Shown here: positions 1 to 64,000 of the stretch, in pieces
How positions within the stretch are numbered: the stretch's first letter is position 1
Layout of the letters: each line of letters begins with the position of its first letter
NCBI GenBank assembly: GCA_030066975.1
Contig: JASJAO010000011.1
Location: 1 to 64,000, forward strand
Direction: 5' to 3'
Origin: Henriciella sp.
Lineage (GTDB): Bacteria; Pseudomonadota; Alphaproteobacteria; Caulobacterales; Hyphomonadaceae
DNA: 64,000 nt
Notes under the pieces: generated by a model
What the model saw: only the letters and a program-made list of their open reading frames with translations
What the model was told of the DNA's origin: nothing
Databases searched by the model: none
Made by a program: the position numbers and the translations under genes

Positions 1-234
1 ATGCCCGAACCAGAAAGAAAGGCGAACAGACTCTCCAAATAAACGGCCCGGATTACGGGGCTGGGTCACTCTTCATAGTCTTTGATTTTGCGTGACACGA
101 TCGCCTCCATGGTTTGGGTTGGGTTCAGTGCTGTTTCTTCGTTGGAGTGTCAAGAATGGCCGGGGGCGGACCAAACCCCACTTGCAGCATTACCGAGAGA
201 TACGTTCTTTTATCGGATTGGAACATCGAGCAAT

Positions 235-1311
235 TCACAACTGCAGCATTTCTCGGTGATCGTTCAGGAATTGAGCGCAGGTAGTACTGTCTCCACCGAC
301 CCATGGCTTCCCAACAAAATGTGATCCGGCACCGGTACTCAGCCCGTTTCGATAAAGCGATGTGGATATGCGATTCTGAATTGCTTCAGTGTTTGCCAAC
401 GAGACCCCATAATTTGTAAGGAACACTCGTTTGCGTATTCGGTGTTGTCCGGATTGTGGGTTTTGAAACACTAGTTCCATATTCTGGTTGTGAAAGCCGA
501 AGCCCAAAAAAACGACACTTGAGGATTGAGCAGCAAGCTCGGCCATCTCGGAGGTTACTTTTGTGTCGGAAACTTGCTCTCCATAAGTTATTATGCGTTC
601 TGCGAGACCCGGTAACTTTTCGTGATGGGGCACCTTACCAAATGAGTGTTTATGCTCGTGCGACATACTCGGCAGGCTGCCTAACCAACCATAGGGACGG
701 ATTACGCGGAGTTGTGTCACGAGTCTGGCTGCTTCAGCTTCGTCGATCGCGTAGAGTTGTTGAAGACGCAGTAGCAGAAACTGCTCCAAAGTGCGATCGT
801 AATTGAAGCAAATCACCGCAACGTTTGAAAACAGCATATCAAGATTTGATTTTTTTATCCCGTTTGTGGATATTTCGAAGAAGGCTTGGTACCAAGTTTT
901 CATTGCGTGAGGATCGTTAATCTCCCAAGGATAATGGTCTTCTTTTCGACCAAACAGACTAGAACGTCTTTCAGCTTGAATGAGTTCGTACGCTATTCCT
1001 AATTTTGCTACCTTTTGGATGGTCTGATCTTGATCATGGGTCTCCACAAAGTTGTCTATGGATCTGGCATGTCGGACTCCTTGCGCGATTTGCCGAGCAG
1101 CATTCGTGAATTCCTGTAGTTCTTCATGGTCCTTAGATAGGTTTTTTAGAGCCGCGAAAATTGCATTCTCGCCCTTCTCAAGCCGATTGAAGTCGCCAAA
1201 CCAAAAGAAAAGAGAATGTGCCAGCTTTTCGGCCAACTCGCTGCCTAGCGGTAGGTTTGCCTCTTTACTGGCACCTGCGCCAACTATGATCAAAGTGTCT
1301 TCTTGAAACAA
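235..1311 (-). CDS. SIR2-like domain protein, possible NADase-type defence effector
   Basis: The 358-residue product begins with a Rossmann-type segment containing GAGAS (residues 11-15), followed by NYDRTLE (170-176) and RPYGWLG (205-211). This layout is that of stand-alone SIR2-like proteins, a group that includes NAD-degrading anti-phage effectors. In relatives I recall, the residue before PYG is usually His, at the position of the sirtuin catalytic base. Here it is Arg205, so catalytic activity is uncertain. Translation starts at TTG (1309-1311), nine bases after the polA stop, with a run of five G in the gap as a possible ribosome site. It therefore probably depends on polA transcription. 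The gene is visibly richer in A+T than polA, which suggests acquisition by transfer. The family call is good; the defence role is inference. Confidence 0.7.
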   Translation of the reverse strand: MFQEDTLIIVGAGASKEANLPLGSELAEKLAHSLFFWFGDFNRLEKGENAIFAALKNLSKDHEELQEFTNAARQIAQGVRHARSIDNFVETHDQDQTIQKVAKLGIAYELIQAERRSSLFGRKEDHYPWEINDPHAMKTWYQAFFEISTNGIKKSNLDMLFSNVAVICFNYDRTLEQFLLLRLQQLYAIDEAEAARLVTQLRVIRPYGWLGSLPSMSHEHKHSFGKVPHHEKLPGLAERIITYGEQVSDTKVTSEMAELAAQSSSVVFLGFGFHNQNMELVFQNPQSGQHRIRKRVFLTNYGVSLANTEAIQNRISTSLYRNGLSTGAGSHFVGKPWVGGDSTTCAQFLNDHREMLQL

Positions 1312-1320
1312 TTTGCCCCC

Positions 1321-4116
1321 CTAATGCGCCTCGGCCCATGTTGTTCCGGCTTGGGCTTCGACCACCAGTGGCACCGATAGAGACAGCGCCGGGAGGGGGG
1401 CTTTTTCCATTGTGGTTTTGACCACGTCGATGAGAGTGCCTGCTTCGTCTTGCGGGCATTCGAAGATCAGTTCGTCGTGGACCTGGAGGAGCATTTTGGC
1501 GCTGAGGCCGGCTTTTTCCAGCGCGGGGGGCATCTGGATCATGGCGCGTTTGATGATGTCGGCAGCCGAGCCCTGGATTGGGGCGTTGATGGCCTGGCGT
1601 TCGGCGAAGCCGCGCTGGGGGCCTTTGGCTTTGATGCCTTTCAGATGCAGGACGCGGCCGAAAATGGTCTCGACGCGTTCATGCTCGCGGGCGAAGTCTT
1701 TGGTCTCGTCCATATAGGCTTTGATGCCGGGGAATTTCTTGAAATAAGCCTTGATATAGGCGCCGGCTTCCTCGCGCGGGATGGAGAGCTGGCGGGCGAG
1801 GCCGAAGGCGGAAATGCCGTAAATGATGCCGAAATTGATCGCCTTGGCGCGGCGCCGGATCATCGGGTCCATACCTTCGATCGGGGTGTCGAACATCTCG
1901 CTCGCGGTCATCGCGTGAATGTCGAGGCCCTGTTTGAAGGCGTCTTTCAGCGCGTCGATCCCGGCAATATGGGCGAGCAGGCGCAGCTCAATCTGGGAAT
2001 AGTCGGCGCTGACGAGGACATGGCCGGGCTCGGCGATGAAGGCTTCGCGGATCTTGCGGCCTTCCTCTGTGCGGATCGGGATGTTTTGCAGGTTTGGATC
2101 ATTGGAGGAGAGGCGGCCAGTCTGCGCGCCGGTCATGCCGTAATTGGTATGGACGCGGCCGGTTCGCGGGCTGATCTGACCCTGCAGCGTTTCAGTATAG
2201 GTCGAGCGGAGCTTGGACACGGTGCGCCAATTGACGATGGTGCGCGGGAGCTGGTGGCCCTCGGCGGCGAGATCTTCGAGAATGTCGGCCCCGGTTTGCC
2301 AGGCGCCGGTCTTGGTCTTCTTGCCGCCTTCGAGGCCCATTTCGTCGAACAGGATTTCGCCGAGTTGTTTTGGGCTGCCGAGATTAAACGCGCGGCCTGC
2401 GAGCTCATGGGCTTCGGCTTCATAGCGGGCCATGGATTGGGAGAAGTCGGCGCTGAGGCGAGACAAGTGATCGCGGTCGACTTTGATACCGTGCGCCTCC
2501 ATGTCGGAGAGGACGTGGACGAGGGGGCGTTCCAGCGTCTCGTAGACGGTGGTGACGCGGGCCTTGTGCAGCCGTTTCTTGTTCTCGAGCCAGAGGCGGA
2601 GGGTGACGTCTGCATCCTCGGCGGCGTATTCGGTGGCTTTGTCGAGGGGGACCCGGTCAAAGGTGATCTGTTTCTTGCCGGTGCCGCAAACGTCTTTGAA
2701 GCTGAGGGGCGTGTGGTGAAAATAGCGCTCTGACAGCTCATCCATGCCGTGATTGTGCATGCCGGCATTCAGCGCGAAGCTGATCAGGATCGTGTCATCA
2801 ATGGGCGCAAGGCGGATGCCATAGCGGCTGAGCACGGTGACATCGTATTTGAGGTTGTGGCCGATCTTCAGGACGGCATCATCCTCAAACAGGGGTTTGA
2901 GGGCCGCGAGGGCTTTCTCCATGTTGATCTGGCGCGGAGGATCCATGCCGAACATGTCGTCTGAGTTCGGGTCTGCGTTCGGGTCGATATGAGCGAGCGG
3001 GATGTAACAGGCCTCCCCAGGGGCAAGCGCGAGCGAAACCCCGACCAGGCCGCTTTCATGCGCGTCGAGGGCGTCGGTTTCGGTGTCGACGGCGACATGA
3101 CCCTGCGCGGTGGCCCGGGCAATCCAGTCTTCGAGCGTGTCAAAGTCGCGAATGGTGACATAGGCGGAGCGGTCGATCTGAACCGGTTCGTCGGCGGTGG
3201 CCTCGTCGAGCGTGCCTTCCAGCTCGAACGTCTCGCGCACACGGCGGGTGATGGTACGGAACTCCATCTTTTCGAGGAAGTTCAGCAATGTGGCCGGGTC
3301 CGGGTCAGCGACGGCGAGGTCTTCCATCGGCACATCGATTGGCACGTCGTCTTTCAGGGTGACGAGATCGCGGGAGATGCGGATCTGATCGGCGAAATTG
3401 ATCAGGGTCTCGCGGCGTTTGTTCTGTTTGATCTCTTCGGCGCGTTCCAGAAGCGTGTCGAGATCGCCATACTCATTGATCAGCAGGGCGGCGGTCTTGA
3501 CGCCAATGCCCGGGGCGCCGGGGATATTGTCGACGCTGTCGCCGGCGAGCGCCTGAATGTCGATCACTTTGTCCGGGGCCACACCGAATTTTTCCATGAC
3601 CTGATCGTGCGCGATGTCTTTATTCTTCATCGTGTCGAGCATGTGGATCTTGTCGGTGATCAGCTGCATCAGATCCTTGTCTGAGGAGACAATGGTGACG
3701 CGCGCGCCCTTGGCCTCGGCGAGGCGAGCATAGGTGGCGATCAGGTCGTCGGCCTCATAGCCTTCCATTTCGAGCGCGTGGGTGTGGAAGGCGATGGCAG
3801 CCTCGCGCACCAGAGGAAACTGCGGTCGCAGATCTTCCGGCGGTTCGGAGCGATTGGCCTTGTATTCGGGGAACATCTCATTGCGGAACGTGTAAGAGGA
3901 CTTGTCGAACACGCAGGCGAAATGGGTGGGCCGGTCGGGGCCTTTGAGGTCCTCCAGCAGCTTCCAGAGCATGTTGCAGAAGCCGCTGACCGCGCCAACC
4001 GGCAGGCCGTCACTGGCCCGGGTCAGCGGTGGTAGGGCGTGATAGGCGCGGAAGATGTAGGCGCTCGCATCGATCAGATAGAGGTGACTGTCGGATGTGA
4101 TCGGCGCACTGGGCAT
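1321..4116 (-). CDS. polA: DNA polymerase I
   Basis: The 931-residue protein has the full three-domain layout. An N-terminal 5'-3' exonuclease (about 1-300) carries DKDLMQL and the helix-hairpin-helix GIGVKTAALL. A 3'-5' proofreading domain keeps its acidic residues (DTETDA, and YAAEDAD at the ExoIII motif), so it should be active. The polymerase domain shows motif A (SADYSQIELR), the O-helix (RRAKAINFGIIYG) and motif C (QVHDELIFE). It fills repair gaps and removes Okazaki primers. The ATG at 4114-4116 has an AAGGAA ribosome site. The gene runs leftward alone apart from the SIR2-like gene directly after it. A 427-codon open frame on the opposite strand is a shadow. Confidence 0.98.
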   Translation of the reverse strand: MPSAPITSDSHLYLIDASAYIFRAYHALPPLTRASDGLPVGAVSGFCNMLWKLLEDLKGPDRPTHFACVFDKSSYTFRNEMFPEYKANRSEPPEDLRPQFPLVREAAIAFHTHALEMEGYEADDLIATYARLAEAKGARVTIVSSDKDLMQLITDKIHMLDTMKNKDIAHDQVMEKFGVAPDKVIDIQALAGDSVDNIPGAPGIGVKTAALLINEYGDLDTLLERAEEIKQNKRRETLINFADQIRISRDLVTLKDDVPIDVPMEDLAVADPDPATLLNFLEKMEFRTITRRVRETFELEGTLDEATADEPVQIDRSAYVTIRDFDTLEDWIARATAQGHVAVDTETDALDAHESGLVGVSLALAPGEACYIPLAHIDPNADPNSDDMFGMDPPRQINMEKALAALKPLFEDDAVLKIGHNLKYDVTVLSRYGIRLAPIDDTILISFALNAGMHNHGMDELSERYFHHTPLSFKDVCGTGKKQITFDRVPLDKATEYAAEDADVTLRLWLENKKRLHKARVTTVYETLERPLVHVLSDMEAHGIKVDRDHLSRLSADFSQSMARYEAEAHELAGRAFNLGSPKQLGEILFDEMGLEGGKKTKTGAWQTGADILEDLAAEGHQLPRTIVNWRTVSKLRSTYTETLQGQISPRTGRVHTNYGMTGAQTGRLSSNDPNLQNIPIRTEEGRKIREAFIAEPGHVLVSADYSQIELRLLAHIAGIDALKDAFKQGLDIHAMTASEMFDTPIEGMDPMIRRRAKAINFGIIYGISAFGLARQLSIPREEAGAYIKAYFKKFPGIKAYMDETKDFAREHERVETIFGRVLHLKGIKAKGPQRGFAERQAINAPIQGSAADIIKRAMIQMPPALEKAGLSAKMLLQVHDELIFECPQDEAGTLIDVVKTTMEKAPLPALSLSVPLVVEAQAGTTWAEAH

Positions 4117-4172
4117 GAAACTGATTCCTTCGTGTTGGAAGCAGGTTTAACCGGGCGGTGCGGATTAGGGTA

Positions 4173-4198
4173 GAGGCGGAGGGGGAATTGTCCGCCTC
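4173..4198. terminator. Perfect 8-bp hairpin after the AbgT gene
   Basis: GAGGCGGA (4173-4180) and TCCGCCTC (4191-4198) form an 8-bp stem with a 10-base loop, 20 bases beyond the stop of the leftward transporter gene and before polA. No T-run follows on either strand, so it may be a weak terminator or an mRNA-end stabiliser. Confidence 0.4.
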
Positions 4199-4217
4199 CG
4201 CGTATCGTTGAGGCGGC

Positions 4218-5816
4218 TTAGCCCCCTTGAGGGGCGTAATAGGTGGGCGCGCCGGGGCCGACGGGCAGGTCGAGGCCGAAGGTCCAGAACACGAAAAAGG
4301 CGGACCAGGTGATAATGAAGAAGATCGTATAGGGCAGCATCATCGCGATCAGCGTGCCGACGCCGAGATCTTTGTCATAGCGGCTCGCCCAGGCGAGGAT
4401 GAGGCCGAAATAACTCATCATCGGTGTGATAATATTCGTGGTGGAGTCGCCAATTCGGTAAGCTGCCTGAATCACTTCCGGGGAGTAGCCGATCAGCATC
4501 AGCATCGGGACAAAGATCGGGGCCGTCACCGCCCATTGCGCCGAAGCCGAGCCGAGAGACAGGTTGATCAGCGCACACATCATGATGAAGAAGAAAAAGA
4601 CGATGGGGCCGGTTAGGCCGCTTTCTTTCAGGAATTCAGCGCCGGTAACCGCGCTGATGGCGCCGAGATTGGTCCAGCCGAAAAAGGCCACAAACTGGGC
4701 GGCAAAGAAGACGAGCACGATGTAGAGACCAAGCGAAGCGAGCGCATCGGACATGGCGTCAATGACATCGCGGTCGCCTTTCATCGTGCCGACCACGCGG
4801 CCATAGGTGTAGCCGGTGACCATGAAGAAGATCAGGATCCAGACGACAAAGCCGTCAAAGAAGGGCGAGCGCATGCGGTCGCCGGTTTCCGGATTGCGCA
4901 GCACGCCCCACTCCGGAACAAGCGTAAAGGCCATCAGAGCAAGCACGCCAAACAGGGCGATGCCGGCCCAGAGCAGGCCGCGGCGTTCCTTGTCGGTCAG
5001 CTGCTCCATCATGGTTTTGTCGAGGATGGATTTATCGGCGCGGGCGCTGTCATATTTGCCAAGCTGAGGCTCGACGATGAAGATCGTGACCAGCGAGCCG
5101 ACGAGCGTGATCAGGAAGGTTGAGGCGACCATGAAGTACCAGTTGGCGGTGGCGACGACCTGATAGGTCGGGTCGAGCAGTTGGGCAGCTTCCTCGGTGA
5201 TCCCGGCAAGCAGGGGATCAATCGTCCCGATCAGGAGATTGGCGCTGTACCCGCCGGACACGCCTGCAAAAGCGGCGGCCATGCCGGCCAGCGGGTGGCG
5301 GTCGAGCGCATAGAAGATGGCTGCAGCAAGCGGGATCAGGACGACATAGCCGACTTCAGAGGCGGTATTGGAGACGATGCCCGCGAACACGATCGCGACG
5401 GTGACGAGGTGACGAGGCGCGCCGAGCACCATGCTGCGCACAGCCGCCGACAAAAGGCCGGATTTTTCAGCGACGCCGACCCCGATCATCGCAACCAGGA
5501 CAACGCCGAGTGGGGCAAAGCCGGTAAAATTGTCGACCAGATTGGTGAAGATGCGCCGCACGCCATCACCATTCATCAGGCTGACCGCGCGGATCATGCC
5601 ATCCTCTGCAACGCCGGGTGCACCGGCCGGACGTGGGTCCTCAACCGCCAGGCCCATCCATCCGAAAATTCCGGACAGGACAACAATGCCAGCTGCCAGG
5701 ATCGCAAATAGGGTCACTGGATGCGGCAGGAGATTGCCGAGCCATTCAACCCCATCCAGAAAGCGACTGAACGCGTTACGTTTTGGCCGCTCCGCCTGCG
5801 TCTGGCCGTCTGCCAT
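4218..5816 (-). CDS. AbgT-family transporter (p-aminobenzoyl-glutamate / antimetabolite transporter)
   Basis: This 532-residue polytopic inner-membrane protein matches the AbgT family (YdaH, MtrF, AbgT) in length and organisation. It has an N-terminal segment ending in WLGNLLPHPVTLFAILA, a SNTASEVGYVVLIPLAAAIF stretch, and GDSTTNIITPMMSYF near the C-terminus. Members move p-aminobenzoyl-glutamate or export sulfonamide-like compounds, driven by an ion gradient. Substrate cannot be told from sequence. The ATG at 5816 is preceded by GGAG at suitable spacing. It is a single gene on the minus strand between the EF-hand gene and polA. Confidence 0.9.
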   Translation of the reverse strand: MADGQTQAERPKRNAFSRFLDGVEWLGNLLPHPVTLFAILAAGIVVLSGIFGWMGLAVEDPRPAGAPGVAEDGMIRAVSLMNGDGVRRIFTNLVDNFTGFAPLGVVLVAMIGVGVAEKSGLLSAAVRSMVLGAPRHLVTVAIVFAGIVSNTASEVGYVVLIPLAAAIFYALDRHPLAGMAAAFAGVSGGYSANLLIGTIDPLLAGITEEAAQLLDPTYQVVATANWYFMVASTFLITLVGSLVTIFIVEPQLGKYDSARADKSILDKTMMEQLTDKERRGLLWAGIALFGVLALMAFTLVPEWGVLRNPETGDRMRSPFFDGFVVWILIFFMVTGYTYGRVVGTMKGDRDVIDAMSDALASLGLYIVLVFFAAQFVAFFGWTNLGAISAVTGAEFLKESGLTGPIVFFFFIMMCALINLSLGSASAQWAVTAPIFVPMLMLIGYSPEVIQAAYRIGDSTTNIITPMMSYFGLILAWASRYDKDLGVGTLIAMMLPYTIFFIITWSAFFVFWTFGLDLPVGPGAPTYYAPQGG

Positions 5817-5887
5817 ATGTCATCTCCACTGCAGCGTTTGTGCTGGAGAGCCAGTTAGAGCGGTGGCGGGACTTTTGTATAGGGTGC

Positions 5888-6484
5888 TTAGCCAGGCGTG
5901 ACGGATGAGGGGGTGCGGTTTTGTCCTGGCGGGCCGCGGCGGTCTCCATCGGGACGTTGGCGCGGGCGCTCGGCTTCCTCGTCGCGGCGATTAGGTTTTG
6001 GCTGTTCAAGATCCTTGATCAGGATGTAATCGGCCTCGGACTTTGTGTAGTCGCTGGCGAGGTTCTGGATCACATAGTCAAACTCTTCGAATGAGATCCG
6101 CCGGTCGAGATTGGGATCAAACCGCACCGGATTGGAGAGTGACGAGTCCCCCGTAGCGAGCGCAGCGGCCCAATCCTGCTGTTCCAGCACAGAGAGATAG
6201 CCGTCGCCGCTGGTATCGGCATCAGCAAACGCCGCGGCAATCCCCTCATCGATTTCGAGTTTGTCGACCTGGCCATCAATATTGGTGTCGAAACTGACAA
6301 ACAGACCGCCGCCGGGTTTGAGCCGGTCCGGGCGCAGGCCGCGCAGTTTTTCCAGGTCTTCACGGGTAAGCGGCTCAGCCACGCGCAACAGCTCATCATC
6401 GCCCTGAGGGTCATCAGCGTGGGCGATGCCGATCAGGCCAGGCAACCCAGCGATCAGGGCGAGGCTCAACAGAGTGCGTTTCAT
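5888..6484 (-). CDS. Secreted EF-hand calcium-binding protein
   Basis: The product has a signal peptide (MKRTLLSLALIAGLPG, cleavage expected near AHA-DD) and three EF-hand-like loops. The first is DTNIDGQVDKLE; the second DTSGDGYLSVLE; the third, DPNLDRRISFEE, is less canonical because the usual Gly is Arg. The C-terminus is a low-complexity Pro/Arg/Asp-rich tail. It is probably periplasmic or secreted and binds Ca2+. I prefer the ATG at 6482-6484 because AGAGG lies nine bases upstream; the in-frame ATG at 6493 would place that site directly against the start. The function beyond calcium binding is unknown. The nearest gene, ahcY, is divergent. Confidence 0.8.
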   Translation of the reverse strand: MKRTLLSLALIAGLPGLIGIAHADDPQGDDELLRVAEPLTREDLEKLRGLRPDRLKPGGGLFVSFDTNIDGQVDKLEIDEGIAAAFADADTSGDGYLSVLEQQDWAAALATGDSSLSNPVRFDPNLDRRISFEEFDYVIQNLASDYTKSEADYILIKDLEQPKPNRRDEEAERPRQRPDGDRRGPPGQNRTPSSVTPG

Positions 6485-6571
6485 GGTGAACATCCTCTAA
6501 ACGAGCTTAGTTATACCCATATGTTGCATGAATGCCACATAACGATTTGGTCAGAGCTGAGATTTCCTGAG

Positions 6572-6599
6572 TTGGCATTCTCGCACAGCCTGCTATAGG
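6572..6599 (+). promoter_or_regulatory. Candidate sigma70-type promoter of ahcY
   Basis: TTGGCA (6572-6577) and TATAGG (6594-6599) are separated by 16 bases and lie 33 bases before the ahcY start, which has its own AAAGGA ribosome site. No SAH or SAM riboswitch pattern was recognised between the promoter and the start. Confidence 0.5.
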
Positions 6600-6632
6600 A
6601 CGCCCGGAAAGATCATATAAAGGATTGTTGAT

Positions 6633-8027
6633 ATGTCTCAGGACTATGCGGTAGCGGATATGTCTCTGGCCGATTTTGGCCGGATGGAGATTGAGATTGC
6701 CGAGACGGAAATGCCGGGCCTGATGGCGGCGCGGGCGGAGTATGGTGCAGCGCAACCGCTGAAAGGGGCGCGGATCGCAGGCTCTCTGCACATGACGATC
6801 CAGACGGCGGTGCTGATCCAGACACTGGAAGCGCTGGGCGCAGAGGTGCGTTGGGCGAGCTGTAACATTTATTCAACCCAGGATCATGCGGCAGCCGCGG
6901 TGGCCGCCAATGGCACGCCGGTCTTTGCGCATAAAGGCGAGACGCTGGACGAGTATTGGCAGCTGGCTGACAAGATTTTTGAGTGGCCGAATGGCGAGAC
7001 CGTCAACCTGATCCTCGATGATGGCGGCGACGCGACCATGTATCTGATCCTGGGCGAGAAGGCGGAGAAAGACCCGAGCCTGCTCGACAATCCAGGTTCT
7101 GAGGAAGAAGAGGCGCTGTTCCGTCAGATCAAGAAGCGGATCGCCGAAAGCCCAGGCTGGTTTGCGCGCATCAAGGCGGGCATCCGAGGCGTATCGGAAG
7201 AGACCACAACCGGTGTGAATCGCCTGTATCAGCTGGAAAAGAAAGACGAGCTGCCTTTCCCGGCGATCAATGTGAATGATAGCGTCACCAAGTCGAAATT
7301 CGACAATAAGTATGGCTGTAAGGAAAGTCTGGTCGATGCGATCCGGCGCGGCACGGACGTCATGATGGCCGGCAAGACGGCCTTCGTCGCTGGCTATGGC
7401 GATGTAGGCAAAGGCTCTGCGGCGTCACTTTCAGGGTCCGGCGCACGCGTGACGGTGTCTGAAGTCGACCCGATCTGTGCCCTGCAGGCGTCTATGGACG
7501 GCTATGACGTCCAGACTCTGGAGACCATGGCACCGAAAGCTGACATCTTCGTCACCGCGACGGGCAATAAGGACATCATCACGGTCGACCATATGCGGGC
7601 GATGAAGGACATGGCGATCGTCTGTAATATTGGCCACTTCGACAATGAGATTCAGGTCGAAGCTCTGCGCAATTTCAAATGGACGAATATCAAGCCCCAG
7701 GTGGATATGATCACCTTCCCGGATGGTAAGCGGATCATTCTTCTGTCTGAAGGACGTCTGGTGAATCTGGGGAATGCGACCGGGCATCCAAGCTTTGTGA
7801 TGTCGGCAAGCTTCACCAATCAGACGCTCGCGCAGATCGCCTTACACGAGAATCAGGGCGAGTATGGGAACAAGGTCTATACGCTGTCAAAAGAGCTGGA
7901 TGAGAAAGTGGCGCGCCTGCATCTCGCCAAACTGGGTGTTGAGCTGACAGAGCTGTCAGGGGACCAGGCTGAGTATATCGGCGTGACGTCTCAGGGCCCG
8001 TTCAAGCCGGAGCATTACCGCTACTAA
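6633..8027 (+). CDS. ahcY: Adenosylhomocysteinase (S-adenosyl-L-homocysteine hydrolase)
   Basis: The 464-residue enzyme reversibly splits S-adenosylhomocysteine into adenosine and homocysteine, clearing the inhibitory product of methyltransferases. Family signatures include [15 protein letters not shown] and [14 protein letters not shown] near the N-terminus, the NAD-binding [10 protein letters not shown] in the middle, [10 protein letters not shown], and the conserved C-terminal KPEHYRY. The length is normal for proteobacteria, including the alphaproteobacterial insert near residues 150-190. It has a clear ribosome site, a candidate promoter and a strong terminator, so it is monocistronic. 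It belongs to the same methyl cycle as metK at 48.5 kb. Confidence 0.98.
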
Positions 8028-8087
8028 GCGCGAGAACGTCCGCCCGAAATCAAGCTTTGTTCCGGGTCAGATATGACACTCTGAAGG

Positions 8088-8118
8088 CGCCCTGCATTTT
8101 GTGAATGCAGGGCGTTTT
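8088..8118 (+). terminator. Rho-independent terminator of ahcY
   Basis: An 11-bp perfect stem, CGCCCTGCATT paired with AATGCAGGGCG, encloses a 5-base loop and is followed by TTTT. It begins 61 bases after the ahcY stop. Confidence 0.9.
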
Positions 8119-8181
8119 CGTGCGATCATGGTTGGCCAAATCGACGGGGAGTTGATGCATATCCATGTGCTTTGAGAAACA

Positions 8182-8209
8182 AAAAGCGAGCCGGTACGGG
8201 CTCGCTTTT
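8182..8209. terminator. Bidirectional terminator between ahcY and the FecR-like gene
   Basis: GCGAGCC (8186-8192) pairs with GGCTCGC (8199-8205) around a 6-base loop. The stem continues as AAAA on the left and TTTT on the right, so either strand ends in a T-run. It lies 42 bases beyond the stop of the leftward FecR-like gene and backs up the ahcY terminator. Confidence 0.85.
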
Positions 8210-8250
8210 CGCACCCCTGCAGCAGGAGTGAAATCGTTTGAAGGTATCGG

Positions 8251-8748
8251 CTACGGGCTTGATTCGCCGCCAGACGATGTGCTGTCGCTGCCGCCACTGC
8301 TGGAGGCCACGGCGCCGACCACACCTGTTGTCGCTGCACCAGCTAGAAGCGCGGTATTGCCGCCAGCTGCTCCGCCGGTCCCGACTAAAGCGCCGCCCAA
8401 TGCGTTGGTAACGCCAGCGGTCACCGCGGCAGCGCCGCAACCGCCGGAATCGATCGCGACGGGATCAGAAATTGAATTGAACACCGTCGAGGATGAGCAA
8501 GATGGAATGGTCACGGTTGAACCGAAGGCGGTGACCTGAGCGGTGCCACCCGGACGGGTTGAAATCACGTCACCTGCAAAGATTGGATCTCCTGCTGAAA
8601 GCGAGAATACGCTACCGCCACGTTCGACGAGTACGGATCCGGTTTCACCTGACATATTGACGATAGAGCCAATAGCCTGCGCGCTGGCTGCCAGGGGCAA
8701 ACAAGCAATCGTGCCGGTCGCAATCACGAGTTTCGCAGTCTTAAACAT
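8251..8748 (-). CDS. Small secreted FecR-like domain protein
   Basis: The 165-residue product has a signal peptide (MFKTAKLVIATG..., cleavage near ASAQA). The following domain reads GSVLVERGG, LSAGDPIFAGDVISTRPGG and AQVTAFGS, the pattern of periplasmic FecR-like beta-rich domains without the sigma-regulator parts. The C-terminal third is Gly/Ala/Ser-rich with a hydrophobic stretch (ALLAGAATTGVVGAVAS) that could be a membrane or association segment. I chose the ATG at 8748, which has GGGGA five bases upstream; a longer frame to 8808 lacks support. A 15-base leader piece before this gene is identical to one before the lasso precursor at 24.98 kb. The function is unknown; it sits at the edge of the EPS locus. 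Confidence 0.65.
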   Translation of the reverse strand: MFKTAKLVIATGTIACLPLAASAQAIGSIVNMSGETGSVLVERGGSVFSLSAGDPIFAGDVISTRPGGTAQVTAFGSTVTIPSCSSSTVFNSISDPVAIDSGGCGAAAVTAGVTNALGGALVGTGGAAGGNTALLAGAATTGVVGAVASSSGGSDSTSSGGESSP

Positions 8749-8856
8749 ATGAATCCCCAATGTTAATTCTGAGCGTGGATATCTCAGATCATGACCTTTT
8801 GTATACACCTAAAACGAGAACTTTTAGAAAATGTTGCAGTTCGACCACGGAATCGA

Positions 8857-9648
8857 TCACCCCTGCCCAAGGTCAAAGCTTGGGTCCGGTGGTCCGCTGA
8901 CCTGCAGGTAGCCGCGGTCTTTGCCTTCAATCCAGACCGCGCTGAGCTTGCCGGTTGAATAGGCGCCGGTATCGAGGCCGATCCGGTTTGATTTTTCGGT
9001 AATGGCCTCGGCAATCGTATGCCCATGGACCACCACAGCGCCAAAATCTGCGTCGCTGTCGAGAAACTCGTCGCGGATCCAGCGCAAGTCCTGCGGCCAC
9101 TGCCGGGTTAGGGGAATGCCGGGCCTCACCCCCGCATGCACAAAGAGGTAATCGCCAAATCGGATGCTATCGAGAAAACCGCCCATGAACTTCAAATGGG
9201 CCGGCGGAATGGCGGATGAGAGCAAATGTTCCAGAACATCGTCCGGCTTCTCGATCAGGAGGCCGCGTTCGACACCATAACTTTCGGCGGTGTCATATCC
9301 CCCGTGGGTGAGCCAGGATTTCAACAGGTTGGGTTCCCCTGACAGGCCGCGAACAAGCGCTTCCTCATGATTTCCCAGAATGAAATGAACTTTGTCTATG
9401 CCGGAGATCGGGTCCATTACGCGTTCAACAACGCCGCGGGACTGCGGTCCACGATCAATCAGGTCGCCGAGGAAGATCAAATGAGTCTCGACCCTCGAGG
9501 CGGTTTGTGCGTGGCTGTTAATCTGGTCGAGCAGTTCGTCGAGCACATCCAGGCGTCCATGCACATCGCCAATGGCGTAGACCCGTTTGCCATTGGTGCC
9601 TTGAGGCGGTTTTTTCCCACGGCGCAGGGATTTCGGGATAAGAGACAT
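8857..9648 (-). CDS. PPP-family metallophosphoesterase (serine/threonine phosphatase type)
   Basis: The 263-residue protein has the metal-site motifs of PPP phosphatases in order: GDVHGR (28-33), GDLIDRG, GNHE, FVHAG and a late HGHT. It should bind two metal ions and act in the cytoplasm on phosphoproteins or small phosphate esters such as bis-nucleoside polyphosphates. Phosphatases of this type often sit beside polysaccharide export genes, and this one is divergent from the NusG-like gene that opens the EPS operon. It could antagonise the Wzc-type kinase, but that is only inference. The ribosome site is weak (AGG close to the ATG). Confidence 0.85.
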   Translation of the reverse strand: MSLIPKSLRRGKKPPQGTNGKRVYAIGDVHGRLDVLDELLDQINSHAQTASRVETHLIFLGDLIDRGPQSRGVVERVMDPISGIDKVHFILGNHEEALVRGLSGEPNLLKSWLTHGGYDTAESYGVERGLLIEKPDDVLEHLLSSAIPPAHLKFMGGFLDSIRFGDYLFVHAGVRPGIPLTRQWPQDLRWIRDEFLDSDADFGAVVVHGHTIAEAITEKSNRIGLDTGAYSTGKLSAVWIEGKDRGYLQVSGPPDPSFDLGQG

Positions 9649-9975
9649 GCCTGTTAACCAGTTTTCCGATCACGCGTCGTCTGATAGGCGAGCTTGCCGA
9701 AGGCCTCAAGCCTGGATCTCGCGCTCGCATCGTTGCGGCCTGACAATGGCAGCAAACAATCTGGCCACGCGCTGCCCTAAACATAGGCTTTTGGTAAGTT
9801 TGTTGAGCGATCCTAGGGCAGGGATTGGTCAAACAGGGGCCGCCTTTCCCGCGTTGTTTTGGGAACACAGTCCCCTTCGGTGTTGAGTAGAAAAACGGAA
9901 ATGATCGTTGTCGAACGGCGTTGATATGGTTAAAGCACTTCTCGATTGTGGAGTGAGTTCTGGGTGGTGAGTGAG
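9649..9975. other. Intergenic region before the EPS operon
   Basis: This 327-base gap separates the divergent phosphatase and NusG-like genes and must hold promoters for both. I see no convincing hairpin, coding frame or canonical promoter. TTGTCG near 9908 with TTAAAG about 17-18 bases later is only a weak candidate for the rightward operon. I found no JUMPstart/ops-like element (GGCGGTAGC). Confidence 0.4.
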
Positions 9976-10485
9976 ATGACCAAAAGCGGAACAGCCTGGT
10001 TCGCTGTGCAAACGCATGGTGGCAAAGAGGCTCTCGTCATCACCAATCTTGAACGCCAAGGCTATGAGGCCTGGTGCCCGATGATCGCCAAACAGGTCAA
10101 ACAAGGCCGCAGCAGACGCCGCGTGCTGAGACCCCTTTTCCCACGCTACGTTTTCGTTCGAATAGACCTGACAGAGCAGCGCTGGAAGCCGATTGACAGC
10201 ACATTCGGCGTCTCAGGCATTCTCAAGATCGGCATGTCACCTGCGGCTTTGCCGGATGGGGTGGTCAACCGGTTGATTGATCTCACCAATGAAGACGGTG
10301 CGGTCGCGTTTTCCGACACGCTAGTGCCGGGTGATCGGGTCAAAGTGGTCTCTGGCTCTTTTGATGACTGGATTGGGCAAGTTGTTGAATTACCAGAGCA
10401 AAATCGTGTTGTCTTGCTGTTGAGAATGGCGCATCGGTCGGTTCCGGTCACCGTTCCGGCGTCAAACGTTATTCGGGTCGCTTAG
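9976..10485 (+). CDS. NusG/RfaH-like transcription antitermination factor
   Basis: The product has the NusG N-terminal fold: TAWFAVQTHGGKEALVITNLERQGYEAWCP, then RPLFPRYVFVRID, and GVSGILKIG before the hinge. A C-terminal KOW-type segment follows (LVPGDRVKVVSGSFDDWIGQVVEL). Being a paralogue located at the head of a polysaccharide operon, it is expected to work like RfaH/LoaP, letting RNA polymerase read through long EPS operons. I prefer the ATG at 9976; an in-frame TTG at 9946 is also possible, and neither has a strong ribosome site. The priming transferase follows 19 bases later. Confidence 0.85.
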   Translation: MTKSGTAWFAVQTHGGKEALVITNLERQGYEAWCPMIAKQVKQGRSRRRVLRPLFPRYVFVRIDLTEQRWKPIDSTFGVSGILKIGMSPAALPDGVVNRLIDLTNEDGAVAFSDTLVPGDRVKVVSGSFDDWIGQVVELPEQNRVVLLLRMAHRSVPVTVPASNVIRVA

Positions 10486-10504
10486 GGCACCGATCGAGGG
10501 GATC

Positions 10505-11827
10505 ATGAACTTTCTGGACCACGCTACCGCAAATCCAAATCGACATCGGCGATCCACGTCGCTGATCGATCGGACCGTTGTTTTGATGGCCCGCATCCGG
10601 TTTCAGCTGCTGGCTGCGATTCTGGTCGGGGTGGTGGCCCCGATTATCCTGCGCGGCAATTTCGAGCGGTTCCCGGATCAGGTCACCAATTACGATAACT
10701 CGCTGTATGGAACGCTGAGCGCGGTCATCTTTGGTTATATGATCTTTCGCAAAGTGACGTCGCTCGCGGGCGCGACTGCGTTCATGAACATTATTCCGTC
10801 ATTCCTGACGTCTTACGGCCTGGTGGTTGCGGTCTTCTTCGCCCTGCGCCTGCAATACAGCCGGTATCAGTTCATTGTGAGCTTCATTCTGGTCGTGGCG
10901 ATGTTCTATGTCTTGATGTTTGTGCTCTCACGTTTCCGACGTTCTCGCTTTGCCCTGATGACGGATCGCAAGCTGTCAGAGTTTCCGCGATTGCCGCGCG
11001 TGGAATGGGTGATGACGCCGACGCCGGAACTGGCGAGCGAGCGTCGCTTCCTGCCGCTGGTCGTCGACCTGCATTCGCCGCTGATCAATGAGCAGACGCA
11101 GCGCTACATTGCCGAGGAGTCGATTGCCGGACGCCGGGTTTACGATGTGGAAGAGATCAAGGAGTCGCTTCTTGGTCGCGTGCCGATTGATCGACTGGCG
11201 CAAAGCACGTTTGGGCATCTCGCCCCAGGGTCGATCTATGCGCCGGCCAAGCGTTATGTGGATGCCTTGCTGGCCGCGCTATTCCTGATTGTTTTGTCGC
11301 CGCTGATGTTGCTGGTCGCGCTGATCATCCGCCTCGACAGCAAGGGGCCTGCCATTTTCAAGCAGGAGCGTATGGGCTTTCGGGGCCAGCCCTTTACCGT
11401 TTACAAGTTCAGATCGATGCGCGTGATTGATGAGTCTGAACGGGACCGGTCGGCGGACATGACGATGACCGATGATGATCGGATCACCAAAATCGGCCAG
11501 TTCATTCGCCGTACCCGGATCGACGAACTGCCCCAGGCGTTCAATATCCTGCGCGGGGAGATGAGCTGGATCGGCCCTCGGCCCGAGACGCTGAGTCTGT
11601 CGAGCTGGTATGAAAAAGAAATCCCGTTCTACCGCTATCGCCATATGATTCGTCCGGGCATTACCGGCTGGGCGCAGGTGAAGCAAGGGCATGTGACCAG
11701 CGTTAAGGATGTGCGGGCAAAGCTCGAATACGACTTCTATTACGTGAAGAATTTCTCGCTTTGGATGGATATTCTGATCGCGATCAAGACGGTCGGGGTT
11801 ATGATCTCAGGCAACGGTTCAAAGTAA
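10505..11827 (+). CDS. Undecaprenyl-phosphate sugar-1-phosphate transferase (EPS priming glycosyltransferase)
   Basis: This 440-residue membrane protein has about four N-terminal transmembrane segments (residues 25-145), a cytoplasmic linker, a further hydrophobic segment (VDALLAALFLIVLSPLML) and a catalytic bacterial sugar transferase domain. Signatures are KQERMGFRGQPFTVYKFRSM, RRTRIDELPQAFNILRGEMS, IGPRPE and RPGITGWAQV. It transfers a hexose-1-phosphate from a UDP-sugar to undecaprenyl phosphate, the first step of repeat-unit assembly. The sugar cannot be told. The start has GAGGGG six bases upstream. It is co-oriented with the NusG-like, VanZ and GT4 genes. Confidence 0.93.
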   Translation: MNFLDHATANPNRHRRSTSLIDRTVVLMARIRFQLLAAILVGVVAPIILRGNFERFPDQVTNYDNSLYGTLSAVIFGYMIFRKVTSLAGATAFMNIIPSFLTSYGLVVAVFFALRLQYSRYQFIVSFILVVAMFYVLMFVLSRFRRSRFALMTDRKLSEFPRLPRVEWVMTPTPELASERRFLPLVVDLHSPLINEQTQRYIAEESIAGRRVYDVEEIKESLLGRVPIDRLAQSTFGHLAPGSIYAPAKRYVDALLAALFLIVLSPLMLLVALIIRLDSKGPAIFKQERMGFRGQPFTVYKFRSMRVIDESERDRSADMTMTDDDRITKIGQFIRRTRIDELPQAFNILRGEMSWIGPRPETLSLSSWYEKEIPFYRYRHMIRPGITGWAQVKQGHVTSVKDVRAKLEYDFYYVKNFSLWMDILIAIKTVGVMISGNGSK

Positions 11828-11904
11828 AAGACGGCTGTGTCGGACATGCGTGACGGGTGTGATGCGCAGGGTCGGAACCCAGTTCGAATCTCCAGGATCT
11901 GATC

Positions 11905-12330
11905 ATGAAATTGACCTTGCTTTGGGGCGCTCGTTTTGCCTTCCTTGTCGCGCTGGCTTTGACAAGCGTGCTGTCGTTCACATCGCCTGACCAAGCCTCA
12001 GCCTTGGACGATTTCATCCCGTGGGACAAGGCGGAACATTTCATCGCCTATTATGTGCTTGCGGGTGTTGGATTGGTGGCGTTTCCGAGACTTCCAACAC
12101 TGGTCCTGTTTGCACTCCTGTTCACGCAGAGCGCGATCATTGAGGCGATGCAGCCCTATGTCGGACGCACGCGCGACATCTATGACCTTGTGGCCAATAT
12201 CGCAGGCCTGCTGGCTGTCGTCGGGCCGCTATGTGCCTACAAGGTGAGATGGTATTGTGCTGAATCTTCCGAGATCAATCTGAACCTCGCTGCAGCCCCG
12301 AAAGCGAGTGGCAATCATGGGCGGATCTGA
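11905..12330 (+). CDS. VanZ-like membrane protein
   Basis: The 141-residue product has about four hydrophobic segments and the VanZ-family pattern WDKAEHFIAYYVLAG, then QPYVGRTRDIYDLVANIAG. VanZ-like proteins are often found in polysaccharide loci, but their biochemical role is not settled. The last codons overlap the start of the following glycosyltransferase gene, implying translational coupling. Confidence 0.8.
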   Translation: MKLTLLWGARFAFLVALALTSVLSFTSPDQASALDDFIPWDKAEHFIAYYVLAGVGLVAFPRLPTLVLFALLFTQSAIIEAMQPYVGRTRDIYDLVANIAGLLAVVGPLCAYKVRWYCAESSEINLNLAAAPKASGNHGRI

Positions 12331-13549
12331 CACGCGCGGTAAAATTCTCTTCGTAAATCGGTTCTTTTACCCAGATCACAGCGCTACGGCTCAGATTCTT
12401 GCCGATTTGACAGCCTATCTTGTGCGCGATGGCTTTCAGGTGGAGGTGATCTGCTCACGGTTGTCCTACTCCGATCCGAGCTTGCGGTTTGAGCCGCAGG
12501 AGACATGGAACGGTGTCGAGATCGTTCGGGTCGCAACCACCGGGTTTGGGCGCCAGAACCTGCTCGGGCGGTTTCTGGACTACGTATCTTTCTACATTTC
12601 CTGCTTGTTCTGCGTGCTCAAACGGGCCCGGCGCGGGGATACGGTTGTTGTAAAGACGGATCCGCCTTTGTTGAGTGTGCCGATTGGCCTGGCGGCCCGG
12701 TTGAAGCGCGCGCGGGTTATCAATTGGCTGCAGGATCTGTTTCCCGAGGTCGGGGCGGAGCTTGGGCTCGGCCTCGCCAAGGGACCTGTTGGATCGATAT
12801 TGCGATGGTTGCGCAACCGGTCGCTTCGCAAAGCGCAAACCAATGTGGCGATCGGACGCCTGATGGCAGAGCGCCTGGCGGCTGAGAACGTGCCGGAACG
12901 CAAGATTGCCGTCGTGCCCAATTTTTCTGATGATGAAGCGCTGGTCCCGGACCCGGACGGGTGGCGAACGCTTCGCCGTGACTGGGGCTTTGCCGATACT
13001 GATTTCGTGGTTGGATATTCCGGCAATCTGGGCCGGGCGCATGATGTTGATACGGTTCTCGACGCTGCCTCCGATCTGAAGGATCGACCACATATCAAGT
13101 TTCTGTTCGTCGGGGGCGGGCATCTGAAATCGGTGGTTGAACGCGTTGCAGCCGAGCGATCCCTGACCAATATCCTGTTCAGGCCATATCAGCCGCGCGA
13201 TCGTCTGGCGCAATCGCTCAGCGTCCCGGACCTCCACTGGGTCAGTCTGAAGTCTGATCTGGAAGGGCTGATCGTGCCAAGCAAGCTGTACGGCATTGCC
13301 GCGGTCGGAAAACCGGTTTTGATGATTGGCGATCCAAAGGGGGAGATCGCGACACTGGCGGCTGAGCATGGTTTCGGACTTTGTGTCGAGATCGGCGCCC
13401 GCTCAGCATTGACGAGCGCCTTGATCGAATTGTCAGACAATCAGGACAAGCTGCACCGACAGGGGCAGGCGGCGCGGACCTATATCGACACGCATGCGTC
13501 TCGAGCGCACGCATTTCAGCGCTGGGGCAGGTTGCTGCAATCGGGATAA
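12317..13549 (+). CDS. GT4-type glycosyltransferase (WcaI/WbuB-like)
   Basis: This GT-B fold glycosyltransferase opens with KILFVNRFFYPDHSATAQILADL, as in colanic-acid-type WcaI/WbuB enzymes. The C-terminal half has VVGYSGNLGRAHDVDTVLDA, FLFVGGG and a sugar-nucleotide region around VPSKLYGIAAVGKPVLMIG. It probably adds a sugar to the lipid-linked EPS repeat at the cytoplasmic face. The start is ambiguous between GTG 12308 and ATG 12317; both overlap the VanZ gene. It converges on the polymerase gene 34 bases away, and no clear terminator is seen between them. Confidence 0.88.
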   Translation: MGGSDTRGKILFVNRFFYPDHSATAQILADLTAYLVRDGFQVEVICSRLSYSDPSLRFEPQETWNGVEIVRVATTGFGRQNLLGRFLDYVSFYISCLFCVLKRARRGDTVVVKTDPPLLSVPIGLAARLKRARVINWLQDLFPEVGAELGLGLAKGPVGSILRWLRNRSLRKAQTNVAIGRLMAERLAAENVPERKIAVVPNFSDDEALVPDPDGWRTLRRDWGFADTDFVVGYSGNLGRAHDVDTVLDAASDLKDRPHIKFLFVGGGHLKSVVERVAAERSLTNILFRPYQPRDRLAQSLSVPDLHWVSLKSDLEGLIVPSKLYGIAAVGKPVLMIGDPKGEIATLAAEHGFGLCVEIGARSALTSALIELSDNQDKLHRQGQAARTYIDTHASRAHAFQRWGRLLQSG

Positions 13550-13583
13550 AGCTTGTGGGGGACCCGGTTGGTTGTCATTGGCC

Positions 13584-14975
13584 CTAGAGGGTCAAATGGC
13601 TGCCCCGCTGTTCGTCTTCTTTGCGAGCGCGTTGCCGGGTGCGGTCCGGCAAGACCAGGACCGAAAAACAAAGGGCTGCAAAACACAATATGGCGGGCGT
13701 GCGTCCGGGATAATCCACCACCGAATGGAGCAGCAACACAAGCAGGGCCACAGCAGCGGCTTTCCGGATACGAACAAAAGGCCCCGGCTTGGCAGAAAAG
13801 GCGGACACGAACAGCCAGAACCAAAGCAGCAGTACAGACACAATCAGGGCAACGCCAACCAGTCCCAATTCGATCACGGTTTGCAGATAGTCATTGTGGG
13901 CCAGTCTGACCCAGGTACCGGTCACGGCGCTGCGGTCTTCATACAGTCGATAGACGTCGGAATAGCTGCCAAAGCCGCTGCCGATCAGGCCAAACTCATC
14001 CAGCGCGTTCATCGAGGTGGTCCAGATGCCGAGGCGGGAGACCGTGGTGTCGTCCATCGAGGTCTCGCCCAATCCATCGAGCACAGGGCTATACGCCACC
14101 AGGAAGCCGGTCCCAACCAGGGCCACGACGACCAGGCCATAGATCAGCAATTGCTGTCCCCACCCGCTGCGGCTTTGACCGACAAGCAGGAGCGACAAGA
14201 CCAGTGTTGGCGCGAGCAGCGCGTATCCTGCCACAGAGCCCGCGGCGAAGACGCCTGTAATCAGCAACAGAAAACATGCGCTGCAAACAATGATTTTCCC
14301 GATATCAGCGTCTTCACCTGTCCAGTCGCGGCGGATTGAACCGATCAAGGCGGCGCAGAAGGGCAGGCACATCAACAGAAATGTCGCCTGGTGGTTTACA
14401 TTCGAGAAGAAACCGACGGGAAATCCAAAATTGGTGAAACTGTAGAAATACAGGTCTTCCCGGGAGAGCACGACCTGCAGCAGGCCGAGGACTGCGCTGC
14501 CGGCGCCAAACGCGGTGATCGTCCACAGCAGGCCTTTTGTGCCGCGTCTCAAGCCAATCGCGGCGAGCGTGAAAAACATCGCCAAGGGCACAAGCAGACC
14601 AAGCAGGTCAGTGAATCCACGAGCCGGCGTAAGGCTGAGCGGCATGTGCTGATCGGTCTCAGCCCCAAGCAGACTGGCCCCGTTGAACACAATGGCGCGT
14701 CCGGGCAAGTCATGCCAGACAGAGGGTGGTAGCGGCACCAATTGGGCCAATGCCCAAAGTGTGAACACGCCAACAATGGCGAACAGGGCAAACATTGTGC
14801 CGGTCCAATCGTTTCGGGTCGCCTGCCACAGTGCTGCGCAAATCACCAGAGCGGCCCCGAACTGAAGCAACAGGTGTGAGGTCTGTCCCGGATGACTTGC
14901 CCCGCCGAACACAAGTGCGATGCACAGCAGAACCAGAGGTGCCGCTGAAAAAGCGAGATCTTTAACAGACGGCAT
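13584..14975 (-). CDS. O-antigen ligase / Wzy-type polymerase family membrane protein
   Basis: The 464-residue protein has about ten to twelve transmembrane segments. A large late periplasmic loop ends in the family signature RLAHNDYLQTVIELGLVG, whose His/Asp-containing motif is typical of WaaL/Wzy-type proteins. It would polymerise EPS repeat units or ligate glycan chains. The ATG at 14975 overlaps the TGA of the gene upstream (ATGA), which fixes the start; a longer frame to 15077 is not needed. It is the last gene of a leftward operon that begins with the Wza-type gene. A second candidate of this class lies at 28.5-29.9 kb. Confidence 0.85.
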   Translation of the reverse strand: MPSVKDLAFSAAPLVLLCIALVFGGASHPGQTSHLLLQFGAALVICAALWQATRNDWTGTMFALFAIVGVFTLWALAQLVPLPPSVWHDLPGRAIVFNGASLLGAETDQHMPLSLTPARGFTDLLGLLVPLAMFFTLAAIGLRRGTKGLLWTITAFGAGSAVLGLLQVVLSREDLYFYSFTNFGFPVGFFSNVNHQATFLLMCLPFCAALIGSIRRDWTGEDADIGKIIVCSACFLLLITGVFAAGSVAGYALLAPTLVLSLLLVGQSRSGWGQQLLIYGLVVVALVGTGFLVAYSPVLDGLGETSMDDTTVSRLGIWTTSMNALDEFGLIGSGFGSYSDVYRLYEDRSAVTGTWVRLAHNDYLQTVIELGLVGVALIVSVLLLWFWLFVSAFSAKPGPFVRIRKAAAVALLVLLLHSVVDYPGRTPAILCFAALCFSVLVLPDRTRQRARKEDEQRGSHLTL

Positions 14976-16138
14976 CACAGCGCCAGTGCCTCGATTGTCA
15001 CGGACTCGATCTTGGCGCGTAAGGCGCGTGGAAACGTTCCGGCCACGCCTTGCAGGGTCAGGGTCTGAAACGCACAATCGGATGCCGGGACTTCAAACTC
15101 GAACGCCAATTCAGCCGGCAGTTCTGTCAGCTCCAGGATCTCGTAGACCGCCAAGGACTCCTTGGCGTCAAAGCATGTTACAACCCAACTCAGATGGCCG
15201 CCAAACTCCACCTGCGAGCCGCTGATGATTGTACGCAATCGATAGGACCCCGGCTCAAGTTGAACAATCTGGCTGGCGATGCGGGGACGGTTTTGACCAA
15301 AATAGGTCACCGCCAATCCGCCGCGCGACTCAATGTCAGCAAATTGTCCCGTGAGGGACCAGTTGAAGGGGCGCGCCCCGGTCCGCGGTTCGAAATTCGG
15401 GTTGTAGACCAGACCCAGGCTGTCCCTCTCTGTGTCCGACAACAGGTCGAGGAAAACCTGACGTGCAGAGGCGATATCGCTGGAGCGGACGAACGAGCGT
15501 ACGAATTGCGAGTGCAGCTTCGTATGCGGTTTGACCATGGCAAGCATTGAGGCGTCGGCTGGATTGAGCTCAATCAATCGCGCAATGAAGTTTGCCGCCC
15601 AATCGGGTTCACGCGTTAGGGCGTCCTGTATGGCTGAGCGGCTGTCGTCCTCGATGTAGAGCGCTGAGGCGATGTCGAAGTAAATACTTCTCTGCTCCCC
15701 ATTCACCACCATCAAACGATCAAGATTTTTCACTGCGCCAGCGTGGTCTCCATTCAGCATATCGTCGTTTAGCCGGGCTAGAAGCGCGATCGAGTGACGC
15801 GCATCCAGATCAAGCAAGTGGTCGGCCAGCGTTTCCGCATTGGTAAAACTCCCGGCATTCAAAGCGTAAATGACATTGGCTTCGAAAAGTCGCGTATCCA
15901 GGGGCGCTTCATGAAACAGTTGAATAGATCTGGCCGACAGTGGGACCTGGAAGTCTTTGGCTTCAATCCAGGTATCGACCATATCGCCGTAGAGTCTGGC
16001 ATCCTCATAGGGGTCCAGACGTTCCACGACCTGAAAATTCGGGATGGCCTCTGACGTGGCCGATACGCGGTAAGCCAGAACCAGACCCGCATATATCGTC
16101 AATACCAGTCCGAAGACGAACGCTATTGATCGAACCAC
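14975..16138 (-). CDS. Membrane-anchored helical-repeat protein of the EPS operon, unknown function
   Basis: No gene name is recognised. The 387-residue product starts with one transmembrane segment (SIAFVFGLVLTIYAGLVLAY). It then has an alpha-helical, TPR-like region (about 50-215, for example SFTNAETLADHLLDLDARHSIALLARLND) and a beta-rich C-terminal part beginning LVYNPNFEPRTG. That opening is reminiscent of carbohydrate-binding jelly-roll domains. It overlaps the Wzc-type gene by 16 bases and the polymerase by 4, so it is translated with the export machinery. A periplasmic scaffold for polymer handling is plausible but is inference. Confidence 0.7.
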   Translation of the reverse strand: MVRSIAFVFGLVLTIYAGLVLAYRVSATSEAIPNFQVVERLDPYEDARLYGDMVDTWIEAKDFQVPLSARSIQLFHEAPLDTRLFEANVIYALNAGSFTNAETLADHLLDLDARHSIALLARLNDDMLNGDHAGAVKNLDRLMVVNGEQRSIYFDIASALYIEDDSRSAIQDALTREPDWAANFIARLIELNPADASMLAMVKPHTKLHSQFVRSFVRSSDIASARQVFLDLLSDTERDSLGLVYNPNFEPRTGARPFNWSLTGQFADIESRGGLAVTYFGQNRPRIASQIVQLEPGSYRLRTIISGSQVEFGGHLSWVVTCFDAKESLAVYEILELTELPAELAFEFEVPASDCAFQTLTLQGVAGTFPRALRAKIESVTIEALAL

Positions 16139-18402
16139 TCTTCAGCCTTGTCAGTTTTTGGCGCTGGCTCATCGTCTGTGAACAGCTTGATTTTGCGCTT
16201 GGCGTCGCTTTTCGACTTCACCTTACGCTCCTGATAAGCATACGCGCTTTTGCCGTAAGCATAGGAGTAGTAGCCGTGATGATAGCCGGATTTCTTCGCG
16301 TCAAATCGTGTCAGGATACCGCCGACAATATTTGACCGGCTTTCCAGCAATCGTCCGACCGTTCTCTGGACAGCCGGGGTGCGCACTGTTCCGGCCTGTA
16401 CCGCAAGCAGGGTGGCCTCACAGATCGATCCAAGCAGAGGCGCGTCGGTGAAGCTGAGCACCGGCGGGCTGTCGACAATGATTACATCAAACGTGTCTTC
16501 TGCCGTCGCAATGAGATCTTTCAAACGCGGCGACGATAGAAGCTCTGCCGGGTTTGGTGGGACGATGCCGGCTGGCAACAGATGCAGGCCTGGCGTCGCG
16601 GCTGGAATGATTTCGTCCTCCAGATTCGCATCGCGCGTCAGCATGCCGGACAGACCGATCGACGACCCGACATCAGCAACGAAAGACGGTTTGCGCATAT
16701 CGGCATCAATAATGAGAACGGTTTTGCCGACTTTCGCAAAGGCCATGGCCAGGGCGACGGTTGAACTGGTTTTCCCTTCTCCTGGTCGAGTACTGGTGAT
16801 CAGGATGCTGCGGGGTGTGCCGGTTTCGGTGGTAAATTCGAGCGCTGTGCGGGCAGAGAAAAACGCTTCCGAGACGCCCGATTTGGGATTTTGCAGCTCG
16901 CTCGTCACGATGTCTTTGGTCCCGCGCACGGTCGGCACAACACCAATGGTCGGAAGTCCGAGTTTGGACTTCATGTCGTCGGGCGACTTGATCGTATCGT
17001 CGATATAATTGAGCAGGAAGGCGAGACCGATGCCGGTCGCAAGGCTGAGCACGATGGCCTGTAGAATGGAGCGCGGCAGATTGGGCTGAAATGGCAGGCC
17101 GGGAACGAGCGCCGGGTCAATCACGGAGACCTCACTGGAGCCAATCCCACTGGCGATCGACACTTCTTTCATACGGGCCAGCAAGGCTTCGTACTGGGCC
17201 CGATTTGTATCCACTTCCCGCGACAGGATGGTGTACTCAATCCTGCGATCCCGCAGTGAGAGGAGATCCCCCTTCAGTTCTTCCACGCGTTGGCGCAGCG
17301 AAGATTCGCGGGCAGAAGCGGCGCGGAAGTCAGCTTCCAGCGACGACAGAATGTTCCGCTTCTCCAACTCGATGTCGCCGCGTACCGAATCGATCTGAAT
17401 TTGAAGGTCGACCATGTCTGGATAGTCGGGTTTGAAAACCGTCAGATTGCGGCGATAGTTCGATTCCAGCGAAGCGAGTTCGTTCCTCATTTGCCTGACG
17501 TTCGGATTATTCAGGATTTCCGAGCTTGTCGCAGAGCTTGAAGCTTCTCTGTAGCGCTGCTCAGTTTGAATGCGGGCACTTTCGGCTTGAGCGAGCTCGT
17601 CATTGAGCGAGACAATGGAATTCTCATCGAGGGATCGGCCTGATCCATCGACTCCGAGGTCCAGAATGTCCTGATTGGATGCGTATTGGACCAGTTCACG
17701 CTCCGAAGCCTCCAGTGCCAGTTTGGTCGTGGCGAGGCGTTCCTCAATGAACTGGCGGGCATAAGCGGTCGTATTGTAGCGACGTTCCAGATTGGTCTGG
17801 ATGAATGTTTCTACAAGCGCGTTGGCGATTCTGGCTGTTTCCCGCGGATAGGGGCTGATAAATTGTACGCTGATGACCCGGCTGCGGGATTCTGAATCCA
17901 CACGGATATTTCGCGTAATGATGCCAGCGGCCTGTTTCACTCGCAGATCACGGCTAAGCGCCTGATTGGCATAGAGTGGATCGTCGGCAAGGTTGAGGTT
18001 CTCCGCCACCCGTTCCGCGAGGGAGCGACTTTGCAATAACGCAAACTGCGTCGACATATGCTCTTCATCCGCAACAACAGTCGGGCTGAGTGTGGACTCC
18101 AGGATGGTCGCTTCCTGGTTTTGAATTTCAATCGTGGTTGTGGCGCGAAACAGCGGTGTAATCTGCAGAGTCAAAATCGCTGCGATTGAGACACCGAGCA
18201 GCGTGATCGTCAGAATGAGCCATTTCCGGTTGAGAATAATCTGCAACGTATCCCAGAAATTGAACTCGTCGCGACTGCCCGGGTCCAGGTCTGGTCCGAA
18301 CATGTTGGGATCGTAAGTCTCGATCGCACGGCCAGCATGTGGGACGATGCCGGTTCCGGAACGGCCAGGCTGGCCGCGATAATCTGGATCTTGATAATTC
18401 AT
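16123..18402 (-). CDS. Wzc-type polysaccharide co-polymerase with tyrosine autokinase domain
   Basis: This PCP-2a/BY-kinase protein has a transmembrane helix near residues 60-82, a long periplasmic coiled-coil region and a second helix around 440. The cytoplasmic kinase has Walker A RPGEGKT (about residue 540), Walker A' IIDADMRKPS and Walker B VIIVDSPP. A C-terminal tyrosine cluster (YHHGYYSYAYGKSAYAY) is the expected autophosphorylation target. It regulates chain length and opens the export channel with the Wza-type protein. The ATG at 18402 is preferred over a TTG at 18408. The Wza-type gene lies 21 bases upstream. Confidence 0.93.
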   Translation of the reverse strand: MNYQDPDYRGQPGRSGTGIVPHAGRAIETYDPNMFGPDLDPGSRDEFNFWDTLQIILNRKWLILTITLLGVSIAAILTLQITPLFRATTTIEIQNQEATILESTLSPTVVADEEHMSTQFALLQSRSLAERVAENLNLADDPLYANQALSRDLRVKQAAGIITRNIRVDSESRSRVISVQFISPYPRETARIANALVETFIQTNLERRYNTTAYARQFIEERLATTKLALEASERELVQYASNQDILDLGVDGSGRSLDENSIVSLNDELAQAESARIQTEQRYREASSSATSSEILNNPNVRQMRNELASLESNYRRNLTVFKPDYPDMVDLQIQIDSVRGDIELEKRNILSSLEADFRAASARESSLRQRVEELKGDLLSLRDRRIEYTILSREVDTNRAQYEALLARMKEVSIASGIGSSEVSVIDPALVPGLPFQPNLPRSILQAIVLSLATGIGLAFLLNYIDDTIKSPDDMKSKLGLPTIGVVPTVRGTKDIVTSELQNPKSGVSEAFFSARTALEFTTETGTPRSILITSTRPGEGKTSSTVALAMAFAKVGKTVLIIDADMRKPSFVADVGSSIGLSGMLTRDANLEDEIIPAATPGLHLLPAGIVPPNPAELLSSPRLKDLIATAEDTFDVIIVDSPPVLSFTDAPLLGSICEATLLAVQAGTVRTPAVQRTVGRLLESRSNIVGGILTRFDAKKSGYHHGYYSYAYGKSAYAYQERKVKSKSDAKRKIKLFTDDEPAPKTDKAEEWFDQ

Positions 18403-18423
18403 GTTCAATCCGTTCGGCAGAGC

Positions 18424-19107
18424 CTATAATATGAGCAGGAAGCTCAACAGAGGTATGGTTCTGAGAAGGTCGCCGTACGCCGCTCGCGCTTCTGAACCAT
18501 CCATAACGATAATGTCATTGCCGTAGACAATGGGGTCTTCTGCCTCGCCATTTCGAATGGAAATCAAATCGAAGCCTGCGGCATGGCGCTCGCCTTCGAT
18601 CTGTCGAAAGATGACAACTTTTCTGGGATTGGCGGATGCACTCGGGCCGCCCCCAAGTGCGATGGCCTGCAACAAGGTCAGTTGGCCTTCGACCGGATAG
18701 ACCCCTGGGCTGTTGATTGACCCTTCCAATGTGATCTGTTCACCGCGGGATTCAACAATGCGTACGGTGACATCTGGAGATTGGAGATAGCTTTCAGCGA
18801 GCCTCGTCTCGAGCAGATTGGCAAGCTCAAGCGCTGTATAGCTATTGGCATTCACCTCGCCGATCAGCGGCACTTTGATCCGCCCGACATGGTCGACTTG
18901 ATAAGTGCCGTCGAAATCGTCGACGCCGTAGACGTTGATTTCGAGGATATCGAGCGGCGTAATCCGCAGATCACCGCTTTGTCGGATTGATGTCGCGTCG
19001 GGTAAGGACAGCGCGGTTGCATCCGGCATTGGCGTACGATCAATCGAGGAACAGGCCGCCAGTGCAGCCAACATTCCAACCAAAATTCCAAGAAAAATTT
19101 TCCGCAC
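18424..19107 (-). CDS. Wza-type polysaccharide export outer-membrane lipoprotein
   Basis: The 227-residue product has a lipoprotein signal with lipobox LAAC (MRKIFLGILVGMLAALAAC). A Poly_export domain follows (ITPLDILEINVYGVDDFDGTY, VDHVGRIKVPLIGEV), then one SLBB-type segment (ITLEGSINSPGVYPVEG). It is shorter than E. coli Wza and resembles GumB-type proteins, ending in a hydrophobic tail (TIPLLSFLLIL). It forms the outer-membrane exit pore for EPS. It starts with GTG at 19105-19107, preceded by AGGGAAG, and is the first gene of the leftward export operon. Confidence 0.92.
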   Translation of the reverse strand: MRKIFLGILVGMLAALAACSSIDRTPMPDATALSLPDATSIRQSGDLRITPLDILEINVYGVDDFDGTYQVDHVGRIKVPLIGEVNANSYTALELANLLETRLAESYLQSPDVTVRIVESRGEQITLEGSINSPGVYPVEGQLTLLQAIALGGGPSASANPRKVVIFRQIEGERHAAGFDLISIRNGEAEDPIVYGNDIIVMDGSEARAAYGDLLRTIPLLSFLLIL

Positions 19108-19634
19108 CGCTTTGGCTTCCCTTCTAACCAGCCGGACTTTGATACCTCTTATTTACCATTCGCAGCAAGATCAAACATGACAAATTTCGATAAAAAGCAT
19201 GTTGTTGCCGATTAAGGGATCAACTCGAATCGCCGTTCGATTGCATGCTGAGTTTAAGCGATACAAACCTGTAGAACGACCATCGATTTGGCGCGTAAGT
19301 GCCATCGCGCCCCCTAACGGTAAAAAGAATTTGACTTCGGTCTGCAAGCGACTTGAAGAGAGCCGAGGGTGATCCGCGCAGAGCGCAGCGGGTCAGGGGT
19401 AGGTATGCACTCACGAACACCATACGGCGACACGTTTGAGCTAGATGCCGGAACCGTTGGCTCAGTGTCCGCGTCATTTCGCGCTGGAGAATGTGTTGGA
19501 TTCAAGCAGATTTTTGCATTAATTCCCGGACAAATGACACAAAGGTCGGGGTATAACCGATTGTGTGACATGGGTTTTTGTGACCATCATGATGTCACTG
19601 GGCCTTTGGGTATCCGATCGGAAGCGTATCAAAG
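19108..19634. other. Long non-coding gap between the export operon and the lasso cluster
   Basis: These 527 bases lie between the divergent Wza-type and nucleotidyltransferase genes. A rightward open frame at 19369-19638 shows no recognisable features and I do not accept it as a gene. The region should hold promoters for both directions, but I can name none with confidence. It is also a natural candidate for the left boundary of the inserted lasso module. Confidence 0.4.
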
Positions 19635-20930
19635 ATGATGGCAGCTCAATCTTTCGAAAACCTGGTGCCAAGACAGGACCCGGAAGCAAGATTGCTGCTG
19701 CTGACCGCCAAAACGGATCTTAGTGAGGACCAGCAAAGCGAAGTGCAGGCATTGGCCCGTCAGGTCAAAGACTGGGACTTTTTTACCGAGACAGCGGCGC
19801 ACAAGTTTTCAGCGACGTTCGCGCATCGGCATCTGGAACACTATGCCCCAGACATTCCGCCGCCAGAGATTATGGAGAAACTCAAGGGGCTTTCGCGCCT
19901 TACCGGCATGGCGACATTGAAGGTTACGGCTGCTCAGATCGCGTTCCACAAGGCCTGTATCGAAACAACCGGTGCTCAGCACGCTTATTTAAAAGGCGTG
20001 GCCCTGTCAGTTCAGTATGGCCGCAACATTGCCGATCGGTATTCGCGCGATGTTGATGTTCTGGTCGCGGAGAAGGACTTTGACCGGGTCATTCAGAAGG
20101 CGGCGGATATCGGATACCGGATCCTTTTGGAGCATGAGCCGTTGGAATACGCGCAGTCTGCGCAGGACATTAAGTTCGTGTCGCGATACGCCGATGTCGT
20201 CACTTTGTTGGGGGCGGATTTCGTGCCAATCGAAGTTCACCGACGCATGGGGAAACTCAGTCTCAACTTTAACCTGGACCAGGTGTTTGAAACTGCCGAA
20301 CCGATCGAGGTCTCCGGCGTGCCGATGCGAACGATTTCCAAAGCGCTGCATCTCGTCTATGTCAGCTATCATCATTCCCGTCACTTCTGGTCGCATTTGC
20401 ATTGGCTGGCCGATTTGGATTCGATGATCCGCTCGAGTGATTGCCGCCGTGATGAGGTCAATGAACTGGCCGACTCGATCGGGATCCGGCCTACGATTGA
20501 CGCAGCGTTCGAGTTTCACGACCTGATTTCCCGACCGTCGCTTTGGGACACGATAGATCCAGCTTTAGAGGGCGGCTCACAATTTCTCAATGCATGCTTG
20601 CTGAACCTTGAGGGCGGGCTGGAACTGGAAGAGAGTCTGCGCGGCGGAATGGCGCTCGGCGATTTCATGTCGGCCTGGCAGATTTCTCCGGGCAAGTACA
20701 ATACGTTCTGGAAGAATTCATGGTTTCGCAGGCTAAGGCCCACATCCACGCAATATGTGAAACGACGGTATCCGCGGTTTCTGCAATGGATCTACTACCT
20801 TGAAAATGCTTCGGTTCTGATGGGGAACGGATTTGGGCGCGCCCGCGGACGCCCGACCAAACCGGACCAAAAACTCCCCAGCCGAGAAGCGTCGGCTACA
20901 GCTGCGGATACTGAAGGCCAATCATCGTGA
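19635..20930 (+). CDS. Nucleotidyltransferase-family protein of the lasso-peptide cluster
   Basis: The 431-residue product resembles the uncharacterised nucleotidyltransferases (NTP_transf_5 type) often found in lasso-peptide clusters. The core motif is LKGVALSVQYGRNIADRYSRDVDVLV, with the DVDVLV acidic residues expected to bind metal. Downstream it has PIEVHRRMG and a helical HLVYVSYHHSRHFW segment. It may transfer a nucleotide or act on a phosphate of the peptide; its true substrate is unknown. The start ATG-ATG at 19635 has GGAAG upstream. It overlaps the ABC transporter gene by four bases (GTGA), so it is the first gene of a three-gene operon with the exporter and the B1 protein. Confidence 0.8.
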   Translation: MMAAQSFENLVPRQDPEARLLLLTAKTDLSEDQQSEVQALARQVKDWDFFTETAAHKFSATFAHRHLEHYAPDIPPPEIMEKLKGLSRLTGMATLKVTAAQIAFHKACIETTGAQHAYLKGVALSVQYGRNIADRYSRDVDVLVAEKDFDRVIQKAADIGYRILLEHEPLEYAQSAQDIKFVSRYADVVTLLGADFVPIEVHRRMGKLSLNFNLDQVFETAEPIEVSGVPMRTISKALHLVYVSYHHSRHFWSHLHWLADLDSMIRSSDCRRDEVNELADSIGIRPTIDAAFEFHDLISRPSLWDTIDPALEGGSQFLNACLLNLEGGLELEESLRGGMALGDFMSAWQISPGKYNTFWKNSWFRRLRPTSTQYVKRRYPRFLQWIYYLENASVLMGNGFGRARGRPTKPDQKLPSREASATAADTEGQSS

Positions 20931-22723
20931 CCAAGTTTAGTCAGCTCGGCTTCATTTGGAGCCGCGTGTTCATGCTGTTGCGCCAATCGGCCCCCATATT
21001 GAGTATCGCCGTCACGGTGGTGACGATTCTTGAGGCGCTTGCCGGTATTGCTGTGCTCTATGTGATCAAGATTCTGGTTGATACGATCACCCGGGAAATG
21101 ACCGCCGAGACCACAGGCAGTTTTTCTGATGTCCTGATGGTGCTTATCCTGACCGGCGGGTCTATCCTTCTGGCCGTCTTGCTGCAGAGTCTGGCGAGCG
21201 CTCTGCGCATGCGGCAGGGACTGATCGTCAGCGACCATGTCGATCGCGAAATCCACGACCGCGCGATTGCCGTTGATCTTCGATATTATGAGAGCCCGAT
21301 CTATTATGATGCGCTTCAAAAAGCGCGTCATGGCGGCTCTGAACGTCCTGCTCAGATCGTCGCCAATGTGGTGACGACCTTGCGCGCGGCGCTGTTGCTG
21401 GCGGCGATTTTCATCCTGTTGAGCGGAATTGAGATGCGGCTGCTACCGGCCCTGATCATCCCGATTCTGATCGCACTGTTTGTACGCCTCTATTTCGCCC
21501 GCAAGCTGTTTGAGTGGCGGATGTCCCGGGCGCAGCTGGACCGTCGCACCAGTTATCTTGATTGGATGATGACCAATGTGGCGCATGCCAAAGAGCTGCG
21601 GCTCAATCGGATCGGGCCGTTCCTTCGCGATCAGTACCGCGCCGGCCGCAAGGAAATCCGACAGGGTGAAATTTACATTGAACAAGCGCGACTTGGCACG
21701 GAGTTTATTACGTCGATGCTTGGCGCGGCAGTCTTTATCGGGGCAAGCGCTCTGCTTTTGCAGCAATCTCTGCAGCATGGCCGACCGATCGGTGACGTCG
21801 TTCTGTTCGTCTTGCTGCTACGGCGGGCGGAATCGTCGGGTAAGGAATTTGTCGGGAATGTTTCCAAGATCGTGGATGATCACCTGTATCTGCGGAAGCT
21901 GTTTGAATTCCTGTCGGTAAAGCCGGGAATCCACGCCCCGGACCAGCCTCACGCCCTGCCGGACAAGCTGTCGACCGGGCTGGTCGTCGACAATATATCG
22001 TTTCGATATGACGAGGCACCGAGCGACGCGCTGAACGGCGTGTCGATGAAAATTGAGCCGGGTCAGATCGTAGCGCTGGTTGGTGAAAACGGATCTGGCA
22101 AGACGACCCTGATCAAGCTTCTGACCCGGCTGTATGACCCTTCAACGGGCTCGATCAGTCTTGATGGGACGGATATTCGTGAGTTTGAGCCCGATGAGTA
22201 CCGGCGGCTAATGAGTGTGATTTTCCAAGACTATGCTGTGTATGCGGAGACGGTCGAGGATAATATCCGGTTTGGGGATATCGACCTGCCCTTCGATCAG
22301 CAGAAGATCATTGATGCGGCCCGATCAGCAGGCGCCGCGAGCTTTATCGAGAAGCTGCCAAATGCCTATCAGACGCCGCTGACGAAACTGTTCGACAATG
22401 GCCAGGACCTCAGCATTGGCCAGTGGCAGCGTTTGGCCCTGGCGCGATCTTTCTATCCCAATTCAAAATTCATCATTCTGGATGAGCCGACAAGTGCGGT
22501 TGATCCCAAGGCTGAGTTTGAACTGTTCGAAGACTTTCGCGCGCATCTGAAAGGGCGCGGCGCGTTGATCATCAGTCACCGCTTGTCGACGATACGTCAG
22601 GCTGATTATACATATTATCTGGAGTCAGGTCGGATTGTTGAAGAAGGCCAGCATGATGACTTGATTTCGGCAAAGGGGAAATATGCTGAGCTTTTCCAAA
22701 AACAGGCTTGGCATTACAGATAA
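20927..22723 (+). CDS. Lasso-peptide ABC exporter, fused permease and ATPase (D protein)
   Basis: The 598-residue half-transporter has an N-terminal six-helix permease (about 20-310) and a C-terminal ATPase with Walker A GENGSGKT (386-393), signature LSIGQWQRLALAR and Walker B FIILDEPTSAVD. The dimer would export the mature lasso peptide and give self-immunity. It starts with GTG overlapping the nucleotidyltransferase stop and is followed by the PqqD-like gene. No peptidase domain is present, as expected because leader removal is done by B1/B2. The cluster context is the main reason for assigning a lasso peptide rather than EPS as substrate. Confidence 0.88.
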   Translation: MTKFSQLGFIWSRVFMLLRQSAPILSIAVTVVTILEALAGIAVLYVIKILVDTITREMTAETTGSFSDVLMVLILTGGSILLAVLLQSLASALRMRQGLIVSDHVDREIHDRAIAVDLRYYESPIYYDALQKARHGGSERPAQIVANVVTTLRAALLLAAIFILLSGIEMRLLPALIIPILIALFVRLYFARKLFEWRMSRAQLDRRTSYLDWMMTNVAHAKELRLNRIGPFLRDQYRAGRKEIRQGEIYIEQARLGTEFITSMLGAAVFIGASALLLQQSLQHGRPIGDVVLFVLLLRRAESSGKEFVGNVSKIVDDHLYLRKLFEFLSVKPGIHAPDQPHALPDKLSTGLVVDNISFRYDEAPSDALNGVSMKIEPGQIVALVGENGSGKTTLIKLLTRLYDPSTGSISLDGTDIREFEPDEYRRLMSVIFQDYAVYAETVEDNIRFGDIDLPFDQQKIIDAARSAGAASFIEKLPNAYQTPLTKLFDNGQDLSIGQWQRLALARSFYPNSKFIILDEPTSAVDPKAEFELFEDFRAHLKGRGALIISHRLSTIRQADYTYYLESGRIVEEGQHDDLISAKGKYAELFQKQAWHYR

Positions 22724-22759
22724 AGGCTGGTTTCAAGACGAAAACCAGGAGTGAAGTGT

Positions 22760-23041
22760 ATGGTGGAATTAGAGACGGGATCGATTATTCGGCGGGCAGA
22801 ATTGCCAGGCAGCCGGGTCGATGACGAAATGGTGTTTTTCAACCCCGTCGCGGGCAACTATTACGGAACAGGGCCGGTCGGCGCCGAGATTTGGGACTTT
22901 CTGGAAACGCCCCGTTCGCTGAGTGAAATTTGTGACCACCTGCTGGCCAAATTCGAGGTCGATCGCCAGACCTGCGAAGCACAGCTGCGTAGTTTCATTT
23001 CAGAAATGCTGAATGAAGGCATTGTCCAACCCGCCGACTGA
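22760..23041 (+). CDS. PqqD-like RiPP recognition protein (lasso B1)
   Basis: The 93-residue protein has the PqqD/RRE fold pattern: VFFNPVAGNYYGTGPVGAEIWDFLE, followed by a winged helix with SLSEICDHLLAKFEVDRQTC. B1 proteins bind the precursor leader and present it to the B2 protease and the C cyclase. The ATG at 22760 has AGGAG eight bases upstream and is preferred to GTG 22751. It is the last gene of the rightward operon. B1 and B2 are separate genes here and on opposite strands, unlike the fused B protein of most proteobacterial lasso clusters. Confidence 0.9.
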   Translation: MVELETGSIIRRAELPGSRVDDEMVFFNPVAGNYYGTGPVGAEIWDFLETPRSLSEICDHLLAKFEVDRQTCEAQLRSFISEMLNEGIVQPAD

Positions 23042-23055
23042 GTGTTTCAGCATAC

Positions 23056-23096
23056 CCGATCCAGATAGGGCGCGGCCAAAACAGTGGATCGGTTTT
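23056..23096 (+). terminator. Possible terminator after the B1 gene
   Basis: CCGATCC (23056-23062) and GGATCGG (23086-23092) are inverted repeats followed by TTTT, between the converging B1 and kinase genes. The 23-base loop is long, so this is a weak call. Confidence 0.35.
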
Positions 23097-23103
23097 GGGT
23101 GTG

Positions 23104-24048
23104 CTAAAGGGCCAGATTCTGTTGGCCCAGAACGGCCAGATCTATATTGGCCATGACTTCTTTCTCAACGGACGCGTCTTTGGGCCGTGTCAGCATTTCG
23201 ACTTCAATGCCCGCGGAAAGTGCCATAGCGGCCTCCACAACCGTGTCACGATTACCACAGATCGCTGCCAGTTCCGGTCGATAGATCGCCCCCAAGGCAA
23301 CCTGAAAGGCGTGCCGTCCGGTGAGTTTCTGTAGTTCCAGCGTGTCTCCCCACTGCAATAGGATAAGTCGTTTCAGGGGAAAGCGACCGATCCTGAACTT
23401 GCTGGGCTCAATGGCATGGAACTTGTCGTGGCGGGTTAAATCCCGCTTCAACCCGTCACTGGTCAGGTCAAGCGACTGCAACGCGTCCTGCCAGAGCTTT
23501 ACTGTGTTCACGCCCGATTCCAGGAAGAAGCCGTCGGCGCTGCGGTAAAGTCCGGACACATCATCACTGACCAGCGGCCAATCTGTGGTCCGGTTGATAT
23601 GGGCGGCAATCGTCGATTTGCCGGCCCCGGACTCGCCGGTAAAGGCGATCACTCCGTCGGGCGCGAGAATCGCACTGACATGCAGCGGCACCAAACCGCG
23701 CTGATGGGCAACGGTGGCGAGGCCCGAACCGACCAGAAAGGCACGGAGGTCATCATACGAAGCCCGCGGATCTTTCTCGACCAGGACATGCCGCCCGTCT
23801 TCGACCAGAACCCGACCGATTGCCGGAAACCGCAGCAGGCAGGTCCGGTCGTCGACCTGCACCCAAATCTTTGAGTCTTCCTGCCCGGGCAGGTGTTCGG
23901 GGACATTGCCGATCTCAATCGTCACGTCCGGCGTCTGATCACCCCGATCTGAATCGGATGTGACTCGGGTCAGTTCCGGCAAATCAAGGGCTGATTCAAC
24001 CAGCATCCCGTAGACGCGATACAGCGCGCTCAATTTATTGGACATCAT
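23104..24048 (-). CDS. HPr-kinase-like protein, probable lasso-peptide kinase
   Basis: The 314-residue product carries the HPrK P-loop GESGAGKST (138-146), preceded by the family segment GLVPLHVSAIL, and a downstream LVSDD (159-163) matching the catalytic acidic region. It lacks the N-terminal domain of true bacterial HPrK/P. In kinase-containing lasso clusters such as that of paeninodin, this family phosphorylates the C-terminal Ser of the precursor. The precursor here also ends in Ser (Ser48). The gene is 26 bases downstream of B2 on the same strand. A role in regulating sugar uptake is unlikely given its neighbours. Confidence 0.85.
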   Translation of the reverse strand: MMSNKLSALYRVYGMLVESALDLPELTRVTSDSDRGDQTPDVTIEIGNVPEHLPGQEDSKIWVQVDDRTCLLRFPAIGRVLVEDGRHVLVEKDPRASYDDLRAFLVGSGLATVAHQRGLVPLHVSAILAPDGVIAFTGESGAGKSTIAAHINRTTDWPLVSDDVSGLYRSADGFFLESGVNTVKLWQDALQSLDLTSDGLKRDLTRHDKFHAIEPSKFRIGRFPLKRLILLQWGDTLELQKLTGRHAFQVALGAIYRPELAAICGNRDTVVEAAMALSAGIEVEMLTRPKDASVEKEVMANIDLAVLGQQNLAL

Positions 24049-24074
24049 AATCTGTTATCCGCCGCGCTTTGTGA

Positions 24075-24572
24075 TCATGGCTTGACCGCCATTGGTGTCG
24101 CGGTACCGCGATCAACAAACGCGGCGACGGCTGAATAATCCTGCGGCGTGCGACCACCCGCTATATCGAAATCACCATGAATAACCCAAGCGTGGGCCCC
24201 CAAGGCATTGTTCAAGCCTTCTTCATTCCGGCTGACCCCAAGAACCAGGACGCTGCCATAATGACGCCGGCGCAGCATGGCGCGCGCCGAAAAGCCCAGC
24301 ATCAGACAGGTAAAATGCGATCCGAGCCGTCTCGACAGTACCGCATGGGCCCAGGCCACATTGCGCAGGCGCACGTCTTTGATCGGCTTAAACTCGGAGT
24401 TGGTGGATGGAACTTCTGCAAGCGAGACCGGCGTGCCCAGCCAACGTCGCCATCTGGAGTACGGGACGACTTTGATCATGAACCAGGCCAGTGACGTATT
24501 CGCGAACGCTTCGGTCAGCACGAGCTTCCGTCGGAAAGGCAGTCGCCAATATCGCACCAGATAATTCAACAT
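24075..24572 (-). CDS. Lasso-peptide leader peptidase, transglutaminase-like (B2)
   Basis: The 165-residue protein matches the B2 protease family. The catalytic Cys is in HFTCLMLGFSARAML (Cys89), the His in GAHAWVIHGD (His127), and an Asp follows (Asp134 or Asp136), giving the cysteine-protease triad. It cuts the leader after the recognition protein B1 has bound it. The N-terminal half (YWRLPFRRKLVLTEAFANTSLA) is typical of lasso B2. I place the start at ATG 24572, preceded by AAGAAG; an upstream TTG at 24644 is less likely. It is divergent from the precursor gene and coupled with the kinase. Confidence 0.88.
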   Translation of the reverse strand: MLNYLVRYWRLPFRRKLVLTEAFANTSLAWFMIKVVPYSRWRRWLGTPVSLAEVPSTNSEFKPIKDVRLRNVAWAHAVLSRRLGSHFTCLMLGFSARAMLRRRHYGSVLVLGVSRNEEGLNNALGAHAWVIHGDFDIAGGRTPQDYSAVAAFVDRGTATPMAVKP

Positions 24573-24979
24573 CACACTTCTTGTTCTAAAGCGCGCCCGG
24601 ACCTCGGACAAGGTTCCGTTAACGTTGAGCGACCGGTCCGCCAAGGATCGATCGAATCAGCCTTTGAACAAATTTCCCACTCCGTTTGAAAGGTTTATGC
24701 TTTCTATCGCATCCAGCGTGCGCCCTCATTTGTTTCAATATCGCACACCTATCTGCGGATCAATCAGATCATTCAGGTCGGAATATGCTTAGATTTCAGT
24801 CGGTCGCTGCCTGAATGTCGAGCGTCGGAGGGGGCGATGCGGGGGAGAGTCTCATTTTTGCAACCCATTCCCCTCTTATTTGGGGTGTTCCCGGAAAAAG
24901 CGCTTGCAAAGGCGACTCTCCGCGCGTATTAACCTTCTCAGGCAGGAGTGCCATTCGAACTTTAACATTGGGGATTATG
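24573..24979. promoter_or_regulatory. Divergent control region of the lasso cluster with a precursor promoter
   Basis: This 407-base region separates B2 (leftward) from the precursor gene (rightward). TTGCAA (24904-24909) and TATTAA (24927-24932), spaced by 17 bases, form a good candidate promoter for the precursor, giving a leader of about 40 bases. The leader contains TTAACATTGGGGATT just before the start, identical to the leader of the FecR-like gene. Nothing else was recognised in the upstream 300 bases. Confidence 0.5.
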
Positions 24980-25126
24980 ATGAATACTCCGGAACAAAAA
25001 TTGACTTGGGTTGCACCAAAGCTTGAAAAGCTCAGCGTCGAAAAGACCCTGACAGGTTCAACTCCTTTTGCATTTGAAATCTTCAATGCTTCAAACCAGC
25101 CAGTCGGTGGTCCAACCACCAGCTAA
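24980..25126 (+). CDS. Lasso-peptide precursor (A)
   Basis: The 48-residue peptide has a leader motif W10-x2-P13-x-L15, as bound by RRE proteins, and Thr23 at the position expected to be two residues before the cut. Cutting after Leu24 gives a 24-residue core starting Thr25-Gly-Ser-Thr. The only acidic residue in the core is Glu33, which would be core position 9 and close a nine-residue macrolactam. Alternative cuts before Gly26 or Ser27 would give eight- or seven-residue rings. The C-terminus is PTTS, with Ser48 a likely kinase target. GGGG lies six bases before ATG 24980 (an ATG at 24977 is too close). A strong terminator follows. This gene is too short for standard gene-size cutoffs. Confidence 0.85.
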   Translation: MNTPEQKLTWVAPKLEKLSVEKTLTGSTPFAFEIFNASNQPVGGPTTS

Positions 25127-25150
25127 GGCTGACCATCAAGGTCTTTGAAA

Positions 25151-25177
25151 CGCCAGCACGTTGTGCTGGCGTTTTTT
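25151..25177 (+). terminator. Strong terminator between precursor and cyclase genes
   Basis: CGCCAGCAC (25151-25159) pairs perfectly with GTGCTGGCG (25163-25171) around a 3-base loop, followed by six T. It starts 24 bases after the precursor stop and should make precursor mRNA much more abundant than cyclase mRNA through partial read-through. Confidence 0.92.
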
Positions 25178-25266
25178 ATTAGAGCCTTGGGATTGGTTCC
25201 ATGGAGTATGCTCCTGACGCCTGATATAGGCGAGGCCGACAGCTGCGACATCGAGGTTCGAACGCC

Positions 25267-27159
25267 GTGAGTGCAATACTGGGCAGAATCGAACTGGGTG
25301 ACAGAGCCGTGGGGCGAGCTCAATTTCGGTCCGCTTTTGAAACATTGGGCGCCTATGGGTCCGATCATTCTGAGCTGAATATCAATGGTGGCATCGGCGT
25401 TGGATGCCATCACCTGAGAGTACGCTCAGGTCCAATCTCTGATTCGCCCTCCGCTTCGCAACAGTCCGTAATTGTGGTTGCCGATGCGATTCTCGATAAT
25501 CGCGCGGAACTTGCAAAGTCACTAAGTGTGTCTGATGAAGCGCTTACCGCCTTGTCTGATACGGAGCTTATCTGGCGCAGTTTTTTGCGCTGGGGAAAAG
25601 ACTGCGTTCAATATCTGGAAGGTGACTATGCGTTTGCATGCATAGACACTGATCGTAGAGCTGTCTTCCTAGCGCGCGATCATATTGGGTCGCGGCCTTT
25701 ATACTGGGCTTTACGAGGCGAGACATTCTTGTTCGGTACATCGGTGGAGGCGCTTGTCGGCTTCAGCGATCTCCAGTGGTCAATCGATGAAGAGGTCATT
25801 GCAGAGTACCTCTTCTACCCTGTGACACCGGTGTCCAAACCTTTTTTTCAGGACCTCCATTCGGTTCTTCCCGGTGGGTATGTTCAGCTCGATCAAGGCC
25901 AAGTCACGACGGAGCGCTGGTGGGATCCGTCCGATAAAGTTATCCGCCGTATTGACGGTAAGGACGATGTGGTCGCCGAATGCAGGCGTTTACTGGATGA
26001 TGCGGTGATTAAGCGTATCCAAACCAGCAGACCTGTCGGCAGTCATTTCAGCGGTGGCCTCGATTCGACCGGCGTAGGTGTGATCGCATCGCGGTACCTG
26101 CGCTCGAAAGGACAACAACTGGCTGGCGCCTATGCCTGGTCACCTCCAGTCTCTGAGGATTATCCGGACGACCATGCGCGGGATGAACGCCCCTTTATCG
26201 ACGCGATTGCTGAGGCCGAGAGTATACCGTTACGCTTTGGGGCAGGGGACTCGGAGAATTTTCTCGAATTCATCAATCGCCCCATGGAGTTTGAGAACGA
26301 AACTGACCTTGCGGACGAGTTGCCGATTTTGCAGGCGGCCCGTTCCGACCAGGTTGGAACGATGCTCTCGGGATGGGCCGGTGACGAGGCATTCTCTTCT
26401 CATGGCCGCGGCTATTTGGGGTATCTGATCCTTCGAGGGCGATTCGCCACCGCGAAGAAGTTTGTCCATTTCCGCTACAAGTCTTTGAAGAATCTACCGC
26501 TATTGATGTCTCTGATGTGGTGGGAAGTGGTTCATCCACTTCTGCCGACCGGACTCTACCATCGCTTGGGCCGCTATCAGTATTTCAGCGAGGATTTCCT
26601 GTTTGCTTCAATGCAACTGTCAAAGCGGCATGGAAAGCTACGACAGCGCCGGCGGAACAGCATCAAGTTTACACTCAACCCGAACCGAAACCTTAAGCGC
26701 CACCTGCAGGCGGGACATGTTAATCGACGAATGGAGTCGTGGGCGGCATGGTCGGCCCCTTACGGCTTTCAGTATCGCTATCCATTAGCGGATCGGCAGC
26801 TTCTTGAGTTTTTACTCACTTTGCCGCCGGAAGAGCTGTTCCTGGACACCACACCGCGGGGGCTTGCCAGAGCAGTGTTGGCCGATTGTGTGCCGCCTGA
26901 GGCCTCCAAAGAAGACATCGCGAATGAACGACTGCGTTACAATACGCGAGTTGGGGCCTGGAATGCGCTGGCAGAAAGCGCTGAAGCGGGCGGCTACGCC
27001 GATGAGTGCCCCTGGATCGACAAAGCCGCGTTCCTTGAGGCCTTGAAACAGCCATTAGATCAGAATGACAAATCCTACATTGTCACATTTGCCAGTATTA
27101 CCGCGGCCGCCCGCGTCTGGGCGCTCTATCGCCGGGCGAAGCGCTATGGTTGGGTGTGA
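25267..27159 (+). CDS. Lasso-peptide macrolactam synthetase, asparagine-synthetase-like (C)
   Basis: The 630-residue protein has a glutaminase-like N-terminal half without the Cys2 nucleophile (it begins MSAILGR) and an AMP-forming synthetase half with PP-loop SGGLDST (262-268). This is the lasso C protein, which adenylates the acidic side chain of the core and joins it to the new N-terminal amine. It starts with GTG at 25267 and lies 140 bases after the precursor stop, beyond the terminator, so it is probably expressed by read-through or from a promoter in that gap. It converges on the epimerase gene 18 bases away. Confidence 0.92.
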   Translation: MSAILGRIELGDRAVGRAQFRSAFETLGAYGSDHSELNINGGIGVGCHHLRVRSGPISDSPSASQQSVIVVADAILDNRAELAKSLSVSDEALTALSDTELIWRSFLRWGKDCVQYLEGDYAFACIDTDRRAVFLARDHIGSRPLYWALRGETFLFGTSVEALVGFSDLQWSIDEEVIAEYLFYPVTPVSKPFFQDLHSVLPGGYVQLDQGQVTTERWWDPSDKVIRRIDGKDDVVAECRRLLDDAVIKRIQTSRPVGSHFSGGLDSTGVGVIASRYLRSKGQQLAGAYAWSPPVSEDYPDDHARDERPFIDAIAEAESIPLRFGAGDSENFLEFINRPMEFENETDLADELPILQAARSDQVGTMLSGWAGDEAFSSHGRGYLGYLILRGRFATAKKFVHFRYKSLKNLPLLMSLMWWEVVHPLLPTGLYHRLGRYQYFSEDFLFASMQLSKRHGKLRQRRRNSIKFTLNPNRNLKRHLQAGHVNRRMESWAAWSAPYGFQYRYPLADRQLLEFLLTLPPEELFLDTTPRGLARAVLADCVPPEASKEDIANERLRYNTRVGAWNALAESAEAGGYADECPWIDKAAFLEALKQPLDQNDKSYIVTFASITAAARVWALYRRAKRYGWV

Positions 27160-27177
27160 CGGGCCGTCTGGCCGGGC

Positions 27178-28206
27178 TTACTTTTCGACACCTGAGGCTA
27201 ATTCGGGGGTCCGAGACGGGTCCTCAGGCTGCGCTCTCGACCGCCAATCCTGAAACCAGGTCACAAACCGTTCCAAACCGGTTTGCAGCGACGTATCAGG
27301 CGAGAAGCCATAGTCATTCTGCAATCTGGAGACGTCGGCAAATGTCTCAACCATATCGCCGGGTGGGAGATCGGCGAGTTGAACTTCGGCTTTTTTGTTG
27401 AGCAGGGTTTCAAGGATCTCGATCATGCCGCCGACGGGCTCGGGCTTGTGATTGCCGATATTATAGACGCGATGTTGTTTGATCTCTGGCGCGGCGTCCT
27501 GAACGTCCTCGACAAGATGCACGATGGTTGTGACGATATCGTCAATATAGGTGAAGTCCCGCCGGACATTGCCATGGTTGAACAGCCTGATCGGGCGGTT
27601 GTTCAGAATGGCGTCGGCGAAGGTCCAATAAGCCATGTCAGGTCGCCCCCAAGGGCCGTAGACTGTGAAGAACCGCAGACCCACCATGTCGATTGCGTAC
27701 ATGGATGAATAGGTGTCTGACAGCACCTCGTCAGCGATCTTTGAGGCCGCATAAAGCGATTTCGGCGTTTTAAGCAGCATGCCTTCATGGAAAGGCACCG
27801 TATCCATGCCGCTATAAACCGAACTCGATGACGCATACATCAGTCGTTTCACTGATTTTGTGTTGCGCACGGCCTCAAGCAAGCTGACCTGTCCGTAAAG
27901 ATTGGAGCTGGCATAGTCCATCGGCTGGAGGAAGGAATGGCGCACACCGGCCTGGGCAGCGAGGTGTACAACAGCGTCCGGTTGTTCCTCGGCCATCAGG
28001 GTCTGCAAGGCCTCACTGTCGGTAATATCCAACTCGAGTTGTGTAGAGCCTTGGCAGAGCGCTTCAATGCGAGCACGCTTCAAGGCTGGATCATAGTAGC
28101 TGTTATAATTGTCGATACCGACCACATGAAAACCGTCAATCGCCTGCAGCGCCTGGCACGTATGTGCACCAACAAATCCTGCTGATCCGGTTACGAGTAT
28201 CCTCAT
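27178..28206 (-). CDS. NAD-dependent sugar epimerase, UDP-glucuronate 4-epimerase-like
   Basis: This 342-residue extended short-chain dehydrogenase has the nucleotide-binding GSAGFVGAH, the YAASK active site (Tyr-x3-Lys), and the segment NYNSYYDPALKRARIEAL typical of UDP-glucuronate 4-epimerases (LpsL/Cap1J type). It would make UDP-galacturonate for the EPS. Late motifs RRDFTYIDDIV and YNIGNHKPEPV agree. It works with the UDP-glucuronate decarboxylase at 47.3 kb on a shared substrate pool. It may be the last gene of the leftward EPS block. Confidence 0.88.
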   Translation of the reverse strand: MRILVTGSAGFVGAHTCQALQAIDGFHVVGIDNYNSYYDPALKRARIEALCQGSTQLELDITDSEALQTLMAEEQPDAVVHLAAQAGVRHSFLQPMDYASSNLYGQVSLLEAVRNTKSVKRLMYASSSSVYSGMDTVPFHEGMLLKTPKSLYAASKIADEVLSDTYSSMYAIDMVGLRFFTVYGPWGRPDMAYWTFADAILNNRPIRLFNHGNVRRDFTYIDDIVTTIVHLVEDVQDAAPEIKQHRVYNIGNHKPEPVGGMIEILETLLNKKAEVQLADLPPGDMVETFADVSRLQNDYGFSPDTSLQTGLERFVTWFQDWRSRAQPEDPSRTPELASGVEK

Positions 28207-28518
28207 TGGGTCAGCGTCCTGGTGAGTTGGTGTGGGGTGACAAGATTTTGTCGATTTTGAACTGCATCATGATCTAGTGTCCAAGTCTCGATTTGCGAGC
28301 GTTAACCGATTGGTTCCTGCAAAGGCCCATACGGTGAATTTCTAAATCTCCAAACCAGATTTGACCCCGAACGTGCAAGGATTCATTTGCAGACCAGGCC
28401 TTGCCCAATCTCGCAAAGCTTTCGGTCGCCGTGAAGCGTGGTGAATTCTGGGCGCCTGCTCGATGCGGAATTTGAATTGCCGTACTGTATGCAGCGCTGA
28501 ATACGCTCAGCCAGTCAG
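28207..28518. other. Intergenic region between polymerase and epimerase genes
   Basis: I see no gene, terminator hairpin or clear promoter in these 312 bases. The A+T content is somewhat higher than in the flanking genes. It should carry the epimerase promoter if that gene is not read from the polymerase transcript. Confidence 0.4.
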
Positions 28519-29916
28519 TCAACGCATGTGTCTAGAATTGTTCAATCGACCGGTCGCAAACCGTGCGTTCAGTCGTCGTCTTTCCCGTTCTTGGTCCCGG
28601 ATCGCCGTCATGGCCAACCTTCTTTGGTGAACGTAGCTCGCGGTTATGCCAATGACAAAGGCTGTGAACACCATATTCGTGACGAACAGGGCTTGGAGAA
28701 GCAAGAAGGACAAGATCAGAAAGAGCGTCATTTCCAGCGCATTCTTTCGGCCAAGCTGCAGGAGCAAGATGGCTGGGCATACGAAGATCAACAGGATGCC
28801 GAAGGCGCCGAGATCGAACATAACCTCCAAGAGTTGCGAGTTCAGCGGAAGAATTCTGGCATTTTCTCCATAGCCGGCACCCAGGCCGTACTCCCTGCTG
28901 AACACATAATTATAGCGGCCCAGCCCAACGCCGAAGGCGGCAACTTCCGGGTTCCTCTGGGCATAATCACTGGCATAGAATTCCTGTCGATAGACGGTCT
29001 CGCCATCAAGACCGACTTCGACCTCATCGAATCGATCCATGATTGTGCTTTCGATGGTCGAGTAGGCTGCGTTACCCAAGGACGGATTGGCAATGAACAA
29101 GAGCGATAGCGGCAGCAATCCGATGATTCCGACGCGAAGCAGTTTTGGAGAAATCGAGCCGACAATGAGAATCGTAAGCGCCACGGCAAAGAAAAAGGAA
29201 CCCGAGAAGGTTAGCAATGCCATGAGCAAGCTTACGAATCCGGTGCCAAGAAGGAACAGGCGACTATCTGGCGATCTCGCCTGGCGCACCAGATAGAACG
29301 CAGCGACAGCGGCAACAAAAAGAACATAGGCAAGGCGTTTTGGCTCAGAAGCAAGGCCATTCACCCGCAAGGTTCCAAATCCCATGGCCAGGCTGTAACC
29401 GCCGCTTGAACCGCGAACGATAGCCCGAAACGGAAGCCCGGTTTCAAGTGCGAATATCTGGTAAAGTGAGTATCCGGAATGGATCGCACCGGCAATCGCG
29501 AGCCCCCAGATCGCAGCCCTCATATCCGCCCGTGTTCGCACTTTTGCGAAGGCATACAAGAAAGTGAACGCCATCGACGAATAGTAAAGAGCGCGCATGA
29601 ATGGACGCGATCCGGCGCCGCCTTGATAAACGCCCCAGGCTAACGTTGCCAGGATACAGATGCCGAGCACACCGATCAGGCCGCCATGGATACCGACGCG
29701 GCCGGTCTTGTCTGCAACGATCAACCAAGCCCCCAGAATCAGCGGAACAATTTGAACCGGGGCGATCTGAGATACGACCGGCACAATGAAGTAGAGCGAC
29801 AGGATTGTGGGCAGGGCGTAAAGCAACAGCTCCTGACGTCGGATGAGCGCGTAGACGGTGAACGCCACACAGAGCGCCACAACCACGTAATCAACCCAAC
29901 TGTGTCCGACTGGCAT
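28519..29916 (-). CDS. O-antigen polymerase-like (Wzy) multi-spanning membrane protein
   Basis: The 465-residue protein has about eleven hydrophobic segments and a large periplasmic loop (about 290-370). That loop has the Wzy-like stretch FGVGLGRYNYVFSREYGLGAGYG and then LNSQLLEVMFDLGAFGILL. Family members polymerise undecaprenyl-linked repeats. The C-terminus is a basic cytoplasmic tail. AAAGGTGGG precedes the ATG at 29916. As there is a second candidate at 13.6-15 kb, one may be the polymerase and the other a ligase; sequence alone does not decide. Confidence 0.8.
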   Translation of the reverse strand: MPVGHSWVDYVVVALCVAFTVYALIRRQELLLYALPTILSLYFIVPVVSQIAPVQIVPLILGAWLIVADKTGRVGIHGGLIGVLGICILATLAWGVYQGGAGSRPFMRALYYSSMAFTFLYAFAKVRTRADMRAAIWGLAIAGAIHSGYSLYQIFALETGLPFRAIVRGSSGGYSLAMGFGTLRVNGLASEPKRLAYVLFVAAVAAFYLVRQARSPDSRLFLLGTGFVSLLMALLTFSGSFFFAVALTILIVGSISPKLLRVGIIGLLPLSLLFIANPSLGNAAYSTIESTIMDRFDEVEVGLDGETVYRQEFYASDYAQRNPEVAAFGVGLGRYNYVFSREYGLGAGYGENARILPLNSQLLEVMFDLGAFGILLIFVCPAILLLQLGRKNALEMTLFLILSFLLLQALFVTNMVFTAFVIGITASYVHQRRLAMTAIRDQERERRRLNARFATGRLNNSRHMR

Positions 29917-30045
29917 AGGTTCATCCCACCTTTGAGATTAATCTACTCGTATCGTGCGTATGATCAAATGAACGCGGCAGCAATAAGGTGGCTCGGGTCA
30001 AGCGTCTTTCAGCTCATGTTCGCTTGATCTGCGAGGAAGTCATGT

Positions 30046-31242
30046 TCAGACAAGCCTGTGCATATGGGCCATCAGATCCGATGCCGTGCCTGACCAGGAA
30101 TAGTGCTGACGGACCGTGTTGATCTGGTCCTGTGTGGATTGAGCCCACAGATCACGGGTGACAAAATCGATGATGGCGTCGGCAAGCGCCGAGGGGTCAC
30201 TGTCCACGAGTCGGCCGTTGCTGATGGTCGTGATATCGGGCAGGGCGCCTGCAGGCGATCCGATGACCGGCAGGCCGGCGGCCGCAGCATCCAGCGCCGT
30301 CATACAAAATCCCTCTTCCGTTGAGGGCTGAATGTAGAGATTTGCAGCGTCATAGAGGTTTGGCAGTTCAGAAAATGGAACCGACCCACTTGTGATCACG
30401 ATGTCCTGTAGCCCTCGTGCTGCAAGATCGCTGTCGATGGCGTCCTTGTACCCGGAGATGCGGGCAGCCGGCCCGGCAACACGCCAGCGAAAATCGAGCC
30501 CTGCAGTCTGCAGAAGGTGAGCGACTTCAGGGATCAGGTGTTGGCGCTTATGCGGGACCCAGCCGCCCATTGTCAGCAATTGAACCGGTGTTCCAGGGGC
30601 TGGGCGCCTGGAAGAGGGCGGTGACATGCGGTCAAGAAGATCGCTGAAAACCCCGTGGGGTAGGGTTTGAATATTGTCACCGGGGCGTACGCGCGCCAAT
30701 GCCTCGCTCACCTGGTCGCTCGGCGTGACATAGAGATCGTAGGCATGGCGTTTGAGCCGCGACTGGTTTTTCCAGGCCACCGCGCTGACACGCAGTTTGT
30801 CTTTCAGTCGCCGCAAAATGGCGTCACCCTCCCAGGAGGTCGAGCACTCCATTGGCGGCAGATTATGAACGGTTGCGCCGCAGGGAATACCGGCCGCTTT
30901 CAGCTTTGCGGTTTCCAGCGTTTCCATAAGGAACAGGCCGAAGAAGACATGAACAAAATCAGTGTTGCCGCGCTCAGCCGCTGCCTGGACCACAGCATTG
31001 GCCGCTGTACAGAACGCATATCGGCTGACCCGGCTGGGGTCACCAGAATCCGGATAGTCGGCGTCAATGAATGTCACCTCGTAGGGCAACGCCGAGAGAT
31101 CGACCTGGTCTTTCTGCTGGTTCGGCACCAACAGGTTGACCTCGTGTCCGAGGGCCGCGAGTGCTGTGCAGGTCTCATGCACATAGTTCACGGTTCCGCC
31201 AACACGCGGCAGAAAGTGTTCACTGAGCCCAAGGAGTCTCAT
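30046..31242 (-). CDS. GT4 family glycosyltransferase
   Basis: This 398-residue GT-B enzyme has the N-terminal LLGLSEHFLPRVGGTVNYVHE, a glycine-rich acceptor-side loop, and in the C-terminal half TMGGWVPHKRQHLIPEV. The donor-site motif STEEGFCMTALDAAAAGLPVIG follows, with the E-x7-E spacing of GT4. It adds one sugar to the EPS repeat at the cytoplasmic membrane face. It lies between the polymerase and GT2 genes on the same strand, 46 bases after the GT2 stop. Confidence 0.88.
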   Translation of the reverse strand: MRLLGLSEHFLPRVGGTVNYVHETCTALAALGHEVNLLVPNQQKDQVDLSALPYEVTFIDADYPDSGDPSRVSRYAFCTAANAVVQAAAERGNTDFVHVFFGLFLMETLETAKLKAAGIPCGATVHNLPPMECSTSWEGDAILRRLKDKLRVSAVAWKNQSRLKRHAYDLYVTPSDQVSEALARVRPGDNIQTLPHGVFSDLLDRMSPPSSRRPAPGTPVQLLTMGGWVPHKRQHLIPEVAHLLQTAGLDFRWRVAGPAARISGYKDAIDSDLAARGLQDIVITSGSVPFSELPNLYDAANLYIQPSTEEGFCMTALDAAAAGLPVIGSPAGALPDITTISNGRLVDSDPSALADAIIDFVTRDLWAQSTQDQINTVRQHYSWSGTASDLMAHMHRLV

Positions 31243-31288
31243 GGTCTGCCCTTCGTGTGAACAGAACTGAGCGGTATCAGGGGTGGCA

Positions 31289-32329
31289 TCAGTGAAACCT
31301 TACGCCGCGGATTGATCGCAGACGTGAAATCACGGCCTGAGCTGTGCCGATGCCTGCAATCTGCCGGACCGTGCGTTCCAGACGAGAGCCGCTCCAGACA
31401 TAGTTAGGATCAATCTCCCTGGCGGTTGCCAACAGTTTTTGAGCCTCAGCTCGCTGGCTGTTCCAGTTGCGCACCGCCAGCGCGTCGAAGCGTCTGCACA
31501 GTGCGGCGCGTACTTCAGCCGGAAGAGCCTTGCGCCTCAGCTGGAAGGCGTCCATCACATTGGTTCCGACCTGTCGCCGGGCGGCGATCTTTTCGGCGGT
31601 ATCATCTGATGACACGCGCCTCAGATCAGAATGATGGCGATAGAGATAGAAAACGTCCGGCACCGGCTCATAGATCCAGCCCGCCTGTAACAGACGCAAA
31701 AGCAAATCGCCGTCTTCATCCGTCGCTAAAGTTGGGTCGTAACCGGCGGCATCTTCGATGGCGGCTCTGGCAAACAAGGCCCCGCAATGATGCAGAAATG
31801 GTGCTGTCAGCAATCGGCTGAGTTGGGCGTCGCGCGTCGGCTCAACAGTGCGATAGCTGTGATTCTCGGTACTGATGCCGCGCTCAACAAACACGTGTTT
31901 GGTGGGCGCGAACGGGATGCGCTTGTCTGCTGGATCGGCGTGTGCTGCATTGAGCAGATGTTCCAGGTGTTCCGGATCGATGGCGTCGTCGGCGTCCAGG
32001 AATTTTATGAACCCGGCACGAGCCACCGAAAACCCGGTATTCCGTGCTTGTCCCTGCCGATGGTTCTCGCGGTGACGCAGCAAAGTGATGGGAAGTGCGG
32101 TGGTTTCACAGGCTGTCTGGAGCGCCGCCGCGTGTTCGGGATCAGAGCGGTCATCGACAATGATCCACTCAAAGTCTTGTAGCGTTTGAGCCTCAAGCGA
32201 TGCCACCGTGTCCTGAAATCCGCGCGACAGATTATAGACGGGTGTAATCACACTCACCGCCGATGAGGCGGTGGACGCGGTTGGCGCTAAAATCGTATCG
32301 AATGGTGCGGCTTCGAGCGTGCGTTTCAT
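31289..32329 (-). CDS. GT2 family glycosyltransferase
   Basis: The 346-residue GT-A enzyme has VSVITPVYNLSRGFQDTVASL, a WIIVDDRS segment and the metal-binding KFLDADDAIDPEHL (DxD-type). The later DEDGDLLLRLLQAGW and FYLYRHHSDLRRVS match GT2 enzymes. It overlaps the GT4 gene upstream by four bases (ATGA), so the two are translated together. Sugar and linkage are unknown. Confidence 0.88.
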   Translation of the reverse strand: MKRTLEAAPFDTILAPTASTASSAVSVITPVYNLSRGFQDTVASLEAQTLQDFEWIIVDDRSDPEHAAALQTACETTALPITLLRHRENHRQGQARNTGFSVARAGFIKFLDADDAIDPEHLEHLLNAAHADPADKRIPFAPTKHVFVERGISTENHSYRTVEPTRDAQLSRLLTAPFLHHCGALFARAAIEDAAGYDPTLATDEDGDLLLRLLQAGWIYEPVPDVFYLYRHHSDLRRVSSDDTAEKIAARRQVGTNVMDAFQLRRKALPAEVRAALCRRFDALAVRNWNSQRAEAQKLLATAREIDPNYVWSGSRLERTVRQIAGIGTAQAVISRLRSIRGVRFH

Positions 32330-33432
32330 GCGGCGCGGTCTGCCAAAATCTGCTCATAGGCTGTGAGAACGCGCTTTGCGATCCCGTCCCAGCGATAGGA
32401 CCGCTGCACCAGATCGCGGCCACGCTTGCCCATGGCGGCGCGTTCGGATGTCGAGGTTTGCAGAGCAGCTTTTAATCCGCTGTATATCGCTTCGGCTGTG
32501 GGTTCGACATACCATCCGGCCGCATTGGTTTGAAGCTCCTGCCACGGCGTCCCCGTCGTGGTCAGGACGGGAACGTTGTGTGCCAGCGCCTCAGCCACGG
32601 CGATGCCGAAATTTTCCGAATAGGTTGGTAGTACAAACAGATCGGCATTCGCGAGAAGCCGAGATTTGTCCTCACCATATTGTGGACCAATGACCTCAAA
32701 ATCGTCGGACAGGCCTTTGGTCTTGACCAGAGCGGCGATCTCTTCGGCATGCCCAATCTCGCTCGGACCCGCAATCACAGTTTTCCAACCTTCCGGGCGC
32801 AATCTCGACCAGGCGTCCACCAGGAGCGGCAGACCCTTTTTGGGGTGTACGCGTCCGAGAAACAGCGCGGTTTGGCGCGTATCTGCTTCCTTCGCGGCGC
32901 ATGTCAGTGCTGCCAGATCTGCATCACTCGGTATGTCGACGCCGTTCGGTGCGATGTGGATTTCCGGTTTGAGGCCGAGCTGTCGGAGCTGGTCTGCTTC
33001 CTGTTGCGAGGTCGCGTGCAATGCGGCGGCGCGTTGCAGATCCCGTTTCTGATAAAGTGCCCAGGCGACCTTTTTCTTGAGCCATTTGTAGCGAATGGCC
33101 CAGGGCTCGAGCATGCCTCTAGGACTGACGACGCGCGAGATGTCGTATTGCACGCACAGTTTGGTGAGGGCGTGATTGTGCGGCAACCAGACGCCATTGT
33201 CGTGGAGAATGTCTATGCCCGGAAACGCGGAGGGCAAATTTTCAATACCCCCTCCCAGCACGGTCAAGCCGCTCTCACGATCGATAACATCCGCTGTTTC
33301 GGCCGAGCCATCAGGTGCCCATACGCCAACGTCTGCGCCTGCCGCCGCCAGCGCGGCTCCCAGCCGCGAGACGGAGAGCACAGGCCCGCCATATTCAGGG
33401 CGGAAACTGGTTGTGGTCAGCAGAACGCGCAT
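32326..33432 (-). CDS. GT4 family glycosyltransferase
   Basis: This 368-residue GT-B enzyme begins MRVLLTTTSFRPEYGGPVLSVSRLG, then has RVVSPRGMLEPWAIRYKWLKKK. The donor site is ALFLGRVHPKKGLPLLVDAW and TYSENFGIAVAEALAHNVPVL. The SPRGML-type element is common in WcaF-linked polysaccharide transferases. The acetyltransferase gene of WcaF type lies nine bases upstream. Confidence 0.9.
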   Translation of the reverse strand: MRVLLTTTSFRPEYGGPVLSVSRLGAALAAAGADVGVWAPDGSAETADVIDRESGLTVLGGGIENLPSAFPGIDILHDNGVWLPHNHALTKLCVQYDISRVVSPRGMLEPWAIRYKWLKKKVAWALYQKRDLQRAAALHATSQQEADQLRQLGLKPEIHIAPNGVDIPSDADLAALTCAAKEADTRQTALFLGRVHPKKGLPLLVDAWSRLRPEGWKTVIAGPSEIGHAEEIAALVKTKGLSDDFEVIGPQYGEDKSRLLANADLFVLPTYSENFGIAVAEALAHNVPVLTTTGTPWQELQTNAAGWYVEPTAEAIYSGLKAALQTSTSERAAMGKRGRDLVQRSYRWDGIAKRVLTAYEQILADRAA

Positions 33433-33441
33433 GGGTTGGGT

Positions 33442-33984
33442 CTATGGACGCACAGCGCGCGGTCGAACCGGTTCGGCAGGATTGCCGACATAGACGGTCC
33501 AGGGCTCAAGGTCTTTGTGGGCGACCGACCCGAGGGCCAGCACAGCGCCTTCCTTAATCGTAACGCCAGGCGCGACCACGGCTTTGGCGGCGACCCAGCT
33601 CTTGTCCTCGAGCGTGATTGGCTCTGTGATCAAGTCGAAGCTCTCAATCGCCCAGTCGTGGCTGCCTGTGCAGAGATAGGCGGCCTGGCTCAAACACGCG
33701 CTTTCGCCAATGGTCACCATGGCGAGATTATCGATCCAGACATCTTCGCCAATCCAGCTGTGCGCGCCAACCGAAAGGCGCCAGGGAAATTTGATCCGAA
33801 CATTCGGTTTGATAACCACCCCGTCGGAGATCTTCGCGCCAAAAAGGCGTAGCAGGGACCGCCGCCAACCGGACCCTGGCAGAGGGCTGCGAAACAGCAG
33901 AACGGACACGACAATCCAGACCAATTCCACAACCAAAGACCGCCCGCGTTTGAAGTCTGAATTGTCAAAGGTTTCCAGTTTCAT
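33442..33984 (-). CDS. WcaF-like O-acetyltransferase (left-handed beta-helix)
   Basis: The 180-residue protein has an N-terminal region with a hydrophobic helix (LVVELVWIVVSVLLF) and hexapeptide repeats such as IGEDVWIDNLAMVTIGESACLSQ and VVAPGVTIKEGAVLALGSV. A catalytic His candidate is in CTGSHDW. It resembles colanic-acid WcaF and probably O-acetylates a sugar of the repeat unit using acetyl-CoA. It is in an operon with the glycosyltransferase that follows. Confidence 0.88.
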   Translation of the reverse strand: MKLETFDNSDFKRGRSLVVELVWIVVSVLLFRSPLPGSGWRRSLLRLFGAKISDGVVIKPNVRIKFPWRLSVGAHSWIGEDVWIDNLAMVTIGESACLSQAAYLCTGSHDWAIESFDLITEPITLEDKSWVAAKAVVAPGVTIKEGAVLALGSVAHKDLEPWTVYVGNPAEPVRPRAVRP

Positions 33985-34076
33985 TCAGTTGGGCCTAGCA
34001 TCGGACGATCAGGGGACCAAGCACGGGCGTGTTGCGTCATGGTATGCTCAGGTGTCGCGGTCTTGTGATACAAAGT

Positions 34077-36083
34077 TCAATCCATTTCCAGTGTGGTAGA
34101 TGCGCCGGACAACGCACTCGAAACAATTGGAACGATCAGCGACAGAGCTCCGGCTTCGGTCAAGTGGTGGCTGTCCTCATACCATGCGGTGCTTTCAGTG
34201 TGGGTGGGACAGATATCCTGGCAGAGCGTTGAGGTAATTGGAATGTAATTCACGCCGTCACGGTCTGTGAGGCGCCTGAAGATTTCTTCACTCCGAGCCT
34301 GTCTTCGTAGTGCACTTTCGACATTGAGGGCAAATGAGGCCGGTCTGTTGAATAGGATTTCAGCTTTCAGACTGGCTTCCACATCCCATGGCAGTTCGGG
34401 GACAGGCCCGATGATGACAACCCGCGCGCCACCCGCAACGATCTTGTCGACGAGTTCGGTAAGGGTGTTTTCAACCAGAATGGCATTCCCGGACGGGTCT
34501 TTGGCAAACGTGGCGGAGTCGCGGTCACCAAGAACCGCCACCTGACCTTGTTCTGGTCCAAACCGCTTGCCTTCGACATATAAGGGCCATCTTGCGTGTA
34601 GAATGACCGTATCGTACAGGTCTCTGCTCAGGATGTGGTCCAACATCGAATCATTGAATTTTCCGCAACGTTGCCGAGCGCCAAAGTCCCGATCCGATCG
34701 ACTCAACCCAGGCAGAGGCCCACAGGCCGGGACCACACCAAAATCCAACAACACGCCTTCTGTTGCCGCGACGGACTGGATTGCTGGAAATAATGCGCCG
34801 GCATGGGAGTCACCCCAAAGCAGCCAGCGGCCATTTCTGTTGGTTTCTTCGTCGCCGAAGGTACATAGCTGCTCAGGTTCACGAGTTCCCCAGCAGTCCC
34901 GATTATCTCTCGTCTCCTGTGTAGAGGCCAGCAAATCAAGTTGTGCAGGTTCGAAACGTTTCTCCACGCCTTGCGTGAAAATGACACCGACTGCCATTAT
35001 CGCAAGCGTGGCGGTTCCAATACCAGACAAGGTGAACACACGCGACTGTGTCATCGGTCGACCGCGTCCGGCTCTGAACGGCGTTTCCACATATTTGTAA
35101 GATAGCCAGGCAGCTACAAAAGATGCGGCAATCGTGGCCACTTGCCAAGGCTCCGGAAGCTCTGATGACATCAGCCAGTTTCGGGCAAAAGCCATGATCG
35201 GCCAGTGCCAGAGGTAAAGCGAGTAGGACAGCAATCCTACAAATACCATCGGGCGCCAGGAAAGCGCTTTTCCGACGAGCGACGAACCGCTTGCACCTGC
35301 CCAGATAAGGGCTGCCGCACCGAGAACAGGGGGGAGCGCTGCAATGCCTGGGAAGGAGGTCGCGCTATTGTAGAAAACGACCGCAAACAAAATTAAGAGC
35401 AGGCCAATCCCAGCCATCAATTCACGTACCCATTGAGACAATGGGACAGTCGCAAGCCCCAGCGCCAGGAGCGAACCTAGGCCCAGCTCCCAGAACCGTG
35501 TCGGCAGCAGGTAAAAAGATGCGCTCGGCATCTGAGGTGTGATCCATGCTGCAAATAGCAGCGAACCAAGGACGAGAGCCCATGTCAGACTTCGAGATAC
35601 CTCTTTGCCCCATCGCAGGATGATCAACAGATACAGTGGGAAAAGGATGTAAAACTGTTCCTCAACAGCAAGAGACCAGGTGTGAAGAAGGGGAAGATAG
35701 TCGGTTGCTCCGTCGAAATAGCCACCGGAATTTTGCCAGAACCAGATGTTTGAGAGAAAGACGAGAGCCGAGACCGCTGACCTTGCCATATGACTGTAGT
35801 CTTCGGGCGACAAAAGGAACCAACCCGCGGCCAAACATGCCAGCATCACCGCAAACAGTGCCGGCAAGATACGGCGGGCACGCCGTTCGTAGAAATGCAG
35901 GATCGAGAACCGTTTTTCTACCATCTCGTCGTAGAGAATACGCGTGATCAGAAAACCGGAAATCACGAAGAACACGTCGACGCCAATAAATCCGCCCGAA
36001 AATCCCGGGACGCCAGCATGATAAAGCACCACGGGGACAACAGCGACGGTGCGCAAGCCGTCTATGTCAGGTCTATACTTCAA
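34077..36083 (-). CDS. OafA/YrhL-type acyltransferase with C-terminal SGNH domain
   Basis: The 668-residue protein has a ten-helix acyltransferase-3 domain (MKYRPDIDGLRTVAVVPVVLYHAG, GGFIGVDVFFVISGFLITRI, LHTWSLAVEEQFY). A periplasmic SGNH domain follows, with block I LWGDSHAGALFPAI and the catalytic DSHHLTEAG near the end. The membrane half passes acetyl groups across the membrane and the SGNH half attaches them to glycan in the periplasm. This gives the EPS a second acylation route besides the WcaF-like enzyme. Confidence 0.93.
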   Translation of the reverse strand: MKYRPDIDGLRTVAVVPVVLYHAGVPGFSGGFIGVDVFFVISGFLITRILYDEMVEKRFSILHFYERRARRILPALFAVMLACLAAGWFLLSPEDYSHMARSAVSALVFLSNIWFWQNSGGYFDGATDYLPLLHTWSLAVEEQFYILFPLYLLIILRWGKEVSRSLTWALVLGSLLFAAWITPQMPSASFYLLPTRFWELGLGSLLALGLATVPLSQWVRELMAGIGLLLILFAVVFYNSATSFPGIAALPPVLGAAALIWAGASGSSLVGKALSWRPMVFVGLLSYSLYLWHWPIMAFARNWLMSSELPEPWQVATIAASFVAAWLSYKYVETPFRAGRGRPMTQSRVFTLSGIGTATLAIMAVGVIFTQGVEKRFEPAQLDLLASTQETRDNRDCWGTREPEQLCTFGDEETNRNGRWLLWGDSHAGALFPAIQSVAATEGVLLDFGVVPACGPLPGLSRSDRDFGARQRCGKFNDSMLDHILSRDLYDTVILHARWPLYVEGKRFGPEQGQVAVLGDRDSATFAKDPSGNAILVENTLTELVDKIVAGGARVVIIGPVPELPWDVEASLKAEILFNRPASFALNVESALRRQARSEEIFRRLTDRDGVNYIPITSTLCQDICPTHTESTAWYEDSHHLTEAGALSLIVPIVSSALSGASTTLEMD

Positions 36084-36114
36084 CCGATAAATCCCGTGAA
36101 TAATAGGTCGTCAT

Positions 36115-36729
36115 TCAGCTTCGCATCTTCGCTGTGTTCAAGCGCGGGAAGGGGCGTTTTGGGACGGGTTTGCCAAGAAAGGCACAGAGCTTCTCCCATC
36201 CATCGCCTTGGGCGACGTCAAACTCCATGAAATCGTCCGGGCGATCCTCGAAATAGGCGCGAACTTCTGCGGCGTGATCAACAAGGCGCGCTTTGTAAGC
36301 TGCCTCATGGCCTCGGGGCGATGAGGCTCCATACAGCCAGAAGCGCATTTTGGTTACGCTTTGACCAAAGTGTTTTATGGCGGAGTCGAACCATTTATCC
36401 GGGTCGCGGGTGGTCAGGATGAATTTTGACCCAGGGAAGGCCGCATCAAGTTCTTTGAACAGGACAGGCCAGGGATTGTCAGCGAACGCATCGAACTTTT
36501 TAGCGAGTTCAAGCGCGTGATCGCGCATATCTTCGGGCGTCTCGATCCCTTTAAGGGAGAAAATTCCCGCGACCCGGTATCCCATCAAAGACAGCGCGTA
36601 TTGCAGGGAGGTCGTGCCGGTCTTCTGAAATCCGATACAGAAGACTTTTTGTTCAGGGCGACCGTAGCGCAATCGCCGCAGCTCAAGTGCAAGGCTGTGT
36701 TTGAGAGTCTGTCGAGACTTGTGAAACAT
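36115..36729 (-). CDS. Sulfotransferase family protein
   Basis: The 204-residue protein has a PAPS 5'-phosphosulfate loop GFQKTGTTSLQYALSLMG and the 3'-phosphate site ILTTRDPDKWFDSAI, as in the compact Sulfotransfer_4-like group. It would transfer sulfate from PAPS to a sugar hydroxyl. It is 31 bases upstream of the OafA-type gene and 17 bases downstream of a GT2 gene, so it belongs to the EPS block. It is one of four sulfotransferases in the window. Confidence 0.85.
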   Translation of the reverse strand: MFHKSRQTLKHSLALELRRLRYGRPEQKVFCIGFQKTGTTSLQYALSLMGYRVAGIFSLKGIETPEDMRDHALELAKKFDAFADNPWPVLFKELDAAFPGSKFILTTRDPDKWFDSAIKHFGQSVTKMRFWLYGASSPRGHEAAYKARLVDHAAEVRAYFEDRPDDFMEFDVAQGDGWEKLCAFLGKPVPKRPFPRLNTAKMRS

Positions 36730-36746
36730 GGTTTAGAACTGCCGGT

Positions 36747-37682
36747 TTAAGCCTTGATCAGTTGGCGCAGGTGCAGCCCGCGCCGGATGCCAAACAAACC
36801 GATCAGGTAACGTGTTCCGCGCGGCAATCCGGGGCTGAAGTCAAACACGCCAAGTTTGCGTTCGAACGCGGCAGCCTTGTCGACAATCTCATCCACGGCA
36901 CGCCACGCATAGGCGGTTTTGCGAAGACGAGAGAGACAGGCGCGCTTAGCGGTCTGATCATCCCGTTTTTCGAGTATCCGGTTGGCGATCAATTCGAAGG
37001 CAGACCAGAAGCTGCGGGCTGATTTCAGGGATGTATTGCGGCTGACCGACCCTTCCGGCGGGTCTCTGTAGAGAACCCGGGTTTGGTCACAGAAGCGAAC
37101 TTCACCGGCCGCCGCCAGCACGCGTCCGAAGAACTCCCCATCATCGTCGCCGGTTAGTGTTTCATCCCACGGCCCGACTTCATCAATCAGCGCGCGGGGC
37201 GTTAGCCAGGCATGCGGTGGGAAGAACCCGCCATGGCGCCACATGTCCATCAACAGAGCCAAACCCTCGTCATAGCCGCGCCAGTATCGCCTGGCATCGG
37301 GGGCGTCCTGATGGCCATCGTCATGAAAGTAGGACCAGGGGCAAAAAGCGATGGCGTTGCTCGGTGCCGACTGAAGTGCCGACATTTGCACTGCGATTTT
37401 CTCTGGCGGCAAAATATCATCTGCGTCGAGGAATTGGACATAGGAGCCCGTCGCGCGGTCCAGGCCTCTGTTTCGGGCCGCACTGCCGCCGCGATTGGGG
37501 CCGGTTTCCCACAGGATCTGACCGTCAAATTGCTTGACCTCGTCGAGACTGCCATCGGTAGAGCCATCGTCGATAACAATGACTTCACAAGGGTGCGTCT
37601 GACTGAGGGCACTTTCAATCGCCGTCGTGACATAAGGCCGCTTATTGTAGCAGGGGATGATGATTGAGACCGTGTCGGTCAT
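36747..37682 (-). CDS. GT2 family glycosyltransferase
   Basis: This 311-residue GT-A enzyme has VSIIIPCYNKRPYVTTAIESALSQ, VIVIDDGSTDGSLDEV and YVQFLDADDILPPEKI with the DxD-type metal site. The acceptor side has DETLTGDDDGEFFGRVLAAAG. It lies nine bases after the pyruvyltransferase gene stop, in an operon with it. Confidence 0.9.
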   Translation of the reverse strand: MTDTVSIIIPCYNKRPYVTTAIESALSQTHPCEVIVIDDGSTDGSLDEVKQFDGQILWETGPNRGGSAARNRGLDRATGSYVQFLDADDILPPEKIAVQMSALQSAPSNAIAFCPWSYFHDDGHQDAPDARRYWRGYDEGLALLMDMWRHGGFFPPHAWLTPRALIDEVGPWDETLTGDDDGEFFGRVLAAAGEVRFCDQTRVLYRDPPEGSVSRNTSLKSARSFWSAFELIANRILEKRDDQTAKRACLSRLRKTAYAWRAVDEIVDKAAAFERKLGVFDFSPGLPRGTRYLIGLFGIRRGLHLRQLIKA

Positions 37683-37691
37683 GGGACAGAA

Positions 37692-38966
37692 CTAGATCAT
37701 TTCCGCCAAAAGCTGACCGCCGCGCAGTGCGCCAGCTTTCATCTCAACCATTTTCTGCTCCAGATGGGCGGAGATGTCATCGCGCTCATCGATCATGCGA
37801 CCAATGCAGTCTACAAAAGTCTCGACCGGCAGCTTGGCCACGGACTTGCAGAAATCGTGATGTCCGAACAGGTCCTGGTTGATGCCCATCGCCTTGATAC
37901 TATAGCTCATGCTGAAGGTCGGGACACAGGATGAGAGACCAGCAATGGTCGAATGCGTTCTGGCTCCGGCGAACACGTGGCAGTGGCCGATCAGCCATTT
38001 CATTTCCGGGCCGCTCAAACCGTGGGGAACGATGCTGACCGATTGAGAGGTCTTGTCTTTTGTCAAGGCGTGGACGCTTTCCAGAAACGCAAAATCATCA
38101 TCGCCAGGTTTGGGTGCGCCGACATGTGGGACGAGCAGCACCGGTCGTTTGAACGCTTCTGCGACAGACACGATCATCTCAACGGTTCGGGCCCGCCAGG
38201 CATCCAGATCGCCGCCCAGATCGGAAAATCTTGCGACAAGTGGGCTGACATTAATGCCAATCACATCTCCGCCATCGACAAGCGCGCGAACGTCGGCGTC
38301 TTCCGGTTCGACGGGTTTCATCAAGAAGGCCGGATCGGCGACGAGGTGAACATTGTCCGAGACCCCGTTATCGCGCAGATAGGCTTGGGTCAGCGTTTCG
38401 CGTACGAAGATGCCGCTGAGCCCCTTGAGGTGTTCGAGCATAATCGGCTTGAACTCCGGATCTTTGTCAAACGGACCAACGGAAGCGCCCCAGAGGACAA
38501 CCGGGATGCCCTGCTTTTGCAGCACTTTATCGACGGCCATATAATCCCAGGGGCGACCGTAATCGAGCGAGTAGTTATCGCCGCCAATCTGCAATGCCAT
38601 GTCGACATTGCGTGTGCGGCCATTGAGATCACGTGTGTGATGCTGGAATTCTGTGCCGAGACGTTTGTTCGCCTGCGACATCCACCATTTCAGCGAACCG
38701 CGACTGCCGACGTGGGAAATCGGAAATGTATCGATTCTGTCATCCGATTCTTTGGTCGCCTGTGCGCTCACAACACCGGGTGATGCCATCACGCCAGCCT
38801 GAATCGCAATGTTCTGACCGAATGTGGCGGACAGGATCTCCATGGTTCCGCGAACGATCGCCTCGCACCCGCGATTGCGATAGGGTGCATTGCCCACCAG
38901 AAGAAATCTCTTGCCGGGCTGACTGGCCGGCTGGCCTGCGTGCACCGCCTGCGCCGCATTGTTCAT
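37692..38966 (-). CDS. Polysaccharide pyruvyltransferase family protein
   Basis: This 424-residue CsaB/WcaK-like protein has FLLVGNAPYRNRGCEAIVRGTMEIL at the start, LQIGGDNYSLDYG, VVLWGASVGPF and GARTHSTIAGLSSCVPTFSMSYS near the end. These are marks of pyruvyl-ketal transferases that use phosphoenolpyruvate. It would add acidic ketal pyruvate to the EPS. The gene lies 136 bases after the FrhB-like gene stop. Confidence 0.88.
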   Translation of the reverse strand: MNNAAQAVHAGQPASQPGKRFLLVGNAPYRNRGCEAIVRGTMEILSATFGQNIAIQAGVMASPGVVSAQATKESDDRIDTFPISHVGSRGSLKWWMSQANKRLGTEFQHHTRDLNGRTRNVDMALQIGGDNYSLDYGRPWDYMAVDKVLQKQGIPVVLWGASVGPFDKDPEFKPIMLEHLKGLSGIFVRETLTQAYLRDNGVSDNVHLVADPAFLMKPVEPEDADVRALVDGGDVIGINVSPLVARFSDLGGDLDAWRARTVEMIVSVAEAFKRPVLLVPHVGAPKPGDDDFAFLESVHALTKDKTSQSVSIVPHGLSGPEMKWLIGHCHVFAGARTHSTIAGLSSCVPTFSMSYSIKAMGINQDLFGHHDFCKSVAKLPVETFVDCIGRMIDERDDISAHLEQKMVEMKAGALRGGQLLAEMI

Positions 38967-39102
38967 GTTTGCACTCTCCGGTCCTGGGGGCCTCGGTATA
39001 GGTGTGAGGAATTTGCTGTCATTTTTGTCCTCACTCGCTACCGAAATCCTCGCGAGTTATCAAAGACTATTATTGCTGAAATCTGCGAATGTGACTTTCG
39101 CA

Positions 39103-40506
39103 TTAGCCCAAAAGCATCCGCTTTACACGGCCTGCGGCGCGTCTCAAGAGCGATCGACTGTGCTCGCGATCATACGACTTGAGCAACGGCGCCATTTCCT
39201 GTTCGAATATCACGAAATTCCCGGCTTGCTTGGCTTTCAAAAAAGCGTCGTGACTGGCTTGGCCAAGCGCATAGCGTTTCCTGTGAATACGCTGCAGTTT
39301 CTTCGTCAGCTGGGCGGCGTTCGCTAGCACTCTTTTCCTCGGTCGCCAGTCGCCGCGTTCGTCTGCCAGCAACAGGCGATAGGCGAGGCCGTCGCGGCGG
39401 TGTCGCAATCCGCCAGCTTGTGACGCTGCGACCTCATCTGCGCTGAGATCCTCAAGGTGTAGACGCCCTTTCCGGGCGGCGTCCTTGACGATTGTGTGAA
39501 GGGTTGCGTCGCGAACGACGACGACATTTGTGCCGCGATAATCGTCGTCATATTGCGGCAACCAGGCGTCGCCGACGACAATATCAGCGGTCTCCGCCAG
39601 AACATCGTCGCAGAATTCGCACGCTTTCAGTTTGAACAAGCCGTGTCCCCAATTCGCTCCAATGAGGCCTTCCATCGGGGCGGTCACACTCTTGGGCTCA
39701 CCGTTCACGATGCCATCGGCACGCAGACCGTAGCGGCTTGCCGGTCGCCCTTCCAGCTTGACGCGAAAATCGACAGATTGCAGACCTTCAGGCGCTATTC
39801 CGCACTGCCAGGCCAGCGCTTCAGCGAACGCGCCGCTCTTCAAATGTCCGCAAACAATGCCAACGACAAAAGCCAGGCGTTCAGACACAATTTCCGACTG
39901 TTTTGCCACCAGGCGCAGAGCTGTACAGAAACAGGGCACACCCACGACCGCATACCGACCGGGCGTTTCGATCATGTGCTTGATCACATCGCTCATCTGG
40001 ACCGGATAATAGCGCGATTTGGCGTGCGCCTTAACATCTCCAGCGTTGGTAGAGACGCGGAACCCGAACATCGGGATTTCGTCTGATGTCGGATCATCGT
40101 CGCGCTCAAGTTCGGCAACATGGATCACTGCGTCGACCAGATCTCGCTCAAGCAACTCGGACAGGATCCACGCCCCCATACCGCCGGACGAGCCTTTGGC
40201 GCGAAATTCTCCCTCTTCGACCCAGCCCGCATACGTGCCGAGATAGGCCCCGATTCGCTTGTCTCTTTGAATGTCGGCTGCGGTAAACCGTTCTTGCGAC
40301 AGACTTTCTTCATCGGCGCTTTCATCGGTAAAGGGGCAAGAAAGCTCAGCTTCACGGCTCGGGGTAGCGTTCTCGGGCAGTGCGGCAACCAAGCTCTGCC
40401 TGTCATTTCGCCTCATTGTGATGCCCGGATCCAAAGCAGCGCAGGCTCCACACCCGACGCAGTATCCCCCCTCAATCACCCGAGCCAATGCAGTCCTTTC
40501 AGTCAT
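39103..40506 (-). CDS. FrhB/F420-dehydrogenase beta-subunit-like iron-sulfur flavoprotein
   Basis: The 467-residue protein has an N-terminal cluster motif C16-VG-C19-GA-C22 with a distal Cys57-Pro, then the FrhB core (KGSSGGMGAWILSEL, RYAVVGVPCFCTALRL, FVVGIVCGHLKSG). A later Cys pair follows (LKACEFCDDVLAETADIVVGD). Members bind [4Fe-4S] and flavin and often sit in polysaccharide loci beside pyruvyltransferases, as here. The reaction in such loci is not known; a redox change on a sugar or lipid carrier is conceivable. It lies eight bases after the next sulfotransferase gene stop. Confidence 0.85.
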   Translation of the reverse strand: MTERTALARVIEGGYCVGCGACAALDPGITMRRNDRQSLVAALPENATPSREAELSCPFTDESADEESLSQERFTAADIQRDKRIGAYLGTYAGWVEEGEFRAKGSSGGMGAWILSELLERDLVDAVIHVAELERDDDPTSDEIPMFGFRVSTNAGDVKAHAKSRYYPVQMSDVIKHMIETPGRYAVVGVPCFCTALRLVAKQSEIVSERLAFVVGIVCGHLKSGAFAEALAWQCGIAPEGLQSVDFRVKLEGRPASRYGLRADGIVNGEPKSVTAPMEGLIGANWGHGLFKLKACEFCDDVLAETADIVVGDAWLPQYDDDYRGTNVVVVRDATLHTIVKDAARKGRLHLEDLSADEVAASQAGGLRHRRDGLAYRLLLADERGDWRPRKRVLANAAQLTKKLQRIHRKRYALGQASHDAFLKAKQAGNFVIFEQEMAPLLKSYDREHSRSLLRRAAGRVKRMLLG

Positions 40507-40514
40507 AACGAGTT

Positions 40515-41357
40515 CTAGTGCCAGAGTTCCAGGGTCTGCGGAAACCGGGCATTGCAGGCTTCGTAGACGGGGGCGTAGAGCGCCTTCATCTCTGAAAGAA
40601 TTGCGTCATCCAGATGCCCATCTTTTTGGGTGACATTGACCTTCTTATTGGCTGCCTCGTAGTCGGCTGGAATTTCAAGGAAATCTGACAACCGTTTCAA
40701 TTCCGGCTTTGAAAACAACTCCTCGAAAATGCCGAGGAAAACATCGCTTGGGTCGAAGGCCGCATCGATGGCGTCTAATGTCTGGTCATAGCGTGTGAGC
40801 TTCACATGCGTCGGCTCGTTCGCAAGTACTTTCACTGCGTCTGAGTCCGAGAGCTTTAAAAAGTCCTCGTTCTGGTGACGTTTGCGCATGCGTGCGCCGC
40901 TCCAACTGCGCTCTACAGGGTCGCGCATCAGGAACACGACTTTGACGCGGAAGCCAACGGATTTCAGACGGTCGGCGATATGAGACAATTGCGCGGCATT
41001 AAGCTTCATATAGCCCGGCGAGATGTCACCGGTCATCGTGGCGTCACCTCGGACCAGTTTGGCGAAATACCGCTCATAGAAACCGTCACGAAAGATCATA
41101 TTCATTCTGACGAAGTGGCCGTAATCCAGGGTCGGCAAAATTCCATGCTTGAACTGCAGCAGCCGGTAGAAGTTAAACTTCTTTCTGGACGGGCCATCGG
41201 CGAACCTGGACGGCCAGATCCGGTACTCTTTTCGCACGCCCATGCTCGAGTTCGGCTGTGACTCGATGTAACGGTAAAGCCAAGTCGTTCCGGACTTCGG
41301 TGCGCCAAGCCCGAGAATGAACGTCTTGTTGTCCACGAATTGATCCTGCCCAGCCAT
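40515..41357 (-). CDS. PAPS-dependent sulfotransferase
   Basis: The 280-residue protein has FILGLGAPKSGTTWLYRYIES as 5'-phosphosulfate loop and VVFLMRDPVERSWSGARMRK as the 3'-phosphate site. An intervening GDATMTGDISPGYM contains likely substrate-side residues. It resembles carbohydrate sulfotransferases. It is in line with the FrhB-like gene (8 bases) and the next sulfotransferase (35 bases). Confidence 0.88.
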   Translation of the reverse strand: MAGQDQFVDNKTFILGLGAPKSGTTWLYRYIESQPNSSMGVRKEYRIWPSRFADGPSRKKFNFYRLLQFKHGILPTLDYGHFVRMNMIFRDGFYERYFAKLVRGDATMTGDISPGYMKLNAAQLSHIADRLKSVGFRVKVVFLMRDPVERSWSGARMRKRHQNEDFLKLSDSDAVKVLANEPTHVKLTRYDQTLDAIDAAFDPSDVFLGIFEELFSKPELKRLSDFLEIPADYEAANKKVNVTQKDGHLDDAILSEMKALYAPVYEACNARFPQTLELWH

Positions 41358-41392
41358 CGTTTACGTCTTCAATGCAAGCAGAGGTCTCAAAC

Positions 41393-42139
41393 TCAGATCG
41401 GATCTGTGCGGCGCTGGCGGAACAGCTCTTTTGCATAGTCGTATAGTTCGCTGTCCAATCGGTTGAAGCGTTCGACCGCCTCTATGTCGTCCTGGTCAAC
41501 TGTTTTGCTGATCCGGGTTGCTTTCGGACGCACTTCTCCACCCTCAGGCCCGATTGTCCAATTTAGAGCGCCGGCTATCTGCTCCAGCGAAGCGTCGAAT
41601 TCGTCTTGTAGGCCAAATGTGACATATCGATGCCGCAAGTTGTGTTTGGCGGCTTTCAACAGCTGTGACGAGGCTTTGCCGCGCCAATAATGAGGGAAGC
41701 CCGCAAGGTAACGCGTTTGCATATTGTCCACCAGCCAGGTTCCCATCAGACGTCTTTTGGTTTTTGCCGTGGCATCAAAAATGTCTTTAAGCGGTACTGC
41801 GTTGTGAAGCACCTTTTGAGCAGCGTTGTGCGTATTGGGTTTCCAACCCGGTTGCTTGATGAAAAAATAGTGCGAAATGGCGCGAGCTACGGGATCACGA
41901 AGCATTGTAAAGTATCTGAACTCACCGGCGGCAAAATGGTGCATGCCATACACGGAGTGGCCGATTAGAACCCGAAAATTTCGGGACGTTACCAGATCCC
42001 GTACGCCTTTGAATGTCTTGATTTCGTCTTCGGTATAGTTTGCGCGGACGAGCCGTCGCATCACCGCAGTGCCTGCAACTTTTGGCACGTGCGTAAATAT
42101 AACTCGTGAGGCCTGTATGTCGGCTGCAGGCCGTGTCAT
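41393..42139 (-). CDS. Sulfotransferase family 2-like protein
   Basis: The 248-residue protein has VIFTHVPKVAGTAVMRRLVRA (phosphosulfate loop) and FRYFTMLRDPVARAISHYFF (3'-phosphate site). This is the arrangement of carbohydrate O-sulfotransferases of the heparan 2-O/chondroitin type. I place the start at ATG 42139, which overlaps the TGA of the upstream GT2 gene (ATGA). A longer frame to 42163 is less likely. Confidence 0.87.
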   Translation of the reverse strand: MTRPAADIQASRVIFTHVPKVAGTAVMRRLVRANYTEDEIKTFKGVRDLVTSRNFRVLIGHSVYGMHHFAAGEFRYFTMLRDPVARAISHYFFIKQPGWKPNTHNAAQKVLHNAVPLKDIFDATAKTKRRLMGTWLVDNMQTRYLAGFPHYWRGKASSQLLKAAKHNLRHRYVTFGLQDEFDASLEQIAGALNWTIGPEGGEVRPKATRISKTVDQDDIEAVERFNRLDSELYDYAKELFRQRRTDPI

Positions 42140-43245
42140 TGCGGCAGACCCGCGGTCGACCAAAGCGGTTCTGCGCCCCAGACCACTTCGCGTTGAGGCA
42201 TTCGAACCAGGGCGTCGAAACTGCGAGACACAATGCGAGATGCAACACGGCCCGTCGCCTGGTCAATAGTGTCAAACGCCCGATTGCATCGCAGGGCCAG
42301 ACATGCACGAGCGAGGGCCTTTCGCCAGCCGGGCAGATCAGCTTGTTGGATCAGTGCCGCGCCCTTATCGGCCATTTTTGCTCTGATCGCAGTCGGCAGC
42401 ATCTTGTTTCGCCAGTGCTGATTTTTCACCCGGGCGGCTCTGTCTTCCGAGTAAGTTTTCAGTTTGGGCAGCGTGTGCACCGTCAGGTCATAGAGCTGCT
42501 CGTGGCGGCCCATAAGCTTTTCATGCGTTTTGGTTGGTGCGCGTGATCTTGAGTCTTCTCGAATGCGGTAGACGGCAAGGGGTTCGGGTACTTGCAGCAC
42601 AGGAAACGACTCAACGAACGGAACAAGCAGCTGAAAGTTTTGAGACGAGGCAGGTGCAAAGTAGATGGTTCGATCCGGGTGAACCTTCAGGAACATTTCG
42701 CTCCGCACAAAATGGCAAACCGGCCCATAGAAAAAGCGCTGGAACACGAGATCTTCGAACAGGTGTGGGACGCGAGACGCCGGGGCGTCGGTCGGCATGA
42801 AATGCCCGTCGAGGGTTTGCTTCGCCTCAATGAAAAGCTCCGCATTGGACCGCAAAAGGCCAATATCAGGATTTTCCCGCATCAGTTCGACACGTCGCTC
42901 CAGCGAGTTTGGTAGGAGCCAGTCGTCCGGATCCGGCCACATCAGGAACTCGCCAGTGAAGTGTTTAAGGCCTGTATCGACCGCGCCGCCCAGCCCCTTA
43001 TTCTGTTGCTCGACCAGTTTGACGAGATAGCCCTCGGCCTCCAACACCGGTACAGCCTCGCGAAGCAGGTGCGTCGTGGCCTCATTGGCGCCGTCATTTA
43101 TCAGGATGACCTCAATGTCTTTATAGGTCTGTTTGAGTACCGACTGCAGAAAGTCGTCGAAATACTTTTCGACATTGTAGCAGGGGACAATCAGGCTCAC
43201 CAGGTTCGGTTCCAAGCCCAGGCCGCGGACGCTATTGGCAGTCAC
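42136..43245 (-). CDS. GT2 family glycosyltransferase
   Basis: This 369-residue GT-A enzyme has LVSLIVPCYNVEKYFDDFLQSVL, VILINDGANEATT and FLMWPDPDDWLLPNSL as nucleotide and metal site. The C-terminal region is rich in Arg, suggesting membrane association. It is translationally coupled to the sulfotransferase that follows and 36 bases downstream of the FkbM gene stop. Confidence 0.88.
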   Translation of the reverse strand: MTANSVRGLGLEPNLVSLIVPCYNVEKYFDDFLQSVLKQTYKDIEVILINDGANEATTHLLREAVPVLEAEGYLVKLVEQQNKGLGGAVDTGLKHFTGEFLMWPDPDDWLLPNSLERRVELMRENPDIGLLRSNAELFIEAKQTLDGHFMPTDAPASRVPHLFEDLVFQRFFYGPVCHFVRSEMFLKVHPDRTIYFAPASSQNFQLLVPFVESFPVLQVPEPLAVYRIREDSRSRAPTKTHEKLMGRHEQLYDLTVHTLPKLKTYSEDRAARVKNQHWRNKMLPTAIRAKMADKGAALIQQADLPGWRKALARACLALRCNRAFDTIDQATGRVASRIVSRSFDALVRMPQREVVWGAEPLWSTAGLPQ

Positions 43246-43281
43246 TGATTATCTTGCTCGTGTGGCTGAAAATCTGTTCGA

Positions 43282-44118
43282 CTAGTTGGTTCGGACCAGT
43301 TTGGAATGGACCGATGTATCTTTAAGGTGACCGACCAATTCCGGCAGAAGTGAGAGGTGTTTCTCACCATCCGACTTGTAGTTTAATCGGTCGCGACTGA
43401 AGTCTGAAAATACACGTGAGCACCCTTCCACAATTCTGTCGTGTAGCTCAACAAACACGACAGGAATGTTTCGAAGGTGGTCGTCCGGATTCTTAAATAG
43501 CTCGTACTCACCGCCTTCGATATCGAGCTTGATCAGCCCAATCGGCCTGTTGTCAAACCGTTCTCTGACCTCAGCGACGGAGATCAGGGACACCTCTTCG
43601 AGCTCATTGGTCTGCGCTTTGTCCTCGCTCCCAACTGCGATGCTGAACCCCCATTCTCCCGTGCCGCGATCGACCAGAAAAACCTTATTCGAAGATTTTT
43701 CCGGCGGCACCAATGCCGCATTCAAGCAGTGGATGTTTGGAAACCCGCGTGTGTTCTGCTGCAACAGTTGAAAATTTCTCGTCGAAGGTTCGACAGATAC
43801 GATCGTAGCTTTGGGGAAGAGCCTCGAAAGAGAAATCGCGGCCGTTCCGATATAGCCGCCGGCGTCAAGGACAAGCCCGTCGAAATCCGAAGGCTGCAAT
43901 CCATCCAAAAGATCGAATTCAGAGCCCAGGCTTTGAAAGGCAACCCGAAGATCTGGCGTGCCCGGTCTGACGCTGATCGTCGTGTCAGAGAGCTTCACCT
44001 GCATCGGGGTCTTATTGCCGAAATAAGAGTTCAATCGATATCGAACATAGGGCAGCACGCCGACTTTTGACGCTCCGCTTATGGCGCTAGAGAGCAATCC
44101 AGAAAACTTGCTTTTCAT
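43282..44118 (-). CDS. FkbM-family methyltransferase
   Basis: The 278-residue protein has the SAM-binding LVLDAGGYIGTAAISLSRLF, then VEPSTRNFQLLQQN, and the FkbM signature RPIGLIKLDIEGGEYELF. These enzymes O-methylate sugars or other hydroxyls in glycans and natural products. It probably methylates a residue of the EPS. The neighbours are a GT2 gene and a sulfotransferase on the same strand. Confidence 0.88.
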   Translation of the reverse strand: MKSKFSGLLSSAISGASKVGVLPYVRYRLNSYFGNKTPMQVKLSDTTISVRPGTPDLRVAFQSLGSEFDLLDGLQPSDFDGLVLDAGGYIGTAAISLSRLFPKATIVSVEPSTRNFQLLQQNTRGFPNIHCLNAALVPPEKSSNKVFLVDRGTGEWGFSIAVGSEDKAQTNELEEVSLISVAEVRERFDNRPIGLIKLDIEGGEYELFKNPDDHLRNIPVVFVELHDRIVEGCSRVFSDFSRDRLNYKSDGEKHLSLLPELVGHLKDTSVHSKLVRTN

Positions 44119-44233
44119 GCTTCGATTAATCCCTTCTATTGCTCAGTCTGATCGCCATTGTGACAAGGCTTCATGCGGGCAAACGGCGTCCGTTTCAAAA
44201 TCATAGTTCGCAAGCTGTGTCCCCATCGATCGT

Positions 44234-45061
44234 TCAGTCGCAAGCTACGGGTATGTCCATGGTCGCAATGATGTCTTCAATTTGCTGGCGGTTCTTGACC
44301 ATCTTTAACGGATCAGAACTGCCAATCTTTTGGAGATCAGTTGCAACTCGTACAAAGGGAAGCCTCAGTTCAGATAAAATAGAGTCCACTGTCGATTGAT
44401 GCGATTCCGGGTCCGACAAATCTGATTCATATTTGAGTTTGATATGCGGAATACTGTTCAGCGCCGCCCGATCATCCTGAGAAAAAGACTGACGACGCTT
44501 GAGTCTTCGTCGGAACTCGCTTGGCTCAATCGCTACTGCTATCCGCTCCACTTCGTTGTCGGTCTTATGATAAGCTCCGCGGACAATGGCTGCGCATTCC
44601 GACACCACCTGAGCAACTTTATCTTCCCGTTCTATATTCACAATTAGCCAGCCATCGTCGTGAAGAGCGCTTAGAAATTTCGATGGCTCTATCGGACGAC
44701 TTTTTTTGCGTTCAGTGACAAGGTGCGATCCTTTGACGTGAACGACGACATTCTGGTTGTGATTGCCGCGTCCAAGACCCCGGACAAACGAAATTGGGGC
44801 GGCGACCTCGCGGGTATATGTGTCCAAGACCTCTCCGTGCCCACGAAAATGACCTGTTGAAGACAGTAGACTCTCCAGCAATGTTGTTCCGGTTCGTCCC
44901 TGTGCGTAAATCAATACGTGTTTTGAGTTTGCAGAAGGTCGACGGAGTAAATCTGCAATATAGTAGCGAACTTCCCTCAATCTCAGGAACAGACGTGTTC
45001 GAAATTTTGTTGACCTCGTTACCCGAGCGTCGACCGGTTTTGGGACGTCCCCGCTTATCAT
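44234..45061 (-). CDS. Sulfotransferase-like P-loop protein
   Basis: The 275-residue product has HVLIYAQGRTGTTLLESLLSS as the 5'-phosphosulfate loop, and a central EREDKVAQVVSECAAIVRGAYH segment near the expected 3'-phosphate site. The N-terminal 50 residues are basic. The start is fixed at ATG 45061 by a four-base overlap (ATGA) with the ABC transporter stop. A frame reaching 45124 would run inside that gene. It is the least typical of the four sulfotransferases. Confidence 0.78.
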   Translation of the reverse strand: MISGDVPKPVDARVTRSTKFRTRLFLRLREVRYYIADLLRRPSANSKHVLIYAQGRTGTTLLESLLSSTGHFRGHGEVLDTYTREVAAPISFVRGLGRGNHNQNVVVHVKGSHLVTERKKSRPIEPSKFLSALHDDGWLIVNIEREDKVAQVVSECAAIVRGAYHKTDNEVERIAVAIEPSEFRRRLKRRQSFSQDDRAALNSIPHIKLKYESDLSDPESHQSTVDSILSELRLPFVRVATDLQKIGSSDPLKMVKNRQQIEDIIATMDIPVACD

Positions 45062-46887
45062 TTTTTGCTCGCTGCCCGGATCAGGCGTTGAAAGGCGGGA
45101 TTTGATTTTTCGAGGTCGTCCCAAGTGCCGAAGCCGACGAGGTGTCCTTTGTCCAGCACGGCAATTCGGTCACAGGTTTTGATCGTGCTCAGGCGATGGG
45201 CGATCATTGCAACAGTCTTGTCACCGGGCAGCGCATCGATCGCTGACATGACTTCATTTTCGGTCGAGGTGTCCAGCGCGCTGGTGGCCTCATCGAACAT
45301 AATCAGATCCGCGTCATGATATAACGCCCGTGCAATTCCGATGCGTTGCCGTTGCCCGCCCGATAGCCTTATACCGCGCTCACCAGTGAAGGTGTCATAA
45401 CCGTCGGGCAATTCATTTTCGATGAAGGCATGTAGCTGGGCCGCTTTGGCGCTCGCGCGGACTTTCTCAAGATCAATCTTGTCCAGATCTTCACCCATTG
45501 CGATGTTCTCGGTGATCGATGCATCCAGGAGGAAAATATCCTGAGGGACGTAACCGACGCTTCTTTGCCAGGCGCGGATATTGCCGTCATCGATTTCTGT
45601 GTCGTCGACGTTCAGCGCGCCTTCGTGCGGCGTTAGAAGACCGAGAATCACATCTGCCAGGGTTGTTTTGCCAGCACCCGTGCTGCCGACAATGCCGATC
45701 CTGTCCCCGGCATGGATGGTCATCGATATATCCGTCAGTCCCGCAAGGTCGGTGCCGGGGTAACGATAGGTCACGTTTTCGAGTTCGACGTTCGCCCGCA
45801 ATCCCAAGGGAGGCGGCGCTCGACGTGTGAGTTTGGTCGGGGTGGTTTGGGTCGGACGCTGGGCTTCGATACGTTCAATCGCAGCGGCCCCAAACTGAAG
45901 CTGCGCCAGGCCTTTGTAGAATTTCGCCATTTCCGGCAGGATGCGCTGCCCTGCAATCGCCAGCACACCGAGCAATGGCAGAATGTCGGCCAAGGCAGAG
46001 GATGATGAACCATCTGCAGAGAAAAGCATCACCACGCAGATCACAATGATGGAACTGAACGCAACGCTTTGCATCACATAGTGAGGCAGCTCTCGGATCA
46101 GAGCCGCCCGCACCATGGCGTTCGCCATTTTAAGTGATGGCGCTTTGAAACGATCGAGATACAGCCGTTCATGGCCCATGAGTTTCAGATGTTTGATCCC
46201 GCCCAGCATGTCGCCGACGACCTTGTAGCGCGAATTGTTGGCCTGATTGCGTTCTTTTCCCGCTCGGGTGAGCGCGCTGCGGCTTAGGGTTAAAGTCGAC
46301 CCATAAATCAGCCCCACGACAGCAAACAGAGATAGCGCCACAATCGGGTTGACGAAAATGAGCAGGACCACGATTGCCAAAACAGAGAGCAGGCCGCCAA
46401 TCGCTTCGATCACAGGCTTGAAGTATTGCGTGACGGCGACTTGGGTCTCGGCGAGTGTCTGTGTCGTAAACTCACCTGAATGCACGTTGAGAAAGTACTC
46501 GTACGGGCGGCCAAGTGCAGAGCTGAGCATGTTTGAGCTCAGGCTGTAGATCCGCATGGTTGTAAACCGCGTCATGACCCAGACACGCAGCATCTGGATG
46601 GCATTGGATATCAGGATTGCGCCTACTGTCAGCAGTCCGAGTGCGATCAGGAGGTCACGCGTCGATTGAAACCCACCCACGTCATTGAACCAACGCAGCA
46701 ATGCCACGTCCTGAACCCGGCTCGGGTCGGCAACAACTGTCAAAAACGGGATCACGGAAGCAACCATGAAGGCCGAGGCCAAGGCCGCGATAATCGCGAC
46801 CAGCATCACAATCAGCAGGTTCCGCTTTTCTCTTTTATTGAGTAAAGACAGTGCGGTACGAAGCGTTTTGAAGTCTATGAAGAACAC
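45058..46887 (-). CDS. PglK-like ABC transporter, probable lipid-linked glycan flippase
   Basis: This 609-residue fused half-transporter has six N-terminal helices (about 25-310) and an ATPase with Walker A GSTGAGKTT, signature RLSGGQRQRIGIARAL and Walker B LIMFDEATSALD. It resembles PglK/MsbA-type exporters that flip lipid-linked oligosaccharides. No Wzx flippase was found in the window, so this protein is the best candidate for moving the completed repeat to the periplasm. Translation of the sulfotransferase is coupled to it. It is the first gene of its leftward block. Confidence 0.82.
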   Translation of the reverse strand: MFFIDFKTLRTALSLLNKREKRNLLIVMLVAIIAALASAFMVASVIPFLTVVADPSRVQDVALLRWFNDVGGFQSTRDLLIALGLLTVGAILISNAIQMLRVWVMTRFTTMRIYSLSSNMLSSALGRPYEYFLNVHSGEFTTQTLAETQVAVTQYFKPVIEAIGGLLSVLAIVVLLIFVNPIVALSLFAVVGLIYGSTLTLSRSALTRAGKERNQANNSRYKVVGDMLGGIKHLKLMGHERLYLDRFKAPSLKMANAMVRAALIRELPHYVMQSVAFSSIIVICVVMLFSADGSSSSALADILPLLGVLAIAGQRILPEMAKFYKGLAQLQFGAAAIERIEAQRPTQTTPTKLTRRAPPPLGLRANVELENVTYRYPGTDLAGLTDISMTIHAGDRIGIVGSTGAGKTTLADVILGLLTPHEGALNVDDTEIDDGNIRAWQRSVGYVPQDIFLLDASITENIAMGEDLDKIDLEKVRASAKAAQLHAFIENELPDGYDTFTGERGIRLSGGQRQRIGIARALYHDADLIMFDEATSALDTSTENEVMSAIDALPGDKTVAMIAHRLSTIKTCDRIAVLDKGHLVGFGTWDDLEKSNPAFQRLIRAASKK

Positions 46888-47319
46888 TATACTATTTTGC
46901 GGCGCGGGCGCTAGCCGAGTTAATCCGCAATCAGAACATCAGTCCAGATCTGGACCAATCCAGATCGCTTTTTTGGACGGATATCCAGATTGTATACTTG
47001 GCGCGAGTCTATGAGTTCTGAGCCCTAAGTCCGGCACCGCGTGCGAAGGCTGAAAATTCGGATTTTCCATAGCTACCGCACTCGAAGGTACACTACATTT
47101 TGCACCATCAAGCTGCTTGTCCAATGGCGAAACCGGCCTGCATGGTCAAGCCTGTAAATGCCTTATTCACGGTATTGTTGTGTTCGACTGACAGTGCATT
47201 TTTTGACACCCATTTGAAGGATGAATTGCATAAGAATTGACCAGCTATAGGGGCGGCCGTCATCTGCGACTGCTGCGATATGATGCAACGCGTCGCTGGT
47301 CGGGCTGATGCTGCAGAGT
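46888..47319. promoter_or_regulatory. Intergenic control region with palindrome and repeats before the ABC gene
   Basis: This 432-base gap lies upstream of the leftward ABC operon and after the decarboxylase stop. It holds a perfect 14-bp palindrome GTCCAGATCTGGAC (46943-46956), 56 bases before the ABC start. TCCAGAT recurs three times, at 46944, 46960 and 46985. A GAAAAT-TCGG-ATTTTC hairpin lies near 47055. These could be regulator binding sites. I find no gene and no clear promoter. Confidence 0.5.
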
Positions 47320-48270
47320 CTAATGGGCTTTCAGCAGATTGTCGAAGTATTCGATCGCTTTGACCAGGCCATCTCTCAGAGGGATGGTCGGTTCCCAGCC
47401 CAGTTGCTCTTTCGCTTTTGTGATATCGGGACGTCGCTTTTTGGGGTCGTCCTGCGGCAGAGGGCGGTGGGTCAGTTGAGATTTTGACCCCGTGAGTTCG
47501 ATCACTTGCTCGGCCAGTTCCCGGATCGTGAACTCGCCGGGATTGCCGAGATTAACCGGTCCTGTGATGCCTTCGGGGCTGTCCATCAGACCGATGAGGC
47601 CGCGCACCAGATCGTCGACATAGCAGAAACTGCGGGTCTGTTCGCCGTCGCCGTAAAGCGTGATGTCTTCGCCTTTCAGAGCTTGCACAATGAAATTCGA
47701 CACCACGCGGCCGTCCTGCGGATTCATGCGAGGCCCATAGGTGTTAAAGATCCGCGCGACTTTGATGTCGGTTTGGTGCTGACGGAAATAGTCGAAGAAC
47801 AGGGTTTCAGCGCAGCGTTTGCCTTCATCATAGCAGGACCGCGGACCGATCGGGTTCACATTGCCCCAATAGTCTTCTTGCTGCGGGTGGACATCCGGGT
47901 CGCCGTAAACTTCTGAGGTCGAAGCCTGCAAAATGCGCGCACCTGTCCGTTTGGCGAGCCCGAGCATATTGATGGCGCCGTGGACCGATGTCTTGGTCGT
48001 TTGAACCGGGTCAAACTGATAATGAATCGGGCTTGCCGGGCAGGCCATATTGTAGATCTGGTCCACCTCGACAAAGAGCGGGAAAGTCACATCGTGACGC
48101 ATCAGTTCAAAATTTGGATGATCCCTCAGATGTGACACATTCGAGCGTGCGCCTGTGAAGAAATTGTCGACGCAAAGGACTTCAGCGCCGGTTTCCAGCA
48201 ACACTTCGCAAATATGAGAGCCGATAAAACCAGCCCCACCCGTGACCAAAACTCTGTTATTCTGATGCAT
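47320..48270 (-). CDS. UDP-glucuronate decarboxylase (UDP-xylose synthase)
   Basis: This 316-residue short-chain dehydrogenase has [34 protein letters not shown] and the active-site [11 protein letters not shown], characteristic of UXS enzymes. [18 protein letters not shown] is also family-specific. It converts UDP-glucuronate to UDP-xylose for the EPS. I chose the ATG at 48270 with AGGAG nine bases upstream; a longer frame to 48297 starts before that site. Confidence 0.93.
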
Positions 48271-48528
48271 TGATTTCAACTCCTGAGTCACCCCCAAGCG
48301 AATTGCAAGACTCTTACCAGAAATTCAAGTCCGATTTGTCTGGCAAAGCGGAGTTGGTCTGAAGCGTCAACTGGGATGTACGGCCCATATGGTGCCTGCT
48401 TGCGTTTGCGTAGAGAACTGCCGGACCATGCCTGAGAGCGAAGGCCGCTCATGACATATAAAAGATCGTTGATATCTGTCTTTGCATGCTTTAGCACCAG
48501 CTTCGATTAAGCATAATGGAGTGGACTC

Positions 48529-49716
48529 TTGGATTTCTTGTTTACCAGCGAAAGCGTCTCCGAAGGCCATCCGGACAAAGTCTGTGATCGGATTTCTGAT
48601 GAAATTGTTGACCTCTATTTCGCTGCGGCAATTCGGGATGGCTTTGATCCATCATTGGTGCGTGTGGCTTGCGAAACAGCAACGACAACCAGCCGTGTTG
48701 CGCTGCTCGGCGAAATGCGCGGACCGGACTCGATTTCCAATGATGAGATTGAATCCGTTGTTCGGGCGGCGGTCAAAGATATCGGTTACGAGCAAGATGG
48801 CTTCCATTGGAACACGCTGAAGCTGGAAAACTGGTTACATGAACAGTCAGTTGATATCGCGGCCGGCGTCGACGCAGGTACCGGGACCTTCACGGACGAG
48901 GGCGCGGGCGATCAGGGCATCATGTTTGGGTATGCGAGCGCTGAAACCGAAGAACTCATGCCAGCCACCCTGATTTATTCACACAAGATCTTGAAAGCGA
49001 TGGCGGATTTGCGTCATTCGGGAGCGCGTCCGGAATTCCTGCCCGATGCGAAGAGTCAGGTCACGCTGCGCTATTCCAACGGCAAGCCGGTCGATGTCGA
49101 CACGGTGGTCGTCTCAACTCAACATATTGAGGGCCTGTCGGCCGAAGATGTGCGTGAGCTGGTGCGTCCGATTGTAAAGGACGTGTTGCCCGAAGGATGG
49201 TTCCCGCCGGAAGACAAATTCTATGTCAATCCAACCGGCAAGTTCGTGATTGGTGGGCCGGATGGGGATGCTGGCCTTACGGGCCGAAAGATCATTGTCG
49301 ACACGTATGGCGGCGCAGCGCCGCATGGCGGCGGCGCATTCTCTGGTAAAGACCCGACCAAAGTTGATCGCTCAGCTGCTTATGCGAGCCGGTATCTCGC
49401 CAAAAACGTTGTTGCCGCCGGCCTGGCGGAGCGCTGCACTCTGCAGGTCAGCTATGCAATTGGCGTCGCCAAACCGCTCTCGATCAATGTGAATCTGCAC
49501 GATTCCGGGAATGTCGACGAGCGCAAGCTCGAAGCGGTCCTGCTGGAGATCATGGATCTCAGCCCGCGCGGTATCCGCACCAAGCTTGGCCTTAATCAGC
49601 CGATCTATGCGAGAACCGCAGCCTATGGCCATTTCGGTCGCACACCGGACGCCGACGGTGGATTCAGCTGGGAAAAGCTGGACCTGGTTGAGGCGCTCAA
49701 GTCCAGCTTCGCGTAA
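48529..49716 (+). CDS. metK: S-adenosylmethionine synthetase
   Basis: The 395-residue enzyme makes SAM from methionine and ATP. Signatures are [36 protein letters not shown] and [19 protein letters not shown] with the metal- and phosphate-binding residues. The start is TTG at 48529, eight bases after GGAG, since no in-frame ATG fits. It resumes the chromosomal backbone after the EPS locus. No SAM-binding riboswitch was recognised in the 258 bases upstream. Confidence 0.97.
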
Positions 49717-49874
49717 GTTTTTATTATCCATTCTCCTCGATGGTTCGATGAATTGTTGGTTAGATTTGCGAATTGCGTCTGACCCGTAATCGTGCTGTTG
49801 TTTCAGTTACCACCGCAGAACGCGAAGGGATCTGAGTTCTGATCCGCGTATCGAGCGACGGGAGTGGATTATTT

Positions 49875-50633
49875 ATGAGCCAACGTCCCCCTTCCCCACG
49901 GCGACGCCAGACCACCCCGCGAAAGCCTGCGCGTAAGCGAAAAGGCTCCGTCACCCGTCTACCTCGCGTTACCTCAACAGAAATCAACACGGTTCTGAGC
50001 GACGCGCACCAGGAAATCTGGGGCCTCGACCAAATCCACCAATTTGTGTCCACCAAAGTTGAAGACATTCTCGCGGCGCGGCAGGTGCCGCGCCAGTGCG
50101 TTCAGGCCCCGAGTCTGGATATCGCCGTACCCGCGATTGAGGCGATGCGATACTGTCAGTACCGTACAGAAATGACGGCGCTCGTGGCCTCAGCCATGGA
50201 CCGCCGCCTGTCACATCAGGCCCATCCCGCCTTTGTGAACATCCTGCGTCAGCTGGCTCCGGATGAGCTGCGGATTCTGAGTCTCATGCCGCCACAAGAA
50301 GAAGTTCTACCGCTCGGCAATCTTCATCTTGTTCTGCCAGGTGGACGAACCCGGATCATTTATCGCTCAATCGTGCCGAGACATGTGGCCGAAGTCTGCA
50401 AGGCCAAACAGGCCATCCCGACCTATATCGATAATCTGGACCGTCTGAAACTGATCGGCAGTCCTGATACGCTGAGTATTCGTGATGAGGCTGTTTATGC
50501 GGACCTGATGCAGCAGAATTTCTGCCATGACCTTTTGGAGGCGCTTCCGACGCGGGCTCGGCCACGCATTGAGAAACGCACTTTTGCCCTGACCGCGCTC
50601 GGCGAGAATTTTCGCACGGTGTGCCTGTCTTAG
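49875..50633 (+). CDS. Abi-alpha (DUF4393)-like protein
   Basis: The 252-residue product begins with a basic disordered stretch (residues 1-30), then a helical body with HPAFVNILRQLAPDELRILSLMPPQEEVLPL. A C-terminal winged-helix-like end follows (YIDNLDRLKLIGSPDTLSI, ALTALGENFRTVCL). This resembles the Abi-alpha/DUF4393 family, whose name comes from abortive phage infection, though most members are not tested. It follows metK by 158 bases and is probably expressed separately. The family call is from pattern memory only. Confidence 0.5.
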   Translation: MSQRPPSPRRRQTTPRKPARKRKGSVTRLPRVTSTEINTVLSDAHQEIWGLDQIHQFVSTKVEDILAARQVPRQCVQAPSLDIAVPAIEAMRYCQYRTEMTALVASAMDRRLSHQAHPAFVNILRQLAPDELRILSLMPPQEEVLPLGNLHLVLPGGRTRIIYRSIVPRHVAEVCKAKQAIPTYIDNLDRLKLIGSPDTLSIRDEAVYADLMQQNFCHDLLEALPTRARPRIEKRTFALTALGENFRTVCLS

Positions 50634-50654
50634 CCTGGTTCGTCTGAGCGGCGT

Positions 50655-52550
50655 TTATTGTGCTGGAGAACAGGACACTGGCTCATCGGCCGCCGGAACC
50701 GCCTGAATGGTCGCGCACAGATCACCAGATTGAGCGGCTGCAATCACATCGATATCAGAGAGTGCTGTTCCCATCACGAAGGTCTGCTGGCTTGTTAACG
50801 TGAACCTGATATCGGCCACGTTCGGATCAGCACAGACAAGCCGGCAGACATAGTCGGTGTTCTGGACCAGAACCTGCGCAGCCGCTGTCCCGGTATTATC
50901 AGAAGGGGGAGAGATATCCGTTGAGGTTTCGACGAGTGCAGGCTCTGGTTCAATCGTCGCTGGTGGCGTTGGGTCCTGCTCGGGCACAGCTTCGGGCGAA
51001 GCCTCAGTAACCTCGTCAGCACCGGAACCAATTGCGGGCTGATCAGCCGTTTCGGTCGCCAAGTCGGGTTCCGTAAGCACCGGGTCGGCTGGATCGGTGG
51101 ATGCGGTCGCCAGCTCGACATCGTTTGCTTCGCCGTCGGTCAGCCCCGTTTCAGGCGGTTCCGGGATTTCAATCAGATCTCGGCTCGGGGAAGCCTCCAG
51201 AGGAATGATGCGGGCTGTGGTTCCGGTTTGACCGGGGCGGGGGCTCGCGAGGGCAATATATTCCGCACTCATCGACAGGAACCGCTGATCGTTGCCGCTT
51301 GCCGAGCCGAGTGAAAGCGTGCTTGATCGTGCTGACTCTGCCACGGGGTCATAAATAGCAGAATTGATGCCGGTTTCTTCCAGACAGCTGATCTGCAGGT
51401 CTGTCTGGATCTTCTGGATGGCGCAGTTGCCGGACTTTTCCATCGCAGCGGTAACGGGTAGGGCAATATCACCGGTGGTTCGGCCAAGCGCATCCACGCT
51501 CAGGACTCGAGGCACGGCCCCGCTGATCAGCAGATGTGTCACACCGTTTTCGTCCACCGTCATTGCCAGCAAGTGTTGATCCTGACGCAGATCGACCATT
51601 TCAGACATGACCAACTGACCGGCGCGGCTAAGCGAAGATAAGTGCAGCACGCGTTGTCCGGCGCTATTGGCATCTTCGGATACGATGACGATTTCATCGA
51701 ACGGCGTGCGGGCCGCGAGCGCCGAGGTCCCTAAAGCGGACGGCAGCTGACGTTGCCAGTCAATGTAGCTGTCCGCGCCGATCATCACCACGCTCAACTC
51801 ATTGTAGGATTCACCCGGAAGAACTGCGATAATGCCCTCGGCCAGATTAAACAGGCTGGTCTCGAACCCTTTTTCGTCGGACGAGGGGAAGTCGCGCCCC
51901 CAGAGGCGCTGGCCATCGGCGGTCTGCGAGATGATCGAAACGGTCGATCTTTGTTTGACCGCAAATGTCATATCGCCAGAGGCCTGTCCCACGACGCTTA
52001 CCAGTTCGCCCGGCGCGACCGGACCAAGCGCCCTTTCCCCGCGTAGAATGCCGCTCCGATCAAAAGTCAGGGCAAAGCGCGTATTCCCCTGAGATCTCAC
52101 CGGGTCCCGCAAGGCGCGCGATCCGATCAGGACCAATCCGCTTTGATCTTCCGTTCGAGACGCGATCAGGTCCAGGAAAGGTAGATCGGTTTGCATGATG
52201 GCCTGGTCACCGGATTGATCGGAATTGACCGACTGAAAAATCTCTCCCGTCGTTTCCACAGTCGTGAGTGGCGCTTCTGGCTGGGCTCGCTCGGTAACGC
52301 GTGTCTGCCCAAACCAGCCGATCCCGACACCAGCGCCGAGCAAGAGAACGCCGGTCAGTCCAAACAAGGCATACCGGGAGAATTTCGAGCTACCGCTGCT
52401 GGAGTCGCCAAACGATGCCTTGATGTAGGGATCATCCAATGGCGCCGCGGATTCGAAACTCTCGTCGAGATCTAGAATCAGGTTGCACGATGGGCATTTC
52501 AGACTCGTGCCATGCTCCACCAGGACAGACATACAATTAGAACATCTCAT
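50655..52550 (-). CDS. Zinc-ribbon single-pass membrane protein with beta-propeller-like domain, unknown function
   Basis: No gene name is recognised. The 631-residue protein starts with a zinc ribbon (MRCSNCMSVL...LKCPSC). A transmembrane helix follows (YALFGLTGVLLLGAGVGIGWFG, about 60-82), then a long periplasmic region of beta-rich segments resembling a propeller. A Pro/Glu/Thr-rich linker (about 460-570) leads to a small C-terminal domain with four Cys (DYVCRLVCADPN, GDLCATI, EPVSCSP). The design suggests a cytoplasmic sensor joined to an envelope domain. It converges on the Abi-alpha-like gene. Confidence 0.65.
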   Translation of the reverse strand: MRCSNCMSVLVEHGTSLKCPSCNLILDLDESFESAAPLDDPYIKASFGDSSSGSSKFSRYALFGLTGVLLLGAGVGIGWFGQTRVTERAQPEAPLTTVETTGEIFQSVNSDQSGDQAIMQTDLPFLDLIASRTEDQSGLVLIGSRALRDPVRSQGNTRFALTFDRSGILRGERALGPVAPGELVSVVGQASGDMTFAVKQRSTVSIISQTADGQRLWGRDFPSSDEKGFETSLFNLAEGIIAVLPGESYNELSVVMIGADSYIDWQRQLPSALGTSALAARTPFDEIVIVSEDANSAGQRVLHLSSLSRAGQLVMSEMVDLRQDQHLLAMTVDENGVTHLLISGAVPRVLSVDALGRTTGDIALPVTAAMEKSGNCAIQKIQTDLQISCLEETGINSAIYDPVAESARSSTLSLGSASGNDQRFLSMSAEYIALASPRPGQTGTTARIIPLEASPSRDLIEIPEPPETGLTDGEANDVELATASTDPADPVLTEPDLATETADQPAIGSGADEVTEASPEAVPEQDPTPPATIEPEPALVETSTDISPPSDNTGTAAAQVLVQNTDYVCRLVCADPNVADIRFTLTSQQTFVMGTALSDIDVIAAAQSGDLCATIQAVPAADEPVSCSPAQ

Positions 52551-52704
52551 TGCGTCCTCCCGGACCTACTCTACCGCAACTACCAATCAAACCTGCTCAG
52601 TGTGGGATGAGAAAGCCCAACCTGTCAATTTTGTCAGGCATTCAACAACTATGCCATATCGCCGTGCTTTACAGGTAACATGATATGCAATAACATTCCA
52701 ATTG

Positions 52705-53355
52705 CTAAACTGAAATGCCCGCGGCCTTTGCATCGGAAAGGAAGGCCGCCAGTCCTTTGTCCGTGAGTGGATGGTTCGCCAGCGCTTTGATAACGGCGGG
52801 CGGTGCGGTCATGACATCGGCGCCGGCCAGAGCGCATTCTTTGACATGCAGTGGGTTGCGAATAGAAGCGCCGAGAATCCCCGTTTCAAACCCGTAATTG
52901 TCATAGATAACGCGGATCTCCCTGATGAGATCTAGCCCGTCAATATGGATATCATCCAGACGGCCGATAAAGGGTGAGATATATGTGGCGCCGACTTTGG
53001 CGGCCAAAAGTGCCTGATTGGCGGAAAAACAGAGGGTGACATTGGTCTTGATGCCTTCATCCGAGAAGGTCTTGCAGGCTTTAAGGCCATCAATCGTGAG
53101 CGGCAGTTTGACCACGACATTGCCCGCAATGGAAGCAAGCTTGCGCCCCTCTGAGAGCATGCCCTTAACATCGGTGGCAATCACCTCGGCGCTGACCGGA
53201 CCGGACACAATAGAACAGATCTCGGTGACAACTTCGGTGAAATCGCGGCCCGATTTCTTGATTAGCGACGGATTGGTGGTCACGCCATCGGCCAGACCCG
53301 TGGCATAAAGTTCTCGGATGGCATCAATATCGGCTGTGTCGATGAAGAATTGCAT
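52705..53355 (-). CDS. tal: Small transaldolase / fructose-6-phosphate aldolase family enzyme
   Basis: The 216-residue protein has the subfamily length and motifs: [34 protein letters not shown], and the Schiff-base lysine in [40 protein letters not shown] also matches. It transfers dihydroxyacetone units in the pentose phosphate pathway. The ATG at 53355 is preferred, with GAGAGG upstream, to an earlier frame start at 53370. Confidence 0.92.
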
Positions 53356-53482
53356 TGTATCGCCTCTCAAATGTCAGCGCCCATATGCGGACATTTCGGG
53401 CTTGACGCAAGCGGCTGTGTTTATATGGCTGCCAGCGGTTTCGACAGGTTTTGTTTGAGACAATACCGGGCTCAATAATCGT

Positions 53483-53569
53483 GCGGGCGTGGTGAAATTG
53501 GTAAACACAGCAGACTTAAAATCTGCCGGCCGTAAGGCCTTGCCGGTTCAATCCCGGCCGTCCGCACCA
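53483..53569 (+). tRNA. tRNA-Leu (anticodon TAA)
   Basis: An 87-base tRNA with genome-encoded CCA. The acceptor GCGGGCG pairs with CGTCCGC, with one G-T pair. The anticodon loop CTTAAAA in stem GCAGA/TCTGC gives TAA. It has a long variable arm, as expected for leucine, and a GGTTCAATCC T-loop. Confidence 0.95.
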
Positions 53570-53779
53570 TTTCTATTCTGTCAGCAATGCTGAATTTTCT
53601 GATCCAGTGGGTCGAGAATAGATTGAGGATATCCCGGACAGGGCGTGGCTGGGTTCGATGACGAGTCGTGACCATCCATTATTTGCCACACCAGCTGCGT
53701 GTGGTTTGCGGTCGGTTCGGTGATTTGCGCCTTTCAGGTCGGGTGAGATCTGATTGACCCTTACAGTCTGTTGGAATGA

Positions 53780-53923
53780 CTAATCGTTCTTGGGGCGGGC
53801 CCCGAGATCGGAGTTCTGGTCGGTCTTTGTTTTACGTGCCGCAGCTTTGCGCCGTTTAAGATTGTCCCGCAAGGCGGCCTTGCGCCGCGCCTTGTGTTCC
53901 TCGGATTTGATTTTGTCAGCCAT
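53780..53923 (-). CDS. Small basic protein (47 residues), unknown function
   Basis: An unbroken reading frame of 47 codons starts at ATG 53923 and ends with TAG at 53780. The product is rich in Lys, Arg and Ala, starting MADKIKSEEHKARRKAALRD and continuing with a basic helix to about residue 33. It has the look of a conserved alphaproteobacterial small protein, possibly binding nucleic acid. It lies between two tRNA genes and is below usual gene-size cutoffs. Confidence 0.6.
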   Translation of the reverse strand: MADKIKSEEHKARRKAALRDNLKRRKAAARKTKTDQNSDLGARPKND

Positions 53924-53993
53924 GATTACAGCTCGGGATCAGAAACGGTCTTTTCATCTGCGCCAGCATAAGCTAATCCCCGCCGATACAAAA

Positions 53994-54068
53994 GCCGCGG
54001 TAGCTCAGTGGTAGAGCGCATCATTGGTAATGATGAGGTCGGGAGTTCAATTCTCCCTCGCGGCACCA
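53994..54068 (+). tRNA. tRNA-Thr (anticodon GGT), element insertion site
   Basis: A 75-base tRNA with encoded CCA. The acceptor GCCGCGG pairs with TCGCGGC, with one G-T pair. The anticodon loop TTGGTAA gives GGT. The T-loop is GTTCAATTC. The phage-like element begins directly after its 3' end. Confidence 0.95.
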
Positions 54069-54122
54069 TTAACCCCTTGTGATTATTGCGCATTTTATTG
54101 AGCCTTTTTCTTGTGAAAAGCG

Positions 54123-54144
54123 ACTTTACAGGAAACTTTACAGG
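54123..54144. repeat. Tandem integrase arm-type repeats near the attachment site
   Basis: ACTTTACAGG occurs at 54123-54132 and again at 54135-54144, in direct orientation 12 bases apart. They lie between the tRNA-Thr 3' end (the presumed attachment core) and the first phage gene. Short direct repeats of this kind beside an attachment core are typical arm sites for tyrosine integrases. Confidence 0.5.
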
Positions 54145-54431
54145 TTCTGTTCGTGTTCTGTCTTTGTCGGAGGCGATTCTATAGGGATGTTGTCCATCCA
54201 ATTTGGAAATTCGCTGACCCCCAGAGCGGAAAGTTCCGACCGAATTTTCGTTATTCTGCGGTCCAACTCGGCGGTGATCACTGGCTTGATGGCATTTCGC
54301 ATTTCGTCGTCTTGATAGGTGCTCGCGATCGTGACCTGCAGGCCATCGTTGAGAACGGCATCAATCAGATGCTGCAGTTTCTTGGCTTCGTCGGCAAGGC
54401 AGGCAGCTTTACGAAGATCTTCCAATTTCAT
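54138..54431 (-). CDS. Small phage protein, unknown function
   Basis: The 97-residue, mostly helical product (MKLEDLRKAACLADEAKKLQHLIDAV...) is acidic with several Lys/Glu heptad-like stretches. It is the last gene of the leftward phage operon, 19 bases after the 38-residue membrane protein. I do not recognise a family. The stop region overlaps one of the arm-type repeats. Confidence 0.55.
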   Translation of the reverse strand: MKLEDLRKAACLADEAKKLQHLIDAVLNDGLQVTIASTYQDDEMRNAIKPVITAELDRRITKIRSELSALGVSEFPNWMDNIPIESPPTKTEHEQNL

Positions 54432-54450
54432 TGATATCTCCGATGCTTGC

Positions 54451-54567
54451 TCAGCCGACCCACAACATCACGATGATAGAACCGAGGGTCAGTCCCGCCA
54501 CAGACCACACCCCCATGAGTATCAGTTCGAGAATGCCCCGGATTTCCTTCATTTGCTCATCAGTCAT
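54451..54567 (-). CDS. Very small phage membrane protein (38 residues)
   Basis: A 38-codon frame from ATG 54567 to TGA 54451 encodes MTDEQMKEIRGILELILMG followed by one hydrophobic helix (VAGLTLGSIIVMLWVG). It begins three bases after the integrase stop, the usual spacing in this operon. The function is unknown. Confidence 0.5.
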   Translation of the reverse strand: MTDEQMKEIRGILELILMGVWSVAGLTLGSIIVMLWVG

Positions 54568-54570
54568 GGC

Positions 54571-55677
54571 TTACCCTTCCTTGAGTGTGTTGATGATGGC
54601 TTCGTCGCTGACATAGATGCGCTTCATTTTGCGCAGCGTGTTCGGCGTCCAGCCAAACATGTCGATAATGTCTTGATCGGTGATGATCTTCGGGTGTCGG
54701 CGCTGCAGGATCACCCAATAGGTCGCTGCGGTTTTGCGCAGATCGTGCATTGTCGCGGTGATCTCGCAGTCGGCGCGCACCTTGTCGAAGCTGGTCGATG
54801 CGCCGGACGGCGTCCATTTTCCCCCGCGCGTGTTGAACAGGACCGTCGTCGGCGCCACCGCGAATGTACGCCGAACCTCATCAATCTCCGAGAGCAGGGC
54901 GTCCAGCTCCGGCACGATCGGGATGATGACGACGCGCTTTTTCCCGCTTTTGGACGTGCGCCAGACAAAGTGATCGCCTTCGCGCGCCGTGATCTCGATC
55001 GTGATCAGGTCGGCGCGGCGGAGGCCTGTCAGCTTGCCAAACCGCAGAATCCAGCCGACTTCGCGCGACGCCTTGGCCAAGAACGCCTTTTCATCGTCGC
55101 CGGTCCAGAGCACGGGCTCGTCAGGCTTGGAGTAGACCGGGTCAATGGTCAGGCAGCGATTGAAATCGAGCCGACCTTCCTTTTTGCACCATGTCAGGAA
55201 CGCGCTGACGGCCGCGATCGATTGATCAGCCGCGGACTTCGAGTGCGCGAACTCCTTATCGCGCCATTTGGTGATGAACTTGGCGATGCTGCGCAGGTCC
55301 ATAACCTCGAGCGGTGCGAGTTCGGCCTTGCGCCCGCCATTCAGCTCCATGCGCCGGAAGCTTTCGAGATAGCGTTTGCGCGTGGCCTGGCTCGGCGCAG
55401 ACAGATCGCCGAATTTCTTCGATTTCAGGTACAGTGTGATCGCGGCTCCGAGCGTGCCTGTGCGGTCGCGAGAGCGGTCCAGCGCTTTCGCTTCCTCGTA
55501 CTTCCGGATGAAGTCGCTCGGAAGGCGGCGGTTGCCGGAATCGACACGCCTCCCATCGCTGACATAAAAGCGCGGACCGCCGCGATAAACATAGTAATAG
55601 TAACGCTTGCGGCCGCTTTTTAGCGTCCACAAAACTGTGTGCACCTTGTCGATAGGCATCGTCGCTAACTCACCCAT
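54571..55677 (-). CDS. Tyrosine integrase of the phage element
   Basis: The 368-residue recombinase has an arm-binding N-terminus, a SAM-like core-binding domain (about 70-165) and the catalytic set Arg220 (TGLRRADL), His311-x2-Arg314 (MHDLRKTA), Trp343 (FGWTP) and Tyr355 (KRIYVS). It should insert the element at the 3' end of the neighbouring tRNA-Thr. It lies in the leftward operon and overlaps the 64-residue gene upstream by 13 bases. Expression therefore depends on the repressor-controlled leftward promoter at 59.59 kb. Confidence 0.95.
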   Translation of the reverse strand: MGELATMPIDKVHTVLWTLKSGRKRYYYYVYRGGPRFYVSDGRRVDSGNRRLPSDFIRKYEEAKALDRSRDRTGTLGAAITLYLKSKKFGDLSAPSQATRKRYLESFRRMELNGGRKAELAPLEVMDLRSIAKFITKWRDKEFAHSKSAADQSIAAVSAFLTWCKKEGRLDFNRCLTIDPVYSKPDEPVLWTGDDEKAFLAKASREVGWILRFGKLTGLRRADLITIEITAREGDHFVWRTSKSGKKRVVIIPIVPELDALLSEIDEVRRTFAVAPTTVLFNTRGGKWTPSGASTSFDKVRADCEITATMHDLRKTAATYWVILQRRHPKIITDQDIIDMFGWTPNTLRKMKRIYVSDEAIINTLKEG

Positions 55678-55859
55678 TTGTCTAACCCGCCTTTAGGTTG
55701 AGACGGGAGCGCGTCTTTGTCCAGAACGCGGACGGTCCCATCGGGTGTGATTTCGACGCCGCCGACCTCGCCGCCGTGCTTTTTCAGCAGGCCGGCGGCG
55801 ATATCGCCGAGGCGTTTGAGTTCCGGCGCCTTCATATGGTCGGGAAGGGCCTTGGTCAT
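55665..55859 (-). CDS. Small phage protein, unknown function
   Basis: A 64-residue product (MTKALPDHMKAPELKRLGDIAAGLLKKHGG...) with a short beta-rich end (VEITPDGTVRVLDKDAL). It overlaps both neighbours, the integrase by 13 bases and the upstream gene by four (ATGA), which supports it as real despite its size. Confidence 0.65.
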   Translation of the reverse strand: MTKALPDHMKAPELKRLGDIAAGLLKKHGGEVGGVEITPDGTVRVLDKDALPSQPKGGLDKWVS

Positions 55860-56215
55860 CCGGCGTTGCCTTTGGGGGTGGGGCGAAGACGTTCACTGTG
55901 ATCAGGAAGGCTTTGCCGCGGTCGAACGTTGAGACCTGCATAAAACAGAGCGAAGTCTGCCGTCTTGCAGAAGAGATCAGCGTTGTATTGAAAATCGGCC
56001 CGTCGTGCCTCGGCCTTCCAGTCGGTTTCGACCATCGCGCGCTGCCAGCTCAGTGTGCAGGTCATGCACCAAGGCTCGCAGTCACCGTATTCGTATCCGG
56101 GTTCGTCCCAGAGCGCCCAGTCGATGGTTCTAATAATCTTCCCACATGACGCGCACTCCGTTGCCTCCTGCGGCTTTACGCCTGTACGACCGCAAATTCG
56201 AATACGCTCCCCCAT
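55856..56215 (-). CDS. Phage zinc-binding-type protein, unknown function
   Basis: The 119-residue protein has two Cys pairs (ECASCGKIIRT and PWCMTCTLSW) that could bind zinc, with an aromatic middle (DWALWDEPGYEYGD). It ends in ATGA overlapping the next gene. No family is recognised. Confidence 0.6.
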   Translation of the reverse strand: MGERIRICGRTGVKPQEATECASCGKIIRTIDWALWDEPGYEYGDCEPWCMTCTLSWQRAMVETDWKAEARRADFQYNADLFCKTADFALFYAGLNVRPRQSLPDHSERLRPTPKGNAG

Positions 56216-56217
56216 GC

Positions 56218-56727
56218 CTACGCCTCCTTAAGTTCGGCTGAGAGGGCGGTTCGGGCAAGGGCTGCCAGGTCAAAAACGAGCCTTTCATCAGAATCGATGC
56301 CGTTCTCTTCCAGCGCCTCACACATTGTTTCTTCAACATATTTGGTCAGCCCAGCTTCGTGGTATCGGTTAACCAATTCCTCAGCACGGTCTTCAAGTGC
56401 GACGATCTTTTCAGCGAAGGCCCGCAACTCCCCCGACATGAGGGCTTGGCGGATCAGGGGCCATGCGTTGACGAGTTCGACGATTAGATTGGCGTTCGGG
56501 CCGTATGGGTCAGTTCCTCTTTGCCGATGCTCGTTTAGTTGCTCGTCGCTTAGGAGCCCAACAGCACGAGCTTGAGCAACTGAAAGCCTCAAACCCTTGT
56601 CGTCTGGCTCAACCGGACGAATGATGCCCCAATCGTCATGTTCTTGGGGGCGAACGGCCCAAGGTGTACGAGTCGCCTTCTCAAACAGCGCATCAATCCG
56701 CTCCACAGTTTCAGTAAGATCAGTCAT
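56218..56727 (-). CDS. Phage protein, unknown function
   Basis: The 169-residue product starts MTDLTETVERIDALFEKATR at ATG 56727, with GGAGGG upstream. A short conserved-looking motif TPWAVRPQEHDDWGIIRP follows, and the rest is helical. The four-base overlap with the upstream two-helix membrane protein fixes the start; the longer frame to 56796 is not used. Confidence 0.65.
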   Translation of the reverse strand: MTDLTETVERIDALFEKATRTPWAVRPQEHDDWGIIRPVEPDDKGLRLSVAQARAVGLLSDEQLNEHRQRGTDPYGPNANLIVELVNAWPLIRQALMSGELRAFAEKIVALEDRAEELVNRYHEAGLTKYVEETMCEALEENGIDSDERLVFDLAALARTALSAELKEA

Positions 56728-56933
56728 GATGACCCTCCGTGGTAAATTGAGAGTGCCGCGAAGACAGCAAAGATCAGATAGATGATGCCCGCCCATTTAA
56801 GACGACGTGATTGACCGGGCTTACCACCGGGCACGACGCGGGGCAGGTCGAAGACCCAAAAGATGAAAAACGGTGCCATCACCAAACCAAGGGCAGCGAG
56901 CGAGATTGCTTGTTGAATTTGCAGATCAGTCAT
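56724..56933 (-). CDS. Small phage membrane protein with two helices
   Basis: The 69-residue product has two transmembrane segments (ISLAALGLVMAPFFIFWVF and WAGIIYLIFAVFAALSIY) joined by a basic loop. It overlaps the next gene by four bases and the frameshifted gene upstream by three. The function is unknown; superinfection or envelope roles are possible. Confidence 0.65.
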   Translation of the reverse strand: MTDLQIQQAISLAALGLVMAPFFIFWVFDLPRVVPGGKPGQSRRLKWAGIIYLIFAVFAALSIYHGGSS

Positions 56934-57390
56934 GGTGTTTCCTTTGGGTTGGAGCGATCAAAGATGAGTAATCCACCTTTGGTTCGCCCGCAGCGCGCCC
57001 ATCCGGCGAATCGAAAGCAAGCACCCGGATTGGCTGACCGCACAGCTGACGGATTGACGTAGGTGTAATGCCTCTCACCAGGCCAGCAGAAATCAGCGAT
57101 CGCGTCAGCCTGTCGGATAAGGAGCGACGAGAGATGTTTGCTTTCGTTGCGGAATACGGCGCAATTGACGCCGCGCTGCCCGCTGGCATCGATAAACTTT
57201 CGCCAAACAAACAGGGCATCACCAGCTGCGGTACGCAAGACGATTTTTTCGCCGGGACCTGCGAAGAGTTTTCTTCGCCGTCCGTCCCTATATCGATAGG
57301 CGCTGTAGTGCCGCTCGTAGAGCGCAAGGCAGGACTTATCGCCGTCTTTGGTGAGCCACCACAGCGGGCCATCTGAAAAGGATCACCCAT
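56930..57390 (-). pseudogene. Phage gene with apparent -1 frameshift at a T4 run near the start
   Basis: The main reading frame encodes DGPLWWLTKDGDKSC...ALYERHYS and later RWPGERHYTYVNP-like text (here FCWPGERHYTYVNPSAVRS) and CFRFAGWARCGRTKGGLLI. These are features of a common phage protein family. This frame has no start codon after the upstream stop. ATG 57390 opens MGDPF in another frame that would join it if the ribosome slipped back one base at the TTTT run (57376-57379), or if one T were missing. The end overlaps the next gene (ATGA), so the downstream frame is right. It may be a broken gene, an assembly error or programmed slippage. Confidence 0.6.
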
Positions 57391-57616
57391 CCTCGCCTCC
57401 GGAGCCGGCTTTCTGCCAGCCATAAATCAAGGCGCGCTCCATGAGCATGCTGTCGCCCTCGACCATGTGGTCTTCCGATGCCATGCGCAGGGCGCCGATG
57501 ACGGAGAAAGCCAATTCAAATGGATGCATACCGTTTTCAAGCGCGCCGCCGAACAGCGCAATATACTCATTGATCAGCCTGGCTTGACCTTGCGGTGTCA
57601 GTGTTGGACTAACCAT
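57383..57616 (-). CDS. Small phage protein, unknown function
   Basis: The 77-residue helical product (MVSPTLTPQGQARLINEYIALFGG...) resembles small phage proteins whose operon position is conserved but whose role is unknown. It overlaps the upstream gene by eight bases and the next gene's ATG by eight. Confidence 0.6.
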   Translation of the reverse strand: MVSPTLTPQGQARLINEYIALFGGALENGMHPFELAFSVIGALRMASEDHMVEGDSMLMERALIYGWQKAGSGGEDG

Positions 57617-57980
57617 CTTGCGCCCCCGTCGCGGTCTGCAAGAGCTTGATGCCGGCGCGGAGATCCCGCAGCGTTTCGGTCAGCATCAGCGTGTCGGCTG
57701 CAGAAAGCCGTCCGGCCTCGACTGATTTGCAGATATTCTTCGCGCGCTGCATCGTGTCGATCAGTTTCGCCGCGTTTTCGGCGGCGTCTTTGCGGGCTTG
57801 CAGTGTCGCCAATGCGGCCTGCATGACCGTCGTCTGATAGTCAGCATCGGCTTCTGTGAGCGAGCCTTTGGCGATCAGGTTTGGATAGACACGCTGGCGC
57901 ATCCCGAGCTCTCGGCGCAGCTCCATAATCTGCGCTGTCAGGCCGGTATCAATGGGTTGATCTGCGAGAAGGTCGTTCAT
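57609..57980 (-). CDS. Phage coiled-coil protein, unknown function
   Basis: The 123-residue product contains MELRRELGMRQRVYPNLIAKGSLTEADAD, a motif common to small phage proteins, followed by a long helix likely to form a coiled coil. Its ATG overlaps the previous stop by one base (TAATG). Confidence 0.65.
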   Translation of the reverse strand: MNDLLADQPIDTGLTAQIMELRRELGMRQRVYPNLIAKGSLTEADADYQTTVMQAALATLQARKDAAENAAKLIDTMQRAKNICKSVEAGRLSAADTLMLTETLRDLRAGIKLLQTATGAQDG

Positions 57981-58273
57981 TAGCAGCGCCCCTCGGCTTC
58001 GTTGGCAAAACGCGCGACATTCTGGATGAACGCGTTCAGGGCGAGATTCAGATGCTCCAAAGTCATGGGCCCGGCGACCTCCGAATAGCCTTGCATCGTC
58101 GTAAACAGCGCGTTGACCAGCAGGGACGGCATCGGGGCATAGTCCGGATCGGTTTCCGGAGCGGTTGCAGCGACCAGCTGCTCAACCATTTTCCGGGCAT
58201 GGTCGGCGGCTTGGTCTTTAGCGGCCAATAACTCAGGATCCTCGTAGTCCTTGATCTCTATACGCACATCCAT
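57980..58273 (-). CDS. Phage protein, unknown function
   Basis: The 97-residue product (MDVRIEIKDYEDPELLAAKDQAADHARKMV...) is acidic and helical. The start at ATG 58273 is fixed by the overlap with the upstream stop (ATGA); a frame reaching 58417 runs inside the neighbour. Confidence 0.6.
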   Translation of the reverse strand: MDVRIEIKDYEDPELLAAKDQAADHARKMVEQLVAATAPETDPDYAPMPSLLVNALFTTMQGYSEVAGPMTLEHLNLALNAFIQNVARFANEAEGRC

Positions 58274-58728
58274 CACGCTGCTGCCTCTGCCGGAAAGGCG
58301 AACTCGAACGTTTCGACCAGATGATCGGGGTGGACTGTCCAGACGCCGGAATGAATGCCGCCGTGGCGTTTCTCGAAATAGCATTTCCACTTGTCGCCGG
58401 TCGGCGCCGCATAGCACCGTCGGCGATAGGTGGTTTTGTTCTTTGATTGAACAATCACAATCACATGGCGCGCCTTGTTGGGGTCGAGCCCATCTTGCAG
58501 AATCATGGTCCGCAACTTGTCGAGGTCTTTTGGTCGCGCCTCATAGAGCGCGAGGCTGTGCCGGTTGGCGACCGTGTTGGCGAGCGTCTGGCGCTCATCG
58601 TGCGGGGTATCGAGATGTTGGGCCCGGCAAACGACCGGCAGGCGCGGTGCGCGGCAGGGTTCACCGCGCGGTGCAAAGCATTTCGGGCATGGGACCGTGA
58701 GCGGATCGGCGAGTTGAGTCTGGTTCAT
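58273..58728 (-). CDS. Phage protein with N-terminal zinc knuckle
   Basis: The 151-residue protein starts with a probable zinc knuckle (VPCPKCFAPRGEPCRAPRL), seen in many phage proteins that bind nucleic acid. Its C-terminal half holds the segment HVIVIVQSKNKTTYRRRCYAA. It overlaps both neighbours by four bases. The role is not known. Confidence 0.65.
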   Translation of the reverse strand: MNQTQLADPLTVPCPKCFAPRGEPCRAPRLPVVCRAQHLDTPHDERQTLANTVANRHSLALYEARPKDLDKLRTMILQDGLDPNKARHVIVIVQSKNKTTYRRRCYAAPTGDKWKCYFEKRHGGIHSGVWTVHPDHLVETFEFAFPAEAAA

Positions 58729-59342
58729 ACTTTTTCCCCCAATAGAAACATCATGTCTTCATAAGCTGAGCTGATTTCATCCCACTCCGCCCGGTCGCCG
58801 CCTGCGTCGGGATGAGCGCGGGCCGAGAGTTTCCGGTAGGCGGCTCGGACCTCAGACGCACTCGCTGTGCGTGCGACGCCAAGCACCTCCCACGCCTTGC
58901 GTGCTGGACGCTGCTTGCTCGGCGGCGGCAGCGCTGAGAACGCCCGGAGAATTTCTTTCGCCGTCTGTACGCCATAGCGCTCAATCTTGCGGACCGCTTC
59001 AATATGGGCGGCGAGCGCGGCGAGGTTCTGCTCGACTTTAGTATAGGTGTCGCAGGCGAGCGTGATCGGCTCTCCGCCCTTCTGGAAGTACAAGGCAACG
59101 CCGGGATCTGCGGGTGCGCCCTGGCCTGAACGCGGTCGCCCGGACAGGGTCGGCGGTACGTTGGTCGAAATGATGAGCTGTTTCGCACCGAAGAGGTCGA
59201 TCTGCTCTTCGACACGGTCTGCGGCAAGCGCAATTGTAAACGCCTGCCGGGTCGATTTGAACTGGCCCGTCTTGCGCCGCGACGCCTCAGTGCGCGGTCG
59301 ATGTGCGGGCCATGAAAGCGGATAGGCTTGCGGCGCGGTCAT
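58725..59342 (-). CDS. J-domain protein of the phage element
   Basis: The 205-residue protein ends in a J-domain (about 145-205) with the diagnostic HPD triad in LSARAHPDAGGDRAEW, preceded by AWEVLGVARTASASEVRAAYRK. The N-terminal part is unlike known co-chaperones. It could recruit host DnaK to a phage process such as replication initiation. It overlaps the next gene by four bases. Confidence 0.85.
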   Translation of the reverse strand: MTAPQAYPLSWPAHRPRTEASRRKTGQFKSTRQAFTIALAADRVEEQIDLFGAKQLIISTNVPPTLSGRPRSGQGAPADPGVALYFQKGGEPITLACDTYTKVEQNLAALAAHIEAVRKIERYGVQTAKEILRAFSALPPPSKQRPARKAWEVLGVARTASASEVRAAYRKLSARAHPDAGGDRAEWDEISSAYEDMMFLLGEKV

Positions 59343-59533
59343 GCTGTCGACCTCGCACGCTGGACGGCGGCGCGATCTTCGGCATCGGGCAGCTGGTTCA
59401 AGAGATGCTCGGCAGCGCGCTCGGACATATTCTTCACCATCCGAACGGTGAAGGGGACGCCATTGCGTAAGTCGGCCATCATCGGCTCGAGCAACGGGTC
59501 AGCTAGGAGTTTTTGCGGTCTTCTGAGTTCCAT
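59339..59533 (-). CDS. Small phage protein, first gene of the leftward operon
   Basis: The 64-residue product (MELRRPQKLLADPLLEPMMADLRNG...) is the first gene after the operator region and overlaps the J-domain gene by four bases. No family is recognised. Confidence 0.55.
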   Translation of the reverse strand: MELRRPQKLLADPLLEPMMADLRNGVPFTVRMVKNMSERAAEHLLNQLPDAEDRAAVQRARSTA

Positions 59534-59569
59534 GCTCTGCCTCTAGCGGTATCGAATTAAGATCAAGTT

Positions 59570-59611
59570 ACGCATTTGCGTACACATGTCAACTTAAGAA
59601 CGCAAATGCGT
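59570..59611 (-). promoter_or_regulatory. Leftward phage promoter with two operators
   Basis: Two 12-bp near-palindromes, ACGCATTTGCGT (59570-59581) and ACGCAAATGCGT (59600-59611), lie 30 bases apart. Between them, on the minus strand, is TTGACA (59592-59587), an ideal -35 box. The left operator then occupies the spacer toward the -10 region. Repressor bound here would block the leftward operon. The same motif recurs near the repressor gene. Confidence 0.75.
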
Positions 59612-59648
59612 TCATGACGCTAGGATCGGGAACTGCTATTTCTTGAGA

Positions 59649-60095
59649 ATGGGTGTTAAATTTTTTCAATCGGGGATTGTATGCCTCGCCGGATTGCTGG
59701 CCGCCTGTAGTGATTCGGCGGTGTCAGAGGCAGAGTCCGAACGGCTTCGTCTGGAGATTAAACAGCGCGTCGAGCAGACGCGCGCGCTAGACCAGGCGCG
59801 CATCGCGGCCTGCATGGCTGAACATGCGGCTGATTGGGTGGCGATTGACGAGGCGATTACCGGCTCGGATCACCTTGGCCAACATGAAGATATGCTGCGT
59901 CTCGCGGCCTCTCGCCTCGTGTGTGAGCGCAAGTGTTCGCTGCGCCAACTCAGCGAGGAAGGCGGGTTTTGGTCCGCCGGAGCCAATCGCCCGAACCTCT
60001 ATTTCACCTATTGCGGCGACGGTCGGGCCGACCGCAAACACTATGTGAATGCGATCACAGGCGCGGTGTTTACCCCAGAATCCGATGGATCATGA
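59649..60095 (+). CDS. Phage-borne lipoprotein, unknown function
   Basis: The 148-residue product has a lipoprotein signal MGVKFFQSGIVCLAGLLAAC with lipobox LAAC, then a helical region and a Cys-containing domain (RLVCERKCSLRQL, YFTYCGDGRADRKHY). Lipoproteins carried beside phage repressors can protect lysogens from superinfection; that role here is inference. ATG 59649 lacks a strong ribosome site. The 3' end overlaps the end of the repressor gene by 26 bases, tail to tail. Confidence 0.55.
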   Translation: MGVKFFQSGIVCLAGLLAACSDSAVSEAESERLRLEIKQRVEQTRALDQARIAACMAEHAADWVAIDEAITGSDHLGQHEDMLRLAASRLVCERKCSLRQLSEEGGFWSAGANRPNLYFTYCGDGRADRKHYVNAITGAVFTPESDGS

Positions 60096-60675
60096 CGACG
60101 CGTCCGACCACGGTCAGCGTATCCGGTTCGTCGACGGTGAAGGATTCATAATCGGTATTGTCTGAGGTGACGAGCACGGTGCCGGTGCCGAGATTACGCT
60201 GGCAGCGTTTCACAATCAGGTGCCCCTCATACAGCAATACATAGATGCCAGGCGTCACAATGCGGGTGACGCCGCGGTCAATCACGATCTGGTCGCCGTC
60301 ATGCAGCGTGTCCCACATGCTGTCGCCGCCGACGCGTATGGCCGTCAGCTCAGGCACATTGAAGCGGCTGACTTCCTCCAGGCGGTACGGGACCCAGTAT
60401 TCCGGGGGAGATTGCTGAATAAGTGCGCCGGCGCCAGCTGAGGCACGGATATCGTAAAAGGGCAGTGAGACAACGTCTTCGCCTGTCCCGATGGGCGCTC
60501 CGGTCAATTCCTCGATCGCTTCGACAATCTTGTCGCGATTGCTGGCCACCAATGAGCGATTTTTGTCGCGCATGAAACTGTATATGGTGGTTTTCGGGAC
60601 CCCCGATTGTTTTGAAATTTTTGCCACGCCGATCTCGTCAATCGAGTAGCGCAGCTTGTCGTCTTCCTGGCTCAA
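60070..60675 (-). CDS. S24/LexA-type phage repressor
   Basis: The 201-residue protein has an N-terminal helix-turn-helix (VAKISKQSGVPKTTIYSFMRDK) and a peptidase S24 domain with Ser119 in GDSMWDTLHDGD, Lys156 in HLIVKR, and a cleavage-like Ala80-Gly81. It should hold lysogeny and be inactivated by RecA-stimulated self-cleavage after DNA damage. It starts at TTG 60675 with GGGG upstream. Five copies of a shared operator motif flank the gene on both sides, the likely binding sites. Confidence 0.9.
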   Translation of the reverse strand: MSQEDDKLRYSIDEIGVAKISKQSGVPKTTIYSFMRDKNRSLVASNRDKIVEAIEELTGAPIGTGEDVVSLPFYDIRASAGAGALIQQSPPEYWVPYRLEEVSRFNVPELTAIRVGGDSMWDTLHDGDQIVIDRGVTRIVTPGIYVLLYEGHLIVKRCQRNLGTGTVLVTSDNTDYESFTVDEPDTLTVVGRVVMIHRILG

Positions 60676-60696
60676 TGCTCGCTTTCCCCTTTTTTA

Positions 60697-60777
60697 TCGC
60701 AATTGCGTATGCAATCCGGCTGACGAGCGCAATTAGACGCATAAGCGTAAATAAATTGACAAAGTACGCAATTGCGT
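60697..60777. promoter_or_regulatory. Operator triplet and divergent early promoters
   Basis: Three operator-type sites match ACGCA-N2-TGCGT: TCGCAATTGCGT (60697-60708), ACGCATAAGCGT (60737-60748, one arm imperfect) and ACGCAATTGCGT (60766-60777, perfect). TTGACA at 60756-60761 on the plus strand is followed by a 17-base spacer that contains the third site, then TTTGTT (60779-60784). That would start RNA close to the ATG at 60791. The first site sits near the repressor gene's own start. Confidence 0.7.
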
Positions 60778-60790
60778 CTTTGTTTGCGTC

Positions 60791-61048
60791 ATGACGACAA
60801 AAACCGCCCCTCCGCTCCCCTTGGAAAAGCTTGAAAAAGCCCTGCAACGTTTCCGCTCTGCGATAGAGGACAAGCGCGTGACCCTGCGCGCGGTCGCGAC
60901 GGCGACGGAGATACCGTTGACCTCGCTCGAACGCATGGTCAGCAGCGAGGTCTATATCGACCGGATCCGCCGACAGCGCGACCGGGTGCTGAGCATCGAC
61001 AAGGCGCTGGACACGCTGCTCAAGCCCGCGAGCGACCCGCCGAAATAA
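60791..61048 (+). CDS. Cro-like small DNA-binding protein
   Basis: The 85-residue basic protein has a helix-turn-helix-like segment, VTLRAVATATEIPLTSLERMVS, and faces away from the repressor gene. The position is that of Cro. No ribosome site precedes ATG 60791, and the predicted promoter would place the RNA start at or near the ATG, so the mRNA may be leaderless. The functional call is by position and fold pattern only. Confidence 0.6.
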   Translation: MTTKTAPPLPLEKLEKALQRFRSAIEDKRVTLRAVATATEIPLTSLERMVSSEVYIDRIRRQRDRVLSIDKALDTLLKPASDPPK

Positions 61049-61172
61049 CCGAACGCCGCACCCTTGAGTCTAACCCGCTCAAATCGTCCGGGGTGCGACC
61101 AGGCGGGTTCTCACGCCCCCCTTAAGTGAGGCCCGCCGCCCCAAGTTTCAGACACGCCAGGAAAGGAAGACC

Positions 61173-61496
61173 ATGGCAGACATTATGGATTTGATCGAAG
61201 GCTACCGCGACGGCTTGCTGCTAATGCGATTGAACAGCGCCTACAGCGAGCTGGTTGAAGCCTGCGAGGATCAGGAACTCGGCGGTAGCCTGACGATGAA
61301 AGTCGACCTCAAACCAAAGGGTGACGGGGTTTATGCGGTGCACGCTTCGGTCACGTCGAAGACGCCGCAGCCGCAGCTGAAACCGGCCATGTTCTTCTCT
61401 GATGGTGCTGGAAATCTCGCACGCCGAGACGCGCGCCAAACCGACATCGAAGATTTCACCGGCGATGACACGGTCACGCCGCTGAACCGCACGTAA
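61173..61496 (+). CDS. Phage early protein, unknown function
   Basis: The 107-residue product (MADIMDLIEGYRDGLLLMRLNSAYSELVEACED...) precedes the DUF2303 gene by 32 bases and has a clear AGGAAAGGAAG ribosome site. A mostly beta middle segment (LTMKVDLKPKGDGVYAVHASV) is visible. No family name is recognised. Confidence 0.65.
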   Translation: MADIMDLIEGYRDGLLLMRLNSAYSELVEACEDQELGGSLTMKVDLKPKGDGVYAVHASVTSKTPQPQLKPAMFFSDGAGNLARRDARQTDIEDFTGDDTVTPLNRT

Positions 61497-61528
61497 AGTT
61501 CAACCCCGATTTTTGAAAGACCAGACCT

Positions 61529-62488
61529 ATGAGTGAAACCTCTATTGAAGAACTCCGTATGCAAGACAGCGTTGCCGACCAGCTTGTGACGCTCGCGCGC
61601 ACCCAGACTGTGGAAGGCGCTGACGGCGAGTTTGCGGTACTGCCGAATGGCACCCTAAAGCGCATTGGCGGCGAAACCCAAGCCAAATCCCCGCCGGAAT
61701 TCATCATCGCCGACGTGAAATTGAAGACGATCAACGCGCTGCATGAATATGTGAACCGTTTCAAGACGACTGCGACGGCGATTTTTGCCGATGTCGATGC
61801 CCGCCACATCGAAGCGGTGATCGACTATCATGACAGCGGACGCGTGCATGCCAAGCCGGTGACACGCGATGCGCAGGGCGAGAAAGTCGTGAACTATGAC
61901 ATGGATCTCGTGCCATCAGAGAACACCGTCATGCTGCCCGACCGCTGCCGCCATCGTGCCAGCGTTCGCATGTCCTATTCGGAGGAATTCGAAGAATGGG
62001 ATGCGATCGAGGGCGAATGGCACGACCAGATCGACTTTCTGAAGTTTCTCGAACAGAATGCGACCGACGTTCTCAGTCCAACACCCAGCTCACTGCTCGA
62101 AATGGTCACGGACTTTGCGGCGATCGAGGATGTCGAATTCAAGTCCTCGACACGGCTCCAGAACGGCGACCGCGAGCTGATGTATCGTAAGGAGTCGGTG
62201 CCGAAGGGCACGATCACCATTCCAAACGAGCTCTCATTCAATATGCCGATTTATTTCGGGGAAGAGCCGCAGCAGTTTAAGGCTTTGTTTCGTTATCGGA
62301 TCAATGCCGGGTCGCTTTCACTCCGCATTGACTGGCATCGGATCAAACAAGCCAAGCTGAAAGGGTTCAGCGCCGCGTGTGAGCGCCTGCTGGAACGTAC
62401 CGGCGTCTATGTCTTCGCAGGCGCGATCCCGCAAGAGCGTTGGGATGGCATCGACCCGAAAGCCGCCGGCATTTCAGGGACGGGCTGA
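61529..62488 (+). CDS. DUF2303 family phage protein
   Basis: The 319-residue protein resembles DUF2303: IEELRMQDSVADQLVTLARTQ at the start, IFADVDARHIEAVIDYHDSG, and LKFLEQNATDVLSPTPSSLLEMVTDF. DUF2303 proteins are common in early regions of temperate phages of proteobacteria, usually beside recombination or replication genes. Their function is unknown. It is read rightward with the Cro-like gene and the GcrA-like gene. Confidence 0.75.
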   Translation: MSETSIEELRMQDSVADQLVTLARTQTVEGADGEFAVLPNGTLKRIGGETQAKSPPEFIIADVKLKTINALHEYVNRFKTTATAIFADVDARHIEAVIDYHDSGRVHAKPVTRDAQGEKVVNYDMDLVPSENTVMLPDRCRHRASVRMSYSEEFEEWDAIEGEWHDQIDFLKFLEQNATDVLSPTPSSLLEMVTDFAAIEDVEFKSSTRLQNGDRELMYRKESVPKGTITIPNELSFNMPIYFGEEPQQFKALFRYRINAGSLSLRIDWHRIKQAKLKGFSAACERLLERTGVYVFAGAIPQERWDGIDPKAAGISGTG

Positions 62489-62490
62489 TC

Positions 62491-62946
62491 GTGGCACCGC
62501 GAAACTATACCGAGCCGGAGCTTGCGCGCATGCGCGAGCTCCATGCCGAGGGCAAGAACAATAATGAGATCGCTGCCGCGCTGAGTGCTGAATTTGGCAC
62601 GAAGCGCCAGCGCGCCGGTGTCGGTGTGCGGCTTCGCAAGATGGGGCTGAACATCAATTACGTGAAACCCGTGGGTCAACGTTCGACCGCGGGCATCGCG
62701 GCGGGTTCGCGCGCGGCAATAGAGCGCCGCGTGCAGACAGGGGCTGTGGTGGCTTTGCCCGGCATTGATCTCATGGAACTCAAGAACACGACATGCCGCT
62801 ATCCGGTGCATGACAAGCCTTACCGTTTCTGCGGTGAGCCGACGGTGGAGGGATCGAGCTACTGCGCCGCCCATGCCGCCATTTGCAGTGACAAAAAACG
62901 CACTTCCGAAGTGAACGGCAGGCGCAAAACCAAGAAGGCGGCTTAG
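62491..62946 (+). CDS. GcrA-like cell-cycle regulator carried by the phage element
   Basis: The 151-residue product resembles GcrA, the alphaproteobacterial regulator that binds sigma70 and methylated GANTC promoters. It has an N-terminal helix-turn-helix (LARMRELHAEGKNNNEIAAALSAEF...RAGVGVRLRKMGL) and a C-terminal Cys/His motif (TCRYPVHDKPYRFCGEPTVEG...YCAAHAAIC). I chose GTG 62491, just after the DUF2303 stop, over an upstream frame start at 62440. It may redirect host transcription or cell-cycle timing. Confidence 0.8.
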   Translation: MAPRNYTEPELARMRELHAEGKNNNEIAAALSAEFGTKRQRAGVGVRLRKMGLNINYVKPVGQRSTAGIAAGSRAAIERRVQTGAVVALPGIDLMELKNTTCRYPVHDKPYRFCGEPTVEGSSYCAAHAAICSDKKRTSEVNGRRKTKKAA

Positions 62947-62968
62947 GCGAAAGTCAGGTCGAGAGGCG

Positions 62969-64000
62969 TTGGGGCTGATTATAGACAATTTTGCCGGGGG
63001 TGGCGGCGCATCGGTTGCGTTGGAGCAGGCGCTCGGACGCAAGGTCGATATCGCGATCAATCATGATCCGGACGCGATCGCCATGCACGCGGCCAACCAT
63101 CCGGAGACCGAGCACTATCAGGATGACGTGTTCAGCGTTGACAAGGCGGCGATCTGCAAAGGCCAGCCGATCGATGTCGCGTGGTTCTCGCCGGACTGTA
63201 AGCATTTCAGCCGGGCCAAAGGGCGTGCGCCGGTTTCAAAACGGGTTCGCGGTCTCGCCTGGGTGGTCCTGCAATGGGCGGCGCTTCCGAAATGGCAGCG
63301 GCCACGGGTGATCTTCCTTGAGAATGTTGAAGAGTTCCAAACCTGGGGCCCGATCTGCAGACAAGGCTATCCGGACAAGTCGAAGGCTGGCGAGACGTTT
63401 CGTTTGTGGGTCTCGCATCTGGAAGCGCTCGGCTACACGGTCGAATGGCGCTCGCTGGTCGCGTCTGACTATGGTGCTCCGACGATCCGCAAGCGCCTGT
63501 TTCTGGTGGCACGCTGTGACGGCGAACCGATCCGCTGGCCCGAGCCGACCCATGCTGACCCGAAACTGAAAACCGGGTTGAAGCCGTGGCGCACGGCGGC
63601 AGAGATCATCGACTGGTCGCTGCCTTGTCCGTCCATCTTCTCGCGCAAACGCCCTTTGAAGCCGAATACGATGGCGCGGATCGCGCGCGGGCTGCAACGC
63701 TATGTGTTCAACAATCCGCAGCCCTTCATTGTGAACCTGACGCATGGCGGGCGGGTAGAAGCGGTATCAGAGCCGTTGAAAACCGTGACCGCGGCGAATC
63801 GCGGCGAAAAAGCGTTGGTGACGCCGACGCTGATCCAAACCGGCTATGGTGAGCGCAAGGGCCAGAAACCGCGGGCGCTGGATCTGTTCAAGCCGCTCGG
63901 CACGGTCGTTTCCGGCGGCTCAAAACATGCGCTGGTCGCGCCGACAATAGTGTCGGTCGGGCACGGCTATAGCGGCGGTCGTCGCGAGTATCCGGTCGCG
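62969..64000 (+). CDS. DNA cytosine-C5 methyltransferase (partial, runs off the window)
   Basis: The frame opens at TTG 62969 and continues to the window end without a stop. It has the SAM-binding motif IIDNFAGGGGASVALEQALG, the catalytic Cys region WFSPDCKHFSRAKGR (motif IV, Pro-Asp-Cys) and the ENV motif FLENVEEFQ. These are motifs I, IV and VI of C5 methyltransferases, here in the phage-type sub-group. The C-terminal target-recognition part starts near residue 250. GAGAGG lies two bases before the TTG. It may protect phage DNA from restriction. Confidence 0.92.
   Translation, partial: MGLIIDNFAGGGGASVALEQALGRKVDIAINHDPDAIAMHAANHPETEHYQDDVFSVDKAAICKGQPIDVAWFSPDCKHFSRAKGRAPVSKRVRGLAWVVLQWAALPKWQRPRVIFLENVEEFQTWGPICRQGYPDKSKAGETFRLWVSHLEALGYTVEWRSLVASDYGAPTIRKRLFLVARCDGEPIRWPEPTHADPKLKTGLKPWRTAAEIIDWSLPCPSIFSRKRPLKPNTMARIARGLQRYVFNNPQPFIVNLTHGGRVEAVSEPLKTVTAANRGEKALVTPTLIQTGYGERKGQKPRALDLFKPLGTVVSGGSKHALVAPTIVSVGHGYSGGRREYPVA

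Follow-up and report, generated by a model that had tools for sequence, protein, structure and literature searches.

A predicted kinase-type lasso-peptide cluster with a nucleotidyltransferase gene inside an exopolysaccharide locus of Henriciella

Does the Henriciella sp. window, by which we mean the whole analysed stretch of 64,000 nucleotides, encode a complete lasso-peptide pathway, and what would such a pathway attach to its product within an exopolysaccharide (EPS) locus? ORF translations together with Pfam and NCBIfam profiles reveal a complete lasso-peptide cluster at positions 19635–27159, comprising the genes N, D, B1, K, B2, A and C, and all seven are found at the coordinates given by the first-pass annotation. 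Its description of a complete lasso cluster with kinase and nucleotidyltransferase in an alphaproteobacterium agrees with the profile and model matches, and on sequence grounds the cluster is of the split B1/B2 type. The same cluster is present in a Henriciella MAG. A search for the gene set in other genomes, which had been suggested as a check, found it in relatives, the two nearest of which have kinases 45–52% identical to K; sister loci likewise combine N with K, B1, B2, C and D. Because the same set recurs in relatives, a chance assembly of the genes is excluded.

Typical proteobacterial lasso clusters are defined by a TonB receptor and an isopeptidase. A cluster of the fused-B/TonB type was rejected for the window: B1 and B2 are separate genes, as had been noted before, and a Pfam scan of 45 window ORFs, all below position 56800, contained no TonB-receptor family, in line with the earlier claim.

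The putative lasso cyclase C (25267–27159, plus strand) is asparagine-synthetase-like (PF00733). Among NCBIfam models it scores highest against the lasso cyclase NF033535 (E 3.2e-73, 247 bits, under the model cut-off of 525), with the asparagine synthase model behind at 168 bits. The motif SGGLDST is in frame, and residue 2 is a Ser instead of the glutaminase Cys. B1 (22760–23041, plus strand), a predicted PqqD-like leader-binding protein (RRE), matches PF05402 above the Pfam cut-off (E 1.2e-16), and its best NCBIfam model is lasso_PqqD_Bac (E 9.8e-19, 67 bits, under the model cut-off of 80). The transglutaminase-like putative leader peptidase B2 (24075–24572, minus strand; PF13471) scores 50.8 bits against NF033537, lasso_biosyn_B2, above the cut-off of 33. 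The lasso family membership proposed for C and B2 is thereby borne out by profile, for C with a best match under its cut-off. Of the Cys-His-Asp residues ascribed to B2, Cys89 and His127 are invariant in 9/9 aligned proteins, while the third position, the Asp, shows no conservation among these nine. This acidic position speaks against a lasso assignment, as do the scores of C and B1, which do not reach the curated thresholds of the respective lasso models. The ABC exporter gene D (20927–22723, plus strand; ABC_tran PF00005, E 2.8e-32) shares its first 4 bases with the end of N.

Translation of A (24980–25126, plus strand; a second possible start is the ATG at 24977) and the spacing of its leader motif point to a lasso precursor with the leader MNTPEQKLTWVAPKLEKLSVEKTL and a predicted core of 24 residues, TGSTPFAFEIFNASNQPVGGPTTS. 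The precursor agrees with the lasso pattern of a [Y/W]xxPx[L/V/I/F/A] leader motif, Thr(−2) and Asp/Glu at core positions 7–9: the leader contains WVAPKL (W-x-x-P-x-L), Thr(−2) is located at motif+13 and the acidic residue is Glu9. The core ends in TTS, and a Ser is also present at position 3. Against the NCBI paeninodin precursor family NF033524, A scores 14.8 bits (cut-off 27); judged by its sequence, A has a leader of the paeninodin style and lies outside this precursor family. The predicted product carries a Thr1–Glu9 ring and a phosphate on the C-terminal Ser24. The calculated monoisotopic mass is 2426.14 Da for the linear core and 2408.13 Da after the loss of water on ring closure; a phosphate would raise the latter to 2488.09 Da, and one further hexose to 2650.15 Da.

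For comparison, all small ORFs of kinase loci with a Thr 13 residues past the leader-motif aromatic residue were counted, an acidic residue not being demanded, which gave 35 ORFs (at least 4 of them looking like chance ORFs) from 26 loci. Core position 9 is Asp or Glu in 24/35 ORFs, compared to at most 6/35 at every other position from 4 to 14. These 24 precursors come from 21 loci including the window, and A shares the pattern with 23 others. A C-terminal Ser is found in 20 of the 24 and in 25/35 of all counted ORFs. Bacteroidota precursors have the acidic residue mostly at position 7 or 8 and often a C-terminal Thr.

K (23104–24048, minus strand) has no above-threshold match in Pfam or NCBIfam. 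A 38-protein profile of K found the HPr kinases 2qmh and 1jb1 as best solved structures (E 3.7e-7, in the P-loop region), followed by ABC transporters at about 7e-6, and the best match of the structure model of K (mean pLDDT 90.4) was PEP carboxykinase, with HPr kinase in second place. His109, GxSGAGKS and D148-D149 (numbered from 24006) are invariant in 38/38 aligned proteins including that of the window; known lasso kinases reportedly require such His, P-loop and Asp-Asp residues (PMC9266682, PMC10368454). By profile match, predicted fold and invariant residues, K is identified as a putative HPr-kinase-like peptide kinase. An HPr-rel-A system was rejected, as K reaches 16.9 bits against TIGR04352 (cut-off 200) and B1 24.9 bits against TIGR04353 (cut-off 35). 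N (19635–20930, plus strand, 431 aa) matches NTP_transf_5 (PF14907, E 1.2e-31), which suggests a tailoring enzyme with nucleotidyltransferase fold; NCBIfam offered no usable name for it. Its residues K119-G120, D138-x-D140, H201, H245 and D259 (numbered from 19638) show no variation across 28 aligned proteins, among them that of the window.

With a probability of about 85%, we consider the window to encode a complete lasso-peptide pathway of the paeninodin/pseudomycoidin type. B1 would bind the leader of A via W-x-x-P-x-L and present A, and K would phosphorylate core Ser24 on the linear precursor. B2 would then cut between Leu(−1) and Thr1, and C would activate Glu9 with ATP and close the Thr1–Glu9 amide around the tail. 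N would add a group to the phosphate and D would export the finished peptide, which probably bears a phosphate tag followed by a sugar or nucleotide. The genes with their conserved catalytic residues, the pattern of the precursor and the setting in the genome are seen directly, and every reaction is inferred from studied homologues. Confidence is lowest for the biological role and for the chemistry carried out by N.

Several known systems resemble the window. The pseudomycoidin cluster (psm) of Bacillus pseudomycoides likewise has a kinase and a nucleotidyltransferase gene, psmK and psmN, beside the lasso genes, and the C-terminal Ser of its peptide is phosphorylated before a hexose is added (PMC9266682, PMC8498205); unlike the window with its predicted product, this cluster belongs to Bacillota. 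The Bsf cluster of Bradymonas sediminis contains the full set of A, B1, B2, C, D, K (bsfK) and N (bsfN) as in the window, but has Ile instead of Thr at leader position −2 (PMC10368454). SyanK of the alphaproteobacterium Sphingobium yanoikuyae is a tested lasso kinase for the C-terminal Ser, and the passages describing it make no mention of a nucleotidyltransferase, which the window does have (PMC9266682, PMC8498205). An HPr-like kinase acting on the C-terminal Ser, as predicted for the window, is common to the SyanK cluster and to paeninodin (Paenibacillus). Most of the sphingomonadal kinases fetched for this comparison branch apart from K, and their clusters are without a nearby PF02397 gene. 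In Paenibacillus alginolyticus, paeninodin-like and LPP clusters with RRE, HprK-like kinase, NTP transferase and exporter are located within capsular polysaccharide loci (PMC13381572). These kinase/NTP-transferase lasso genes are placed as in the window; the Bacilli have in addition a second, linear RiPP system with signal peptidase, of which none was seen in the window. The first-pass annotation did not know the combination from published work. The combination of K and N is nevertheless not new, because it has been published for pseudomycoidin and Bsf; K+N lasso clusters, an alphaproteobacterial kinase for the C-terminal Ser and placement in capsule loci of Bacilli are all already known (PMC9266682, PMC10368454, PMC8498205, PMC13381572).

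The lasso cluster sits within an EPS locus, as had been stated earlier, with EPS genes identified by Pfam on both flanks. The left flank (9946–19107) comprises a NusG paralogue, an initiating sugar transferase, a glycosyltransferase, Wzy, a Wzc-like chain-length/tyrosine kinase and Wza. The right flank (27178–46887, minus strand) encodes an epimerase, glycosyltransferases, an acyltransferase, a pyruvyl transferase, an FrhB-like protein, three sulfotransferases over the cut-off and a weak fourth, an FkbM methyltransferase and an ABC transporter. A lasso locus was counted as EPS-linked when an initiating sugar transferase gene (PF02397) lay no more than 20 kb away, for which the chance share is about 2.6% of the genome. 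In the host order, 9/17 kinase-type lasso loci are linked (8/12 in a first sample and 1/5 in a fresh one, where linkage is weaker) compared to 0/74 kinase-free loci; chance would give 1.9 among the latter, and the zero is compatible with it (P 0.15). Linkage varies between lineages, with 11/15 in Halomonadaceae and 0/15 in Sphingomonadales, where the 15 are places with B2 and kinase. No published count of kinase-type lasso loci near EPS genes was found in searches of an open-licence literature collection.

These counts bear on whether the neighbourhood is only an insertion hotspot without functional link, a reading to which we give somewhat less than even odds. The patchy kinase (14/398 genomes of the host order), the 8/17 unlinked loci of this order, the unlinked Sphingomonadales, the low share in the fresh loci and the chance-compatible kinase-free count are consistent with it. 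However, the linkage in the host order is far above the chance share and above that of kinase-free loci, linked loci are spread over several deep kinase branches, and linkage is also reported in Bacilli, where a 2026 paper terms a biofilm role speculative (PMC13381572). That kinase-type lasso clusters repeatedly lie next to genes for a sugar coat in certain bacterial groups is worth testing. On a further reading, which seems unlikely, the kinase-type lasso peptides of several bacterial lineages would belong to the EPS system itself, the C-terminal phosphate from K being a handle for an EPS sugar or sugar-phosphate joined by N; the lasso peptide would then be a released glycoconjugate, a matrix anchor or a gate on EPS assembly and not a free antibiotic. 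With a proteobacterial set, a predicted core mass and lineage-dependent EPS linkage, the question of the lasso role becomes testable in Gram-negative hosts.

The group added by N may also differ from a sugar transferred by a hexosyltransferase. N could be a true nucleotidyltransferase, or a sugar-phosphate transferase with LicD/FKRP-like chemistry, and attach to the peptide a nucleotide or sugar-phosphate that the EPS locus produces, a serious possibility that we place a little below the hotspot reading. The nucleotidyltransferase fold and the intact D-x-D argue for it, and with the structure model of N (mean pLDDT 90.7) Foldseek matched the NTases MenT1 (E 1.7e-4) and LnuA (E 4.7e-3); the match to FKRP is weak (E 0.05–0.1). 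A review allows nucleotidylation by PsmN and subsequent glycosylation by an E. coli enzyme (PMC9266682), but PsmN, the sole tested N homologue described in these sources, gave a hexose (PMC9266682, PMC8498205).

The phosphate site of K is likely the C-terminal Ser of the core, as had been proposed. BsfK phosphorylates Ser3 and not the C-terminus (PMC10368454), and the window core has a Ser3, an observation against phosphorylation of Ser24. Three precursors from clusters with the same gene set, in Aquidulcibacter (L064 = L129) and UKL13-1 (L082 = L144), end in Lys or Arg, so not all relatives can use a C-terminal Ser as the kinase substrate. These two sister genomes are compatible with K modifying Ser3 or another ring residue. 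Yet position 3 is Ser or Thr in only 3/24 precursors with an acidic residue 9, far fewer than the 20 with C-terminal Ser, and the alphaproteobacterial SyanK acts on the C-terminal Ser (PMC9266682), which makes modification at the ring unlikely. Sister clusters without a C-terminal Ser can reveal other targets of lasso kinases.

A role of C and B1 in an amidotransferase system of the EPS or PEP-CTERM type, and not in making a lasso peptide, is very improbable and was rejected on model scores. C does match the XrtA/PEP-CTERM amidotransferase (136 bits, cut-off 817), and an EPS locus surrounds the cluster, but the lasso cyclase is by far the best model, B2 exceeds its lasso cut-off and the precursor A has the spacing seen across the family.

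Regulatory elements were also sought. A promoter scan yielded 7 hits (4.3 expected), and no promoter is claimed; a terminator scan gave 10 against 8.8 expected by chance. Direct RNA folding revealed between A and C, at 25147–25175 (plus strand), a strong hairpin that the terminator scan had not listed; it runs into a T run, and its 67-nt fold of −33 kcal/mol (z −6.07) was equalled by 0/200 shuffles, which makes the hairpin a probable terminator or attenuator.

The first-pass annotation had placed a complete lasso-peptide gene cluster at 19635–27159, and the gene positions in the translated window bear this out. The forward strand carries the nucleotidyltransferase gene N (19635–20930, NTP_transf_5), the ABC exporter gene D (20927–22723), B1 for a PqqD-like leader-binding protein (22760–23041), the precursor gene A (24980–25126) and the cyclase gene C (25267–27159). 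The HPr-kinase-like gene K (23104–24048) and the leader protease gene B2 (24075–24572) lie on the reverse strand between B1 and A. A 13-bp hairpin followed by a T run was found by folding in the gap between A and C. Database searches agreed with the assignment of C and B2 to the lasso family: B2 scored above the curated cut-off of the NCBI lasso B2 model, and the best NCBIfam models were a lasso cyclase for C and a lasso PqqD chaperone for B1, both proteins scoring below the cut-offs of these narrow models. In the whole genome (3.57 Mb, 24 contigs) B2 and the K-like kinase each occur once, in this cluster.

No significant family was assigned to K in Pfam or NCBIfam. A profile of 38 proteins gave HPr kinase as the top solved relative in the P-loop region (E 3.7e-7), followed by P-loop ABC transporters (about 7e-6). 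The predicted structure of K (mean pLDDT 90.4) matched PEP carboxykinase best and then HPr kinase, two enzymes which share a common fold. For N the predicted structure (mean pLDDT 90.7) matched nucleotidyltransferases over part of its length only (MenT1, E 1.7e-4; LnuA, 4.7e-3; FKRP, about 0.05).

Like the window cluster, those of pseudomycoidin (PMC9266682, PMC8498205) and Bsf (described among PMC9266682, PMC10368454 and PMC8498205) combine a kinase with a nucleotidyltransferase. According to the same group of articles, SyanK is an alphaproteobacterial lasso kinase acting on a C-terminal Ser. Lasso clusters inside capsule loci are known in Bacilli, where a biofilm role was termed speculative (PMC13381572). 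Thus the window cluster belongs to an already published type. Judged from homology to such systems as described there, B1 would present the leader of A, K would add phosphate to the C-terminal Ser while the precursor is still linear, B2 would cut off the leader and C would close the ring; N may then modify the phosphate, and D would export the product.

For the precursors we counted, in kinase-containing loci, all small ORFs near the cluster with a Thr 13 residues past the aromatic residue of the leader motif; an acidic residue was not required and six same-genome duplicates were excluded. This count does not cover precursors that have Ile/Val(-2) or a different spacing, most of which come from Halomonas and sphingomonads. 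Among the 35 ORFs from 26 loci, at least four of which look like chance ORFs, Asp or Glu stands at core position 9 in 24, at position 8 in six and at position 7 in four, and at any other position between 4 and 14 in five at most. On the basis of this spacing and of the acidic position 9, the window core is predicted to be TGSTPFAFEIFNASNQPVGGPTTS with a Thr1–Glu9 ring. The computed monoisotopic masses are 2408.13 for the lasso, 2488.09 with phosphate and 2650.15 with hexose added. A C-terminal Ser is present in 20 of the 24 acidic-9 precursors (from 21 loci); of the other four, three come from Aquidulcibacter and UKL13-1 and end in Lys, Lys and Arg, and one, from a member of the Bacteroidota, ends in Thr. 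The Aquidulcibacter and UKL13-1 loci (Aquidulcibacter L064:10763-11866, identical to L129; UKL13-1 L082:5429-5581, identical to L144) retain K and N with these three Lys/Arg-ending precursors. Most Bacteroidota precursors have the acidic residue at 7 or 8; L157 and L168 encode several very short lasso-like precursors each, mostly of this kind and often with Thr in place of the C-terminal Ser. Five Halomonadaceae loci (L123, L124, L135, L136, L138) carry two adjacent kinase genes and several precursors each. Those near B2 mostly have cores that end in GS; four of these loci also have a longer precursor, ending in FS or YS, next to the kinases.

At least one B2 was found in 57 of 200 genomes of the order Caulobacterales searched, the window's included, giving 86 B2 places, 12 of them (window counted) with a kinase. 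The annotation had proposed searching other genomes for the gene set, and indeed K and B2 recur with a window-type N (≥600 bits) at four places besides the window (G015, Henriciella; G130; G169, Aquidulcibacter; G161, UKL13-1), i.e. at 5/12 kinase places; N is more distant in two Brevundimonas loci and weak in two further loci. Since the kinase was detected (E 1e-20, five candidates scored per genome) in only 14 of 398 genomes, the cluster is rare and patchy in the order. Against wider genome contigs the best 78 of 92 kinase matches fell in Pseudomonadota, Bacteroidota, Bacillota, Cyanobacteriota, Nitrospirota and one haloarchaeon; in a quick tree the window kinase clusters with Henriciella and other Hyphomonadaceae and, in a broader grouping, with Paracoccaceae. 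The haloarchaeal locus (Natronococcus pandeyae, L185:8651-9965 and flanks) has N, D, B1, B2 and K, with a sugar transferase 4 kb off and no C within the fetched stretch; possibly it encodes a linear phosphopeptide pathway.

In some lineages kinase loci are often close to exopolysaccharide (EPS) genes. In the first 57 genomes, 8/12 B2 places with a kinase have the initiating sugar transferase marker PF02397 (Bac_transf) within 20 kb and 8/12 have PF02563 (Poly_export) within that distance, compared to 0/74 kinase-free places for each (Fisher 9e-9). Of the four unlinked places, the first lies 33 kb off, the second on an 8.7-kb contig and the third near a contig end, while the fourth (G145:C2) is truly apart; short contigs also carry some kinase-free places. 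The wider sample comprised 50 of the 78 named loci, excluding 14 on contigs <15 kb, six already in the first set and L186–L193. Of its 59 B2 places, 14/49 with a kinase match within 20 kb and 0/10 without were linked to PF02397 at ≤20 kb (Fisher 0.05). A hand count of this wider sample by group, with a marker on a different contig scored as unlinked, gave 11/15 for Halomonadaceae and 0/15 for Sphingomonadales. A fresh sample of the order added five kinase loci from four genomes, one of them linked, so that the total for the order is 9/17 versus 0/74 for kinase-free places (Fisher 3e-8, relatedness ignored). As the chance share is about 2.6% of the genome, even 0/74 does not depart from chance (P 0.15); what carries the signal is the excess among kinase loci. 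Although all these Fisher tests ignore the relatedness of genomes, the linked loci of the order are spread over several deep kinase branches in a quick tree. The accessible open-licence literature searched yielded no statement linking proteobacterial lasso clusters to EPS.

In the window, the 5′ side of the cluster encodes a NusG paralogue, an initiating sugar transferase, a glycosyltransferase, Wzy, a Wzc-like protein and Wza, and the 3′ side an epimerase, glycosyltransferases, an acyltransferase, a pyruvyl transferase, sulfotransferases and an ABC transporter. Wza reads away from N across a gap of about 530 bases; the same wza/wzc/wzy arrangement adjoins N in the Henriciella locus L116. The NusG paralogue (9946–10485), which heads the EPS locus, is perhaps a specialised antiterminator for long polysaccharide operons. 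Sulfotransferases at 36115–45124 (three above the Pfam cut-off and one weak match) suggest that the polysaccharide is probably sulfated. Directly beyond the EPS locus, an Abi_alpha abortive-infection protein (PF14337, E 4.1e-34) is encoded at 49875–50633.
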